Part shown: positions 1 through 64,000 of the stretch, in pieces
Layout: each line of letters begins with the position of its first letter
Position numbering within the stretch: the stretch's first letter is position 1
From: Modestobacter sp. VKM Ac-2982
Lineage (GTDB): Bacteria > Actinomycetota > Actinomycetes > Mycobacteriales > Geodermatophilaceae
Assembly (NCBI RefSeq): GCF_026967935.1
Contig: NZ_JAPVBL010000005.1
Span: 1 to 64,000, forward strand
DNA length: 64,000 bases
Reading direction: 5' to 3'
Program-made: the position numbers and the translations under genes
Notes under the pieces: generated by a model
The model's input: only the letters and a program-made list of their open reading frames with translations
What the model was told of the DNA's origin: nothing
Databases searched by the model: none

Positions 1-52
1 CCGAAGACACCGAAGGGGGATTTGTTACTTGGCACTGACTTTCGGCACGCTG

Positions 53-64
53 TTGAGTTCTCAA
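53..64 (-). promoter_or_regulatory. rRNA operon leader element (boxA-like, TTGAGAACTCAA)
   Basis: Read on the minus strand, this is the TTGAGAACTCAA element that lies in actinobacterial rrn leaders between promoter and 16S rRNA and is part of the antitermination/processing region. It sits about 110 bases downstream of a consensus promoter (172-200) and is followed by typical leader sequence to the window edge. The 16S gene itself should begin just left of base 1; it is not in the window. Confidence 0.75.
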
Positions 65-171
65 GGAGCGGACGCGCGGCGAACCAGACCCTCTCAGGTC
101 GTCGTCTCCGGCTTGTGTTGTCCTGCTCGGCGCCCGGTCCCGGCCTCGCGGTCGTTCCCGGCGCAAAGAGA

Positions 172-200
172 AAGTTACGTGGCTCCGCGGGACGTGTCAA
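172..200 (-). promoter_or_regulatory. rRNA operon promoter
   Basis: On the minus strand TTGACA (200-195) and TAACTT (177-172) are separated by exactly 17 bases, a near-consensus vegetative sigma promoter and the strongest hexamer pair I saw in the window. It fires leftward into the boxA-like element and the expected 16S gene. The rest of 1-299 holds leader sequence, the promoter, and a short GC stem (236-243 pairing with 266-273) just past the tyrS stop that may end the upstream transcript. I see no coding region in this stretch. Confidence 0.75.
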
Positions 201-299
201 ACCCGGACCGAGTGACGCCCGCCACCTGGCTGGAACGTCGCCGTCACCCGGCGTTCACACGCGGCCGGCGACGGGGCGCGGTGCCGGGCAGGGCCCAGG

Positions 300-1601
300 T
301 CAGTCGGCCCGACCGGCTCCCGGGCAGTGCACGCCGGCCACCGAGCGCTTGCCCTTGCGGAGCACGAGCCACCCTCCGGGGAGCCAGTCCCCCGGCGCCG
401 GCACCGCGTCCGGGTCGCCGACCCGGACGTTGTTGACGTAGGCCCCGCCCTCCTTGACCGTGCGCCGCGCGTCGGTCAGCGACGACGCCAGGCCCGCCCG
501 CTGGAGCAGGACGGCGACGGACAGCGCCGGGTCGTCGACCTCCACGGCGCCGGCCTCGGTCAGCGCGGCGGCCAGGGTCTGCGGGTCCAGCTCGGAGAGC
601 TCGGCCCGGCCGAACAGCGCCCGGCCGGCGGCCTCGGCCTGCGCCAGCTCCGCAGGGCCGTGCACCAGCCGGGTGAGCTCCTCGGCCAGTGCCCGCTGCG
701 GCGCCCGGGACGCCGGACGTTCCTCGGACTCCGCGATCAGCGCCGCCACCTCCTCGGCCGGGCGCTCGGAGAACAGCGGCAGCCAGGCCCGCGCGTCGAC
801 GTCGTCGATGTTGAGCCAGTACTGGAAGAACGCGTACGGGGTGGTGTGCTCCGGGTCCAGCCAGATCGTGGCGCCCTCGGTCTTGCCGATCTTCTTCCCG
901 TCGGCCGTGGTGATCAACGGGGTGGCCAGCGCGTGGGCCGACGCCCCCTCGGTGCGCCGCACCAGGTCGGCGCCGGCGGTGATGTTGCCCCACTGGTCGG
1001 AGCCCCCGCTCTGCAGCGTGCAGCCGTGCCGGCGGAACAGCTCCCGGAAGTCGTTGGCCTGCAGGATCTGGTAGCTGAACTCTGTGTAGCTGATCCCCGC
1101 GTCGGAGTTCAGCCGGGCGGAGACCGCCTCCTTGGCCAGCATCCGGTTGACCCGGAAGTGCTTGCCGAGGTCGCGGAGGAAGTCGATCGCCGACAGCGGC
1201 GACGTCCACTCGAGGTTGTCCACGTAGATCGGCTCGCGCAGCCCCTGCTCGGCCGCCGGCAGGTCGAGGAAGCGCGCCACCCGACGGCGGATCCCGTCCA
1301 CCCAGGTCGCCACCTGGGCGGGGTCGTTCAGCTGCCGCTCGGACGACGGGCGGGGGTCGCCGATCAGCCCGGTCGCCCCGCCGACCAGCACGATCGGCTG
1401 GTGCCCGGCTCGCTGCAGGGCCCGCAGCACCATGAACTGGATGAGGTGGCCGACGTGCAGGCTCGCCGCGGTCGGGTCGAAGCCGCAGTAGAAGGTGACC
1501 GGCCCCTCCGCGAGGTGGGCGCGCAGGGCGTCCTCGTCGGTGCTCTGGGCGATCAGCCCGCGGCGGTGCAGCTCGTCGATCACGGAATGCGCAGAGGTCA
1601 C
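300..1601 (-). CDS. tyrS: Tyrosyl-tRNA synthetase
   Basis: Class I aminoacyl-tRNA synthetase that charges tRNA-Tyr in the cytoplasm. The 434-residue product has the HIGH-type motif HVGH at about residues 49-52, the second signature as KIGKT (bacterial TyrS KFGKS position), and a C-terminal S4 RNA-binding domain. The length fits bacterial TyrS. The GTG start at 1601 overlaps the mpg stop by four bases (GTGA), so translation is probably coupled. The frame stays open further upstream, but that part reads as mpg in another frame. tyrS is the last gene of the arg-mpg-tyrS run and is followed by the rrn promoter. Confidence 0.97.
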   Translation of the reverse strand: MTSAHSVIDELHRRGLIAQSTDEDALRAHLAEGPVTFYCGFDPTAASLHVGHLIQFMVLRALQRAGHQPIVLVGGATGLIGDPRPSSERQLNDPAQVATWVDGIRRRVARFLDLPAAEQGLREPIYVDNLEWTSPLSAIDFLRDLGKHFRVNRMLAKEAVSARLNSDAGISYTEFSYQILQANDFRELFRRHGCTLQSGGSDQWGNITAGADLVRRTEGASAHALATPLITTADGKKIGKTEGATIWLDPEHTTPYAFFQYWLNIDDVDARAWLPLFSERPAEEVAALIAESEERPASRAPQRALAEELTRLVHGPAELAQAEAAGRALFGRAELSELDPQTLAAALTEAGAVEVDDPALSVAVLLQRAGLASSLTDARRTVKEGGAYVNNVRVGDPDAVPAPGDWLPGGWLVLRKGKRSVAGVHCPGAGRAD

Positions 1602-2272
1602 GGTCGTCCATCCTGCCTGGGGCCCCGGCGCCGCGGCTTCCCGCCTGCCCGGAAGACGCTCACCGAGGGGGCGTCGGTCTCCCAGAACCGCCACGGCAGC
1701 TCGGCCGCCACGCTGATCCCCACCCGGGGACCGGCCGAGGTGCCCGCCGGCGGGGCGCCGGCGTGCAGGCGCACGGGTGACGCGGGGTCCAACAGGTCCG
1801 TCCCCCGGTCGTCGGGGCCGATCGCCAGCGCCTGGGTGAGCCGGGCCGGACCACGCGCCAGGTCCCGCGGCACCCGCGCAGCCGGGCGCCTGGACGCCGC
1901 GAGCGACTCCCCCACCAGCACCTCACCGGCGCGCATCAGGACCGCCGAGCCGCGACCGGCCGGGCCGACGACGACGTTGGCGCACCAGTGCACCCCGTAG
2001 CTGAAGTACACGTACAGCCGGCCGGGTGGACCGAACATGATCTCCGCCCGCGGGGTCGGGCCCCGGTGGGCATGGGACGCCGGGTCCTCCCCCTCCCCCG
2101 AGTAGGCCTCGACCTCGGTGAGCCGGAGCGCGACCCGGCCGTCGGGGCGGTCGGTCACCACCCAGCAGCCCAGCAGCGCGCGGGCCACCTCGTCGACCGG
2201 CCCGAGCAGGGCGTCCTCGGTGAGGAGCGGCCCCGGCCCGGGCCGGTCGGACGACGGGAGGTCGGCGGCCAC
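1598..2272 (-). CDS. mpg: DNA-3-methyladenine glycosylase (AAG/Mpg family)
   Basis: Base-excision repair enzyme that removes alkylated purines such as 3-methyladenine and hypoxanthine. The 224-residue product has the AAG-fold active-site segment LTEVEAYSG (catalytic Glu) and the YFSYGVHWCANVV segment with the intercalating and base-pocket aromatics, followed by a conserved LARGPARLTQALAI block. The GTG at 2272 is four bases after the argH stop, and the gene overlaps tyrS by four bases. A repair gene between argH and tyrS is common in this actinobacterial neighbourhood. Confidence 0.93.
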   Translation of the reverse strand: MAADLPSSDRPGPGPLLTEDALLGPVDEVARALLGCWVVTDRPDGRVALRLTEVEAYSGEGEDPASHAHRGPTPRAEIMFGPPGRLYVYFSYGVHWCANVVVGPAGRGSAVLMRAGEVLVGESLAASRRPAARVPRDLARGPARLTQALAIGPDDRGTDLLDPASPVRLHAGAPPAGTSAGPRVGISVAAELPWRFWETDAPSVSVFRAGGKPRRRGPRQDGRP

Positions 2273-2276
2273 GGGG

Positions 2277-10627
<8,351 letters not shown>

Positions 10628-10734
10628 CGCGGGGTGCCCGAGGGGCGAGGAGGTGATGGCGCCCGCGGGCCGGCGGATCTGCGACAGGCTGGTCCTCAGC
10701 AGCCGACCGAGACGAGCCCCGAGGAGACCCGGCC

Positions 10735-11193
10735 ATGGACGAGAACGACCTCCCCGTCCCCGCGACCTACGACAGCTGCGGGCACGTCGAGGGCCCCTTC
10801 TTCCACGGGACCCGGGCCGCCCTGGCACCCGGCGTCGAGCTGGTCCCCGGCCACGGCTCGAACTTCCAGGAGGGCCGGGTGTCCCACCACGTCTACTTCA
10901 CCTCGCTCGTGGACACCGCCGCCTGGGGCGCGGAGCTGGCAGCTGCACTCGCCGGCAGCGGGGAGCCGGGACGCATCTACGTCGTGGAGCCCCTCGGCCC
11001 GTTCGAGGACGACCCGAACGTGACCGACAAGCGGTTCCCCGGCAACCCCACCCGGTCCTACCGGACCCGCCACCCGGTGCGCGTCGTCAGCGAGCTGGAC
11101 AGCTGGCAGGGGCACGCCCCGGAGGCGCTGCAGGGGATGCTGGACCACCTTGCGCTGTTGCGGGCGGAGGGCCGGGACCTCATCGAGGACTGA
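10735..11193 (+). CDS. arr: Rifampin ADP-ribosyltransferase (Arr family)
   Basis: Inactivates rifamycins by ADP-ribosylating the C23 hydroxyl using NAD. The 152-residue product matches the known Arr family along its length: FFHGTRA (first catalytic His near residue 24), SNFQEGR, HHVYFTS with the Tyr, TAAWGAELA, and EDDPNVTDKRFPGNPTRSYRT-type core. ATG at 10735. It stands alone with no mobile-element genes beside it, so it looks like a chromosomal intrinsic resistance gene as in many environmental actinobacteria. Confidence 0.93.
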   Translation: MDENDLPVPATYDSCGHVEGPFFHGTRAALAPGVELVPGHGSNFQEGRVSHHVYFTSLVDTAAWGAELAAALAGSGEPGRIYVVEPLGPFEDDPNVTDKRFPGNPTRSYRTRHPVRVVSELDSWQGHAPEALQGMLDHLALLRAEGRDLIED

Positions 11194-11248
11194 TGGTCGT
11201 CACGTCCGTTCACCGATGAGTTGGGCCGGCGCCACCGGTCTGACCGGC

Positions 11249-11653
11249 ATGACGCAGACCCAGCACCAGACCACCACCCTGACCCAGCTCGCCGTCACGA
11301 TGTTCTCCGTCCGCGACCAGGACGCCGCCCGGGCCTTCTACACCGAGGTGCTGGGCTTCGAGGTGCGCGGCGACGACCGCTTCGGCGAGGACGGCACCGA
11401 CCGCTGGCTGGAGGTCGCCCCGCCCGGCTCCTCCGCGCGGCTGGCGCTGAACCCGCCGATGGGCGGCTCCCCCGGCGGCGGCTCCGTCGGGGTCGAGTCG
11501 ACCGACGTGCTCGCCGAGCACCGGCGGCTCGCCGCCCGCGGCGACGTCGACGTCGACCCGGCACCGACCCGGGTGCCCGGCGCGCCGCTGCTCTTCGCGG
11601 TCCGTGACCCTGACGGCAACACGATCTGGGTCGTCGAGGAAGCGGCCGGCTGA
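11249..11653 (+). CDS. VOC-superfamily (glyoxalase/bleomycin-resistance-like) protein
   Basis: 134-residue protein with the paired beta-alpha-beta-beta-beta units of the vicinal oxygen chelate fold: LAVTMFSVRDQDAARAFYTEVLG at the N-terminus and FAVRDPDGNTIWVVEE at the C-terminus. The terminal Glu is at the usual metal-ligand position. The substrate cannot be inferred. ATG at 11249 is chosen because the fold begins a few residues later; the open frame extends upstream without family similarity. Confidence 0.85.
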   Translation: MTQTQHQTTTLTQLAVTMFSVRDQDAARAFYTEVLGFEVRGDDRFGEDGTDRWLEVAPPGSSARLALNPPMGGSPGGGSVGVESTDVLAEHRRLAARGDVDVDPAPTRVPGAPLLFAVRDPDGNTIWVVEEAAG

Positions 11654-11716
11654 CGGTCGCCGCACAGCTGGTCCTCGGACTGCTGAGGGCGTTCTGTCAG
11701 CAGGGCCGTGCAGAGT

Positions 11717-11751
11717 CCCCCCTGCCCCGGCGATCGACGCCGGGCAGGGGG
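11717..11751 (+). other. Stable hairpin in the 5' leader of the STAS gene
   Basis: CCCCCTGCCCCGGCG pairs with CGCCGGGCAGGGGG (11738-11751) with one bulged C and a five-base loop. The 3' arm runs into the GGGGGAGGAA Shine-Dalgarno region of the next gene (ATG 11764). It could be a terminator for the VOC gene or a structure that limits access to the ribosome site. Confidence 0.55.
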
Positions 11752-11763
11752 AGGAACACCGCC

Positions 11764-12081
11764 ATGCGCGACGTCCAGCAGCTGTCCGGCGGGATCGACC
11801 TGGTCGAGGAGGACGGCGTGACCGTGCTCCGGCTCTGCGGGGAGGTCGACAGCCTGGTGGTCGAGGCCTGGGACGCCGGCGGGCCGCGCATCTCCGGGGC
11901 CGGCGCCATCGACCTCTCGGCGGCCACGTTCCTGGACGGCCGGGCGTTGCGGCTGCTGGTGCGGGAGACCGAGCACGCCCGCCGGGCCGGGGGGCTGCCC
12001 GAGCTCCGCCGGCCCTCCCCCATGGTCCGCCGGATGCTCGAGGTCACCGGCGCCGCCGTGCTGTTCACCGCGATCTGCTGA
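11764..12081 (+). CDS. STAS-domain protein (anti-sigma-factor-antagonist-like)
   Basis: 105-residue single-domain protein of the SpoIIAA/STAS fold: an N-terminal strand pair (GVTVLRLCGEVDS) and the central IDLSAATFLDGRALRLL segment. In classical antagonists the equivalent of this loop reads DSSG, with a Ser phosphorylated by the anti-sigma kinase. Here it is DGRA, so the phospho-acceptor seems missing and the protein may be constitutively active or have another role. No anti-sigma or sigma gene is adjacent. Confidence 0.78.
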   Translation: MRDVQQLSGGIDLVEEDGVTVLRLCGEVDSLVVEAWDAGGPRISGAGAIDLSAATFLDGRALRLLVRETEHARRAGGLPELRRPSPMVRRMLEVTGAAVLFTAIC

Positions 12082-12134
12082 GCCGCCTGCGGGCACCGCG
12101 GTCTGCTGACCGCCTCGGGCACCGCGGCGGCTCA
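12079..12134. terminator. Bidirectional terminator between convergent STAS and SDR genes
   Basis: TGAGCCGCC (12079-12087) pairs perfectly with GGCGGCTCA (12126-12134), with an inner GCGGT/ACCGC stem. The first three bases are the STAS stop codon and the last three are the complement of the SDR stop codon, so the structure is shared by both convergent genes. Confidence 0.7.
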
Positions 12135-12945
12135 GCCGATCGGGTCCTCGGTGCCGTAGGGCCGCAGCCGGAGCTGGCGGGCGGCGCCCGCCGGCGTGGT
12201 GGCGCGCAGCAGGTCCAGGTCGTCGGCACCAGCCCGGAAGAAGCGCCCCGACCACTGGTCCAGCTCCCCGGCGGCGATCGCCAGGGCGAGCGCCACGACG
12301 TCCTCCGGCCGGGTCCACTCGGTGCGCCCGGCGTGCATCGGCATCGCCCGGGTCATCTCCGTGTCGATCACCCCCGGCGCCAGGTCGAAGGCGCGCACGC
12401 CGTGCTCGGCACCGGCCAGGTCGATCGCCTCGGTGATCCGCATCTGGGCCGTCTTGCCGGCCGAGTAGGCGCTGTAGACGTCGCTCCCCCGGGTGCCCAG
12501 GCCGCTGGCGAGCCCGACCACCCGGCCGCCGCCGGCGGCCAGCATCCCGGGGACGACGGCGCGGGAGACCAGGAACGGCCCGCGCACCTGGCTCTCCACC
12601 ACCTGCCACCACTGGTCGGGGTCGGCCTCCCAGAGCGGCACCTCTGCGGCGTCGATGAGGCCGGCGTTGTTGACCAGCAGGGTGACCGGCCCGAGCTCCG
12701 CGACCACCTGGGTGACCGCGGCCTGCACGGCGTCAGGGTCGGTGACGTCGGCGGCCACGGCCAGCGTGCGGGCACCAGTGGCGTCGGCGACCTCGGCCAT
12801 CGCCCCGTGCAGCCGGTCGGCCGACCGGGCCAGGCCGGCCACGGTCGCGCCGCGCTCGGCCAGCCCCTGCGCCAGGTACCGGCCGATGCCGGCGGAGGCA
12901 CCGGTGACCAGCGCGACGGTGCCGGTGAGGTCCGGCCGACTCACG

Positions 12946-12953
<8 letters not shown>
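12132..12953 (-). CDS. Short-chain dehydrogenase/reductase
   Basis: 273-residue classical SDR: NAD(P)-binding TGASAGIG at about residues 18-25, NNAG motif, and the active-site Ser...Tyr-x3-Lys as YSAYSAGK. It ends with an unusual C-terminal tail of about 30 residues after the usual SDR core. GTG at 12953 overlaps the pheT stop, so it may be expressed downstream of pheT. An internal GTG at 12944 is an alternative start. Substrate unknown. Confidence 0.88.
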
Positions 12954-18889
<5,936 letters not shown>

Positions 18890-18890
18890 G

Positions 18891-19694
18891 CTACTCGGCG
18901 AGCTGGGTGGCGTAGAGACAGATCGAGGCGGCCACCGAGAGGTTGAGGCTCTCCGCCCGGCCGCGCATCGGGATGCGCACCCGCGCGTCGGCGAGCGCGG
19001 CCAGACCGGCGTCCAGCCCGCGGGCCTCGTTGCCGAACAGCCACAGCACCGACCCGCTGAGCAACCCCGCGTCCCCGGCGGCGTCCAGGGCCACCTCTCC
19101 CCCGCCGTCGGCGGCCAGCACGGTGGTGCCGGCGGCCTGCACCTGCGGCACCAGCTCGGCCAGCGGCGTGCTGCGCACGACGTCGACGTGGAACAGGCTG
19201 CCGGCGCTGCTGCGCACCACCTTGCCGCCGTAGGGGTCGGCGGAGCCGGTGCCGAACACCACGGTGCGGGCGCCGCAGGCATCGGCGGTGCGCAGCACCG
19301 TCCCGGCGTTCCCGGGGTCGTTGAGCTCGGCCAGCGCGACCGCCAGCCGCGGCGGGTCGGTCACCAGCGTCGCGGCCGGCACGTCGCGCAGCGCGCAGAC
19401 GGCGACCAGCCCCTGCGGCGTCACGGTCTCCGACAGCGAGGCGACCGCCCGGTCGGTGGCCACGTGCACGGGCACCCGGGCGGCCGCCAGCAGGTCGCGG
19501 TGGGTGTCCGCCGCAGCCGCGGTGACGAACAGCTCGAGGACGGCGCCCGGCTGGGCCTGCGCCTGCGCCAGCGCCTCGCTGACCGCCTGCCGCCCCTCGG
19601 CGAGGAAGGCCCCGGCGTCGTCCCGGCCGCTGCGCCGGGTGAGCTTGCGGGCACCGGCGACCCGCGCCGAGCGCTCGGTCAGCAGGTCGGGCAC
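18891..19694 (-). CDS. TrmH/SpoU-family RNA 2'-O-methyltransferase
   Basis: SAM-dependent ribose methyltransferase of the SPOUT class, probably acting on 23S rRNA given its position next to rplT in many actinobacteria. The three motifs are clear: LNDPGNAGTVLRTADA, LWLFGNEARGLD and IPMRGRAESLNLSVAAS. An N-terminal substrate-binding domain precedes them. GTG at 19694 has AGGAG six bases upstream (19701-19705), so I prefer it over the longer start at 19739, which would run into the terminator stem. Confidence 0.92.
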   Translation of the reverse strand: MPDLLTERSARVAGARKLTRRSGRDDAGAFLAEGRQAVSEALAQAQAQPGAVLELFVTAAAADTHRDLLAAARVPVHVATDRAVASLSETVTPQGLVAVCALRDVPAATLVTDPPRLAVALAELNDPGNAGTVLRTADACGARTVVFGTGSADPYGGKVVRSSAGSLFHVDVVRSTPLAELVPQVQAAGTTVLAADGGGEVALDAAGDAGLLSGSVLWLFGNEARGLDAGLAALADARVRIPMRGRAESLNLSVAASICLYATQLAE

Positions 19695-19728
19695 GGGGAG
19701 CTCCTCTCGCAGGGTGGGCGCAGACGAC

Positions 19729-19773
19729 GACGCCGTCACCAGCGGGTCACGAGGACCCGCCGGCGACGGCGTC
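19729..19773 (-). terminator. Terminator after rplT
   Basis: GACGCCGTC (19729-19737) pairs with GACGGCGTC (19765-19773), enclosing a second perfect stem GCGGGTC/GACCCGC (19742-19748 with 19754-19760). It sits 16 bases past the rplT stop on the minus strand and before the methyltransferase start, so it probably ends or attenuates the infC-rpmI-rplT transcript. Confidence 0.7.
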
Positions 19774-19788
19774 GAAGGTGGTTCTGGT

Positions 19789-20178
19789 TCAGGCGGCCTG
19801 GGCGCCGGTCGCCTCGGGGTTCGCGGCGAGCGCGGCCCGGGCGGACTCCACCAGGGTGGCGAAGGTGGCGGGCTCGTTCACGGCGAGCTCGGCCAGGACA
19901 CGACGGTCCAGCTCGATCCCGGCGAGCTTGAGGCCCTGCATGAACCGGTTGTAGGTCATGTCGTTCTGCCGGGCCGCGGCGTTGATCCGGGTGATCCACA
20001 GCTTGCGGAAGTCACCCTTGCGGACCTTGCGGTCGCGGTAGTTGTAGGTGGCCGAGTGGAGGATCTGCTCCTTGGCCTTGCGGTACAGCCGCGAGCGCTG
20101 GCCGCGGTAACCGCTGGCCGCCTCGAGGGTCGTGCGGCGCTTCTTCTGGGCGTTGACCGCCCGCTTCACGCGTGCCAC
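19789..20178 (-). CDS. rplT: 50S ribosomal protein L20
   Basis: Binds 23S rRNA early in large-subunit assembly. The 129-residue protein has the typical [16 protein letters not shown]-terminal RNA-binding tail and the conserved [20 protein letters not shown] and [12 protein letters not shown] segments. GTG start at 20178. Third gene of infC-rpmI-rplT. Confidence 0.98.
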
Positions 20179-20215
20179 GTGAGAGCTCCTGTCTGCTGGT
20201 TACGGGAAGGGACGG

Positions 20216-20410
20216 TCAGAGACCGAGGAGCTTCTTCATCCGGCTGGTGTCCGCCGGAGAGAGCTCTGCGGTGCCGCTGATACGGCGCTTCCGGCTCGAG
20301 GACTTGTGCTCGAACTTGTGCTGGTTGTTCGTGTGCTCAGCCACCAGCTTCCCGGTGCCCGTGACGCGGATGCGCTTGGCCGCGCCCTTGTGGGTCTTGT
20401 TCTTCGGCAT
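20216..20410 (-). CDS. rpmI: 50S ribosomal protein L35
   Basis: 64-residue ribosomal protein beginning MPKNKTHKGAAKRIRVTGTG with the conserved HKFEHKSSSRKRR segment. ATG at 20410. It lies between infC and rplT as in nearly all bacteria; the intergenic gap to infC (20411-20501) may carry regulatory structure but I could not define one. Confidence 0.98.
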   Translation of the reverse strand: MPKNKTHKGAAKRIRVTGTGKLVAEHTNNQHKFEHKSSSRKRRISGTAELSPADTSRMKKLLGL

Positions 20411-20501
20411 GTCCTCGTCCTTGTTCGTGTCTGTCCGCGCCAGGAGCAGCGGGCTGCTCCTGGCGCGGGCCGTCTCGGTCGTGCGGGGGCCCTCGCCCGG
20501 C

Positions 20502-21089
20502 TCAGGCCGGGGGGGCCTGCTCCTCGGATGCCGCCTGCTTCTCGGCCTTCGCAGAGCGCCGCGCGTCGTCGGTCGCCGCCTGGTTCCGGTGCGGCGCGAT
20601 AACCATGACCATGTTCCGGCCGTCCTGCTTGGGGTTGGACTCCACCACCCCGAGGTCGGCCACGTCGCCGGCCAGCCGCTGCAGCAGCTTGTAGCCCATC
20701 TCCGGGCGGGACTGCTCGCGACCGCGGAACATCACGGTGATCTTGACCTTGTCGCCGCCCTTGAGGAAGCGCTCGACGTGGCCCTTCTTGGTCTCGTAGT
20801 CGTGCGGGTCGATCTTGAGGCGCAGCCGCATCTCCTTGATGACGGTGAGCGCCTGGTTCCGCCGGGCCTCACGGGCCTTCTGCGCGGCTTCGTACTTGAA
20901 CTTCCCGTAGTCCATGAGCTTGACGACGGGAGGCCGGGCCATGGGCGCGACCTCGACCAGGTCGAGCTCGGAGTCCTGGGCCAGGCGCAGCGCTTCGCCG
21001 ATCGGCACGATGCCGACCTGCTCGCCCTCCGGTCCGACCAGGCGGACCTCGGGAACGCGGATGCGGTCGTTGATGCGGGGCTCGGTGAT
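20502..21089 (-). CDS. infC: Translation initiation factor IF-3 (non-AUG, ATC start)
   Basis: Prevents premature subunit joining and proofreads the start codon. The 195-residue product has the IF-3 N-domain ([28 protein letters not shown]) and C-domain ([25 protein letters not shown]). The conserved protein begins at TEPRIND, and directly before it is ATC (21089-21087) preceded by AGGAG with five bases of spacing. No ATG or GTG is suitably placed; a TTG at 21149 would add 20 non-conserved residues and lie in the leader hairpin region. A rare start codon fits IF-3 autoregulation. Confidence 0.95.
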
Positions 21090-21149
21090 GGCCTCTCCTC
21101 TGCTGCTGCGGGGAGGAGTCGCACCCGTCCCGGGTCGCCGACGCAGCAA

Positions 21150-21177
21150 GGCCCCGTGAGCTGGTGCTCACGGGGCC
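21150..21177 (-). promoter_or_regulatory. Perfect 12-bp hairpin in the infC leader
   Basis: GGCCCCGTGAGC pairs with GCTCACGGGGCC around a four-base loop, 60 bases upstream of the infC ATC start. No T-run follows. It may be a leader attenuator or ribosomal-protein-responsive structure. The rest of the 325-base stretch 21090-21414 is leader and promoter sequence with no gene that I can support. Confidence 0.5.
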
Positions 21178-21388
21178 CACTCGCCGGGGTGCCGCAGCCG
21201 ACACCCCGGGGCGGGGGTGCCGTCGCGGCCGCGCGAGCCGGCCGGGGCCGACCTGCGCGATCCGGGGACCTGGACGCCTGTGCGGCGCCAGGTGGGAGCG
21301 GGCTCCTCTTTGGTCAGTGACCGCCGGTCTCTGCAGACGGCGGCCGCTGTGGTTCACGCGCCTCGATGTAGCGGGGGGAGGCGTGCTC

Positions 21389-21417
21389 ACAGTACAGCGC
21401 GCGGGCCCCCGCCGTCA
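21389..21417 (-). promoter_or_regulatory. Candidate promoter of infC-rpmI-rplT
   Basis: On the minus strand TGACGG (21417-21412) and TACTGT (21394-21389) are 17 bases apart. It overlaps the last codon of the upstream PH-domain gene and would give a leader of roughly 290 bases containing the hairpin at 21150-21177. Hexamer match is moderate. Confidence 0.35.
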
Positions 21418-21924
21418 TTCCCGGGGGTACAGCAGGTCCTCGCGCGGCGCGGGGTTGCGCTCCCGGTGGTCGGCCAGCAGCGCCCGCAGCCCCCGGACGG
21501 CGACCAGCGCCCGCTGACCGTCGGCGGCCTGGATCGCCCCCATCGCCACCTCGTCGTCGTTGCTCAGCAGCAGGCTGGCCCACGGGGAGTGCTGGTCGAA
21601 GCGCACCGCGATCACCGCCGACCAGGGCACCTCGTGGTTGATGACGACGTTGCGGATCCGCACCCCGGAGGCGTCGGCGTCCACCCGGGACCGCCCCAGC
21701 AGGAGCACGCCCGCCCCCATGGCGAGACCGAGGCCCACCATCGCGACCTGGTCGGAGGTCCGGAAGGACACCACCCCGGTGGTCGACTCCTTGAGCAGCA
21801 GGGCGACCACGCTCATCACGATCACCAGACCGGCCGCCATGACCGCGGTGATCACCCGCAGGCGGCGCGGGACAGCGGAGACCGGGTGGGGCGCGGGGTC
21901 GGTGGGCGTGGGCTCGGCGGGCAC
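21415..21924 (-). CDS. Membrane-anchored PH-domain protein
   Basis: 169-residue protein with two predicted transmembrane helices (about residues 23-45 and 57-75) followed by a bacterial PH-like beta-rich domain (RVDADASGVRIRNVV, HEVPWSAVIAVRFD). Such two-helix plus PH proteins are widespread and mostly uncharacterised in actinobacteria. GTG at 21924 follows an AGGA-containing sequence; the longer open frame upstream enters the divergent promoter of nnaR. Confidence 0.8.
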   Translation of the reverse strand: MPAEPTPTDPAPHPVSAVPRRLRVITAVMAAGLVIVMSVVALLLKESTTGVVSFRTSDQVAMVGLGLAMGAGVLLLGRSRVDADASGVRIRNVVINHEVPWSAVIAVRFDQHSPWASLLLSNDDEVAMGAIQAADGQRALVAVRGLRALLADHRERNPAPREDLLYPRE

Positions 21925-22025
21925 GTCACCATCCTGCCCGCTCCCGACAGTGCCGCGCAGACGTGCAGGTCGGGACGGCGCCGGCTGAGCACAGCCCGCC
22001 CGGACGTCCACTCCTGAGGCGGGAC

Positions 22026-22057
22026 GTCACACGGATGGAACACCGAGGACGCACCAT
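22026..22057 (+). promoter_or_regulatory. GlnR-like site and -10 of nnaR
   Basis: GTCAC (22026-22030), six bases, GGAAC (22037-22041) matches the actinobacterial GlnR consensus gTnAc-n6-GaAAc. Fifteen bases from the start of GGAAC lies CACCAT (22052-22057), a weak xAnnnT -10, which ends six bases before the GTG start, so the mRNA may be leaderless. The same 15-base offset occurs at the cynS, narK and nasA promoters. Confidence 0.5.
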
Positions 22058-22063
22058 GGACGA

Positions 22064-23215
22064 GTGACCGACAGCCAGCTCGACCACCCCGTGGCCAGCC
22101 CTGCCGGAGAGCCCCCGGTGCCGGACCTGCTGCCACTGGCCGGCTACACCGTCGCGGTGACCGCGGCCCGCCGCAGCGAGGAGCTGGGCGCGCTGCTGGA
22201 CCGCCGCGGTGCCCGGGTGCTCTACGCCCCGGCGATCCGGATCGTGCCGCTGTCCGACGACGCCGACCTGGTCGCGGCCACCCGGGAGGTGCTCGCCGCA
22301 CCGGTCGACCTGGTGGTGGCCACCACCGGGGTCGGGTTCCGCGGCTGGCTGGAGGCCGCCGAGGCGTGGGACCTGCCCCTGCGCGAGCACCTGGCCACCG
22401 CCCGGGTGCTGGCCCGGGGACCGAAGGCCCGCGGCGCGATCCGCGGGGCCGGCCTGGTCGATGCCTGGTCCCCGGAGTCGGAGAGCTCGGCCGAGGTGCT
22501 CTCGCACCTGCTGTCCGGGGCCGAGGGCCCGCTGCCCGGCCGCCGGATCGCCGTCCAGCTGCACGGTGACCCGCTGCCCGAGCTCGTCTCCGGGCTGGTG
22601 CGGGCCGGTGCCGAGGTCGTCAAGGTCCCGGTCTACCGCTGGGTGCTGCCCGAGGACACCGCCCCGCTGCGCCGCCTCGTCACGGTGATCGCCGCGCGCG
22701 CCGTCGACGCGGTGACCTTCACCAGCGCCCCCGCTGCCGCCAGCCTGCTGCAGGTCGCCGAGGAGGAGGGCGTCTACCCCGGCGTCCTCGGTGCCCTGAC
22801 CGACGCCGTGCTCCCGGTCGCCGTGGGGCCGGTCACCGCCGGACCGCTCGAGGCGGCCGGCATCCGGACGGCCCAGCCCGAGCGGGCCCGGCTCGGCGCG
22901 CTGGCCCGCGAGGTCGTCAGCGCGCTGCCGGCCCGGCACCCGGTGCTGCACTCCGGTGCGCACACGCTGCAGGTGCGTGGGCACGCCGCCGTCCTGGACG
23001 GCCGGCTGGTGGAGCTCGCCCCCGGGCCGATGGCGGTGCTGCGTGCGCTGGCCCGCCGGCCCGGCGTGGTCGTCTCCCGCGCCGACCTGCTCGGCGAGCT
23101 CTCCGGCGGCGGCGACGCGCACGCCGTGGAGATGGCCGTGACCCGGCTGCGCGCCGCCCTGGGTGCCCCGGTCGTGCAGACCGTGGTCAAGCGCGGCTAC
23201 CGCCTGGCGGTCTGA
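22064..23215 (+). CDS. nnaR: NnaR-type regulator: HemD-like domain fused to OmpR-type DNA-binding domain
   Basis: The 383-residue protein joins a uroporphyrinogen-III-synthase-like domain (about residues 25-285, e.g. GYTVAVTAARRSEELGALL) to a C-terminal OmpR/PhoB winged helix (LVELAPGPMAVLRALA, VSRADLLGELSG, VQTVVKRGYRLAV). This architecture is that of NnaR of Streptomyces and mycobacteria, which acts with GlnR on nitrate and nitrite assimilation genes. Its position upstream of the cyanate, nitrate and nitrite genes fits that role. A remaining enzymatic HemD activity for siroheme cannot be excluded. GTG start at 22064 without a Shine-Dalgarno. Confidence 0.85.
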   Translation: MTDSQLDHPVASPAGEPPVPDLLPLAGYTVAVTAARRSEELGALLDRRGARVLYAPAIRIVPLSDDADLVAATREVLAAPVDLVVATTGVGFRGWLEAAEAWDLPLREHLATARVLARGPKARGAIRGAGLVDAWSPESESSAEVLSHLLSGAEGPLPGRRIAVQLHGDPLPELVSGLVRAGAEVVKVPVYRWVLPEDTAPLRRLVTVIAARAVDAVTFTSAPAAASLLQVAEEEGVYPGVLGALTDAVLPVAVGPVTAGPLEAAGIRTAQPERARLGALAREVVSALPARHPVLHSGAHTLQVRGHAAVLDGRLVELAPGPMAVLRALARRPGVVVSRADLLGELSGGGDAHAVEMAVTRLRAALGAPVVQTVVKRGYRLAV

Positions 23216-23275
23216 GCACCCCACCGTCCGGCGACGGCCGCGTGTCCGCGCCCTCACAGCGAGGGCACCGGGCCG

Positions 23276-23340
23276 GTGCGGCCGTTGTTCCGTGCGGGTC
23301 ACGTCACCGCGCCGTCGTCGAAACCCCTCGTCCCTAGCGT
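23276..23340 (+). promoter_or_regulatory. cynS promoter with 11-bp-phased GlnR-like half-sites
   Basis: GTGCG (23276), GTTCC (23287), GTCAC (23298) and GAAAC (23320) start at multiples of 11 bases, and TAGCGT (23335-23340) is a TAnnnT -10 starting 15 bases after GAAAC. The narK promoter has the same elements at identical offsets and the same CCTAGCGT -10 region. No -35 consensus is present, as expected for an activator-dependent promoter. Confidence 0.6.
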
Positions 23341-23397
23341 TCGCGGTGCCCGGGCTGGACCGCCGGGCGACCTGGCCGACCGCACCCGAGGAGCTCG

Positions 23398-23847
23398 ATG
23401 ACGCCCGTCCTCCCGAAGTCCGACGCCGCCGACCTGGTGGTCGCCGCCCGACTCAGGCGCGGCCTGACCTGGGCCCAGCTCGCCGAGGAGATCGACGCGC
23501 CGGTCGTCTGGACCACCGCCGCCCTGCTCGGACAGCACCCGATGACCGCGGACCAGGCGGAGCGGGTCTGCCGGCTGCTGGAGCTGGACGAGAGCGTCGA
23601 GGAGAGCCTGCGCCTGCAGCCCTCCCGCGGCTCCGACCCGGCCCGGATGACCGACCCCACGGTCTACCGCTTCCTGGAGGCGCTGTCGGTCTACGGACCG
23701 GCGCTCAAGGAGCTGATCCACGAGGAGTTCGGCGACGGGATCATGAGCGCGATCAACTTCCGCGTGGACGTCGCCCGCCGGCCCGACCCGGACGGCGACC
23801 GGGTCGTCGTCACCTTCGACGGGAAGTTCCTGGACTACCGCTGGTGA
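23398..23847 (+). CDS. cynS: Cyanate hydratase (cyanase)
   Basis: Converts cyanate plus bicarbonate to ammonia and two CO2, giving usable nitrogen and removing a toxin. The 149-residue product has the N-terminal helical domain (RRGLTWAQLAEEI) and the C-terminal catalytic domain with Arg, Glu and Ser in the positions of the known active-site triad (TVYRFLEAL and IMSAINF). ATG at 23398 is preceded by GAGGAG. No carbonic anhydrase or CynX gene is adjacent; an FNT channel gene follows after 79 bases, probably in the same transcript. Confidence 0.95.
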   Translation: MTPVLPKSDAADLVVAARLRRGLTWAQLAEEIDAPVVWTTAALLGQHPMTADQAERVCRLLELDESVEESLRLQPSRGSDPARMTDPTVYRFLEALSVYGPALKELIHEEFGDGIMSAINFRVDVARRPDPDGDRVVVTFDGKFLDYRW

Positions 23848-23926
23848 CCCCGCGCCGGTTCCCCCCACGCGCCGCCGCGGTCGCTGCGCGCGCTCCCCTC
23901 CCACCCGCACAGCCGAGGAGCCACCC

Positions 23927-24802
23927 ATGTCCTACGTGAGCCCGAAGGACTTCACCACCAAGATGATCGACGCGGGCGAGGCGAAGGTCTTCATGGCAAC
24001 CCGCGACACGTTGATCCGGGCGTTCATGGCCGGGGCCATCCTGGCGCTGGCCGCTGCCTTCGCCGTCACGGTCACCGTGCAGACCGGCCAGCCCATCGTC
24101 GGGGCGCTGCTCTTCCCGGTCGGCTTCTGCCTGCTCTACCTGCTCGGCTTCGACCTGCTGACCGGGGTCTTCACGCTGGTGCCGCTGGCGCTGTTCGACA
24201 AGCGGCCGGGCGTGACCGTGCGCGGCATGCTGCGCAACTGGGGGCTGGTCTTCACCGGCAACTTCCTGGGCGCGTTCACCGTCGCGGTGATGATGGCGGT
24301 GATCTTCACCTACGGCTTCGCGATGCCCCCGAACGAGGTCGGGCAGGCCATCGGCACCATCGGTGAGGGCCGGACCGTCGGGTACGCCGAGTACGGCGCC
24401 GCCGGGATGCTGACGCTGTTCCTGCGCGGCGTGCTGTGCAACTGGATGGTCTCCACCGGCGTGGTCGCGGCGATGATGTCGACCTCGGTCTCCGGCAAGG
24501 TCATCGCGATGTGGATGCCGATCCTGCTGTTCTTCTACATGGGCTTCGAGCACTCGATCGTGAACATGTTCCTGTTCCCCTCCGGCCTGCTCCTCGGCGG
24601 CAACTTCTCCGTCGGTGACTACCTGATCTGGAACGAGATCCCGACCGTCCTCGGCAACCTGGTCGGTGGGCTCGCCTTCGTCGGGCTCACGCTCTACGCC
24701 ACCCATGCCAAGACAGGGGCCTCCCGCAAGCCGGCGCTCTCCGCCGACCTCCCCCGGGACGCAGCCGTGCCGGCCGACACCACGCCCGTCGGGGCCCGCT
24801 GA
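23927..24802 (+). CDS. Formate/nitrite transporter (FNT) family channel
   Basis: 291-residue integral membrane protein of the pentameric FNT family, six membrane helices, with LGFDLLTGVF, RGVLCNWMVSTG and the central-histidine segment GFEHSIVNM. FNT members conduct small monovalent anions such as nitrite, formate or hydrosulfide. Placement after cynS and within a nitrate/nitrite block favours nitrite, or possibly cyanate. ATG at 23927 has GAGGAG nine bases upstream. The hydrophilic C-terminal tail of about 25 residues is unremarkable. Confidence 0.93.
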   Translation: MSYVSPKDFTTKMIDAGEAKVFMATRDTLIRAFMAGAILALAAAFAVTVTVQTGQPIVGALLFPVGFCLLYLLGFDLLTGVFTLVPLALFDKRPGVTVRGMLRNWGLVFTGNFLGAFTVAVMMAVIFTYGFAMPPNEVGQAIGTIGEGRTVGYAEYGAAGMLTLFLRGVLCNWMVSTGVVAAMMSTSVSGKVIAMWMPILLFFYMGFEHSIVNMFLFPSGLLLGGNFSVGDYLIWNEIPTVLGNLVGGLAFVGLTLYATHAKTGASRKPALSADLPRDAAVPADTTPVGAR

Positions 24803-24832
24803 CCCCCCGGCGCCGGCGGCGCACCTGCGGAC

Positions 24833-24872
24833 GACGAACCGGTCCTCTCCCTCGGGAGGGGGCCGGTTCGTC
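24833..24872. terminator. Bidirectional terminator between FNT and DinB genes
   Basis: GACGAACCGG (24833-24842) pairs perfectly with CCGGTTCGTC (24863-24872), and the intervening 20 bases form a further CCTCTCCC/GGGAGGGG stem. It lies between convergent stops and should end both transcripts. Confidence 0.8.
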
Positions 24873-24889
24873 ATGCTGGTGGTCCGGGC

Positions 24890-25414
24890 TCAGCGCCAGT
24901 GGTACAGGTCGCGCAGCAGGGCGATCTCGGCGCCGTGGTGGGCGAGCTCGTCGGTGGCGTGCACCAGCAGGTCGGCCCAGCTGGAGTCGGCGTAGGGCCC
25001 CCAGGCCGGCCCGAGCGGTCGCCAGATGCCCTCCTCCCCCAGGTCGGTCATCGCCGTGCGGAACGCGGTCGCGGCGACGTCCAGGTCCCGGAGCGCCGAT
25101 GCGACGTCGCCGTGCCACTCCCGCCCGGACACGGTCAGCGGCCGCCCGGGCGGGGACTGCGCGAGGTAGTCGGCGAAGCAGCCCGAGGCCAGGTGCCACA
25201 GCCGCCAGGCGATCGTGGTGACCGGCGCGGGATCCGGCGCCGGGTCGGCCCAGTCCGCCGTCCAGGTGCCGTCGTCGCCGCGGCGCACCGACCAGGCGCC
25301 GTCCACCGGCTCGTCGAGGTACTCGGTGTCGCCCAGGCCGTCCAGCCGCTGGTCCAGCCGGGCGCGTGCGTCGTCCCAGCCTCGGAGCAGCACGGGCAGC
25401 ACGAGTCCGGCCAT
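24890..25414 (-). CDS. DinB/DfsB-family four-helix-bundle protein
   Basis: 174-residue protein of the DinB superfamily. Conserved His residues that typically bind a divalent metal are visible in WRLWHLASG and in DELAHHGAEIALLRDLY. Some members are mycothiol-dependent transferases, but this cannot be told here. ATG at 25414. It is convergent with the FNT gene and divergent from narK. Confidence 0.82.
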   Translation of the reverse strand: MAGLVLPVLLRGWDDARARLDQRLDGLGDTEYLDEPVDGAWSVRRGDDGTWTADWADPAPDPAPVTTIAWRLWHLASGCFADYLAQSPPGRPLTVSGREWHGDVASALRDLDVAATAFRTAMTDLGEEGIWRPLGPAWGPYADSSWADLLVHATDELAHHGAEIALLRDLYHWR

Positions 25415-25485
25415 GCCCTCGGACCGTAGGGCGACCCGCCCACGTTCGGGGGCCCACCCGGCCTCACATCGTGGTCCGGCGGCCC

Positions 25486-25550
25486 GTGCGGGGCATGTAC
25501 CGCACCGGTCACGCCGTCGCGGTGGGGTGGAAACGCCCGGTTCCTAGCGT
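25486..25550 (+). promoter_or_regulatory. narK promoter with 11-bp-phased GlnR-like half-sites
   Basis: GTGCG (25486), GTACC (25497), GTCAC (25508), GAAAC (25530) and TAGCGT (25545-25550) lie at exactly the same offsets as the corresponding elements upstream of cynS, and both end in CCTAGCGT. The leader to the ATG at 25615 would be about 58 bases. Confidence 0.6.
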
Positions 25551-25614
25551 CGTCCCCGGCGCCGTCCCAGCCGGGTGGGCGCCCGCGGTCCGGCCTCGAA
25601 CCAGGGATGACCTC

Positions 25615-27051
25615 ATGACAGAGACCCAGCTCCACCGCCCGGGCGCACCGGCTGTGTCGCCCCCTGCCGGCGGCGCCACCGCGACCCGGGGTGGCAGTCG
25701 GTGGATCGACCACTACGCCCCGGAGGACCCGGCGTTCTGGGCCTCACCGCAGGGGAAGCCGGTCGCCCGCCGCAACCTGGTGTGGTCGGTGCTCGCGGAG
25801 AACATCGGGTTCAGCGTGTGGCAGATGTTCAGCGTCGCCACCGCCGTTCTCGCCTCGATCGGCTACGGCTTCACCAGCGACCAGCTCTTCTGGCTGGTCG
25901 CCACCGCCGGCCTGGTGGGCGCGATCATGCGGGTGCCCTACACCTTCATGCCGGCGCTGCTCGGTGGGCGCAACTGGACGGTCGTCAGCGCGGCGCTGTT
26001 ACTGGTGCCGGTGACCATGCTCGTGGTCGCCGCGACCACCGGGCAGCCCTACTGGTTCTGGGTGCTCACCGCGATCACCTGCGGCTTCGGCGGCGGCAAC
26101 TTCGCCTCCTCGATGGCCAACATCTCCTTCTTCTACCCGGACAAGGAGAAGGGCTTCGCCCTCGGCCTCAACGCCGCCGGCGGCAACATCGGCGTGGCGA
26201 TCATCCAGCTGGTGGGCCCGCTCGCCGTCACCGCCGGCACCATCGCGGTGATCGGCGGGAGCACCGGGACGACGGCCGGCGGCGACGCCCGGTACGTGCA
26301 GAACGTGGCGCTGATCTGGGTGCCGTTCATCGTCCTGGCGGTCGTCGGCGCCTGGTTCGGGATGAACAACCTGTCCGGGGCGAAGGCCAACATCGCCGAC
26401 CAGGCAGCGATCGCCCGGCGCAAGCAGACCTGGATCATGTCCTTCCTCTACATCGGCGCGTTCGGCTCGTTCATCGGCTTCTCCGGGGCGTTCCCGCTGG
26501 TGCTGGCCAACGAGTTCGCCGCCGACACCTACCGCTACGCCTTCCTCGGGCCCCTGGTTGGCTCGCTGTCCCGGCCCTTCGGCGGGTGGCTCGCCGACCG
26601 GGTGGGCGGCGCGAAGGTCACGATCGTCACCTTCATCGGCCAGGCCGTCGCGATCGGCGCCGCCATCGCCGCGCTGGGGGCCGGCAGCTTCGGCGGTTTC
26701 CTGGCCAGCTTCCTGGTGCTGTTCGCCGTCGTGGGCATGACCAACGGGTCGACCTACCGGATGATCCCGATCATCTACCGGGCCGAGGCCGCCGCGGCGC
26801 GCTCGGCGGACACCCCGGCCCAGGTGCTCTACCGCGCGCGGCGGGACACCGCCGCCGCCGTCGGCATCATCTCCGCGGTCGGTGCGCTGGGGGCGGTGTT
26901 CATCCCGCGGATCGTGTCGGAGTCCTACCTCGCCACCGGCAGCGTGGTGACCGCCCTGGGCGCCTTCTGCGGCTTCTACATCGCCTGCGTCGCGGTGACC
27001 TGGTTCGTCTACCTGCGCCGCGGCACGCTGATGCAGCAGGCCGGCGTCTGA
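25615..27051 (+). CDS. narK: Nitrate/nitrite transporter of the NarK family
   Basis: 478-residue major facilitator protein with about 12 membrane helices. The family nitrate signature is clear in GGGNFASSMANISFFYP, and the second in VGMTNGSTYRMIPIIY. Arg residues in the substrate path are in RVPYTFMPALLGG and near the second signature. It probably imports nitrate for NasA. ATG at 25615 follows AGGGATGACC only weakly, but the upstream open frame contains the promoter and is not coding. Confidence 0.95.
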   Translation: MTETQLHRPGAPAVSPPAGGATATRGGSRWIDHYAPEDPAFWASPQGKPVARRNLVWSVLAENIGFSVWQMFSVATAVLASIGYGFTSDQLFWLVATAGLVGAIMRVPYTFMPALLGGRNWTVVSAALLLVPVTMLVVAATTGQPYWFWVLTAITCGFGGGNFASSMANISFFYPDKEKGFALGLNAAGGNIGVAIIQLVGPLAVTAGTIAVIGGSTGTTAGGDARYVQNVALIWVPFIVLAVVGAWFGMNNLSGAKANIADQAAIARRKQTWIMSFLYIGAFGSFIGFSGAFPLVLANEFAADTYRYAFLGPLVGSLSRPFGGWLADRVGGAKVTIVTFIGQAVAIGAAIAALGAGSFGGFLASFLVLFAVVGMTNGSTYRMIPIIYRAEAAAARSADTPAQVLYRARRDTAAAVGIISAVGALGAVFIPRIVSESYLATGSVVTALGAFCGFYIACVAVTWFVYLRRGTLMQQAGV

Positions 27052-27063
27052 CCAACTGCTCCT

Positions 27064-27098
27064 GGCCGCTCCGCCCCTGCTCCGGGGGCGGGGCGGCC
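27064..27098 (+). terminator. Terminator after narK
   Basis: GGCCGCTCCGCCCC (27064-27077) pairs with GGGGCGGGGCGGCC (27085-27098) with a single G-T wobble and a seven-base loop, 12 bases past the narK stop. No T-run follows, which is common in this G+C range. Confidence 0.72.
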
Positions 27099-27172
27099 TC
27101 CTGCTGCCCCGCCGTGGTGAGACGCGGTCTCCGCCAGGTGCAGCACGGCCCGCGGCGGGCCATGATCACCGC

Positions 27173-27967
27173 GTGAGGGAACCCATCGGCGATGAGCGCG
27201 TGCCCGGCCGGGACCTGGTCGAGACCGGAGAGCTGGTCGCCGGGTCGATGACCCGGGCCGTCGCCGGGCTGCTGTTCGAGCCCGACTCCAGCCCGCTGCG
27301 GCTGGACGAGCGGCTCGCCTCCTGCCTCCGGGACGCCGCCACCTCGGCCGCCGAGCTGCCGCTGACCTGGGAGCGCGCCCGGGCCGGCGCCGTCCTGGCC
27401 TTCGCCGCGGAGCTGTCGGTCACCCGCGCCCACCAGGGCCGCCCGGTGCGCAGCGACGGCTTCTTCAGCGTGAGCACCGCGGCCCGGTCGGCCGCCGAGC
27501 GGCTGGTCGAGGACGTCGTCCAGGCCGCGCGGCGGACCACCGAGGAGCGCCGGGTGCGGCACCTGGGCTACCTGGTCGCCGAGGTGGTCGTCTCCCCCGA
27601 CATCGACGTGGCGCTGGCCGCCCGGGCGCTGCAGCTGGCCGAGTCGTGCAGCTGGCGCCAGCTGGTGTACCTGGCCGCCGTGGGCCGGCGCGACCGTGCC
27701 CCGCTGCCGCTGGGCGCCCTGGAGGACGACCCGCGCGGCTGGCGGGCGTGGGGGGCGCGGGAGGACGTGTCGGACCTGCAGCGCAGCGGGCTGCTGGACC
27801 CGGCGCCGGTCGTCTCCCGCCCCGGCGCCGTCCGGCCCCGGCTGCGCCCGACCGACCTGCGGCTGACCCGCCGTGGCGTGCTGGTGCACCGGCTGTTGGC
27901 GCTGGACTTCGTCCGCGAGGACGACGTCGCCGCCGCCCTCGCCGACCTCGAGCTGCCCCCCGCCTGA
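27173..27967 (+). CDS. Uncharacterised protein
   Basis: 264-residue soluble protein without a domain I recognise. It is Arg/Ala/Leu-rich and mostly helical in appearance, with a conserved-looking middle (RHLGYLVAEVVVSPDIDVAL, SCSWRQLVYLAAVGRRD) and a C-terminal segment LRLTRRGVLVHRLLALDFV. Codon use is like its neighbours and the frame is open with strong GC3 bias, so it is a real gene. GTG at 27173. It follows narK but is separated from it by a terminator. Confidence 0.75.
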   Translation: MREPIGDERVPGRDLVETGELVAGSMTRAVAGLLFEPDSSPLRLDERLASCLRDAATSAAELPLTWERARAGAVLAFAAELSVTRAHQGRPVRSDGFFSVSTAARSAAERLVEDVVQAARRTTEERRVRHLGYLVAEVVVSPDIDVALAARALQLAESCSWRQLVYLAAVGRRDRAPLPLGALEDDPRGWRAWGAREDVSDLQRSGLLDPAPVVSRPGAVRPRLRPTDLRLTRRGVLVHRLLALDFVREDDVAAALADLELPPA

Positions 27968-27984
27968 CCTCGCCCCTGTTCCCA

Positions 27985-28065
27985 GCGGTGATCAGGTGCC
28001 CTGATCACCGCCTGTCCCCCTGCACCAACGTTGGTGCGGGGGGCCAGGCGTTGGTGCAGGGGGAC
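27985..28065. terminator. Complex inverted-repeat region between convergent genes
   Basis: Two structures. GCGGTGATCAGG (27985-27996) pairs with CCTGATCACCGC (28000-28011) around a three-base loop. Then GTCCCCCTGCACCAACG (28014-28030) pairs perfectly over 17 bases with CGTTGGTGCAGGGGGAC (28049-28065). The left arm of the second also forms the perfect 16-base palindrome GCACCAACGTTGGTGC (28022-28037), which would exclude the long stem. Probably a bidirectional terminator. Confidence 0.7.
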
Positions 28066-28102
28066 GGCGGATCGGCCGCGTGGTGCCGCCGTCGCGACCG
28101 GG

Positions 28103-28891
28103 TCAGCCCGCGGACCGCGCGTAGGCCACCGGCGTCGTCGCGATCATCCGGCGGAAGTGCCGGGTCAGGTGCGACTGGTCGGTGAACCCGCTGGCCGCGG
28201 CGACCTCGGCGGCGGGCATCCCGTCGAGCAGCAACCGCCGGGCCAGGTCGATCCGCCGGCCGGTCAGGTAGCGGTGCGGCGGCAGCCCGTGCCGCCTCGT
28301 GAACGCCCGGACGACGTGGGTCGCCGAGACCCCGAACAGCGCCGCGGCCTCCTCCAGCGCCAGCCCCTCGGCCACCCGGGTGTCCAGCAGGTCACGCACC
28401 CGGTCGGCCAGGGCGTCGTCCCGCACGGCCGGCGGGGCGGCCACGGCGCGGTCCAGGTGCTGGCCGAGTCGCTCCCGCACGAACGCCCACCGGCTCTGCG
28501 CCTCCAGGGCGTCACCGCCGGGCCGCACCGCCGCGTGCAGGGCGGAGAGCCGGCTGCGCAGGGCGTCGTCGTCGAACGCCGGCTGGTCGACGGCCACCCC
28601 GACCCGGTCGGCGCCGAGGGTGTCGGCGGCCAGGTAGAGCACCCGCTTGTGGAAGCCGCCGGGCGACCAGGACCGGCCGTCGTGCGGCACGCCGGGCGGC
28701 AGCAGGGTCACCTCGGCCCGGGAGGCGCCGTGGGCGTGCCGGTCCAGGTCGTAGCGGACCACCCCGTCGTCGACCAGCAGCAGCGTCCAGGACTCGTGGG
28801 TGTGCGCGGGGTAGACGTGGTCGGTGAAGTGGGCGTGGAAGACCTCGGTCAGCCCGGGCACGTCCGGCCGCCAGGCGACCACCTCGCTCAC
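28103..28891 (-). CDS. AraC-family transcriptional regulator
   Basis: 262-residue regulator with an N-terminal cupin-like sensing domain (HFTDHVYPAHTHESWTLLLV, LLPPGVPHDG) and a C-terminal pair of helix-turn-helices (LALEEAAALFGVSATHVVRAF and AEVAAASGFTDQSHLTRHF). The GTG at 28891 puts the cupin at the N-terminus as in relatives. It is divergent from the DUF2000 gene with 50 bases between, a common pairing, so it probably controls that gene. Confidence 0.92.
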   Translation of the reverse strand: MSEVVAWRPDVPGLTEVFHAHFTDHVYPAHTHESWTLLLVDDGVVRYDLDRHAHGASRAEVTLLPPGVPHDGRSWSPGGFHKRVLYLAADTLGADRVGVAVDQPAFDDDALRSRLSALHAAVRPGGDALEAQSRWAFVRERLGQHLDRAVAAPPAVRDDALADRVRDLLDTRVAEGLALEEAAALFGVSATHVVRAFTRRHGLPPHRYLTGRRIDLARRLLLDGMPAAEVAAASGFTDQSHLTRHFRRMIATTPVAYARSAG

Positions 28892-28941
28892 GTCAGGAAC
28901 GTACAAGACCCGACGGACGGCGGGCCGCGACGCTGAGCAGC

Positions 28942-29373
28942 ATGGACACCCCCGCCGAGGCACCCCGCTGGGCCACGAAGATCGCCGTCCTGCTGCGCGC
29001 GGACCTCGCCCCCTGGCAGGCGTTGAACGTGACCGCGTTCCTGGTCAGCGGGATCACCGCGACCGGCCCCGAGCTGGTCGGCGAGCCGTACGAGGACGCC
29101 GACGGCACCGGCTACCTGCCGATGCTGCGCCAGCCGGTGCTCGTCCTCACCGGGCGGGCCGAGCTGCTGCGCACCGCCCGCACCCGGGCGCTGGAGCGGT
29201 CGCTGACCCCCGCCGTCTTCACCGCCGAGCTGTTCAGCACGCCGGGCGACGTGCAGAACCGGGCCGCCGTCCGCGCGGTCGCCGGCACCGACCTGGACCT
29301 CGTGGGCCTTGCGGTGCACGGCCCGAGGAACGCCGTCGACAAGGTCGTGAAGGGCGCCGGCATGCACCCGTGA
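28942..29373 (+). CDS. DUF2000-family protein
   Basis: 143-residue protein of the DUF2000 family, whose known structures resemble peptidyl-tRNA hydrolase II but whose function is unknown. Recognisable segments are TKIAVLLRADLAPWQALNV, an internal LTPAVFTAELFSTP, and DLDLVGLAVHGPRNAVDKVV near the C-terminus. ATG at 28942. Divergent from the adjacent AraC-type regulator. Confidence 0.82.
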   Translation: MDTPAEAPRWATKIAVLLRADLAPWQALNVTAFLVSGITATGPELVGEPYEDADGTGYLPMLRQPVLVLTGRAELLRTARTRALERSLTPAVFTAELFSTPGDVQNRAAVRAVAGTDLDLVGLAVHGPRNAVDKVVKGAGMHP

Positions 29374-29398
29374 AGGACTCCCTCGCACGCTCGCGGCG

Positions 29399-29417
29399 GG
29401 CCCCCTGCGAGGGGGCC
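29399..29417. terminator. Short bidirectional terminator stem
   Basis: GGCCCCC (29399-29405) pairs with GGGGGCC (29411-29417) around TGCGA, just past the DUF2000 stop and just past the convergent nirD stop at 29421. Confidence 0.55.
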
Positions 29418-29420
29418 GGA

Positions 29421-29828
29421 CTACACGGTGACGACCAGGGCGCCGTCCTGGTCGGAGACCGGGAAGAGCCGCACCGGCGGCGCGGTGCTGGTGCAGGTGC
29501 CGTCGGACCAGCGGAAGGCGTACAGGTGCAGCGGGCAGACCAGCACGGTCGCGTCGGTCTGCCCGTCGGCCAGCGGCCCGCCGGAGTGCGGGCAGGCCGC
29601 CTGGGTGGCGTGCAGCGACCCGTCGCGCAGCCGGAACACGGCGACCTGCACGTCACCGGCGACGAATGCCCGGCCCTCCCCCGGCGGCACGTCGTCCACC
29701 CGGCCGACCACGTGCGGCACGCCCGCTCCTCCGGCCGCCGCACCGTCGGTGACCTCGGTGGCCGGCGTGCCGGCCTTCGGCGGTGCGCTGGTGGGCGCCC
29801 CGGGGGCGTCGGAGTGGGTGGCGATCAT
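29421..29828 (-). CDS. nirD: Nitrite reductase [NAD(P)H] small subunit, Rieske type
   Basis: 135-residue partner of NirB. The C-terminal 100 residues form a Rieske-like domain in which both [2Fe-2S] ligand pairs are present: CPH in ACPHSGGPL and CPLH in VLVCPLHLYAF. Many enterobacterial NirD proteins lack these ligands, so this one may bind a cluster. A 35-residue Pro/Ala-rich N-terminal extension precedes it. ATG at 29828 overlaps the nirB stop (ATGA). Confidence 0.93.
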   Translation of the reverse strand: MIATHSDAPGAPTSAPPKAGTPATEVTDGAAAGGAGVPHVVGRVDDVPPGEGRAFVAGDVQVAVFRLRDGSLHATQAACPHSGGPLADGQTDATVLVCPLHLYAFRWSDGTCTSTAPPVRLFPVSDQDGALVVTV

Positions 29829-32365
29829 CGGACCGGGACCATCGGCAGGTCGACCAGCGGCAACGCGGTGCGGAACTGGCCGGGGGTGGCCGGTTGCGCC
29901 CCGTCCTGGCCCCACGGGTCGGTGTAGGCGTCGATGGAGCGCTGCAGGCCGGCGTCGAGGTCGGCGAGGACCTCCTCGCTGCCCTCCAGCAGGACCGCCT
30001 TGATGTGGTCCAGACCGACCCGGGGCACGAAGTCGTAGGTGCGCTCGAGCCAGTTGGCGTTCTCCCGGTAGTACTGGATGAACCGGCCGCTGAGCTCCAT
30101 CACCGCCGCCGGGGAGTCGACGGTGGCCAGCAGGTCGCCCTTGCGGATGGTGGCACCGGCCGCACCGCCGACGTAGACCTCCCACTTCCCGTTGCCGACC
30201 GCGACGACGCCGACGTCCTTGACGTAGGCCTCGGCGCAGTTCCGCGGGCAGCCGACCACGGCCATCTTGATCTTGGCCGGGCTCTCGATGCCCTGGAAGC
30301 GGGTCTCCAGGTCGATGCCCAGCTGGGTGGAGTCGCCGAGCCCGAACCGGCAGAAGTCGGTGCCCACGCAGGTCTTCACGGTGCGGAAGCTCTTGCCGTA
30401 GGCGTAGCCCGAGGGCATGCCCAGGTCGGCCCACATCGCCGGCAGGTCCTCCTTGCGGACCCCGAGCAGGTCGATCCGCTGGCCGCCGGTGACCTTGACC
30501 ATCGGGACCTCGTACTTCTCGGCCACGTCGGCGATCTTCCGGAGCTGGGCCGGGGTGGTCACCCCGCCCTTCATCTGCGGGACGACGGAGAACGTGCCGT
30601 CGCGCTGGATGTTGCCGTGCACCCGGTCGTTGATGAACTTGGCGTCGTTCTCCTGCTCGTACTCCGCACCCCACACCAGCCGCAGCAGCGAGGTCAGGCC
30701 CATCTTCGACTTCGCGTCCTCCTCCCCACCGGGGGCCAGCGCGGTGAAGACGGCGGAGACGCTGCGCAGCTGCTGGTCCCGGATCGCGGCGATCAGCTCG
30801 GGCTTGGGGAGCGGGATGCCCGGCACGTACCAGGACTCGGCCGGGTCCTCCTGCACGTCCCCGTCGGCGGCCCACTCGACGACCTGCTTCACCAGGAGCT
30901 TGCAGGAGCCGCAGCCCTTGCCGGCGCGGGTGGCGTCCATGCAGCCGCCGACGCTCGTCGTCCCCGCCTTGACCGTGTCGACCAGCGCCTGCTTGGTCAC
31001 CCCGTTGCAGTTGCAGACCTGCGAGTCGCCGGGCATCTCCGCGACGCCCACCTCCGCGGCGCCGTCGGAGAGGTCGACGAGCAGCCTGATCCGCTCGGCG
31101 GGCAGCGGGGTGCCGCGGTCGAAGGCCTGGGTCAGGAAGGCGACCTTGCGGGTGTCGCCGAGCAGGGTCGCGCCGACGAGCTTGTCGTCCCGGACGACGA
31201 CCGACAGGTGCACCCCGCGGCGGGGCTCGGAGATCACCAGGAACTCGTCGGTGTCCCGTTCGGGGCGGTTGACGCCCATCGTGGCGACGTCCACCCCGGC
31301 GACCTTGAGCTTCGTCGCCGTCCGGGAGCCGTGGTACTCCGCGTCCGGATCGGCGCCCGTGAGCAGGTCGGCGAGCACCCGGGCCTGCTCCCACACCGGG
31401 GCGACCAACCCGTAGAGCTCACCGCGGTGCTGGGCGCACTCGCCGACGGCGTAGACGTCGGGGTCGTCGGTGCGCAGCTGGTCGTCGACGACGATGCCCC
31501 GCTCCACCTCCAGACCGCTGAGCAGCGCGACCTCGGTGACCGGCCGGATGCCGGCGGCGATGACCAGCATGTCCGCGTCGACCGCGCGGCCGTCGGCCAG
31601 CACGACGCCGCGCACCCGGTCCGGGCCGATCGCCTCGGTGGTGCGGGTGGCCAGGTGGACGACGATGCCCAGCGCCTCGACGCTGTTCTTCAGGATCGCG
31701 CCGCCGTCGGGGTCCAGCTGCTGGTTCATCAGGTGGGTGCCGGCGTGCACCACCTCGACCTGCAGCCCGTGCCCCTGCAGGGCACGCGCGGCCTCCAGGC
31801 CGAGCAGCCCGCCGCCGACGACCACGACCCGCTCGTGCTCTGCGGCGGCCGCGAGCATCGCCCGGGTGTCGTCGATGGTGCGGAAGCCGAAGACGCCGGG
31901 GAGCAGCTGCTCGTCGGCGGTGTAGAGCCCGGTCATCGGCGGGATGAACGAGCGGCTGCCGGTGGCCAGCACCAGCTGGTCGTACGCGGTCGTCGTCCCG
32001 TCGGCGGCGTAGACGATCTTGGCGTGGGTGTCGATCCGGTCGACCCGCACGCCGGCCCGCAGCGTCACGCCCTGGTCGGCGTACCAGTCGTGGCTGTTGA
32101 GGACGATGTCGTCCTCGTGCTCCTCCCCGGCCAGGACGTGGGACAGCATGATCCGGTTGTAGTTGCCGTGCGGCTCCTCGCCGAACACGGTGATCGCGAA
32201 CTGCTCGCCGCCGCCGCGTTCGAGCACCTCCTCGACCACCCGCGCCCCGGCCATGCCGTTGCCCACCACGACCAGCCGCTGCCGGGAGTCCGTCCCGTCG
32301 GCGTCGTCCATGGCGAAGTGCAGCGTGCTCACGCCTGCGGGGCGCCCACCCAGGACCGCCGTCAT
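29825..32365 (-). CDS. nirB: Assimilatory nitrite reductase [NAD(P)H] large subunit
   Basis: Six-electron reduction of nitrite to ammonium in the cytoplasm. The 846-residue protein has an N-terminal FAD/NAD(P)H domain (RLVVVGNGMAG, VVVVGGGLLGLEAA), a BFD-like [2Fe-2S] domain (CNCNGVTK, GCGSCK near residue 450-490), and the sulfite/nitrite reductase core with siroheme-[4Fe-4S] ligands in TCVGTDFCRFG and VVGCPRNCAEAY. ATG at 32365 shares its A with the stop of the upstream gene. Operon nasA-nirB-nirD. Confidence 0.97.
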   Translation of the reverse strand: MTAVLGGRPAGVSTLHFAMDDADGTDSRQRLVVVGNGMAGARVVEEVLERGGGEQFAITVFGEEPHGNYNRIMLSHVLAGEEHEDDIVLNSHDWYADQGVTLRAGVRVDRIDTHAKIVYAADGTTTAYDQLVLATGSRSFIPPMTGLYTADEQLLPGVFGFRTIDDTRAMLAAAAEHERVVVVGGGLLGLEAARALQGHGLQVEVVHAGTHLMNQQLDPDGGAILKNSVEALGIVVHLATRTTEAIGPDRVRGVVLADGRAVDADMLVIAAGIRPVTEVALLSGLEVERGIVVDDQLRTDDPDVYAVGECAQHRGELYGLVAPVWEQARVLADLLTGADPDAEYHGSRTATKLKVAGVDVATMGVNRPERDTDEFLVISEPRRGVHLSVVVRDDKLVGATLLGDTRKVAFLTQAFDRGTPLPAERIRLLVDLSDGAAEVGVAEMPGDSQVCNCNGVTKQALVDTVKAGTTSVGGCMDATRAGKGCGSCKLLVKQVVEWAADGDVQEDPAESWYVPGIPLPKPELIAAIRDQQLRSVSAVFTALAPGGEEDAKSKMGLTSLLRLVWGAEYEQENDAKFINDRVHGNIQRDGTFSVVPQMKGGVTTPAQLRKIADVAEKYEVPMVKVTGGQRIDLLGVRKEDLPAMWADLGMPSGYAYGKSFRTVKTCVGTDFCRFGLGDSTQLGIDLETRFQGIESPAKIKMAVVGCPRNCAEAYVKDVGVVAVGNGKWEVYVGGAAGATIRKGDLLATVDSPAAVMELSGRFIQYYRENANWLERTYDFVPRVGLDHIKAVLLEGSEEVLADLDAGLQRSIDAYTDPWGQDGAQPATPGQFRTALPLVDLPMVPVR

Positions 32366-32712
32366 CAGACCTCCACCAGGCCCAGGTCGAGCACCAGGTC
32401 GCCGGTGACGCCCACCGGTGCGGCGGCGTGCAGCTCGACCACGGTGCCGCCGTCGAGGTCCTCGACCACCCGCAGCGGCACGTGGCAGTCGCCCTTGGCA
32501 CCGATCGGGAACCAGCGCATCGGCTGGCCGTCGCGCACCAGCAGCACGTAGACGAGCTCGTCGGTGGAGTTGCCGCCGCGGAAGTAGAGCGCCTGCGCGC
32601 TCTTGCCCTCGGGGACCTGGTAGCGCAGGGCGGGGTCCAGCGGGCCGGGCTTGCCCAGCCCCTCGCCGGTGATCGGGTAGACGCCGTGCAGGAAGCGCGG
32701 GGTGCTCTTCAC
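32365..32712 (-). CDS. Possible separately translated C-terminal module of nasA
   Basis: This in-frame segment encodes a 115-residue protein beginning VKSTPRFLHGVYPITGEGL. It begins with GTG preceded by GGAGGAGGA (32721-32730) at ideal spacing, the best ribosome site in the operon, yet no stop codon separates it from nasA. Either nasA lost its stop and fused with a formerly separate gene, or both a long and a short product are made. The domain itself (FRGGNSTDELVYVLLV, RWFPIGAKGDCHVPLRVVE) is one I do not recognise; it presumably assists nitrate or nitrite reduction. Confidence 0.5.
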   Translation of the reverse strand: MKSTPRFLHGVYPITGEGLGKPGPLDPALRYQVPEGKSAQALYFRGGNSTDELVYVLLVRDGQPMRWFPIGAKGDCHVPLRVVEDLDGGTVVELHAAAPVGVTGDLVLDLGLVEV

Positions 32713-34938
32713 GCTGGTGGTCCTCCTCCGGGATGGGGCGTGCGGGGTGTGGGCCGTCGGTGCGGCGTGCGGGCCGGGCTGCGGTTGGGTGGCCGGTGCC
32801 GGTGGCGGGAGGTGTTCCGCGGGTTCACCGACCCGGGAGACGGCGACCGCGCAGGCCTTGAAGGCCGGCATCCGGCTGGTGGGGTCCAGCGCCGGGTCGG
32901 TGAGCGCGTTGGCGCTGGAGCCGCCGCCCCAGTGGAAGGGCGCGAAGACGACGTCCGGGCGGATCGTGTCGGTGATCAGCGCGTGGAAGCGGGCCCGGCC
33001 GCGCCGGGTGGCGAGCTCGACGACGTCGTCCTGACCGATGCCGAGGGCGCGGGCCAGGTCGGGGTGCAGCTCCACCCGCGGGGTGGGTGCGACCAGCTGC
33101 AGGCTGCGGGAGCGGCGGGTCTGGGTGCCCGACTGGTACTGGGCGAGCACCCGGCCGGTGGTGAGCACGTAGGGGTACTCGGCGTCGGGGCGCTCGTGGG
33201 CGTCGACCTGCTCGACCCGCCAGAACCGGGCCCGCCCGTCGGGGGTGGCGAACCGGTCGGTGAACAGCCGCGGCGTGCCCGGGTGGTCGGGGTGCGGGAC
33301 GGGCCAGAAGAGGCCCTGCTCGTCGTCGATCCGCCGGTAGGTGATGCCGGAGTAGTCGGCCGGCCCGCCGGCGCTGGCCCGGCCGAGCTCGGTGAAGACG
33401 GTCGCGGCGTCCCCGCTGAAGCCCGGCACCCCCAGCCGGTCGGCCAGCTCGGCGAGCAGCTGCAGGTCGTCGCGGACGCCGTCAGGCGGGTCCATCGCGC
33501 GGCGGCGGCGGATCACCCGGCCCTCCAGGTTGGTCATCGTCCCCTCCTCCTCCGCCCACATGGCGCTGGGCAGGACCACGTCGGCGAGCTCGGCGGTCTC
33601 GGAGAGGAAGAAGTCGCTGACCACGAGGAAGTCCAGGTCGCGCAGCCGGCTGATCACCCGCCGGGCGTCGGGGGCGGAGACGGCGACGTTGGAGGCCATC
33701 ACCAGCAGCGTGCGGACCCCGCCCTCGGTGCCGAGGGCGTCGAGCAGCTCGAAGGCGCTGCGGCCGGGTCCGGGCAGGTCGTCGGGGTCGACGCCCCAGA
33801 CGGCGGCGACGTGCGCCCGCGCCGCCGGGTCGGTGATCTTCCGGTAGCCGGGCAGCTGGTCGGCCTTCTGCCCGTGCTCCCGCCCGCCCTGCCCGTTGCC
33901 CTGGCCGGTGACGGTGCCCCAGCCGCTGCCCTCGCGCCCGGGCAGGCCGAGGGCCAGCGCCAGGTTGATCCAGGCCTGCGTGGTGTCCACCCCGCTGCGG
34001 TGCTGCTCCGCACCCCGGGCGGTCAGGATGATCGACCGTCGTCCCCGGGCGAGGGCGAAGACGGTGCGGCGCTGCTGCTCGACCGGCACCCCGGTGAGCC
34101 GCTCCACCCGGTCGGGCCAGTAGCCCGCGACCCCGGCCCGGACGGCGTCGAAGCCGGTGGTGCGCGCGGCGACGTAGGTCTCGTCGACCAGCCCCTCGGC
34201 GATCGCGATGTGCAGCAGCCCGTTGGCCAGCGCGAGGTCGGTGGCCGGCAGCGGCTGCAGGTGGAGCGAGGCGTGGCGGGCGGTGCTGGTGCGGCGCGGG
34301 TCGACCACGATGTGCTCGGCGCCCCGCGCGCGGCCGGCGTCGAACCACTGCATCGCCGGGGGCATCGTGTCGGCCGGGTTGCTGCCGACCAGCACGACCA
34401 CGTCGGCCTCGGCGATGTCGGCCAGCGGGAACGGCAGGCCGCGGTCCAGCCCGAAGGCCCGGATCGCCGCGCCGGCCGCCGAGGACATGCAGAACCGGCC
34501 GTTGTAGTCGATGGCGCTGGTGCGCAGCGCGACCCGGGCGAACTTGCCGAACTGGTAGGCCTGCTCGTTGGTCAGCCCGCCGCCGCCGAAGCAGCCGACG
34601 GCGTCGCGGCCGTGGTCCCGCTGGGTGGCCCGGATCGCGGTGACGACCCGGTCGAGGGCGACCTCCCAGCTGCTCTCCACCAGCGGGCTGGTCCGGTTGG
34701 TGGGGTCGGCGCGGACCAGCGGCCGGGTGAGGCGTTCGGGGTGGTCGAGCAGTTCCGGGGCCGACCAGCCCTTGGAGCACAGCCCGCCGCGGTTGGTCGG
34801 GAAGTCGGCCGGCACCAGGGTGGCCGGGCGGTCGCCGGCGGTCATCGTGACCCCGCACTGCAGCGAGCAGTACGGGCAGTGGGTGGCGGTGGTGCGCGTG
34901 CCGACGCCGGGGGTGGGCAACGAGACGGCGGCGGACAC
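32365..34938 (-). CDS. nasA: Assimilatory nitrate reductase (molybdopterin) with a fused C-terminal domain
   Basis: Reduces nitrate to nitrite. Residues about 15-735 are a molybdopterin oxidoreductase: an N-terminal [4Fe-4S] motif (CPYCSLQCGV, GGLCSKG), the pterin domains (DYNGRFCMSSAAGA, GTVTGQGNGQGGREHG) and a C-terminal molydop-binding domain. After a Pro/Thr/His-rich linker, about 115 further residues form a small domain starting at an in-frame GTG (32712) that has a strong GGAGGAGGA eight bases upstream; it may also be made as a separate protein. GTG at 34938 is chosen because a -10-like CACGCT ends seven bases before it; GTG at 35010 is an alternative start. Confidence 0.9.
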   Translation of the reverse strand: MSAAVSLPTPGVGTRTTATHCPYCSLQCGVTMTAGDRPATLVPADFPTNRGGLCSKGWSAPELLDHPERLTRPLVRADPTNRTSPLVESSWEVALDRVVTAIRATQRDHGRDAVGCFGGGGLTNEQAYQFGKFARVALRTSAIDYNGRFCMSSAAGAAIRAFGLDRGLPFPLADIAEADVVVLVGSNPADTMPPAMQWFDAGRARGAEHIVVDPRRTSTARHASLHLQPLPATDLALANGLLHIAIAEGLVDETYVAARTTGFDAVRAGVAGYWPDRVERLTGVPVEQQRRTVFALARGRRSIILTARGAEQHRSGVDTTQAWINLALALGLPGREGSGWGTVTGQGNGQGGREHGQKADQLPGYRKITDPAARAHVAAVWGVDPDDLPGPGRSAFELLDALGTEGGVRTLLVMASNVAVSAPDARRVISRLRDLDFLVVSDFFLSETAELADVVLPSAMWAEEEGTMTNLEGRVIRRRRAMDPPDGVRDDLQLLAELADRLGVPGFSGDAATVFTELGRASAGGPADYSGITYRRIDDEQGLFWPVPHPDHPGTPRLFTDRFATPDGRARFWRVEQVDAHERPDAEYPYVLTTGRVLAQYQSGTQTRRSRSLQLVAPTPRVELHPDLARALGIGQDDVVELATRRGRARFHALITDTIRPDVVFAPFHWGGGSSANALTDPALDPTSRMPAFKACAVAVSRVGEPAEHLPPPAPATQPQPGPHAAPTAHTPHAPSRRRTTSVKSTPRFLHGVYPITGEGLGKPGPLDPALRYQVPEGKSAQALYFRGGNSTDELVYVLLVRDGQPMRWFPIGAKGDCHVPLRVVEDLDGGTVVELHAAAPVGVTGDLVLDLGLVEV

Positions 34939-34945
34939 ATCTGCG

Positions 34946-35010
34946 AGCGTGCGGTGGCCCGGTTTCCCGGTGGGGGCGCTCAGGTCAAGCTCGCGTTCCG
35001 TCGCCCTCAC
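34946..35010 (-). promoter_or_regulatory. nasA promoter with GlnR-like box
   Basis: On the minus strand GTGAG (35010), GGAAC (34999), TTGAC (34988) and GAAAC (34966) start at multiples of 11 bases, the first three with exact six-base gaps, matching gTnAc-n6-GaAAc-n6-gTnAc. CACGCT (34951-34946) starts 15 bases after GAAAC, the same offset as the -10 elements of cynS and narK. The GTG start lies seven bases further on, so the mRNA may be leaderless. Confidence 0.55.
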
Positions 35011-35073
35011 ACCGGCGCGCCCAGGACGGTGCACCGTTCCTCGCGGCGCCCCCGCACGGCCGTCGTCCGGCGA

Positions 35074-35123
35074 GTGACAGCTGAGCGGGCTCCCCCGCTC
35101 CGGGAAGCCCGCTGTGCTGTCAC
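35074..35123. repeat. 18-bp inverted repeat between divergent nasA and USP-like genes
   Basis: GTGACAGCTGAGCGGGCT (35074-35091) pairs with AGCCCGCTGTGCTGTCAC (35106-35123) at 16 of 18 positions around a 14-base loop. It lies in the 286-base divergent region 34939-35224, which otherwise holds only the nasA promoter and the ribosome site of the plus-strand gene. It may insulate the two transcripts or bind a regulator. Confidence 0.5.
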
Positions 35124-35224
35124 TCGGTGCGTCGTCCCGCTGTGACGGGTGGGCTCGCCTCCGTGACGGGGGACGTCCTACCGTCGAACGACGCGGTCCC
35201 GATCGACAGGCGGGTGGAGAGACG

Positions 35225-35659
35225 ATGCGACGGTGCCTGGTGCTCGCCAACCAGACCCTCGGTGGGCCACGCCTGCTGGAGGCGATCCAGCAGCGGATGG
35301 CCGTACGGGAGCACGTCTTCTACGTCGTCGTCCCCGCCACGCCGGTCGCCCACCAGCAGCGCGCGAGGTCCGAGGGCGACGCGCCGGCCGACCCCGCGCG
35401 CGCCCTGGCCGCCCAGCGCCTGACCGACGCACTGGCGCAGATCCGCGGACTCGGGGCAGCCGCGGACGGCGAGGTGGGCGACCCCGATCCGCTGCAGGCC
35501 GTGCGCCTGGCGCTGCGCCGGTTCAGCGCCGACGAGATCGTGGTGTCGACCCTGACTCGGGGGGTCTCCCGCTGGCTGCGGGCCGACCTGCCGAGCCGGG
35601 TGTCGCGGTCCTTCGACCTGCCGGTCGAGCACGTGGTGGGCGAGGCGGGACCGGACTGA
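35225..35659 (+). CDS. Small universal-stress-protein-like protein
   Basis: 144-residue alpha/beta protein with an initial strand MRRCLVLANQTLGGPRLLEAI and a later FSADEIVVSTLTRGVSRWL, the pattern of nucleotide-binding USP/HUP-fold proteins of actinobacteria. ATG at 35225 is preceded by GGAGAG. Function and ligand unknown. It is divergent from nasA. Confidence 0.7.
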   Translation: MRRCLVLANQTLGGPRLLEAIQQRMAVREHVFYVVVPATPVAHQQRARSEGDAPADPARALAAQRLTDALAQIRGLGAAADGEVGDPDPLQAVRLALRRFSADEIVVSTLTRGVSRWLRADLPSRVSRSFDLPVEHVVGEAGPD

Positions 35660-35733
35660 CGACCCGGCGAGCCCGTTGCCGGCGCGCGCCGGGAGGCTGG
35701 TGCACGGTCGGGCCGCAGGGCAGGCTGTCGGCC

Positions 35734-35883
35734 GTGGACGAGCAGACCGAGCAGCGGCTGGTGCAGGTGGCGACCGACGAGATGCGGGTGCCGTTCTGGG
35801 TGGTGCTGGCCGGGGTCGGCGTGGGCTCGTTCTGGACGCTGATGGGCGTCCTCGTCGGCACCCGGGTCGCCCGACGGCGCTGA
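35734..35883 (+). CDS. Small single-pass membrane protein
   Basis: 49-residue predicted product with a charged N-terminus (VDEQTEQRLVQVATDEMR), one hydrophobic helix (FWVVLAGVGVGSFWTLMGVLVG) and a basic C-terminus (TRVARRR), which suggests N-out/C-in anchoring. GTG at 35734. Short, but hydrophobicity and codon positions are consistent with a real gene. Confidence 0.5.
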   Translation: MDEQTEQRLVQVATDEMRVPFWVVLAGVGVGSFWTLMGVLVGTRVARRR

Positions 35884-35913
35884 GCTCTCCCCGATCCGTG
35901 CCAGGCTGGTCCG

Positions 35914-36375
35914 GTGTTCGAGGACGGCGGCGAGGTCCTGGCCCTGCTGATCCCGGCGATCGGTGCCGGGGTGGGCGGGCTGTTCGGCCGGCGGCTGCGC
36001 CACCAGCGGCTGCGGCGCCGGATGCGCGAGGGCCGCACCGAGCTGTCCGCGCGCTCCGCGGACGGCTGGGGTCCCTCCCTGTCGCGGAGCTGGCGGACCT
36101 ACCTCGCGACGCCGCGGCTGGGCGAACTGGTCCTGCGTCGCAGGTTCCGGCGCGACGGGGCGGGGCCGGCGGTGACGGTGCTCGCCGTCGACCCGCAGAC
36201 CCGCCGGCCGCAGGTCCGTGAGTGGTGGCGCATGCAGGCGGTGAGGTCCCGGGTGCTGACCGTCCGGACCCCCGAGGGCCGCATCGAGCTCGCCGTCCCC
36301 GAGTACCAGGTGGCCTGGCTGCGGGACCGGCTGGTCGGCCCCGCCGGTCAGGCCGCCGCCCCGGGCGCTCAGTAG
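35914..36375 (+). CDS. Uncharacterised membrane-anchored basic protein
   Basis: 153-residue protein with a single N-terminal hydrophobic segment (about residues 8-26) followed by an Arg-rich stretch and a soluble domain with WWRMQAVRSRVLTVRTPEG near the middle. No family recognised. GTG at 35914. Its end overlaps the convergent VOC gene by seven bases. Confidence 0.6.
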   Translation: MFEDGGEVLALLIPAIGAGVGGLFGRRLRHQRLRRRMREGRTELSARSADGWGPSLSRSWRTYLATPRLGELVLRRRFRRDGAGPAVTVLAVDPQTRRPQVREWWRMQAVRSRVLTVRTPEGRIELAVPEYQVAWLRDRLVGPAGQAAAPGAQ

Positions 36376-36746
36376 CGGGAGATCTCCACCAGGTTGGCGT
36401 CCGGGTCGCGCACGTACACGCTGCGCATCTCCCCGAGCGCCCCCTGCTTGGTCACCGGGCCCACCTCGACGGGCACGCCGTGCGCCGCGAGGTCCTCGCG
36501 CACCTGGTCCAGCGGGTCCTCGGTGACCAGGCAGAAGTCGGCCGTGCCGGTGCCGGCCTGTGCGGCCCGGGGATCGAACTCGGCGCCGCGCACGTGCAGG
36601 TTGATCTTCTGCCGGCCGAACCGCAGCGCCGTCCGCCCCTCGCCGAAGGTCTCCACGGTCATGCCGAGCACCTGCGTGTAGAAGGCGACGGTCCGGTCGA
36701 GGTCGGCCACGGTCAGCACCAGGTGGTCGATCCGGTCGATGCGCAT
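36369..36746 (-). CDS. VOC-superfamily (glyoxalase-domain) protein
   Basis: 125-residue single-domain VOC protein: IDHLVLTVADLDRTVAFYTQVLG at the start and SVYVRDPDANLVEISRY at the end, with metal-ligand His and Glu at the usual positions. It resembles the GLOD5 type of short glyoxalase-like protein. ATG at 36746. It ends the ordinary region; the catabolic cluster begins at 36846. Confidence 0.88.
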   Translation of the reverse strand: MRIDRIDHLVLTVADLDRTVAFYTQVLGMTVETFGEGRTALRFGRQKINLHVRGAEFDPRAAQAGTGTADFCLVTEDPLDQVREDLAAHGVPVEVGPVTKQGALGEMRSVYVRDPDANLVEISRY

Positions 36747-36845
36747 GCGCCGGTCCTACACCCTCGGCAGCACCCCGACGGGAGCGACCCGGCGGTCGCT
36801 GACCGACGGTCGACCAACGATTGCTCCCCGGGCACAGCCGGTGCA

Positions 36846-38342
36846 TCACCCGCCCTGTCGCCGGCGGTGCTGGGCAGTCCGGTAATGCTGCAACAGGTCC
36901 TCCTGGAGTTGCGGGAGGGCAGCAGCCCGCGGGTCCACTGCGGGGAGTCCGGCCTGCCGCGCCCGCAGTTCAGCGACGACAGCCTCCTCGTCGACGCCGA
37001 GGACCGTCCCGTCCCGCAGTACAGGCCGGCCCGCCACCCACAGATGTCGCACCGATGAACTGGTCACCCGGCTGAGGAGCAGGGGCAGGTCGTCCTGACT
37101 CGCCGGCAACACGTCTCGGGTGAGTGCCTCGCGGTCCAACACCACGACATCGGCAGCCGCCCCAGGCTCCAGGCCCCATGGGCCACGCCCGCCATGGACG
37201 GCGCGGGCACCTCCGTCGACCGCTGCCCGGAAGAGCTGCTCGGTCGTCAGCCGGGGGTCGAGACCGTCACCCGCCTGCAGGAGGTACAACAGGCGCAGCT
37301 CTCGGAAGGCATCGCCGTCGTCGTCCAGGGTCGCGCCGTCCAGGCCCATGGCGCAGTCCACGCCTGCGTCGAGGAGCGCACCGACCGGAGCGACCCCCGA
37401 ACGCAGTCGTAGGTTGGAGCTCGTGTTCACCACGACGGTGACGCCGCGCTCCGCCAGCAGAGCGCACTCCTCCGCGCGGAGCCACACCCCGTGGGCGACC
37501 GACAGCCGGGGAGAGAGCAGCCCCAGCCGGTCGAGGTGCGCGAGCAGGCCATCGGGGTGGGCAGCATCGGCCCACTCCCGCTGGCGCCGGGTCTCCAGCA
37601 GGTGCATGTGCACCCGTCGCCCGGTTCGGGCCGATCCCTCGGCGATGGCGGAGATCAGTTCGTCCGATGCCCACTGCGGTCCCAGTGGCCCGTACTGGAC
37701 GGTGACGGTGGGCGACTCATGGGCCGCGGCGATCGAGTCGACGGCGTCCATCAACGCCGGCACCGATGGGACCGCCGTCGGGCGCCAGGGCGGACCCACA
37801 CCGTCGAGGCCTGTCCCGAAACCCGTGCTGCCTGCACCGCCGCACGTGTAGGCGACGTGGTTGCGGTCCTGCAAGGGGACGGCGAAGGCCATGCGCAGGC
37901 CGACGAGTTCGGCGGCGGCGCAGACGTCCGCGGCTTCGTCGACCAGGACGTCCAGGGGGCGAGCGCGGTGCAGGTGCATGGTGCTGGCGACGCCACTGCG
38001 AGCCAGTCGTGTCAGGTAGGCGAGCGCCGTCAAGTGCTGGTCCAGATCAGGCTGCAACGCGAGTGCTGCCAACCAGGTCTCCAGCGGCTGGTCCACGGCA
38101 CCGAAGGTGACCGGCGAGAAGTACCTCCCGTGATCGTGCCCGTTCGCCAGTGCGGGCAGGAGAAGTGATCCGCGGCCGGCGTCGAAGCGTTGGAAGGCCA
38201 CATCCCCCGCCGCCACGGACACCTCCGCACCGTCCAGGAGCACGGTCGGCGAGGTGCGGACCGCATCGCGCCCCGGTGCCAGGAGCCCCCGCTCCGCCGT
38301 GATCGACCAGGTGCGCGGCGCCGGTCCCGATGCGCCGCTCAC
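36846..38342 (-). CDS. TRZ/ATZ-family amidohydrolase (divergent)
   Basis: 498-residue amidohydrolase-superfamily protein, probably deaminating or dechlorinating an N-heterocycle. Metal ligands are visible as HxH in LANGHDHGRY, His in VHMHLLETRR, His in SVAHGVWL and an Asp in the MGLDGATLDDDGD segment. The first motif (usually NxHxH after PGL/PGF) and the last (usually GTDxxxS) are atypical, so the substrate may be unusual. GTG at 38342 overlaps the stop of the next amidohydrolase (GTGA). Last gene of the minus arm. Confidence 0.88.
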   Translation of the reverse strand: MSGASGPAPRTWSITAERGLLAPGRDAVRTSPTVLLDGAEVSVAAGDVAFQRFDAGRGSLLLPALANGHDHGRYFSPVTFGAVDQPLETWLAALALQPDLDQHLTALAYLTRLARSGVASTMHLHRARPLDVLVDEAADVCAAAELVGLRMAFAVPLQDRNHVAYTCGGAGSTGFGTGLDGVGPPWRPTAVPSVPALMDAVDSIAAAHESPTVTVQYGPLGPQWASDELISAIAEGSARTGRRVHMHLLETRRQREWADAAHPDGLLAHLDRLGLLSPRLSVAHGVWLRAEECALLAERGVTVVVNTSSNLRLRSGVAPVGALLDAGVDCAMGLDGATLDDDGDAFRELRLLYLLQAGDGLDPRLTTEQLFRAAVDGGARAVHGGRGPWGLEPGAAADVVVLDREALTRDVLPASQDDLPLLLSRVTSSSVRHLWVAGRPVLRDGTVLGVDEEAVVAELRARQAGLPAVDPRAAALPQLQEDLLQHYRTAQHRRRQGG

Positions 38343-39748
38343 CACGTGAGCCCCGCTCGGGTGACGATGCGTTCGGAGCGCTGTTGCGCGTCTCGGCACA
38401 ACGCACGTTCCTCCTGCGCGGTCAGGAACGTGAGCACCCGATCGCGCATGAGCACCCTCCCGTCGACGATCACCGTGTCGACCTCCGCACCGCCGGCCTG
38501 GAAGACCAGGCTGGTGACGACGTCGTGAACCGGGGTGGTCCGGACACCGCCGAGATCGAGCAGGACGAGGTCGGCCCGCTTGCCCACCTCCAGCGATCCG
38601 ATGAGGTCCCCGGCACCGATGGCCCGGGCTCCTGCGCTGGTGGCCATCTCCAGCACCCGACCCGGCGGGATGACCGCCGGGTCCTGGTTCACCGCCTGCT
38701 GGAGCAGCGCCAGCATGCGCATCTCGACGAAGAGGTTCACCGAGTCGTTGGCGTTCGCGTCGTCCGTGCCGATCCCCACGGTCAGCCCGTGGCGCAGCAT
38801 GGCTGGCACCGGGGCGACACCGGCACCGAGATAGGCGTTGCTCGATGGCTGTGTCGCCACGCGCACCCCGCGGGCCGCCATGGTCGACAGGTCCTGGTCG
38901 TCCAGGTGCACACAGTGGGCGGCCAGCAGCGCTCCGTCGAGCAGGCCGTGGGAGTCGAGCAGGTCGACCGGGCTGCGCCCGTGCAGCTCCTGCTCGATCG
39001 GCGTCTCCGCGAGGTGGATGGTCCAGCTGGTGCCTCGTTCGGCGGCCAATCGCTGTGCGGCGGCGAAGGTCTCCAAGGTCGTGGTGACGGTGGTCGCCGG
39101 CGCGGGCCAGACCTCCACCCGCCCGTTGCCCGAGCCGTGGTGGCGCCGCACCAGCTCGTCGAACTCCGCCAGCGCACGAGCCGAGTCGTGCCGGCCGGCC
39201 CAGGTGCGCTCACGCATGCGCTCCAGGTCCCGGGAACCGCTGGCGGCGAGGACCCGGTCGTCGACCAGGTCCCTGATCATCCGGGCATAGCGCACCCGAA
39301 GACCCGACTGCCGGAGGGAACCGAGCACCCGGTCTGCCACGCCGAGGTAGTCCGCGCCACCGGCGTCCTCGTTGACCACGACGGTGGTCATGCCGCTGCG
39401 CACCGCTTCCACGCAGTAGAGGAGCGTGGCCACCTCCAGGTCCTGCGGGGAGAAGGCGGCCAGCCCCGGGGACAGCACGTTGTTGAGCCAGTCCTGCAGG
39501 CGTCGCCCCTGCGAGGGCGCGCCGCGCAGGAGGATCTGCGGCACGTGGGTGTGCGCGTTGACCAACCCCGGCAGGGCGAGCATCCCCCGTCCGTCGAGAC
39601 GGACGACCCCCTCCGCAGCCGGGCAGCCCTCCGCGGGCCCCACGTAGGCGAGGGTGTCGTCCTCGATGAGCACCGCGGCGTGCGGGACGACGCTGCGCTG
39701 CTCGTCCATCGTCAGCACCGTGACGTCACTGATCAGCGTGGCGCTCAC
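38339..39748 (-). CDS. TRZ/ATZ-family amidohydrolase (MtaD/guanine-deaminase-like)
   Basis: 469-residue hydrolase with canonical motifs: PGLVNAHTHVPQ, IHLAETPIEQ, AAHCVHLDDQD and GTDDANANDSVN, followed by a C-terminal beta domain (GSLEVGKRADLVLLD). This set occurs in adenosine/SAH, guanine, 8-oxoguanine and triazine aminohydrolases; I cannot pick among them. GTG at 39748 overlaps the stop of the molybdenum subunit gene, implying stepwise action after hydroxylation. Confidence 0.9.
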   Translation of the reverse strand: MSATLISDVTVLTMDEQRSVVPHAAVLIEDDTLAYVGPAEGCPAAEGVVRLDGRGMLALPGLVNAHTHVPQILLRGAPSQGRRLQDWLNNVLSPGLAAFSPQDLEVATLLYCVEAVRSGMTTVVVNEDAGGADYLGVADRVLGSLRQSGLRVRYARMIRDLVDDRVLAASGSRDLERMRERTWAGRHDSARALAEFDELVRRHHGSGNGRVEVWPAPATTVTTTLETFAAAQRLAAERGTSWTIHLAETPIEQELHGRSPVDLLDSHGLLDGALLAAHCVHLDDQDLSTMAARGVRVATQPSSNAYLGAGVAPVPAMLRHGLTVGIGTDDANANDSVNLFVEMRMLALLQQAVNQDPAVIPPGRVLEMATSAGARAIGAGDLIGSLEVGKRADLVLLDLGGVRTTPVHDVVTSLVFQAGGAEVDTVIVDGRVLMRDRVLTFLTAQEERALCRDAQQRSERIVTRAGLTW

Positions 39749-41955
39749 GCCCGCACCCCCTCCGTCTGCCGAGCGTCCAGCGCAGCCAGCAAGCGCTCGG
39801 GGTGCATCGGCAACGACCTCACTCGCACACCGGTCGCATCCGCGACGGCGTTGGCGATCGCCGGGGCCATGCCCATCACCGGTGCCTCACCCAGCCCCTT
39901 GGCCCCGGTCGGGCTGTGTGGGTGCGGCACCGTCACGAAGACGACATCCACCTCCGGCGCGTCCGCCACCGTCGGCAGCAGGTGGTCGAGGAAGGTCCCG
40001 CGGAACGGGACGCCCTGCTCGTCACGGGCCAGGCGTTCGGTCACCGTCGTCCCCACCCCCTGGACCACGCCACCGACCACCTGACCGGTGGCCAACGTGC
40101 GGTGCAGGACACGACCGACGTCGTGCACGGAGACCACCCGGGTGACCCGGACGACCCCCGTGGCCGTGTCGACGACGATCTCGGCGACCTGTGCGCCGGC
40201 GCACAGGGCGTTGTCCGGCGCCCGGAACGCCGCGTCGGCGGCCAGGGGCGCCAGGTCGGCCAGCGGGATGCGGTCGGCGCCCGATCCCGCCCACGAGCCG
40301 GTGACCTCGACATCGGTGGCCGCGCAGCCGGTCCGCTCGACCACGGCCTGCACGATCCGGTCGAGCAGGCCGCGCGCCGCCAGGACGACGGCGCCGGCGG
40401 TGACGTAGGCGCCCCGGGCGCCGTACGCACCGGGATCCTCCGGCGCCGTAGCCGTCGACGGTTGGTCGACGCGCACGTCTTCCACGGCCACCCCGAGAGC
40501 CTCAGCCGCCACCACCGCGAACGCGGTGTGGTTGCCCTGTCCGATCTCGGTGGAACCGGTCTCGACGACCAGGGCACCGTCGAGGGTCAGCCGGCAGCGG
40601 GCAGATGCACCATCGGGCGGGCCGGTGCGCCGGGTCTTGCTGGAGGTGTCCAGCAGCAGGGCGATGCCACGGCCGGTGCGCCACCGTCCTGGTGGGCCGT
40701 TCGGCACCGTCGGGGCCGGCCAGGCCTCCGACCGCCGCACCGCCTCGCGCAGGCATGCCTCGGCGCTGAACGTGAGCACCGGCCAGGCGTGCAGCGGGTC
40801 CGACGCACCCTGACGCAGGACGTTGCGGGAACGGATCACCACCCGGTCGTGCCCGAGTGCGTCGGCGATCTCGTCTATCTGGCTCTCCACCGCGAACAGC
40901 GTCTCGGTGCCGCCGTACCCGCGGAAGCCGGTCGCCGGGGTGGTCGCGCTGAGGGTGGCCCGGCCCACCGACCGCGAGACCGGGGCGGGGTAGAGGACGA
41001 GGGCCCGGGCGGCACCGGCGGCGGCGACGTCCGGACTGTGCCCGGAATAGCCACCGGCGTCGAGCTCCAGGACGACGTCGCGGACGAGCAGAACCCCGTC
41101 GTCGTCGACGCCGGTGCGCAGGGTGACCGAGGCGCCGTGCCGCACGCGGAAGCGTCCGTTGGTCATCGACCGGGTGATCTCCAGCAGCACCGGCCTCCCC
41201 CCGGCGGCACGTGAGAGCAGCGCTGCCGCCGGTTCGAACTGGATCTCCTCCTTGCCACCGAAGCCACCTCCGACGTAGACCGGCTCCAGCACCACGTCCG
41301 CGGCTGTCAGCGAGAGAATCCGGGCGACCCTGGCCGCGACCGGCCCCGGCACCTGCGTGGTCGACCAGATCCGGCACGGCGAGCCGTCCCCGGCCCACTG
41401 GGCGGCGGCGCAGGGCCGCTCGAGGTACCCGTGCGGCGCTGCGTCCACGGTGTAGGTGGCGGTGAACACGTGCGGTGCGGCCAGCAATGCCCGCTCGACC
41501 GTGTCTGCGTCGTCGCCGTAGCAGACCTCCCCCACCAGGGGGTCCAGCGCCGAGCCGTCGCCCGCCCCGGCCGGTTGCTCCGCAGCGCGGGGCGTGACCA
41601 CGACGAGCGCCAGGGCCGCCTCGAGCGCTGCCCTGGTCTCCGCCACCACGGCGCCGACGACGTCCCCGACGAACCGCGGCTGGGACGTGAAGACGAGCGT
41701 GTCGAGCACCGTGCCGTGCGGGTTCGGGCACCACAGCACCCCAGGGTCGTCCGGGGGTCCCAGGGCCGCGACCACGCCGGTCACCGCCTCGGCGGCGGTC
41801 AGGTCGACCGAGACGGGCCCGACGACGGGTGACTCGACGACCCCACCGAACAGGTGCGGCTGCGGCACCGCGTCCGCGGCGTACGGCGCCCGCCCGGCGA
41901 CCTTGCGCGCGCCCTCGAGACGGCGTGGAGCGGCGGCAGCGACCGTCGCCCTCAC
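39745..41955 (-). CDS. Molybdenum hydroxylase large subunit (xanthine-dehydrogenase/CoxL type)
   Basis: 736-residue molybdopterin-binding subunit. Visible features: the N-terminal a/b hammerhead (KVAGRAPYAAD), pterin/Mo contacts GGGFGGKEE and GFRGYGGTE, GQGNHT, and the catalytic Glu in GAKGLGEAP near the C-terminus. It would hydroxylate a carbon next to a ring nitrogen. GTG at 41955 overlaps the iron-sulfur subunit stop by four bases. It is close to xanthine dehydrogenases rather than to CO dehydrogenase (no AYxCSFR loop seen). Confidence 0.92.
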   Translation of the reverse strand: MRATVAAAAPRRLEGARKVAGRAPYAADAVPQPHLFGGVVESPVVGPVSVDLTAAEAVTGVVAALGPPDDPGVLWCPNPHGTVLDTLVFTSQPRFVGDVVGAVVAETRAALEAALALVVVTPRAAEQPAGAGDGSALDPLVGEVCYGDDADTVERALLAAPHVFTATYTVDAAPHGYLERPCAAAQWAGDGSPCRIWSTTQVPGPVAARVARILSLTAADVVLEPVYVGGGFGGKEEIQFEPAAALLSRAAGGRPVLLEITRSMTNGRFRVRHGASVTLRTGVDDDGVLLVRDVVLELDAGGYSGHSPDVAAAGAARALVLYPAPVSRSVGRATLSATTPATGFRGYGGTETLFAVESQIDEIADALGHDRVVIRSRNVLRQGASDPLHAWPVLTFSAEACLREAVRRSEAWPAPTVPNGPPGRWRTGRGIALLLDTSSKTRRTGPPDGASARCRLTLDGALVVETGSTEIGQGNHTAFAVVAAEALGVAVEDVRVDQPSTATAPEDPGAYGARGAYVTAGAVVLAARGLLDRIVQAVVERTGCAATDVEVTGSWAGSGADRIPLADLAPLAADAAFRAPDNALCAGAQVAEIVVDTATGVVRVTRVVSVHDVGRVLHRTLATGQVVGGVVQGVGTTVTERLARDEQGVPFRGTFLDHLLPTVADAPEVDVVFVTVPHPHSPTGAKGLGEAPVMGMAPAIANAVADATGVRVRSLPMHPERLLAALDARQTEGVRA

Positions 41956-42434
41956 GAGTCGTCCCGCCCGGTGGCGACGTCGTCGCGGGCCGCCAGCACC
42001 GCGCTGACGATGGCCGCGTAGCCCGTGCACCGGCAGGCGTGACCGACCAGCGCTGCCCGCACCTGCTCGGGCGTGACGCTGCCGCCACGCAGCAGCGCCG
42101 TCATCGTCGCGGCGATCCCAGGCGTGCAGAAGCCGCACTGCAGGCCCCCGGCCGCGACCAGCTGCTGGGCGAGTGCGCTGCCGGGCCCTGTCGCCGTGAA
42201 GGCCGGTGCGGTGTCCACCCGTCCTCCGTCCACCAGCCCGCAGTGCACCAGGCAGCTCGGTACGGGCTCGTCGTCGAGCAGCACGGTGCAGGCACCGCAG
42301 GCACCCTCCTCGCAGCCCACCTTGACGGTGCGCTCGCCGACGTCGTCGCGCAGCCACTGCGAGAGCCGTCGGGACATGGCTGCGGGATCGAGCCGATGCC
42401 GGACGCCGTTGACGACGACGCCGTCCCCGGTCAC
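41952..42434 (-). CDS. Molybdenum hydroxylase [2Fe-2S] subunit
   Basis: 160-residue electron-transfer subunit with both clusters: plant-type ferredoxin motif CEEGACGAC plus SCLVHC, and the helical domain cysteines in CGFCTPG and CRCTGY. GTG at 42434 overlaps the stop of the FAD subunit. Length and motif spacing are normal for CoxS/XdhA-type small subunits. Confidence 0.96.
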   Translation of the reverse strand: MTGDGVVVNGVRHRLDPAAMSRRLSQWLRDDVGERTVKVGCEEGACGACTVLLDDEPVPSCLVHCGLVDGGRVDTAPAFTATGPGSALAQQLVAAGGLQCGFCTPGIAATMTALLRGGSVTPEQVRAALVGHACRCTGYAAIVSAVLAARDDVATGRDDS

Positions 42435-43180
42435 GACAGCGCCTCGACGACCTCGTCGGCGAGCACCGAGAGCAATCGCGACCGGTACAGCGCCGATGCC
42501 CGGTCGTCGTCGAGCAACTGGTCGGGGCCGGGCAACTCCCCCGGCGTGAAGAGGAGTGGCATGGGCGCGCAGGCACCGGCGCAGAGCAGCACCCGGCCCT
42601 CCCGATCGATGACGCCAGCGACCGTGGCGAGCGCCGGCGCGGGTCCGTGTCGGCCGGCGATCCGCCGGTAGGCGCCGCGAGCGGGCGCGCCCAGGTCGAG
42701 GCCGGTGACGAGATGCGGGCCGAGCGTCGCGGCCTGCGCCAGGTACTCGAGGTAGGGCAGCCGGGCCGGGCCGGGCCGGACCCCCGTCTCCAGCAGCACC
42801 ACGGCTGCGTGGACGGCGAGCGGGGCGGCCAGGTCGGCCGTCGGGATGCGGCCGGCGACGGTGCCGCCGATGGTCGCGATCCGCCGGATGCCCGGGTTGG
42901 CGGTGAGTCCAGCGGCCTGTGCCACGGCGGGCCAGCCGGCGAGGAGGGCCGGGTCAGCGGCCAGGGAGGCGATCGTCGCGCCTGCGCCGACCACGGGGGG
43001 TGTGCTCCCGGCGTCCACCGCTGCCCGCAGGTCCACCACCGCGCTGCCTGCCGAGTGCGGGAAGGCCCGCGACAGGAGCGCAGCACCGCCGCCGACGGGG
43101 GTCGCACCGTGGCGGAGCAGCTCGACGGCCTCCGCCCGGGACCGCGGAGCGTGCCACGCCGGGCTCCAGGATGGGTTCAT
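42431..43180 (-). CDS. Molybdenum hydroxylase FAD subunit
   Basis: 249-residue FAD-binding subunit (CoxM/XdhB type): PVGGGAALLSR and RIATIGGTVAGRIPTAD contact FAD, and a C-terminal CO-dehydrogenase flavoprotein C domain follows. It is somewhat shorter than the usual 270-290 residues. ATG at 43180; a TATGTT -10 ends six bases upstream and no Shine-Dalgarno is present, so the transcript appears leaderless. First gene of the minus arm. Confidence 0.92.
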   Translation of the reverse strand: MNPSWSPAWHAPRSRAEAVELLRHGATPVGGGAALLSRAFPHSAGSAVVDLRAAVDAGSTPPVVGAGATIASLAADPALLAGWPAVAQAAGLTANPGIRRIATIGGTVAGRIPTADLAAPLAVHAAVVLLETGVRPGPARLPYLEYLAQAATLGPHLVTGLDLGAPARGAYRRIAGRHGPAPALATVAGVIDREGRVLLCAGACAPMPLLFTPGELPGPDQLLDDDRASALYRSRLLSVLADEVVEALS

Positions 43181-43186
43181 CGGCGC

Positions 43187-43216
43187 AACATATGTGCAGT
43201 TCCCGGAATGGCGCAA
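43187..43216 (-). promoter_or_regulatory. Promoter of the molybdenum hydroxylase operon
   Basis: On the minus strand TTGCGC (43216-43211) and TATGTT (43192-43187) are 18 bases apart, the -10 lying six bases before the ATG. The 211-base divergent region 43181-43391 is clearly richer in A+T than its surroundings. Confidence 0.55.
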
Positions 43217-43323
43217 GCCTCGGTCCGTCGCCTGGTCGGTCCCCCTCTGCGAACGATTCGGAATTGCATCGGACGGTCAGGTTTTACGGTCATTCCTCAC
43301 GACGGAAACGTGACCGACACACA

Positions 43324-43344
43324 TGCTGCACACTGTATGCAGCA
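43324..43344. promoter_or_regulatory. Palindromic operator candidate in the divergent region
   Basis: TGCTGCA-C-AC-T-GT-A-TGCAGCA is a 21-base palindrome with a single mismatched pair, located 48 bases before the solute-binding-protein start and between the two divergent arms. It is a plausible site for the GntR/FCD regulator encoded at 48677-49411. Confidence 0.5.
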
Positions 43345-43391
43345 GCTGGCTGTCGTCACTCGATGCGACCCATGATGCGGAAGGCAACCCC

Positions 43392-44381
43392 ATGCACACC
43401 ACGTCCACTGCGCGCCGTCGCGGCCCACGGATCGTCGCGGCAGCCCTCCTCGCGACCACGCTGGCAGCGTGCTCGAGCGACCCGGCCGACACCTCCGAGG
43501 AGGCCGCCGGCGGCGAGACGAGCCTCCTGCGGGTCGCCCAGTCAACGCCCGCCGAGTGGGTCCAGCCCGTGCTCGCCGCCGAGGAGGGGACGTTCGGAGA
43601 GCACGACCTCGAGGTGGAGATGACGGAGTTCCCCAGCGGCAGGGACGCCCTCCAGGCACTCACCGGAGGAGCCGTGGAGATCGCCATGGTCACCCCGTCC
43701 AACGTCGCCCCTGCGGTGATGGGCGGCCAGGACATCGTGGTCTTCGGCGTGGCGTCCCGCTGGGGGTCCTGGCGACTGGTGGCCCGCGACGACCGCGGCA
43801 TCGCCGAACCGTCTGACCTACGGGGCAAGACCATCGGGGTGCCCACCGGGACCAGCGCCGACCAGAGCCTCGACGTCCTGTTGACGGAGAACGGGCTGTC
43901 CCGGGAAGACGTCGAGGTCGTCAACGTCGCCGCCCCCGACGTCATCCCGGCGCTCGAGAGCGGCTCGGTCGATGCCATCAACATCTGGCAGCCGAACCTG
44001 TCGGTGCTCGAGGAGGCCGTGCCGGACTCGGTGTCCCTGCCCTTCGACATGCCCAGCAGCTTCCTGTTCGCGACCAGCCGCGAGTTCGCCGAGGAGAACG
44101 AGGACCTGCTCCTCGCTTTCATGGAGGCGAACCAGGCAAACGACTCGCTCATCAACGACGACCGGGAACGCGCACTGGACATCATGGTGGCACCGTCCCG
44201 AATTGATCGGGAAATCCTCTCGACCATTTGGGAGGACTTCGACTTCGAGACGAGCGAGCCGGATTCAGAAATCATCAGCCAGCTCGACGAGGCTGCCCAG
44301 TTCGCGATCGACAATGGCTCCCAGCCGGGGCCTGCCCCGGATTTCGACGCCCAGGTCATGAGCGTGGGTCTCGGTGGCTAG
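43392..44381 (+). CDS. ABC transporter solute-binding lipoprotein (NMT1/SsuA-like)
   Basis: 329-residue exported lipoprotein: basic start, hydrophobic stretch and lipobox LAAC (Cys near residue 27), then a periplasmic-binding fold resembling SsuA/TauA/NMT1 proteins (LRGKTIGVPTGTSADQSLD, SGSVDAINIWQPN). These bind small organic nitrogen or sulfur compounds. ATG at 43392. Several stretches near its 3' end use A/T-ending codons unlike the flanking genes. First gene of the plus arm. Confidence 0.92.
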   Translation: MHTTSTARRRGPRIVAAALLATTLAACSSDPADTSEEAAGGETSLLRVAQSTPAEWVQPVLAAEEGTFGEHDLEVEMTEFPSGRDALQALTGGAVEIAMVTPSNVAPAVMGGQDIVVFGVASRWGSWRLVARDDRGIAEPSDLRGKTIGVPTGTSADQSLDVLLTENGLSREDVEVVNVAAPDVIPALESGSVDAINIWQPNLSVLEEAVPDSVSLPFDMPSSFLFATSREFAEENEDLLLAFMEANQANDSLINDDRERALDIMVAPSRIDREILSTIWEDFDFETSEPDSEIISQLDEAAQFAIDNGSQPGPAPDFDAQVMSVGLGG

Positions 44382-45189
44382 CGCGGTCGCGTCGGCACGC
44401 CCGCAGGCGGGTCCGGACGAGCGGCGCCGGCTGACCCCGCCGGTGCGGCTCCCCTCCTGGCTGCTCCCGATCGGCTCGCTCACCGTGACGGTGGCCGTCT
44501 GGGAACTGGTGGTGACGACCGGTCTGGTCTCGGCCCGGGACGCACCTCCCCCGAGCGCCGTGCTGGCGGCCGGGCTGGACCTCCTGCAGGCGGGCACGCT
44601 GGTGAACGACGTCCTGATCAGTGGGCGTCGGGCGCTGACGGCCTACGTCGTGGGGAGCGCGCTCGCCATCGCAGTGGCGCTGTTCACCGGTCGGTCACGG
44701 GTGGTCCGGGGGCTGCTCGAACCGACGCTGCAGATCCTCCGGCCCATCCCCGCACTTGCCTGGGTGCCGTTCAGCATCCTCTGGTTCGGCATCGGCGAGG
44801 GCCAGAAGCTCTTCGTCATCGCCCTCGGCGTCTTCTTCCCGGTCTGGCTCAACACCCATCTGGGCGTCGCCGGTACGCCGCTGCGCTACCTCAACGTCGC
44901 CCGCACGTTGGGGGCCAACCGACGGGACCTCTTCTTCCGGGTCAGCCTGCCGGCCGCACTGCCGTTCGCGGTGGCCGGGCTGCGCCAGGGGATCGCGCTG
45001 GCCTTCCTCCTGCTCGTCGCCGCCGAGCTCACCGGGGCCAGCACGGGCCTGGGGGCGCTGATCGCCCAGTCACACCTGCTGTTCCGGGCCGATCGGATGG
45101 TGGTCGGACTGATCCTCCTGGGGCTCATCGGCGCCGCCGTCGACTTCCTCTTCTCGCGTGCCGCCCGCCGCCTCGTCCCCTGGAGCTGA
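44374..45189 (+). CDS. ABC transporter permease (SsuC/TauC-like)
   Basis: 271-residue inner-membrane permease with about six helices and the EAA loop ([24 protein letters not shown]), which contacts the ATPase. GTG at 44374 overlaps the binding-protein stop by eight bases. It works with the lipoprotein before it and the ATPase after it. Confidence 0.93.
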
Positions 45190-45194
45190 AGCCG

Positions 45195-46052
45195 ATGTCC
45201 CGCAACACCACCGCACCACCGCCCCCCCGGTCCGACGCCGCGACGCCGGACCAGTCGGTGTCCACGGAGGCACCGCTGCTCCAGGTCCGTGACCTGCGGC
45301 TCAGCTTCCAGACCCGGGAGCGTCAGGTCGACGCCGTCACTGACGTCTCACTGGACGTCCAGCGCGGGCGCACCCTCTGCCTGCTGGGCCCCTCCGGCTG
45401 CGGGAAGTCCAGTGTGCTCAACGCGATCGCCGGCTTCCTGACGCCCAGCCAGGGCGAGGTGCTGGTGGCCTCCCGGCTCGTCGACGGTCCAGGCCCCGAC
45501 CGCGGGATGGTCTTCCAGGACCTGGCTCTCTACCCCTGGCACAACATCCAGCGCAACGTCGAATTCGGCCTGCGCCACCTGCTGCCCACCCGGGCAGAGC
45601 GACACGAGCGAGCGCGCTCCTGGATCGATCGGGTGCGGCTGACCGGGCACGAGAGCAAGCGGGTCAACGAGCTGTCCGGCGGCATGGCACAGCGGGTGGC
45701 CATCGCCCGGTGCCTGGCAGCCGAGCCGTCCGTGGTGCTGATGGACGAGCCGTTCGCGGCACTGGATGCCCACACCCGGATCAACATGCAGGAACTCCTC
45801 GCGCAGCTGGTGGCCGACTACGGGATGACGGTGGTCTTCGTCACCCACGACATCGACGAGGCGCTGATCGTGGGCGACGCGGTCGCCGTCATGGGTGGTG
45901 CACCCGGACGCATCGTGGAGTCCTTCGAGAACCCCTTCGCGCGTCCCCGCTCGCACCTGGTGTACCGGCAGCCGGGATACGGAGAGGTCAAGGCCAGGAT
46001 CTTCGACCTCATCGGCGGGCACCACGACACCGATCGACCGAACCAGGAGTGA
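45195..46052 (+). CDS. ABC transporter ATP-binding protein (SsuB/TauB-like)
   Basis: 285-residue ATPase with Walker [11 protein letters not shown]-loop [12 protein letters not shown], signature [13 protein letters not shown], Walker B VVLMDEPF and switch His in FVTHDIDEA. The N-terminal 25 residues are a Pro/Ser-rich extension. ATG at 45195, five bases after the permease stop. Confidence 0.95.
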
Positions 46053-46057
46053 CCACC

Positions 46058-47413
46058 ATGTTGGACATGCTCGTCAGCGGCGGGACGATCGTCTCGCCCA
46101 GAGGTCGCGTCCGCGCCGACCTCGGTGTCAAGAACGGCCGGGTGGTCTCCGTCGGGGAGGACCTGGGCGAGGCCCGGGAGCACGTCGACGCCGCCGGGCT
46201 GCACGTCCTGCCCGGCCTGATCGACGTGCACGTGCACTTCCGCGACCCCGGGATGACCGCCAAGGAGGACTTCGGCTCCGGCAGCACCGCTGCCGCGGTC
46301 GGCGGCGTCACCACCGTGTTCGACATGCCCAACACCGACCCCCCGGTCTCCACCGCGGAGCGGTGGCGCGCCAAGTACGAGGTCGTCGCCCCCAAGGCCC
46401 GGGTCGATTTCGGCTTGTACGGCGTCGTCACCCAGGACAACGGCGCTGAGCTCACCGCCATGGCGGACGAGGGCGCGATGGGCTTCAAGCTGTTCATGGG
46501 CCAGACGACCGGGGACAACCCCTGCCCAGACGACGGGGTCATCTTCGCCGCCTTCCGGACGGCGGCCACGCTCGGACTGACCATCGGCGCACACGCCGAG
46601 AACAACGCCGTCCTGCAGCTGCTCAAGCGGGAGCTGAGGGCGGCCGGGCGGACCGACCCGCGCGCCCATCTGGAGTCGCGTCCGGCCTTCATCGAGGCCG
46701 AGGCGGTGTCCCGCGCGGCGACCCTGGCCGCCGCGGCGGGCAACCACCTGCACATCCACCACCTCTCCACCCGTGAGGGGCTCCAGCGGGTGGTGCAGGC
46801 GCGGGCACTGGGCACGCGCATCAGCTGCGAGGCGCTGATCGGTCATCTGCTCTTGGACGACGCCGCGTACGAGTCGCAGGGCAACCTCGTCCAGCTCAAC
46901 CCACCGATCCGCCCGGCTGAGCACGTGCAGGCGCTGTGGGAGGGGATCGCGGCGCGGACGATCGACTGCATCGCCACCGACCACGCCCCGCACACCGGGG
47001 AGGAGCAGGCCTGCACCGACGTGTGGTCCGCGGTCGGCGGCTTCATCGGCGTGGAGACCCTGCTGCCACTGCTGCTGACCCAGGTGGCCGCCGGACGCCT
47101 CGAGCTGGAGCAGCTGGTGCAGCTGACCAGCGCCGGGCCGGCCGCCATCTACGGCGCATCACCTCAGAAGGGCTCCCTCGACCTGGGCGCCGACGCGGAT
47201 TTCGTCCTGGTCGACACCCAGCGCACCGCCGTCATCAGCGGCCAGCAGCTCCACTCCGCGCACCCCGTGACGCCGTACGAGGGCTGGCAGGCCACCGGGA
47301 TGCCGGTCGCCACCTACCTCCGCGGCCAGTGCGTCGCCAGGGACGGGGTCCCCGTCGGGGACCCGCGCGGTCGCCTGGTGAAGCCGCGCCGCGTGCACCG
47401 GGCCACGGCGTGA
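46058..47413 (+). CDS. Cyclic amidohydrolase (dihydroorotase/allantoinase/hydantoinase group)
   Basis: 451-residue metal-dependent ring-opening hydrolase: PGLIDVHVHFRDPG, the carboxylatable Lys in GFKLFMGQ, HAENN, HIHHLSTREG and CIATDHAPHT supply the binuclear site. It groups with dihydroorotases and allantoinases; its place beside a molybdenum hydroxylase and importer suggests it opens a ring formed from the imported heterocycle. ATG at 46058 has AGGAG eight bases upstream. Confidence 0.92.
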   Translation: MLDMLVSGGTIVSPRGRVRADLGVKNGRVVSVGEDLGEAREHVDAAGLHVLPGLIDVHVHFRDPGMTAKEDFGSGSTAAAVGGVTTVFDMPNTDPPVSTAERWRAKYEVVAPKARVDFGLYGVVTQDNGAELTAMADEGAMGFKLFMGQTTGDNPCPDDGVIFAAFRTAATLGLTIGAHAENNAVLQLLKRELRAAGRTDPRAHLESRPAFIEAEAVSRAATLAAAAGNHLHIHHLSTREGLQRVVQARALGTRISCEALIGHLLLDDAAYESQGNLVQLNPPIRPAEHVQALWEGIAARTIDCIATDHAPHTGEEQACTDVWSAVGGFIGVETLLPLLLTQVAAGRLELEQLVQLTSAGPAAIYGASPQKGSLDLGADADFVLVDTQRTAVISGQQLHSAHPVTPYEGWQATGMPVATYLRGQCVARDGVPVGDPRGRLVKPRRVHRATA

Positions 47414-48249
47414 CCGCGGCAACTGGGCGGGCCGGCTTCCGGTCGGTGAGCGAGGCGGCCGTCGCGGCGTTCCTCCGCGACGAGGTGCCGTGGCAACTGA
47501 CCCGTCCGCACGTACCGTGCATCGGCGGTATCGGCACGGTCGCTCCCGATGCGGTGCGCAGCCCGCTCCTGACTCAGCAGCTGGAGGACCGGGGCGTCGA
47601 GGCGTGGCGCACCCTCGTCGCCGACGGTCCCGACGAGCTCGCGGCGCAGCCCACGTGGAACCTGGCCATGGTGCTCAGCCCGTACAAGCAGGAGGTCACC
47701 GGCCTGTGCGACGCACTGACGCCGGCAGCTCGCGCAACCGGCGTCGTCGACACACTGCGCCGGGGTGACGGTGGTGTGCTCGGGTGCAACACCAACAGCA
47801 CAGCGGCGGCAGCCGCAGTGAGCGTGCTGGTCGGCGGCGACCTCCCCGAGCGGGTGCTCATCGCCGGCACGGGCGCGTCCACCCGCTCCCTGGTCGCCGG
47901 TCTGCGCGACCGCTACCCCGCTGCCCGGATCGGGGTCTGGGGGCGATCCCTGCTGAAGTCGACTGCCCTGTCAGCGGAGATGCTCTCCGTCGAAGTCGTG
48001 CCGGAGCCCGCGGGATGGGACGCCGACCTGGTCGTCAACGCGACGACCGTCGGGCAGACGGCCGAACCGGTGCCACCGCGGTTCCCGCTGCTGGACGCGC
48101 TGCGGCCCGGTGTGCGGTTCTTCGACCTCAACAACCGCAGCGGTGCGCTTCAACAGGCTGCTGTCTCTGCGGGGTGTGTCACCGTCGGCGGCGTGATGAT
48201 GCAGCGGGTGACGAACGCGCTCCGCGTGGGGTTGCTGGTGGGGAGATGA
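47410..48249 (+). CDS. Shikimate-dehydrogenase-like protein with altered active site
   Basis: 279-residue protein aligning with AroE along its length: VLSPYKQEVTGLCDAL (AroE NVTxPxK, Lys kept), GVLGCNTNST (AroE GxNTDG), AGTGASTRSL (GxGGAxRA) and VNATTVGQ. The catalytic Asp of the NTD motif is Asn here, and the dinucleotide loop is unusual. It therefore probably does not reduce dehydroshikimate and may act on a ring-opened intermediate. GTG at 47410 overlaps the previous stop (GTGA). Confidence 0.85.
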   Translation: MTAATGRAGFRSVSEAAVAAFLRDEVPWQLTRPHVPCIGGIGTVAPDAVRSPLLTQQLEDRGVEAWRTLVADGPDELAAQPTWNLAMVLSPYKQEVTGLCDALTPAARATGVVDTLRRGDGGVLGCNTNSTAAAAAVSVLVGGDLPERVLIAGTGASTRSLVAGLRDRYPAARIGVWGRSLLKSTALSAEMLSVEVVPEPAGWDADLVVNATTVGQTAEPVPPRFPLLDALRPGVRFFDLNNRSGALQQAAVSAGCVTVGGVMMQRVTNALRVGLLVGR

Positions 48250-48680
48250 CTGAACATCATGACCACGTGGAGAGCCGGACTCTGATGTTCCTCAACGGCA
48301 CGGCGATGAGCGGTGGAGCCGACCACGAGCGGATCTCCGGGGCGACGTTCGTGGGCCCGGCCCGGACCGCGTCCAGGTATCGCTTCTATTCCGTTCGGGA
48401 CGAGTTCCCCGGGCTGGTGGCGTCGGACGAGGGAAGCGCGATCATCGGCGAGGTGTACGCCATCGACGACGAGGTGTGGCGCGAGTCGCTGTTGCCGAGC
48501 GAGCCGTCGGAACTGGATCCGGGCGAGATCCAGCTCGAGGACGGCCGTCGTGTCCGCGCGATGATCCTGGACCTCACCCGGGTGCCCGACGAGGACCTCG
48601 TCGACATCACCGAGCACGGCGGATGGCGCAAGTACCTGGCCAGCCTGCCCGGTCAGGCAGCTGCCTCGAGGACGTCGTGA
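48246..48680 (+). CDS. GGCT-like / allophanate-hydrolase-C-terminal-like protein
   Basis: 144-residue protein with the gamma-glutamylcyclotransferase-type fold signature: LMFLNGTAMSGG, FVGPARTASRYRFYSV and IIGEVYAIDDEVW. The closest resemblance is to the C-terminal domain of allophanate hydrolase, which decarboxylates N-carboxyurea-type products, and to stand-alone relatives in urea and purine catabolic clusters. ATG at 48246 overlaps the previous stop (ATGA). Confidence 0.8.
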   Translation: MTEHHDHVESRTLMFLNGTAMSGGADHERISGATFVGPARTASRYRFYSVRDEFPGLVASDEGSAIIGEVYAIDDEVWRESLLPSEPSELDPGEIQLEDGRRVRAMILDLTRVPDEDLVDITEHGGWRKYLASLPGQAAASRTS

Positions 48681-49411
48681 CCGGGTCGGCGGAGCCGGCC
48701 AGGAGGGCGACCGGGCTCGCCGGGCTCGCCGGGCTCGCGGAACGGCGACAGCTGTCCAGCGAGCACGTCTACCGGCAACTGCGGCACGCGCTGCTGACGC
48801 AGCGGATCAGCGCAGGCACGCGGTTGGTGGAGACGGACATCGCCCAGCGACTACAGGTGAGCCGGACGCCCGTCCGGGAGGCCCTGGGGCGACTGGAGAG
48901 CGAGGGTTTCGCTCAGCGCGCGGTTGGTGGTGGTCTCGTCTCCGCGGACTTCGGCCCGGAGGAGATCGCCGACATCTTCCTGGTGCGCGCCCAGTTCGAC
49001 CAGCTGGCCGCCCGGTTGGCCTGCGAGCGCGCGAAACCGGGCCAGTGGGCTGAACCACGCCAACTGCTCGAGTTGATGCGGACGACCATCGAGCGGCACG
49101 GAGTTGCGTCCCCGGAGTTCAGTGAGGTCCACGAGTCCCTGCACGCCTCCATCTACCGGATCGCCTTCAGCTCTCGTATGGCCGGGTGGATCGAGAACCA
49201 CCTGCGCTTCCCCCTCGAGGTGTCCGCCGAACTCAGCTACGGCAACGAAGCGCCTGCCGAACCACCGTACGAGCAGCACTGCCGTCTGATCGACGCACTC
49301 TCCAGCGGGGACGCCGGACTGGCTGTCGCAGCGGCTGCGGAACACTGCAACCGCGGGGCCGCCGACGCTGACCGGAGCAGACGCATCCAAGGAGAGCTAC
49401 CGGCCTCCTGA
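48677..49411 (+). CDS. GntR-family regulator, FCD subfamily
   Basis: 244-residue regulator: N-terminal winged helix (HVYRQLRHALLTQRISAG, VSRTPVREALGRLESEGF) and an all-helical FCD ligand domain with metal-binding His candidates (EVHESLHASIYRIAF, AAEHCNRG). FCD members usually sense a carboxylic acid. GTG at 48677 overlaps the preceding stop. As last gene of the plus arm it most likely controls the whole divergent cluster. Confidence 0.92.
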   Translation: MTGSAEPARRATGLAGLAGLAERRQLSSEHVYRQLRHALLTQRISAGTRLVETDIAQRLQVSRTPVREALGRLESEGFAQRAVGGGLVSADFGPEEIADIFLVRAQFDQLAARLACERAKPGQWAEPRQLLELMRTTIERHGVASPEFSEVHESLHASIYRIAFSSRMAGWIENHLRFPLEVSAELSYGNEAPAEPPYEQHCRLIDALSSGDAGLAVAAAAEHCNRGAADADRSRRIQGELPAS

Positions 49412-49440
49412 CCGCGCAGCTGCGCCCTCGACGAACTCCT

Positions 49441-49475
49441 GTGGTGGAGGACAGGACCGCCATCAGCTCCACCAC
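49441..49475 (+). terminator. Possible terminator after the catabolic cluster
   Basis: GTGGTGGAG (49441-49449) pairs perfectly with CTCCACCAC (49467-49475) around a 17-base loop, 30 bases past the GntR stop. The rest of 49412-49604 shows nothing further. Confidence 0.45.
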
Positions 49476-49604
49476 CCAGGTCGGCCCACGCCGTCCGGTT
49501 CGCCTGCCCGAGACTCGTTCGACCGCATGGTCGATGCGTGAACGCGATCGGGCGGCGTGGGGACCGGTCCTGGTCGTGCTCGAGCAAAGGCGGGGCTGAG
49601 ATGA

Positions 49605-50042
49605 TCAGTCCCACCGGCCGCGCAGCCGCTTGGTCTCCCCGCGCTGCTTCTTCGCGGTGATCCGCCGTTCCTTGGAGCCGCGGGTCGGCTTGGTCTTCCG
49701 CCGGGCCGCCGGCGGGGGCGCGATCGCCCCGCGGAGGAGCGCGGCCAGCCTCGCCCGGGCGGCCTCCCGGTTGCGCAGCTGCTGCCGGTGCTCGCTGGCG
49801 GCGATGGTCAGCACGCCGTCGACCAGCCGGTCGCCGAGCCGCTCGACCAGCCGCCGCCGCTGGGTCTCGGTGAGCCCGGGCAGCTCCAGCGGCGACACCG
49901 CCAGCTCCACCCGGGAGTCGGCGGTGTTCACCCCCTGCCCACCAGGCCCCGAGGACCGGGAGAACCGCCACGACAGCGCCCCGGCCGGGACGACCAAGCG
50001 GTCACTCACCGGCAGGTCGCCGAACGCATCGTCTCCAGCCAC
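49605..50042 (-). CDS. arfB: Peptidyl-tRNA hydrolase ArfB (ribosome rescue)
   Basis: 145-residue class I release-factor-like hydrolase: the GGQ loop is in RSSGPGGQGVNTADSRVEL, and the basic C-terminal tail (ARRKTKPTRGSKERRITAKK) enters the mRNA channel of stalled ribosomes. GTG at 50042. Length is typical. Confidence 0.95.
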   Translation of the reverse strand: MAGDDAFGDLPVSDRLVVPAGALSWRFSRSSGPGGQGVNTADSRVELAVSPLELPGLTETQRRRLVERLGDRLVDGVLTIAASEHRQQLRNREAARARLAALLRGAIAPPPAARRKTKPTRGSKERRITAKKQRGETKRLRGRWD

Positions 50043-50110
50043 GTCGCCCAGTCTCCCGGACGGCGGACGCCGCCACGACCGAGTTCCCGCTCCGGTGCCA
50101 GACTCGGGCG

Positions 50111-50605
50111 GTGCCGACCCGCCGCCTCGTGCTCGTCCGCCACGCCGAGGCGGGCTCCGCCGCCGTCGACGCCGACCGCCCCCTCACCGACGCAGGCGCC
50201 CACCGGGCCACCGCGATCGGCGTCTGGCTCGCCGACAACGGGGTGGCACCGGCGCGGGCGCTGGTCTCCCCCGCCCGCCGGACGGTCCAGACCTGGGAGC
50301 GGGCCGGCGGGGTGACGCCCGTCCTGGACCCGCGGGTCCAGGGCAACACGGTCGAGGCGCTGTTGCAGGTCGTGCGCGAGACCCCCGACGAGGTGGACCA
50401 GCTGGCGGTCGTCGGCCACAACCCGTCGATCAGCGTGCTCGCCGCGCTGCTCGACGACGGGCAGGGGGACGACGCGGCCCGGAGCGGCTCCGCGAGCGGG
50501 TTCCCGGCCGGCGGGGTGGCCGTCCTCGACCTGAGCACGCCGTTCGCCGCCGTCGGCCCCGGCAGCGCACGGCTGTCCGCGTTCGCGGTCCCGGGCAGCG
50601 ACTGA
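50111..50605 (+). CDS. sixA: Histidine phosphatase, SixA type
   Basis: 164-residue small histidine phosphatase: catalytic RHAE in LVLVRHAEAGS, RPLTDAGAHRA, SPARRTVQTWE and the second His in VVGHNPSIS. SixA relatives dephosphorylate phosphohistidine proteins. GTG at 50111. It is divergent from arfB. Confidence 0.88.
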   Translation: MPTRRLVLVRHAEAGSAAVDADRPLTDAGAHRATAIGVWLADNGVAPARALVSPARRTVQTWERAGGVTPVLDPRVQGNTVEALLQVVRETPDEVDQLAVVGHNPSISVLAALLDDGQGDDAARSGSASGFPAGGVAVLDLSTPFAAVGPGSARLSAFAVPGSD

Positions 50606-50664
50606 GCGTCACAGGGGGCCACCGGTCGGGTGAACGACCCGGTCCGAGGGGCGCCGCCACCGGC

Positions 50665-50690
50665 ACCGGGCGACCCGGTTGTCGCCCGGT
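50665..50690 (+). terminator. Terminator after sixA
   Basis: ACCGGGCGAC (50665-50674) pairs perfectly with GTCGCCCGGT (50681-50690) around a six-base loop, 60 bases past the sixA stop and before the next gene. Confidence 0.6.
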
Positions 50691-50748
50691 CGGCTGAAGC
50701 CCACCGACTCACCTGGCCGGGTCGGTCACCGGGTGTGACGCTGAGCGG

Positions 50749-51519
50749 GTGACTCAGGACGCCTCGCCCCGGCTGCACCTGGTGACCGGCAACGCGGTGG
50801 AGCCCCTCGTCGAGGACGCCCCGCCGGCCGGCCGCCGGCACGCGGAGCCCGAGAACGCGGTGTTCGCCGACCTGCTCCGCCGCGCCGAGACCCTCGACGC
50901 CCGGGTCGCCGCGGAGACCACCGCGCGCCCGCTGCACCCGGCCGGACTGGCCGCGGTGGGTGCAGCGCTGACCGTCCTCCTCGCCCTGCTGGGCCGGCAG
51001 CCGTGGGAGCTGCCCACCCGGGCCGGCGGGTCGGTCACCGACGTCCCGCAGTCGTTGGTCACCTTCCTGGTGCTCGCCACCGCGCTGTGCGTCTGGGCCG
51101 CCGGCCGGTTGACGCGGCCGGCGGCGACGCTGCGCTCGGCCACCGCCGTCCAGACGTGGTGGGCGCTGCTGGGCGGCTCGGCCGTGGTCTCGCTGGCCGC
51201 CACCGTCTCGCTGGCCTCGTTCGCCGGCGTGGCGGGCCCGGGTGACGTCGTGGCGCGCTGTGCCGTGATCGCGGTGCCCGCCGTCCTCGCGGGGTTCGTC
51301 GCCCGGCACGACGGGCGGGCTGCCCGGGTCCGGCTGGCCCTGGGCACCGGGCTGGTCACCGTGCCGCTGTGCGGCCTGGGCTGGGCCCTGTTGTCCTCCT
51401 CCGCCCGGTCGACGGCCGGCCTGGCCGACGTCCTGGCGGTGACCGGCATCGCCGCCGCCGCCCCGCTGGCCCTGGCCGTCGCCTTCGTGGCGGCCGACCG
51501 GCGGCACCGCTCCCGGTGA
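50749..51519 (+). CDS. Uncharacterised multi-pass membrane protein
   Basis: 256-residue protein with a hydrophilic N-terminal 60 residues and about six hydrophobic segments (e.g. AGLAAVGAALTVLLALLG, LVTFLVLATALCVWAAG, VLAVTGIAAAAPLALAVAFV). No family recognised. GTG at 50749. Confidence 0.7.
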   Translation: MTQDASPRLHLVTGNAVEPLVEDAPPAGRRHAEPENAVFADLLRRAETLDARVAAETTARPLHPAGLAAVGAALTVLLALLGRQPWELPTRAGGSVTDVPQSLVTFLVLATALCVWAAGRLTRPAATLRSATAVQTWWALLGGSAVVSLAATVSLASFAGVAGPGDVVARCAVIAVPAVLAGFVARHDGRAARVRLALGTGLVTVPLCGLGWALLSSSARSTAGLADVLAVTGIAAAAPLALAVAFVAADRRHRSR

Positions 51520-51568
51520 CCGTCCGGCGCAGCGGGACGGCCCGCTGCGCCGGACGGGCCGGCGGTCG

Positions 51569-52426
51569 TCACACCGGCGCGACGTCGGTCGTGCGCGCCA
51601 GCTCCCGAGAGGCCTCGATGTCGGCGCTCAGCGCCTCGATCCTGGCGCGCGCCAGGCCGTAGGAGTCCGATCCGAGGAGCTGGTGCAGGGGCGCGTCCTC
51701 GGACGTGACGACGGTGATGACCGCCCGAGCGGCCTTGGCCGGGTCCCCCAGCTGAGTGCCGGGCATCGCCAGGTGGGCCTCGGTCATCTCCCGGATCGCG
51801 CCGTACCCCTCTCTCGGGCTGGTCGGGAGGCCGAGCGAGGAGGGCCGCAGGAAGTCGGTCCGCAGGTAGCCGGGCTCCACGAGGTGCACCTGGACGCCGT
51901 CCTCGGCCACCTCCGCAGCGAGGGACTCGGTCAGGCCCTCGAGGGCGTACTTGCCGGCGCAGTAGAGGCCCCAGCCCGGGAAGGCCGTCAGACCGAGGAT
52001 GGACGAGACGTTGATGACGTGGCCCCCGCGACGGGCGCGGAACAGCGGCAGCACGGCGCGCAGCACGTTCCAGACGCCGAAGACCTGTACGTCGAACATC
52101 TCCCGCGCCTCCGCGTCGGTGACCTCCTCGACGGCGGCGAGGAAGCCGTAGCCGGCGTTGTTGACCACGACGTCGAGTGCATCGAAGCGATCGGTCGTGC
52201 GGCGGACCGCGTCGGCGACCGCCTGCTCGTCGGTGAGGTCGAGCTCGACGGGGAGCAGGCGCCTGGTGTCCACGGCGCCGAGGGCGGCGGAGAGGCGCTC
52301 GATCGACCGGGTGGTCGCGGTGACGTTGTCGCCGCGCTGCAGCAGCTGCCGCACCAGCTCCAGGCCGAGGCCGCGCGAGGTGCCGGTGACGAACCAGGTG
52401 GCGGGGGCGGGGAGGGACGAGGACAC
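51569..52426 (-). CDS. Short-chain dehydrogenase/reductase
   Basis: 285-residue classical SDR: TGTSRGLGLELV cofactor loop, VVNNAGYG, and the active-site Ser-x12-Tyr-x3-Lys as SSILG...YCAGKYALEG. GTG at 52426 has AAGGAG seven bases upstream. It is divergent from an MmyB-type regulator, a frequent pairing in which the regulator controls the reductase. Confidence 0.92.
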   Translation of the reverse strand: MSSSLPAPATWFVTGTSRGLGLELVRQLLQRGDNVTATTRSIERLSAALGAVDTRRLLPVELDLTDEQAVADAVRRTTDRFDALDVVVNNAGYGFLAAVEEVTDAEAREMFDVQVFGVWNVLRAVLPLFRARRGGHVINVSSILGLTAFPGWGLYCAGKYALEGLTESLAAEVAEDGVQVHLVEPGYLRTDFLRPSSLGLPTSPREGYGAIREMTEAHLAMPGTQLGDPAKAARAVITVVTSEDAPLHQLLGSDSYGLARARIEALSADIEASRELARTTDVAPV

Positions 52427-52626
52427 GGGATCTCCTTCTCGGGGGTGCGGACGACAGCGCCCCGGTCACGACCGCTGCTCGATCCGGGACACCGACGAGC
52501 CTGCTGTCCGGGCGGCCGCCGCGGAGGCGGCCAGCAGGCCCAGCGCGGACCGGGAACGGCCTGCCGGGGCACGGCGTGCCCACCCAGGCGGGCGCCGGCC
52601 GGCCCCGCGGGCGGCACACTGGCGGC

Positions 52627-53550
52627 ATGGCAGGACGCACCGAGCTCGGCGAGTTCCTCCGCAGCCGCCGCGCCAACGTGACGCCGGAGCGCATCGGGCT
52701 GGACGACGCCGTCCCGTCCGGCCGGCGGGTCCGCGGGCTGCGTCGCGAGGAGGTCGCGCACCTGGCCGGGGTGAGCGTGGACTACTACACGCGGCTGGAG
52801 CAGGGGCGGCACGCCAGCCCGTCCCCAGCGGTCGTCGACGCGCTCGCCCGGGCGCTGCGGCTCGACGCCGCCGCGCACCTCCACCTGGCCGATCTCGCCC
52901 GGCCGGGGCGCGGCCGGCCCGAGCAGCAGCAGGCCCAGCGTGTGCGGCCCGCCGTGCACCAGATGCTCGACTCGCTCGTCGACCACCCGGCCTTCCTGAT
53001 CGGCCGGCGCACCGACGTGCTCGCCGCCAACCCCCTGGCCCGAGCGCTGATCACCGACTGGGACGCGCTCCCGGCCCGGCACCGCAACTACACCCGGTGG
53101 CTGCTGCTGGACCCCGCTGCCCGGGAGACGTACGAGGACTGGGCGGCCGTGGCCGCCGACGCCGTCGGCAGTCTGCGCCTGGACGCGGGCCGCCACCCCG
53201 ACGACCCGCTGCTCGAGCGCCTCGTCGGCGAGCTGTCGATCAAGAGCCCGGAGTTCCGCGGCTGGTGGCAGGACCGGCGAGTGCACGAGCGCACCCACGG
53301 CACCAAGCGGATGCGACACCCGGCGATCGGCTCGGTGGTCATCCACTACGAGGCCCTCGCCCTGCCCGGTGACCCCGACCAGACGATGTTCGTCTACAGC
53401 ACCGAACCGGGCAGTGCCTCGCACGACGGCATGCGGCTGCTGGCCTCCTGGACGGCGCAGCAGCGGGCGCGCACCGGCCGTGTGCCACCGGGTGGCGACG
53501 ACCGCGTCGTCCCACCCGGCGCGCCCGGCGCGCGGGGGCCGGCGGCGTGA
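52627..53550 (+). CDS. XRE-family regulator with MmyB-type ligand-binding domain
   Basis: 307-residue regulator with an N-terminal helix-turn-helix (RRVRGLRREEVAHLAGVS, DYYTRLEQGRHASPS) and a C-terminal MmyB-like PAS-type domain (HQMLDSLVDHPAFLIGRRTDVLAANPLA, VIHYEALALPGDPDQ) that probably binds a fatty-acid-like ligand. ATG at 52627 starts the conserved part. The C-terminal 25 residues are low-complexity. It overlaps mmuM by four bases. Confidence 0.92.
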   Translation: MAGRTELGEFLRSRRANVTPERIGLDDAVPSGRRVRGLRREEVAHLAGVSVDYYTRLEQGRHASPSPAVVDALARALRLDAAAHLHLADLARPGRGRPEQQQAQRVRPAVHQMLDSLVDHPAFLIGRRTDVLAANPLARALITDWDALPARHRNYTRWLLLDPAARETYEDWAAVAADAVGSLRLDAGRHPDDPLLERLVGELSIKSPEFRGWWQDRRVHERTHGTKRMRHPAIGSVVIHYEALALPGDPDQTMFVYSTEPGSASHDGMRLLASWTAQQRARTGRVPPGGDDRVVPPGAPGARGPAA

Positions 53551-54464
53551 CCCCCCTCGCCGAGGCACTCCGCACCGGGGTCGTCGTGGCCGACGGCGGC
53601 CTCTCCACCGAGCTCGAGTTCCGCGGGCACGACGTCACCTCCTCGCTCTGGTCGGCCCGGTTGCTGCGCGACGACCCGGAGGCCGTCGTCGCCGCGCACG
53701 CCTCCTTCGCGAGCGCGGGCGCCCAGGTCGCCACCACCGCCAGCTACCAGGCGTCCTTCCCCGGTTTCGCCGCCGCCGGCATCGACGAGGCGGAGGCCCG
53801 CACGCTGATGGCCCGCTCGGTGCAGCTGGCCCGCGACGGCCTGGCTCAGGCCGGCCGGGACGGCTGGGTGGCCGCCTCGGTCGGCCCGTACGGCGCGTTC
53901 CTGGCCGACGGCTCGGAGTACACCGGTGACTACGTCGAACGCGTCTCCGTCGCCGAGCTGCGGGCGTTCCACCGGCCGCGGCTGGCCGTGCTGGCCGAGG
54001 CCGGCGCGGACGTCCTGGCCTGCGAGACGCTGCCCGCGGCCGCGGAGGTCGAGGCGCTGCTGGCGGAGCTGGCCGCGCTCGGCGTCCCCGCCTGGCTGTC
54101 CCTGACCTCGGCGACCGGCCCGGACGGCGTCGTGCGCACCCGCCGCGGCGAGGCGCTGGCCGAGGTCTGCGCGATGGCCCGGGACGTCGAGGAGGTCGTC
54201 GCCGTCGGGGTCAACTGCACCGACCCGGCCGGTGTCGCCGCCGCGGTGGAGGTGGCTGCGGCCGCCAGTGGGAAGCCGGTGGTGGCCTGCCCGAACAGCG
54301 GCGAGGTGTGGGACGCCGCCGCCCGCCGGTGGACCGGCGAGCCGGGGGTCGGCGACGTGTCAGGGTGGCTGGCCGCCGGCGCCCGGCTCGTCGGTGGCTG
54401 CTGCCGGGTGCGACCGGACGACGTCCGCGCGATCGCCGACGCCGTCCCACTCCCCCGCGAGTGA
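53547..54464 (+). CDS. mmuM: Homocysteine S-methyltransferase
   Basis: Transfers a methyl group from S-methylmethionine (or SAM) to homocysteine. The 305-residue protein has the zinc ligands in VAVGVNCTDP and VGGCCRVRPDD, the DGGLSTELE N-terminal motif and NSGEVWDA. GTG at 53547 overlaps the regulator stop (GTGA). Confidence 0.93.
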   Translation: MTPLAEALRTGVVVADGGLSTELEFRGHDVTSSLWSARLLRDDPEAVVAAHASFASAGAQVATTASYQASFPGFAAAGIDEAEARTLMARSVQLARDGLAQAGRDGWVAASVGPYGAFLADGSEYTGDYVERVSVAELRAFHRPRLAVLAEAGADVLACETLPAAAEVEALLAELAALGVPAWLSLTSATGPDGVVRTRRGEALAEVCAMARDVEEVVAVGVNCTDPAGVAAAVEVAAAASGKPVVACPNSGEVWDAAARRWTGEPGVGDVSGWLAAGARLVGGCCRVRPDDVRAIADAVPLPRE

Positions 54465-54522
54465 GCAGTACCGGTCGCCGACACGCGCGGACACGCCGTC
54501 GTCAGCGACCGGAACTGCTCAC
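54461..54522. terminator. Bidirectional terminator between mmuM and SDR
   Basis: GTGAGCAGTACCGGTCGC (54461-54478) pairs with GCGACCGGAACTGCTCAC (54505-54522) at 17 of 18 positions. The mmuM stop codon (54462-54464) lies inside the first arm. The convergent SDR gene stops at 54584. Confidence 0.75.
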
Positions 54523-54583
54523 TGGCCGGAGGCCCGGTCAGCTCTCAGGCACCCAGCCCCAGCCCCGGACGAAGACCACCGGG

Positions 54584-55441
54584 TCAGAGGATCGGCCGGC
54601 CGCCGGTGACGGCGACCCGGGCCCCGGAGACGTAGCTGGACTCGTCGCTGGCCAGCAGCACGTAGACCGGCGCCAGCTCGGCCGGCTGTCCGGCGCGGCC
54701 CAGGGGCGTGTCGCCCCCGAAGGCGGCGACCTTCTCCGGCGGCATCGTCGAGGGGATCAGCGGCGTCCACACCGGGCCGGGCGCCACGCTGTTGGCGCGG
54801 ATGCCCTTCTCCCCCAGCAGCTGGGCCATGCTGGCGGTGAAGTTGGCGATGCCGGCCTTGGTCATCGCGTAGGGCGCCAGGGTGGGGCTCGGGTTGTCCG
54901 AGTTCACCGACGAGGAGTTGATGATCGACGCGCCCGGCTGCATGTGCGGCACGGCGTCGCGGATCAGAGTGAACATCGCGGTGAGGTTCAGCGCGACGGT
55001 GTGGTCCCACTCGTCGTCGGTGATCTCGTCCAGGGACTCGTGGCTCATCTGGAAGGCCGCGTTGTTGACCAGGACGTCGATCCCGCCCAGCTCCTCGAGG
55101 GCCTTGGGGATGATCGTCTTCTGGTGGGCCCGGTCGGCGAGGTCCCCGGGCACCAGCACGCACTTCCGGCCGGCGTCCTCGACGTACTTCGCGGTCTCCT
55201 GCGCGTCCTCGTGCTCGTCGAGGTAGGCGATCAGGACGTCGGCGCCCTCCCGTGCGAAGGCGATGGCGACCGCGCGGCCGATGCCGCTGTCGCCGCCGGT
55301 GATCACGGCGCGCTTCCCGGTCAGCTTCCCGGAGCCGCGGTAGCTCTCCTCGCCGTGGTCGGGCTTGGGGTCCATCTGACCGAGCGTTCCGGGCGGCGTC
55401 TGCTGCTGCTCGGGCTGCGACTCGGGGCGGGGCGAGGTCAC
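54584..55441 (-). CDS. Stress-type short-chain dehydrogenase
   Basis: 285-residue SDR of the group with a 45-residue hydrophilic N-terminal extension (EQQQTPPGTLGQMDPKPDHG) found in general-stress dehydrogenases such as YdaD/YhdF relatives. Core motifs: TGGDSGIGRAVA, VNNAAFQMSH, NSSSVNSD...YAMTKAG, and ANSVAPGPVWTPL. GTG at 55441 has AGGAGG eight bases upstream. Confidence 0.92.
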   Translation of the reverse strand: MTSPRPESQPEQQQTPPGTLGQMDPKPDHGEESYRGSGKLTGKRAVITGGDSGIGRAVAIAFAREGADVLIAYLDEHEDAQETAKYVEDAGRKCVLVPGDLADRAHQKTIIPKALEELGGIDVLVNNAAFQMSHESLDEITDDEWDHTVALNLTAMFTLIRDAVPHMQPGASIINSSSVNSDNPSPTLAPYAMTKAGIANFTASMAQLLGEKGIRANSVAPGPVWTPLIPSTMPPEKVAAFGGDTPLGRAGQPAELAPVYVLLASDESSYVSGARVAVTGGRPIL

Positions 55442-55582
55442 GGTGGTTCCTCCTGCAAGGTCCGGGCGGCGGCACCCCAGCGCTCTGCTCACGCAGCCGG
55501 TGCATCCTCCGCGCCGGCCCGGTGCCGCGTCGTGCTCGCGCCTACCCCTGCGGCGGAACGACGAACCGGACCTCTTCGACCG

Positions 55583-55726
55583 TCAGGCAGCCCGGCTGGT
55601 CATGCCGGCGCCGGGGAACGCCACGACGGCGCTGCCCGGACGGTCCCACCGCATCTCCAGGTGACGACGGCCGGCACCGTCCACGACGGGCACCCAACGA
55701 CACTCCGGGCAACGACTCTCACGCAT
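55583..55726 (-). CDS. Possible small CxxC protein
   Basis: A 47-codon frame on the minus strand, beginning MRESRCPECRWVPVV, with GGTGGAG five bases before its ATG. A CPEC pair near the N-terminus could bind zinc or be redox-active. It occupies part of the 453-base gap 55442-55894, the rest of which shows no gene. The early codons are less GC3-rich than usual, so coding status is uncertain. Confidence 0.35.
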   Translation of the reverse strand: MRESRCPECRWVPVVDGAGRRHLEMRWDRPGSAVVAFPGAGMTSRAA

Positions 55727-55894
55727 GTCCGCTCCACCTTCCGTTCACCTGTTGTTCACCCGGTGACCAGGATCCACCTGGCCCACTCCCGCACGGAGCA
55801 GTCGTGACCGAACTGTGACCTGAACCGCACGGGGACGAGGGCCGGCGGCGTCCGTGCGGGAACGTCCGGGGCGTCGGGCACGCTGTTCCTCACG

Positions 55895-58516
55895 ATGACG
55901 CTCTCTCCTGCCGGTACCGACTCGACCCCGGCCGACTCCCCCGCCGCTGCGCTGCCCTCACCGGACGCACCGCCGCTGATCGCCGACCCCGGCGACCTCT
56001 CGTCGCTGTTCGCCCTGGGCGACGACCCGGACGCGGTGTTCACCCGGTTCGCCGAGTGGGCGCAGGCGTCGGGCACGACGCTGTACCCGGCGCAGGAGGA
56101 GGCGCTGATCGAGCTGGTCAGCGGCGCCAACGTCGTCCTCGCCACCCCGACCGGGTCGGGCAAGTCGCTGGTGGCCACCGGCGCCCAGTACGCCGCACTC
56201 GCCACCGACCGGGTGAGCTTCTACACCGCGCCGATCAAGGCGCTGGTGAGCGAGAAGTTCTTCGCCCTGTGCGGCGTCTTCGGCGCGGAGAACGTCGGCA
56301 TGCTCACCGGCGACGCGAGCGTCAACGCCGATGCCCCGATCATCGCCTGCACCGCCGAGGTGCTGGCCAACATCGCGCTGCGCGAGGGGCCGGACGCCGA
56401 CATCGGCCTGGTGGTGATGGACGAGTTCCACTTCTACGGCGACCCCGACCGCGGGTGGGCCTGGCAGGTGCCGCTGATCGAGCTGCCGAAGGCGCAGTTC
56501 CTGCTGATGAGCGCCACCCTCGGCGACGTCACCTCCCTCCAGGAGGACCTCACCCGGCGCACCGGCCGGCCCACCGCGCTGGTCGCCCACGCCGAGCGGC
56601 CGGTGCCGCTGCACCACTACTACGCGACGACGCCGATGCACGAGACGATCCAGGAGCTGCTGGACACCCGGCAGGCGCCGGTCTACGTCGTCCACTTCAC
56701 CCAGGCCTCGGCGCTGGAGCGCGCCCAGGCGCTGATGAGCGTGAACGTCTCCACCAAGGAGCAGAAGCAGGCGATCGCCGACCTGATCGGCGGCTTCCGG
56801 TTCTCCTCCGCCTTCGGGACGACGCTGTCCCGGCTGGTGCGGCACGGCATCGGCGTCCACCACGCCGGGATGCTGCCCAAGTACCGGCGACTGGTGGAGC
56901 AACTGGCCCAGGCCGGGCTGCTCAAGGTCATCTGCGGCACCGACACCCTCGGGGTCGGCATCAACGTACCGATCCGCACGGTGGTGTTCTCCGCGCTGAG
57001 CAAGTACGACGGCACCCGCACGCGGCTGCTCAACGCCCGGGAGTTCCACCAGATCGCCGGGCGGGCGGGGCGGGCCGGCTACGACACCGCCGGCACCGTC
57101 GTCGTCCAGGCGCCCGAGCACGAGGTGGAGAACCTCAAGCAGTTCGCGAAGGTCGCCGACGACCCGAAGAAGCGCCGCAAGCTGGTGCGCCGCAAGGTCC
57201 CCGAGGGCATGGTCCCGTGGAGCGAGTCGACCCAGCAGCGGCTGATCAACGCCGCTCCCGAGCCGCTGAGCAGCCACTTCCGGGTGTCGACCGGGATGGT
57301 GCTCAACGTGCTGGCCCGGCCGGGCGACCCGGTGGCGGCCATGCGGCACCTGCTCACCGACAACGACGAGCCCCGGTCGCGGCAGCTCAAGCACGTCCGC
57401 GAGGTGATCGGCATCGCCCGGTCGCTGATCACCGCCGGGGTGATCGAGCGGCTCGAGGTCCCCGAGCCCGACGGCCGCCGCTACCGGCTGACGCTGGACC
57501 TGCCGCCGGACTTCCAGCTCAACCAGCCGTTGTCGACCTTCGCGCTGGCCGCCATCGGGCTGCTCACCCCCGGCCCGGACGCCGAGGGCAACGACACCTA
57601 CGCCCTGGACGTCGTCTCGGTGATCGAGGCGACGCTGGACGACCCGCGCCAGATCATCTCCGCGCAGCTGAACAAGGCCAAGGGCGAGGCCGTGGCCCAG
57701 ATGAAGGCCGAGGGGATCGAGTACGAGGAGCGGATGGAGCTGCTCGAGGAGATCACCTACCCCAAGCCGCTGGAGGAGCTGCTCGACCACGCGTTCGAGG
57801 TCTACTCCGCCGGCAACCCGTGGGCGCGCGACGCGCAGCTCTCCCCCAAGTCCGTGGTCCGGGACATGTGGGAGCAGGCGATGACGTTCCGGGAGCTGGT
57901 GAACCACTACGGGCTCACCCGCTCCGAGGGGGCGGTGCTGCGCTACCTGTCCGACGCGTTCAAGGCGCTGCGGTCCGGCGTGCCCGCCGACGCCCGCACC
58001 GAGGAGGTCACCGACATGGTCGAGTGGCTGGGCGAGCTGGTGCGCCAGGTCGACTCCTCGCTGCTGGACGAGTGGGAGCAGCTGACCAGCGCCGACCAGC
58101 CGCTGGACGCCCCGGTCGCCGTCCCGGCCCGGCCGCGGCCGCTGACCGGCAACGAGCGGGCGTTCACCGCGATGATCCGCAACGCGCTGTTCCGCCGGGT
58201 CGAGCTCATCGCCCGGCGGCGCTGGTACGACCTCGGCGAGCTGGACTCCGCCGCTGGGTGGGACGCCGACCGGTGGGGCGAGGTGGTCCAGGCCTACTTC
58301 GCCGAGCACGCCGACCTCAACACCGGCGGCGACGCCCGCGGCCCGGCGCTGCTGATCGTGGACAAGTCCGAGCCGCGGCTGTGGCAGGTGCGGCAGATCC
58401 TCGACGACCCGGCCGGGGACCACGACTGGGGCTTCGACGCCGAGATCGACCTGGACGCCTCCGACGAGGAGGGCGTGCTGGTCATGCGCCTGCTCGACGC
58501 CGGCCGCAAGGACTGA
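55895..58516 (+). CDS. Ski2-like DExH-box helicase with DUF3516 C-terminal domain
   Basis: 873-residue RNA/DNA helicase: Walker A TPTGSGKS (about 84-91), DEFH Walker B (about 175-178), SAT motif MSATLGD, and motif VI QIAGRAGRAGYD, followed by the long actinobacterial DUF3516 region (from about 470 onward). This is the family of mycobacterial Rv-type large helicases of unknown substrate. ATG at 55895 is followed by an acidic Pro/Ser-rich N-terminus. Confidence 0.93.
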   Translation: MTLSPAGTDSTPADSPAAALPSPDAPPLIADPGDLSSLFALGDDPDAVFTRFAEWAQASGTTLYPAQEEALIELVSGANVVLATPTGSGKSLVATGAQYAALATDRVSFYTAPIKALVSEKFFALCGVFGAENVGMLTGDASVNADAPIIACTAEVLANIALREGPDADIGLVVMDEFHFYGDPDRGWAWQVPLIELPKAQFLLMSATLGDVTSLQEDLTRRTGRPTALVAHAERPVPLHHYYATTPMHETIQELLDTRQAPVYVVHFTQASALERAQALMSVNVSTKEQKQAIADLIGGFRFSSAFGTTLSRLVRHGIGVHHAGMLPKYRRLVEQLAQAGLLKVICGTDTLGVGINVPIRTVVFSALSKYDGTRTRLLNAREFHQIAGRAGRAGYDTAGTVVVQAPEHEVENLKQFAKVADDPKKRRKLVRRKVPEGMVPWSESTQQRLINAAPEPLSSHFRVSTGMVLNVLARPGDPVAAMRHLLTDNDEPRSRQLKHVREVIGIARSLITAGVIERLEVPEPDGRRYRLTLDLPPDFQLNQPLSTFALAAIGLLTPGPDAEGNDTYALDVVSVIEATLDDPRQIISAQLNKAKGEAVAQMKAEGIEYEERMELLEEITYPKPLEELLDHAFEVYSAGNPWARDAQLSPKSVVRDMWEQAMTFRELVNHYGLTRSEGAVLRYLSDAFKALRSGVPADARTEEVTDMVEWLGELVRQVDSSLLDEWEQLTSADQPLDAPVAVPARPRPLTGNERAFTAMIRNALFRRVELIARRRWYDLGELDSAAGWDADRWGEVVQAYFAEHADLNTGGDARGPALLIVDKSEPRLWQVRQILDDPAGDHDWGFDAEIDLDASDEEGVLVMRLLDAGRKD

Positions 58517-58534
58517 GCAAGGACCCCGTCCTCC

Positions 58535-59116
58535 TCATCCCTCGCGAGCTCGGGACGAGCCTCTGGACGGGGCCGGACGGCGGAAGGTCGGGCCGGGTGG
58601 CGGTGGGACGGCGGCGGCCGGGTCGCGCCGGCGACGGAGCTCCAGGGCCAGGCTCTCCTCACCGCGGGCCATCGCCCACCGGTGGTTGGCCTCGAACGCC
58701 GGCCGCAGCAGCCAGCTGAGCCGGGCCAGCAGCGGCTTGGCCGCACGCACCTGCCAGTCGTAGGTGATCACCACCTCCGGGCCCTCCTGCGCGAAGGTCC
58801 ACCGGCCGCTGCCCACCAGGTCCCCGACCGCGACGAGGGCGAACCCGGCGTCGGTCATCGTCTCGGTGATCCGCAGCGTCCAGCGCAGCGTGTACGGCGC
58901 CCAGCCCGTGGTGAACACCTCGACCGTGCGCCCCACGCCGTCCGGGCCGCCGTCGGCGACCGGGACGACGTCGAGGTAGACGGCCGGCCACCACCGGGGC
59001 AGCGCGGCGCTGTCGCTGAGCACTGCCCGGACCTCGGCGATCGTGCCGGGCACCCGCCAGACGGTGACGAAGCGGTACGCGGGCGGGTGGCGGGGCACGG
59101 CTCGCACTCTGCTCAC
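58535..59116 (-). CDS. SRPBCC-family (polyketide cyclase/START-like) protein
   Basis: 193-residue protein with the helix-grip fold: an initial FVTVWRVPGTIAEVRAVLSD strand-helix, LPRWWPAVYLDVVPV, and YDWQVRAAKPLLARLSWLLRPAFEANHRWAM at the end. The C-terminal 30 residues are Arg/Pro-rich. Ligand unknown. GTG at 59116 is chosen because the domain begins ten residues later. Confidence 0.85.
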   Translation of the reverse strand: MSRVRAVPRHPPAYRFVTVWRVPGTIAEVRAVLSDSAALPRWWPAVYLDVVPVADGGPDGVGRTVEVFTTGWAPYTLRWTLRITETMTDAGFALVAVGDLVGSGRWTFAQEGPEVVITYDWQVRAAKPLLARLSWLLRPAFEANHRWAMARGEESLALELRRRRDPAAAVPPPPGPTFRRPAPSRGSSRAREG

Positions 59117-59262
59117 CTGCGTGCGGGCTGTCCAGGCCCCGGGCAGGCGGGCAGCGCTCGGCGCGATCGACCCGGACGGGTGATCCAGGTCCTGCCCCCG
59201 GACGCCGAAGAACTGGGTGGACGCACCGGCGAGCAGAGCCGGGCTCGAGGACGAGGACCGCC

Positions 59263-60795
59263 ATGCCCCCACCCCCGGCGATGCGACCGGCGATGCACCG
59301 GACGGTCTTCCGTCGCCCTGCCGACCTGGTCGAGCGCACCCGCTGGTTGTTCGGCGCCTGCGCCCTGGTCTCCCTGGTCCTCACCTCCTTCGGTGCCGCG
59401 GCGGGTGCCGGCGCCTGGCGGCTGAGCGTGATCGCGCTGTGCGTGGCCGCACTGGCCGCCTCCTGGCTGCACCGTTACACGGCACGCCGTGGATCGGTCG
59501 CCCTGGACCTCCTCGACGCCCTCGCCGTCTGCGCGTTCGCGCTCGCCTCACCGGTGCCGGCCGTGGCCCTCGGCGTCACCTTCTCCGCGCTGTGGTTCCG
59601 CGCCGTCTACGGACGCACCTGGGAGACCTGGGCCTACACGGCCGCCCAGTGCGCCGGCCTGGTCGCCGCGCTCCTGCTGTGGGAGGCCGTCCCCGGGCAC
59701 GCCACGGCGGCCCCGGCCGCCCCGCTGCTCGGCGCCCTGCCGATCGCCCCGCTGCTCGCCGTGGTCGCCCGACACCTCGCCTCGGTGCTGCAGCAGCACC
59801 AGCACGCGCAGGCCTGGGACGCCACGCTCGCCCGGCTGACCATCCAGCTGCTCGGCGTCACCGACGTCGAGCAGATCAGGCAGCGCGGCTGGGAGACCGC
59901 CGTGGAGATCTGCCGGATCACCCCCGGCCTGGCCATGGTCGTCGTCGAGGGCGACGGGGCACACCTGGTCGTCCAGCGATCGGTCGGCCTGCTCCCACAG
60001 CCCCCCGGCACCATCGACCGCACCCCGGCCGCCGCAGGCCTGGCCGAGGCCACCACGGCGCAGGAGCCCCGGCCCATCACGGCCCCGCCGGAGCTCGTGA
60101 CCGCGGCCGGCGGGGCGCACTGCTGGGCGGCGATCCCGTTGCCGGACGAGCCGGGCAGGCACCTCCTGCTGGGCGGCAGCGTGCTGCACCCCGAGGGCGT
60201 GGCCCTCGTCCAGTCACTGGTGAACCAGACCGCCCTCGCCGTGCGGTCGACCAGCGCCCACCGCGAGCTGGAGGTGCAGGCGCGCACCGATGCCCTCACC
60301 GGCCTGGCCAACCGCAGCACCTTCTCCACCGCCCTGGCAGGGGCCTCGGCCAGCACCGACGGCGAACCGTGGGTGCTGTTCCTCGACCTGGACGACTTCA
60401 AGCTGGTCAACGACCGGCTCGGCCATGCGGCGGGCGACGAGCTGCTGCGGGCCGTTGGCGCCCGGCTGGCCGGCGCCGTCCGCGCACCGGGGCTGTGCGC
60501 CCGGCTGGGTGGTGACGAGTTCGCCGTCCTGGTGCACGCCGCCGACGCCGGGGACGCGGCGGCACTGGCCCGGCGACTGGTCGAGGTGGCCTCCGCGCCG
60601 GTGCAGCTGGCCGTCGGCACCGCGCAGGTGGGCGCGAGCGTGGGAGCCGCCTGCGTGCTGCCCGGCGTCTCCTGGACCAGCACCCTGCAGCAGGCCGACC
60701 TGGCGATGTACGCGGCCAAGGCGGCGGGCAAGAACCGGGTGCAGGTCGCCGGCTCCGCACCGCCGGTCACCACCGGGGCGCTCACCCGCGCCTGA
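59263..60795 (+). CDS. Membrane-bound diguanylate cyclase
   Basis: 510-residue protein: about six N-terminal membrane helices (to ~190), a GAF-like cytoplasmic region (about 195-335) and a GGDEF domain with intact GGDEF in CARLGGDEFAV. The position five residues before GGDEF reads RAPG instead of RxxD, so product inhibition through the I-site is probably lost. ATG at 59263; ATGs at 59281 and 59293 are alternatives. Confidence 0.92.
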   Translation: MPPPPAMRPAMHRTVFRRPADLVERTRWLFGACALVSLVLTSFGAAAGAGAWRLSVIALCVAALAASWLHRYTARRGSVALDLLDALAVCAFALASPVPAVALGVTFSALWFRAVYGRTWETWAYTAAQCAGLVAALLLWEAVPGHATAAPAAPLLGALPIAPLLAVVARHLASVLQQHQHAQAWDATLARLTIQLLGVTDVEQIRQRGWETAVEICRITPGLAMVVVEGDGAHLVVQRSVGLLPQPPGTIDRTPAAAGLAEATTAQEPRPITAPPELVTAAGGAHCWAAIPLPDEPGRHLLLGGSVLHPEGVALVQSLVNQTALAVRSTSAHRELEVQARTDALTGLANRSTFSTALAGASASTDGEPWVLFLDLDDFKLVNDRLGHAAGDELLRAVGARLAGAVRAPGLCARLGGDEFAVLVHAADAGDAAALARRLVEVASAPVQLAVGTAQVGASVGAACVLPGVSWTSTLQQADLAMYAAKAAGKNRVQVAGSAPPVTTGALTRA

Positions 60796-60850
60796 CCGCC
60801 GTGCGCGGGCTCACACGAGCCCGCTGTGACACCCTCGCGCCGATGCGGGC

Positions 60851-61639
60851 ATGACGGTGTGGGAGATGGTCGCGGTGGCCGCCGCCGGACTGGCCGCGGG
60901 CGGCATCAACGCCGTCGTCGGCTCCGGCACGCTGGTCACCTTCCCCGTGCTGCTGGCCATCGGGCTGCCGCCGGTGACCGCGACCATCACCAACTCCCTG
61001 GGCCTGGTGCCCGGGAACCTGACCGGCGCGATCGGCTACCGCCGGGAGCTGCACGGCCAGCGCCGGCTGCTGCTCCAGCTGCTCCCGGCCTCGGTGCTGG
61101 GTGCGCTCACCGGCGCCTTCCTGCTGCTGCACCTGCCCGCCTCCGCCTTCGAGGCGATCGTGCCGGTGCTGGTCGGGCTGGCCGTCGTGCTGGTCGCCGT
61201 CCAGCCCCTGCTGCAGCGCCGGCTGGCCGCCCGGCGGGCCCGGGCGGGCACCGTCGAGGAGGAGCAGGGGATCGGCCGTGGCCGGCTGGCTGCGCTCTTC
61301 GCCGGCGCCTACACGACCGGCACCTACGGCGGCTACTTCGCCGCGAGCCAGGGCGTGCTCCAGATCGGCATCTTCGGGCTGCTGCTCCGCGAGCCGCTGC
61401 ACCGGCTCAACGCGATCAAGAACGTGCTGACCCTCGCCGTCAACGCCGTGGCGGCGTTGGCCTACGTGGTCGTGGCGACGGAGCGGATCGACTGGGGAGC
61501 GGCCGCGCTCGTGGCCGGCGGCGCGCTGGTCGGCGGGTACGTCGGGTCGACGCTGGGCCGGCGGCTGCCCCCGGCGCTGCTGCGCAGCGCGATCGTGGTG
61601 CTCGGGGTGACCGCCATCTGGGTGCTGCTGCGCCGATGA
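60851..61639 (+). CDS. TSUP-family (TauE/SafE) membrane transporter
   Basis: 262-residue membrane protein with two repeats of the TSUP signature: GGINAVVGSGTLVTFPVLL near the N-terminus and GTYGGYFAASQGVLQI in the middle. Family members move sulfite, sulfoacetate or related organic anions. ATG at 60851. It overlaps the next TSUP gene by four bases (ATGA). Confidence 0.9.
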   Translation: MTVWEMVAVAAAGLAAGGINAVVGSGTLVTFPVLLAIGLPPVTATITNSLGLVPGNLTGAIGYRRELHGQRRLLLQLLPASVLGALTGAFLLLHLPASAFEAIVPVLVGLAVVLVAVQPLLQRRLAARRARAGTVEEEQGIGRGRLAALFAGAYTTGTYGGYFAASQGVLQIGIFGLLLREPLHRLNAIKNVLTLAVNAVAALAYVVVATERIDWGAAALVAGGALVGGYVGSTLGRRLPPALLRSAIVVLGVTAIWVLLRR

Positions 61640-62400
61640 GCGTGCTGGAGTTCGGGCTCCTCGTGCTGACCGGCCTGGGGGCCGGGCTGATCGGCAGCAT
61701 CGCCGGCCTGGCCTCGCTGATCAGCTACCCCGCGCTGCTGGCCACCGGCCTGACGCCGGTGGCGGCCAACGTGACCAACACCGTGGCCCTGGTGCTCAGC
61801 GGGGTCGGCGCAGTGAGCGCATCGCGACCGGAGCTGACCGGTCAGCGCGCCCGGCTCCTCCGGCTCGGGCCTGTCGGACTGCTCGGCGGCGTGGTCGGGG
61901 CGGTGCTGCTGCTGTCCACCCCGAGCGGGGCGTTCGAGAAGCTGGTGCCCTTCCTCATCGCCGGAGCGGCCGTCGCCATCCTGGTCCAGCGGCCGCCCCG
62001 GGAGCTGGCCGCCGAGGGGGCGACGGGGCGGCCGGCTCGCGACCACTGGGGCCTGGTCCTGGGCACCTTCGCCGCCTCCGTCTACGCCGGGTACTTCGGG
62101 GCTGCCGCCGGGGTGCTGCTGCTGGCGGTGTACCTCCTGGCCACCGGCGAGGGCGTGCCGCGCAGCAACGCGCTGAAGAACGTCGTCCTGGCCCTGGCCA
62201 ACGGGGTGGCCGCGCTGGGCTACGCCTTCTTCGCCGACGTCGCGTGGCTGGCCGCTCTCCCCCTGGCCATCGGCTTCCTGCTCGGCGGCCGACTCGGCCC
62301 GCGGGTGGTGCGTCGGGTGCCGCAGACGCTGCTGCGCCGGCTCATCGCCGCGGCCGGGCTGGCCCTCGCCGTCCGGCTCGGGTTCGACGCCTTCAGTTGA
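61636..62400 (+). CDS. TSUP-family (TauE/SafE) membrane transporter, second copy
   Basis: 254-residue relative of the preceding protein: IGSIAGLASLISYPALLATGL and VYAGYFGAAAGVLLLAVYL. The two differ clearly in sequence, so this is an old duplication or a co-operating pair, possibly a heteromer, rather than a recent repeat. ATG at 61636 overlaps the previous stop. Confidence 0.9.
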   Translation: MSVLEFGLLVLTGLGAGLIGSIAGLASLISYPALLATGLTPVAANVTNTVALVLSGVGAVSASRPELTGQRARLLRLGPVGLLGGVVGAVLLLSTPSGAFEKLVPFLIAGAAVAILVQRPPRELAAEGATGRPARDHWGLVLGTFAASVYAGYFGAAAGVLLLAVYLLATGEGVPRSNALKNVVLALANGVAALGYAFFADVAWLAALPLAIGFLLGGRLGPRVVRRVPQTLLRRLIAAAGLALAVRLGFDAFS

Positions 62401-62476
62401 GCACTCCGGTGGTGCACCGCCGTTCCGGCCGCCAGGCTGGCCAGGCGCGGTCCCGCGCCCTCGGACAGGAGCGACC

Positions 62477-63223
62477 ATGAACGGCCCCACCCCGGCGTCA
62501 CAGCGGTTCAGCGCTGCACTCGGTCAGCTGCCCCCGCCCGACCTGCGCGGGCCGGAACTGCTCGGCGTCCGGCTCGCCCAGGCCTGCGTGGCCGCCCTGC
62601 CCGTCGACGGAGCGGGCCTGAGCATCCACGACGTGCACGGCCGGCGGACGCCGATCGGCGCCAGCGACCCGGCGGCCTCCCGGGCCGAGCGCCTCCAGTT
62701 CACGCTCGGCGCGGGCCCCTGCCTGCGGGCGCACGACGACGGCCACGAGATCGCCTTCGACGCGGCGGACATCGCCCGGAACTGGCCGGACCTGCACGGT
62801 GCGCTGGTCGGCGAGACGCCCTTCCGCGGCGTCCTGTCGGTGCCGTTGCCGCCGCCGCTGGGGCCCCTGGTCGTCCTCGACCTCTGGGTGCGCGACCTGA
62901 CCTCGCTGTCGGCCACCGACCGGGACGACGTCGCGCAGGTGACCGAGGCCCTGACCCGCGCCATGGCGGCCACCGTGACCGGCGCACCGGCGACGGAGAC
63001 CCGACGCGGCTGGTGGGACACGCCGGACGCGTCGAGCCGGGCGAAGGTCTGGCAGGCGACCGGCATGGTGAACGTCGCCCTGGGCCTGGACACCGCCGAC
63101 GCCCTGGCCGTCCTCCGGGCGCACGCCTTCGCCACCGACCGGGTCGTGGACGACGTCGCCGACGACCTCGTGACCGGCCGGCTGTCGCTGGCCGAGCTGC
63201 GGACCGCGGGCACCGGCAGCTGA
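62477..63223 (+). CDS. GAF-ANTAR protein (RNA-binding antiterminator-type regulator)
   Basis: 248-residue regulator: N-terminal GAF sensor (GVRLAQACVAALPVDGAGLS, LGAGPCLRAHDDG) and a C-terminal ANTAR RNA-binding domain (KVWQATGMVNVALGLDTADALAVLRAHAF). ANTAR proteins usually bind paired RNA hairpins to prevent termination. ATG at 62477. Targets are unknown. Confidence 0.9.
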   Translation: MNGPTPASQRFSAALGQLPPPDLRGPELLGVRLAQACVAALPVDGAGLSIHDVHGRRTPIGASDPAASRAERLQFTLGAGPCLRAHDDGHEIAFDAADIARNWPDLHGALVGETPFRGVLSVPLPPPLGPLVVLDLWVRDLTSLSATDRDDVAQVTEALTRAMAATVTGAPATETRRGWWDTPDASSRAKVWQATGMVNVALGLDTADALAVLRAHAFATDRVVDDVADDLVTGRLSLAELRTAGTGS

Positions 63224-63257
63224 GCGCGCCCAGCAGCACGACGCCCACGCGGCTTTC

Positions 63258-63273
63258 TCAACCAGCTGGTTGA
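63258..63273. promoter_or_regulatory. Upstream copy of the ArsR operator
   Basis: TCAACC-AGCT-GGTTGA, a perfect 16-base palindrome, same half-sites as the operator at 63304-63319, 46 bases upstream of it. Two copies would allow cooperative binding across the promoter. Confidence 0.65.
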
Positions 63274-63294
63274 CAAGGATCCCGACCAGGGCCA

Positions 63295-63328
63295 CTCTCG
63301 TTGTCAACCAATCGGTTGACAACGAGAG
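63295..63328. promoter_or_regulatory. Main operator of the ArsR-SRPBCC operon
   Basis: CTCTCGTTGTCAACC (63295-63309) and GGTTGACAACGAGAG (63314-63328) form a perfect 15-base inverted repeat around AATC, containing the TCAACC-N4-GGTTGA core. Its right arm runs into the GAGAGGAGG ribosome site of the ArsR gene, so binding, or folding of the RNA, could also block translation. Confidence 0.7.
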
Positions 63329-63336
63329 GAGGTGCC

Positions 63337-63702
63337 GTGGCGGCAGATGCCCTGTCCCAGGTGTTCTCGGCACTGGCCGACCCCACCCGGCGGGACATGG
63401 TGGCCCGGCTCGCCGTCGGCGACGCCACGGTCAACGAACTCGCCGCCCCCTACGACGTGAGCCTGCAGGCGGTGTCCAAGCACCTGAAGGTGCTCGAGGA
63501 CGCCGGCCTCGTCAGCCGCAGCCGGGAGGCCCAGCGCCGCCCGGTGCACCTGGAAGCGCAGGTCTTCGACCTGATGACGAAGTGGATCGAGCGCTACCGG
63601 CGCCAGGCCGAGGAGCGCTACCGCCGGCTCGACGACGTCCTCGCCGCGATGCCGGACGACGTCCCACCCATGCCACCCACACCGGAAGGCCCCCCGACAT
63701 GA
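63337..63702 (+). CDS. ArsR-family transcriptional regulator
   Basis: 121-residue winged-helix repressor: FSALADPTRRDMVARL, NELAAPYDVSLQAVSKHLKVLEDAGLV and a basic C-terminus. No metal-binding Cys cluster is seen; this is the subgroup paired with SRPBCC/AHSA1 genes. GTG at 63337 has GAGAGGAGG upstream; an in-frame start at 63301 would lie inside the operator. It overlaps the next gene by four bases. Confidence 0.93.
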   Translation: MAADALSQVFSALADPTRRDMVARLAVGDATVNELAAPYDVSLQAVSKHLKVLEDAGLVSRSREAQRRPVHLEAQVFDLMTKWIERYRRQAEERYRRLDDVLAAMPDDVPPMPPTPEGPPT

Positions 63703-64000
63703 CCACCACCGACGCCCCCGAGACCCAGATCGTCGCCGACCCCGACGTCCCGCTGGTCCGGATCACCCGCGAGTTCGACGCACCCCGGGAGAAGGTCTTC
63801 CGGGCGCACACCGACCCCGACCTCGTCGTGCAGTGGCAGGGCCCCAGCGACACGCAGGCCCGGATCGAGCACTACGACTGCCGCACCGGCGGCTCCTACC
63901 GGTACGTGCACGTGCAGGACGGCGTCGAGTACGGCTTCCACGGCTGCTTCCACGAGGTGCGCCCGGCCGAACTGATCGTGCAGACCTTCACCTTCGAGGG
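63699..64000 (+). CDS. SRPBCC/AHSA1-domain protein (partial, runs off right edge)
   Basis: The first 100 residues of an activator-of-Hsp90-ATPase-homology (AHSA1) START-like protein are present: VRITREFDAPREKVFRAHTD, VVQWQGPSD and YRYVHVQDGVEYGFHG. ATG at 63699 overlaps the ArsR stop (ATGA), forming the common ArsR-SRPBCC pair. The 3' end lies outside the window. Confidence 0.93.
   Translation, partial: MTTTDAPETQIVADPDVPLVRITREFDAPREKVFRAHTDPDLVVQWQGPSDTQARIEHYDCRTGGSYRYVHVQDGVEYGFHGCFHEVRPAELIVQTFTFE

Follow-up and report, generated by a model that had tools for sequence, protein, structure and literature searches.

A probably acquired twelve-gene cluster of Modestobacter sp. VKM Ac-2982 joins two modules and may serve the catabolism of an aminated N-heterocycle

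Several described systems offer points of comparison for the locus reported here. The atrazine chlorohydrolase AtzA and the melamine deaminase TriA, amidohydrolases of subtype III, differ in their specificity residues, namely F84, N328 and S331 in AtzA and L84, D328 and C331 in TriA; which of the two is ancestral is called unclear by Noor et al. 2012 (PMC3387218), because informative sequences were too few. The reductive urate pathway of E. coli and C. difficile (PMC12507026) involves the set YgfK/UacX, SsnA, HyuA, YgeW/UacY, YgeY and YgeX, and the lumichrome (riboflavin) catabolism of Nocardioides simplex (PMC12746152) is an actinobacterial vitamin-ring pathway. Among the open-licence PubMed Central papers searched, no characterised cluster matching the present one was found, and searches on the thiamine pyrimidine and on pterins likewise gave none.

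The window, i.e. the whole analysed stretch of 64,000 nucleotides, contains at positions 36846-49411 twelve tightly spaced genes, arranged as a pair of divergent operons. All twelve open reading frames were confirmed; neighbouring genes overlap or are separated by at most 11 bp, the sole exception being the divergent spacer of 175 bp. The constituent families were named from Pfam and NCBIfam profile scans (three Amidohydro_1 proteins, MoCoBD/Fer2/FAD_binding_5, an NMT1-type substrate-binding protein, AH_C and GntR-FCD), the permease and ATPase from their translations and from relatives' matches. The arrangement and the family names given in a first-pass annotation of this DNA are thereby confirmed, as is its remark that the segment is less G+C-rich than its flanks: the G+C content is 71.9% in the cluster versus 74.6% in the remaining window, and the median third-position GC is 0.89 versus 0.96 across 44 ORFs called mechanically in the rest of the window (p = 1.9e-6, Mann-Whitney test), with low values in both halves of the cluster. 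The gene for the AroE-like protein was not found in the 111 other genomes of the family that were searched. The low third-position GC and this negative search suggest that the segment was probably acquired horizontally.

The same annotation had set the cluster apart from the standard purine route, noting that uricase, OHCU decarboxylase, HIU hydrolase and allantoicase are missing. None of the four is among the scanned cluster genes, and the remainder of the genome strengthens the argument. Uricase, OHCU decarboxylase, allantoinase, allantoicase, urease, a PucD-type xanthine dehydrogenase (XDH) and 8-oxoguanine deaminase pass their family cut-offs elsewhere, with uricase, OHCU decarboxylase and allantoicase located at C1 and C8. 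Since the genes of the standard route sit elsewhere in the genome, the cluster probably represents a separate pathway.

A search for the gene set in other genomes, the check proposed at the outset, was carried out. The set recurs as two modules, which are joined in the cluster and also occur separately. In the core module, the AroE-like gene follows the gene for the cyclic amidohydrolase AllB in all eight distant genomes found, and genes for an FCD regulator and AH_C follow in six of the eight (the contig of G847 stops past the AroE-like gene, and in G381 this gene is cut short). An ABC ATPase match is present in five of these genomes and a TrzB match in three. The minimal unit, found in G1032, consists of importer, AllB, AroE-like protein, FCD regulator and AH_C. 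The second module groups XDH with an AtzA-like protein, whose genes adjoin in 6 of 10 loci besides the window; the other four are without XDH in the stretch read (the 8.7 kb contig L046 of G551, Pantoea L038, Salinigranum L083 and, over 3.4 kb, pADP-1). In G832 two contigs are involved: one carries the core, the other ABC genes together with the closest XDH and an AtzA-like gene; the latter locus also includes a Rieske gene and a two-domain glyoxalase/dioxygenase-superfamily gene. In G992, an XDH at 33% is located on a different contig from the core. Because the parts recur together in other genomes, the cluster is more than a chance juxtaposition; because, of the eight genomes with the core, G832 alone combines a close XDH with an AtzA-like protein, a single pathway need not lie behind both modules. 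Operons of relatives in family f104 include an M20 amidohydrolase and an aldehyde dehydrogenase, and that of G992 an acetamidase/formamidase and a cytosine-deaminase-like protein. Judged by family, these additional genes may provide further ring and amide breakdown functions; M20, aldehyde dehydrogenase and FmdA genes are missing from the window cluster.

The forward operon begins with an ABC importer, comprised of a substrate-binding lipoprotein of the NMT1/SsuA type (43392..44381, PF09084 at 85.5 bits; the sequence favours a start at 43392 over 43323), a permease (44374..45189, matching the BPD_transp_1 permease of L082 and others) and an ATPase (45195..46052, 38-40% identical to relatives' ABC ATPases), all on the plus strand. 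The nearest solved structures of the binding protein are taurine- and sulfonate-binding, the pyrimidine-binding protein 3ix1 appearing only at 2e-4, whereas for a relative's binding protein 3ix1 is the nearest (5e-23). The operon ends on the same strand with a GntR-FCD transcriptional regulator (48680..49411, PF00392 and PF07729), homologues of which lie beside the AroE-like gene in six of eight genomes. The divergent spacer contains an inverted repeat at 43324..43344 (10-nt arms, 90% complementary, 1 nt between them), a candidate operator. TTGGATCCAA-type sites are located upstream of the ATPase gene in L068 and L080; as a shared operator this site was rejected, with no matches in the window at up to two mismatches. 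A scan of window positions 34000-51000 for known RNA switches gave a single sub-threshold match (p27_CRE, 22.5 bits versus 42), and in six related loci no match reached its gathering score, hence a xanthine (NMT1-motif) riboswitch receives no support.

AllB (46055..47413, plus strand, PF01979 and pyrC_multi) is a hydantoinase/dihydroorotase-like cyclic amidohydrolase with homologues at 59-62% in eight other genomes. It exceeds the cut-off of the general pyrC_multi model TIGR00857 (341.6 versus 279.05) and falls slightly under that of allantoinase TIGR03178 (350.4 versus 357.85), an equivalog on which the genome's own allantoinase, encoded elsewhere, scores 564.2; a role as allantoinase was rejected on these grounds. 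A role as housekeeping dihydroorotase was likewise rejected, as improbable: a separate dihydroorotase at C10:130580 scores higher (423.6 bits), so that AllB is probably dispensable for pyrimidine synthesis. The nearest solved structures are those of hydantoinase and allantoinase, with L-hydantoinase 1gkr first, and not of dihydroorotase. In dihydroorotases an Arg/Asn pair binds the substrate carboxylate; the pair is conserved in AllB.

The AroE-like protein (47425..48249, plus strand), an NAD(P)-type oxidoreductase, matches AroE models only weakly: there is no Pfam match at 0.001, and TIGR00507 gives 48.7 bits versus a cut-off of 200.2. The Asp of the NTD motif is replaced by Asn in nine of nine family members (NTN motif), whereas it is present in all five genuine AroE controls, these being the five read in frame out of eight presumed genuine; the Lys is conserved in 9/9. 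The Lys and this Asp are active-site residues of shikimate dehydrogenase, and that function was rejected on the low score and the altered motif. The AroE-like protein is instead placed in a separate family, whose active-site motif is changed. A plasmid search with the window protein returned only two distant annotated shikimate dehydrogenases, and a scan of genome contigs with a two-row alignment gave one locus, in a Rubrobacter MAG, because the peptide patterns were narrow. If the assignment is true, a new AroE-like enzyme family is available for assay. The adjoining gene (48249..48680, plus strand) encodes a free C-terminal domain of allophanate hydrolase (AH_C, GGCT-like fold family; PF21986 at 95.2 bits, cut-off 27), with PDB 5c5z as first structure match followed by allophanate hydrolases. 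Allophanate hydrolase consists of an amidase domain and a C domain, the cluster protein of the C domain only.

The opposite operon encodes all three subunits of an XDH-type hydroxylase on the minus strand: molybdenum (39745..42000; MoCoBD_1, MoCoBD_2, Ald_Xan_dh_C), [2Fe-2S] (41952..42434; Fer2, Fer2_2) and FAD (42431..43216; FAD_binding_5, only the N-terminal FAD domain being detected). Curated xanthine dehydrogenase equivalogs are missed (XdhA_XDHase 419.5 versus 780; pucD 255.4 versus 783.65). The closest enzyme is that of G832 (43-45% identity, tree support 1.000), and among 10 aligned molybdenum subunits the Glu of the GGKE motif is common only to G832 and the genome's own PucD. The AtzA/TriA-related amidohydrolase (38339..39748, minus strand; PDB 4v1x AtzA, E 5.7e-122) is 44.2% identical to pADP-1 AtzA over its whole length and is the sister of AtzA in both trees (support 98 with 13 sequences, 0.984 with 17), rather than joining 8-oxoguanine deaminase or 5'-deoxyadenosine deaminase. 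The five metal ligands H66, H68, H243, H276 and D327 are conserved. None of the AtzA specificity residues is present; sites 84/328/331 read L/D/A, of which L84 and D328 are of TriA type and A331 matches neither enzyme (position 125 was left out, as two alignments placed it differently). The G832 homologue (L082) has the full TriA set L84/D328/C331 (3/3), so that deaminase-type active sites occur outside the herbicide-era enzymes. The product is a probable aminoheterocycle deaminase, and of the triazine that had been suggested as a possible substrate only the kinship to AtzA is left. The last gene encodes a TRZ/ATZ-type protein of the amidohydrolase superfamily, TrzB (36846..38399, minus strand; PF01979 at 98 bits), which retains the residues aligned with these metal ligands and may be a second deaminase or a cyclic-amidine hydrolase. 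Its true start is probably downstream of the ORF start.

On balance, and with a little more confidence than doubt, we read the cluster as a probably acquired island for the breakdown of an aminated N-heterocycle of pyrimidine type, with a single ring or a fused one such as a pteridine, beyond the standard purine route. The reactions, their order and the substrate class, all of which we infer, would be as follows. The ring would be taken up by the NMT1-type importer and hydroxylated by the XDH-type enzyme at a carbon adjoining nitrogen. The AtzA-like protein and TrzB would remove ring amino groups hydrolytically, though for TrzB the opening of a cyclic amidine is an alternative. The oxo ring would then be cleaved hydrolytically at a CO-NH bond by AllB, giving a ureido acid. 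AH_C and an amidase encoded elsewhere may, in analogy to allophanate hydrolase, break down the ureido or carbamate product. The AroE-like protein would oxidize or reduce a carboxylated intermediate, and the FCD protein would control the divergent promoters. The earlier proposal of hydroxylation, deamination and ring opening stands as a plausible order within a recurring gene set, that set comprising two modules apart from standard purine catabolism; the release of carbamate or ammonia that it also envisaged may follow. Against the island reading we count that the scheme accounts neither for the balance of electrons nor for the step of the AroE-like protein, that the binding protein is nearest to taurine and sulfonate binders, and that the structures nearest to AllB are not dihydroorotases. 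More tentatively, and with doubt prevailing, AllB, AroE-like protein and AH_C may form an undescribed ring-opening core, fed by XDH and a wild deaminase of the AtzA/TriA clade acting on an oxidised aminoheterocycle, e.g. a pteridine. If true, this defines a recurring catabolic module without assigned substrate.

The AtzA-like gene lies amid purine genes on haloarchaeal plasmids (4 of 4 loci read) and adjoins XDH and a PucR regulator in both family relatives (2/2). Together with the GGKE Glu common to PucD, this would fit an accessory purine route, in which XDH and the AtzA-like protein convert guanine or a modified guanine to urate or xanthine and the other enzymes handle ureides. We consider such a route unlikely: the genome already has a PucD-type XDH, 8-oxoguanine deaminase, uricase, allantoinase, allantoicase and urease, most genomes with the core are without XDH or AtzA-like protein, and the window XDH groups with that of G832, apart from the purine-cluster XDHs. 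A similarly small chance goes to the breakdown of HMP, the pyrimidine of thiamine, or of a different aminopyrimidine with a substituent at position 5: after deamination, the side chain would be oxidised to a carboxylate, the ring opened by hydrolysis and an amide released. It would explain why the best matches of the relatives' importer protein are 3ix1, which binds formylaminopyrimidine, and THI5, why aldehyde dehydrogenase and acetamidase/formamidase family genes occur in or beside the relatives' operons, and why AllB retains the Arg/Asn pair. However, the window binding protein is not close to 3ix1, the window cluster has neither aldehyde dehydrogenase nor acetamidase, and the literature searches gave no match.

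Very improbable, in our judgement, is a route akin to reductive urate degradation but aerobic, in which the AroE-like protein dearomatises the ring, TrzB corresponds to SsnA and AllB to HyuA. The shared logic is an XDH homologue, cleavage within the amidohydrolase superfamily, hydantoinase-type opening and M20 in relatives (PMC12507026), but the SsnA models score TrzB at 79-82 bits (81.8 versus a cut-off of 444), no higher than many other models, and homologues of YgfK/UacX, YgeW/UacY, YgeY and YgeX are missing among the scanned cluster genes. Moreover, we know of no AroE-type enzyme that acts as a dearomatising reductase. It is hardly probable that two unrelated modules merely adjoin under different regulators, as might be suggested by the core standing alone in most genomes found and by the pairing of XDH with AtzA-like protein, outside any core, in haloarchaea and in further genomes of the family. 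Both halves share the single divergent spacer and the low third-position GC, and G832, the only other genome of the class with an AtzA-like protein (1/393, E <= 1e-75), is among the 6/393 with the core, these counts stemming from two draws of perhaps different genomes.

Compared with known systems, the favoured island reading finds partial counterparts. Uncharacterised clusters on Skermanella and Azospirillum plasmids (L050, L051, L086) share an NMT1-type ABC importer, a TrzB at 41-44% and an adjoining AllB-like protein at 43-48%, but have an SDR in place of the AroE-like protein and carry acetamidase/formamidase and DUF3830, L050 additionally an AtzD/TrzD ring-opening amidohydrolase; XDH, AtzA-like protein and AH_C were not seen in these three. 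The reductive urate pathway resembles the cluster in the logic described above, whereas its full set is not found among the scanned cluster genes, YgfK/UacX, YgeW/UacY, YgeY and YgeX being missing, and the cluster adds the deaminase-like AtzA relative, the AroE-like protein and AH_C. Lumichrome catabolism (PMC12746152) likewise employs a number of hydrolases and, through LumJ, a reaction resembling that of xanthine oxidase, but includes a P450, a Rieske protein, a catechol dioxygenase and a thiamin-dependent decarboxylase, all absent from the window cluster. The AtzA-like protein is linked to AtzA and TriA by 44% identity, the same metal ligands and its place as tree sister, and differs in context: its gene adjoins XDH, in an apparently chromosomal-scale contig set, with no neighbouring atzB/C. 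The sequences from the window, G832, G551 and haloarchaea are of the kind whose scarcity Noor et al. 2012 (PMC3387218) pointed out. If the placement is true, wild relatives of AtzA and TriA are gained together with their genomic context, and the deaminase-type residues found in these nearest wild relatives are open to assay.

The twelve-gene island at 36846-49411 is a real, recurring pair of catabolic modules, assembled from known enzyme families and apparently undescribed so far. The first-pass annotation had reported a packed, divergent gene set, and twelve ORFs were recovered: five on the minus strand (TrzB, an AtzA-like amidohydrolase, and the Mo, FeS and FAD subunits of a xanthine-dehydrogenase-type hydroxylase, XDH) and, across a 175 bp spacer, seven on the plus strand (the substrate-binding lipoprotein SBP, permease, ATPase, AllB, an AroE-like protein, the free allophanate-hydrolase C domain AH_C, and FCD). 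TrzB and AllB are convenience labels. The lower G+C content described for the segment also holds (71.9% versus 74.6%), and third-position GC is reduced: the median is 0.89, as against 0.96 for the 44 ORFs called mechanically outside it (p = 1.9e-6). The direct neighbours are ordinary (ArfB at 49605), and no mobile element was identified at the island borders. Further nitrogen-assimilation genes lie just outside, at 29825-35250: one resembles assimilatory nitrate reductase, and the other, for the nitrite reductase NirB, scores above its cut-off.

The island is sporadic in occurrence. AllB matched 6 of 393 other genomes of the class (E <= 1e-100) and 2 of 396 of the order (E <= 1e-120; one common to both sets) at 59-62% identity, none of these matches at these cut-offs being from the same genus or family; in searches of this size about four candidates were scored per genome, so some may have been missed. 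The AtzA-like protein matched 3 of 199 other order genomes (E <= 1e-60) and 1 of 393 class genomes (E <= 1e-75). The AroE-like query matched 23 of 111 other family genomes at E <= 0.001 (best 1.9e-9, 29-38% identity); the four of these aligned in frame (L010, L011, L014, L017) are genuine AroE by motif. Sporadic occurrence together with the third-position GC contrast suggests that the island was acquired.

Close AllB homologues occur in eight other genomes: five of a single family, f104 (G832, G863, G847, G935, G824), as well as G992, G1032 and G381, a Rubrobacter MAG located via the AroE-like query. The AroE-like gene is directly downstream of AllB in all eight, and FCD and AH_C come next in six; the G847 contig stops after the AroE-like gene. 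In the window the order is reversed at the island end, AH_C preceding FCD. The f104 operon (L066) reads SBP, TrzB, ATPase, an ORF without Pfam match, M20-type amidohydrolase, aldehyde dehydrogenase, AllB, AroE-like, FCD, AH_C. In G992 the additions are an acetamidase/formamidase and a cytosine-deaminase-like protein; a class III aminotransferase and an aldehyde dehydrogenase are encoded close by. G1032 is limited to importer, AllB, AroE-like, FCD and AH_C, with transposase and integrase genes past AH_C. In G381 (L030, 539-1986) a shortened AroE-like frame adjoins an ORF that by eye resembles a recombinase, possibly an insertion into the module. Core loci L068 (6435) and L080 (15318) share a TGGATCCA palindrome that precedes the ATPase ORF by about 45-52 bp; it is absent from the window and may be an FCD operator.

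The second module recurs on a separate contig of G832. Besides an XDH trio that is 43-51% identical to that of the window, this contig encodes an ATPase and a permease of ABC type, a Rieske oxygenase alpha subunit, an AtzA-like protein and two glyoxalase-related proteins, one a two-domain member of the glyoxalase/dioxygenase superfamily and the other glyoxalase-like. So close an XDH is found only in G832 among the eight core genomes, that of G992 reaching 33%. The Mo subunits of window and G832 form one clade (support 1.000) at 43.1% identity, the figure for eight other Mo subunits being 27-29%. Among ten aligned Mo subunits, the Glu of the GG.(K/R)E motif, a putative purine-orienting residue like its counterpart in xanthine oxidase, occurs only in these two and in the source genome's own PucD.

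AtzA of pADP-1 is the sister of the window AtzA-like protein in two trees (support 0.984 and 98; 44.2% identity), the G832 and G551 homologues being weakly placed (37 and 53). A plasmid search matched 693 records, the best listed being AtzA copies (about 44%) and haloarchaeal proteins (36-40%). According to Noor et al. (PMC3387218), sites 84, 328 and 331 are decisive in AtzA and TriA, and Cys at 331 is proposed as proton donor. Among present-day sequences, as opposed to ancestral states, all 12 aligned apart from AtzA have Leu at site 84. At site 328 the window, G832 and G551 carry Asp, four haloarchaeal sequences Asn and another five sequences Gly. At site 331 the window has Ala, G551 Thr and G832 Cys, so that G832 holds the full TriA triad L84/D328/C331. 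Since the proposed proton donor is missing in the window, its AtzA-like protein may differ in chemistry or leaving group. The G832 homologue (L082, 9163-10539; 42% to AtzA by BLASTP) shares the end of its contig with XDH, Rieske and glyoxalase-family genes.

All nine aligned core or plasmid AllB homologues (window, L063-L068, L050, L051) keep an Arg after HxH and the Asn of MPNT, positions at which the source genome's own allantoinase is unlike them. Both residues presumably correspond to the carboxylate ligands of dihydroorotase, but L-hydantoinase and allantoinases are the closest proteins of known structure, which argues against such a reading. Skermanella/Azospirillum plasmids (L050, L051, L086) carry an uncharacterised cluster of NMT1-ABC, SDR, TrzB, acetamidase/formamidase, DUF3830 and AllB-like genes, with an AtzD/TrzD-type ring-opening amidohydrolase in L050. 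In the AroE-like family NTN replaces NTD (9 of 9) and the Lys is retained; genuine AroE read in frame has Asp in 5 of 5. A lone AH_C, annotated as glutamyl-tRNA amidotransferase, occurs on the E. coli plasmid pLH50-c-A (L054, 2435-9648) with FdrA, DUF1116, DUF2877, carbamate kinase, cysteine hydrolase and cytosine permease. This set is presumably oxamate-carbamoyltransferase-like, and would fit a part for AH_C in ureide breakdown.

Ordinary purines are already served elsewhere in the genome, in line with the earlier view that the island is not the standard purine route: contig C1 holds uricase and OHCU decarboxylase, and contig C8 urease, allantoinase, allantoicase, PucD and 8-oxoguanine deaminase, each over its cut-off. 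The 105-aa ORF between the two C1 genes, at the position expected for HIU hydrolase, gave no match at 1e-40. The AtzA-like gene lies amid purine genes in all four haloarchaeal plasmid loci read (XDH adjoining in three), and in two family relatives it adjoins XDH, with a PucR regulator; given these surroundings, an oxidised aminopurine-like or pteridine-like substrate is reasonable, but the separate genes for ordinary purines weigh on the other side. As a matter of judgement, a pteridine- or purine-like bicycle is a tentative assignment and a monocyclic aminopyrimidine an equally tentative one; some other substrate is rather unlikely, and a triazine highly improbable. On the most economical reading of the island, the heterocycle would be imported, hydroxylated on the ring and then deaminated, after which the ring would be opened hydrolytically and the ureide broken down; the AroE-like step would have no fixed place in this order.

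Pterin deaminases occur in soil bacteria, as in folate deamination by Variovorax (PMC9513972), and purine operons contain NMT1/TauA-type genes (PMC7373994); neither system matches the island gene set. Among published pathways, the reductive urate pathway (PMC12507026) and lumichrome catabolism (PMC12746152) come nearest to the island in logic; their gene sets do not match that of the island.
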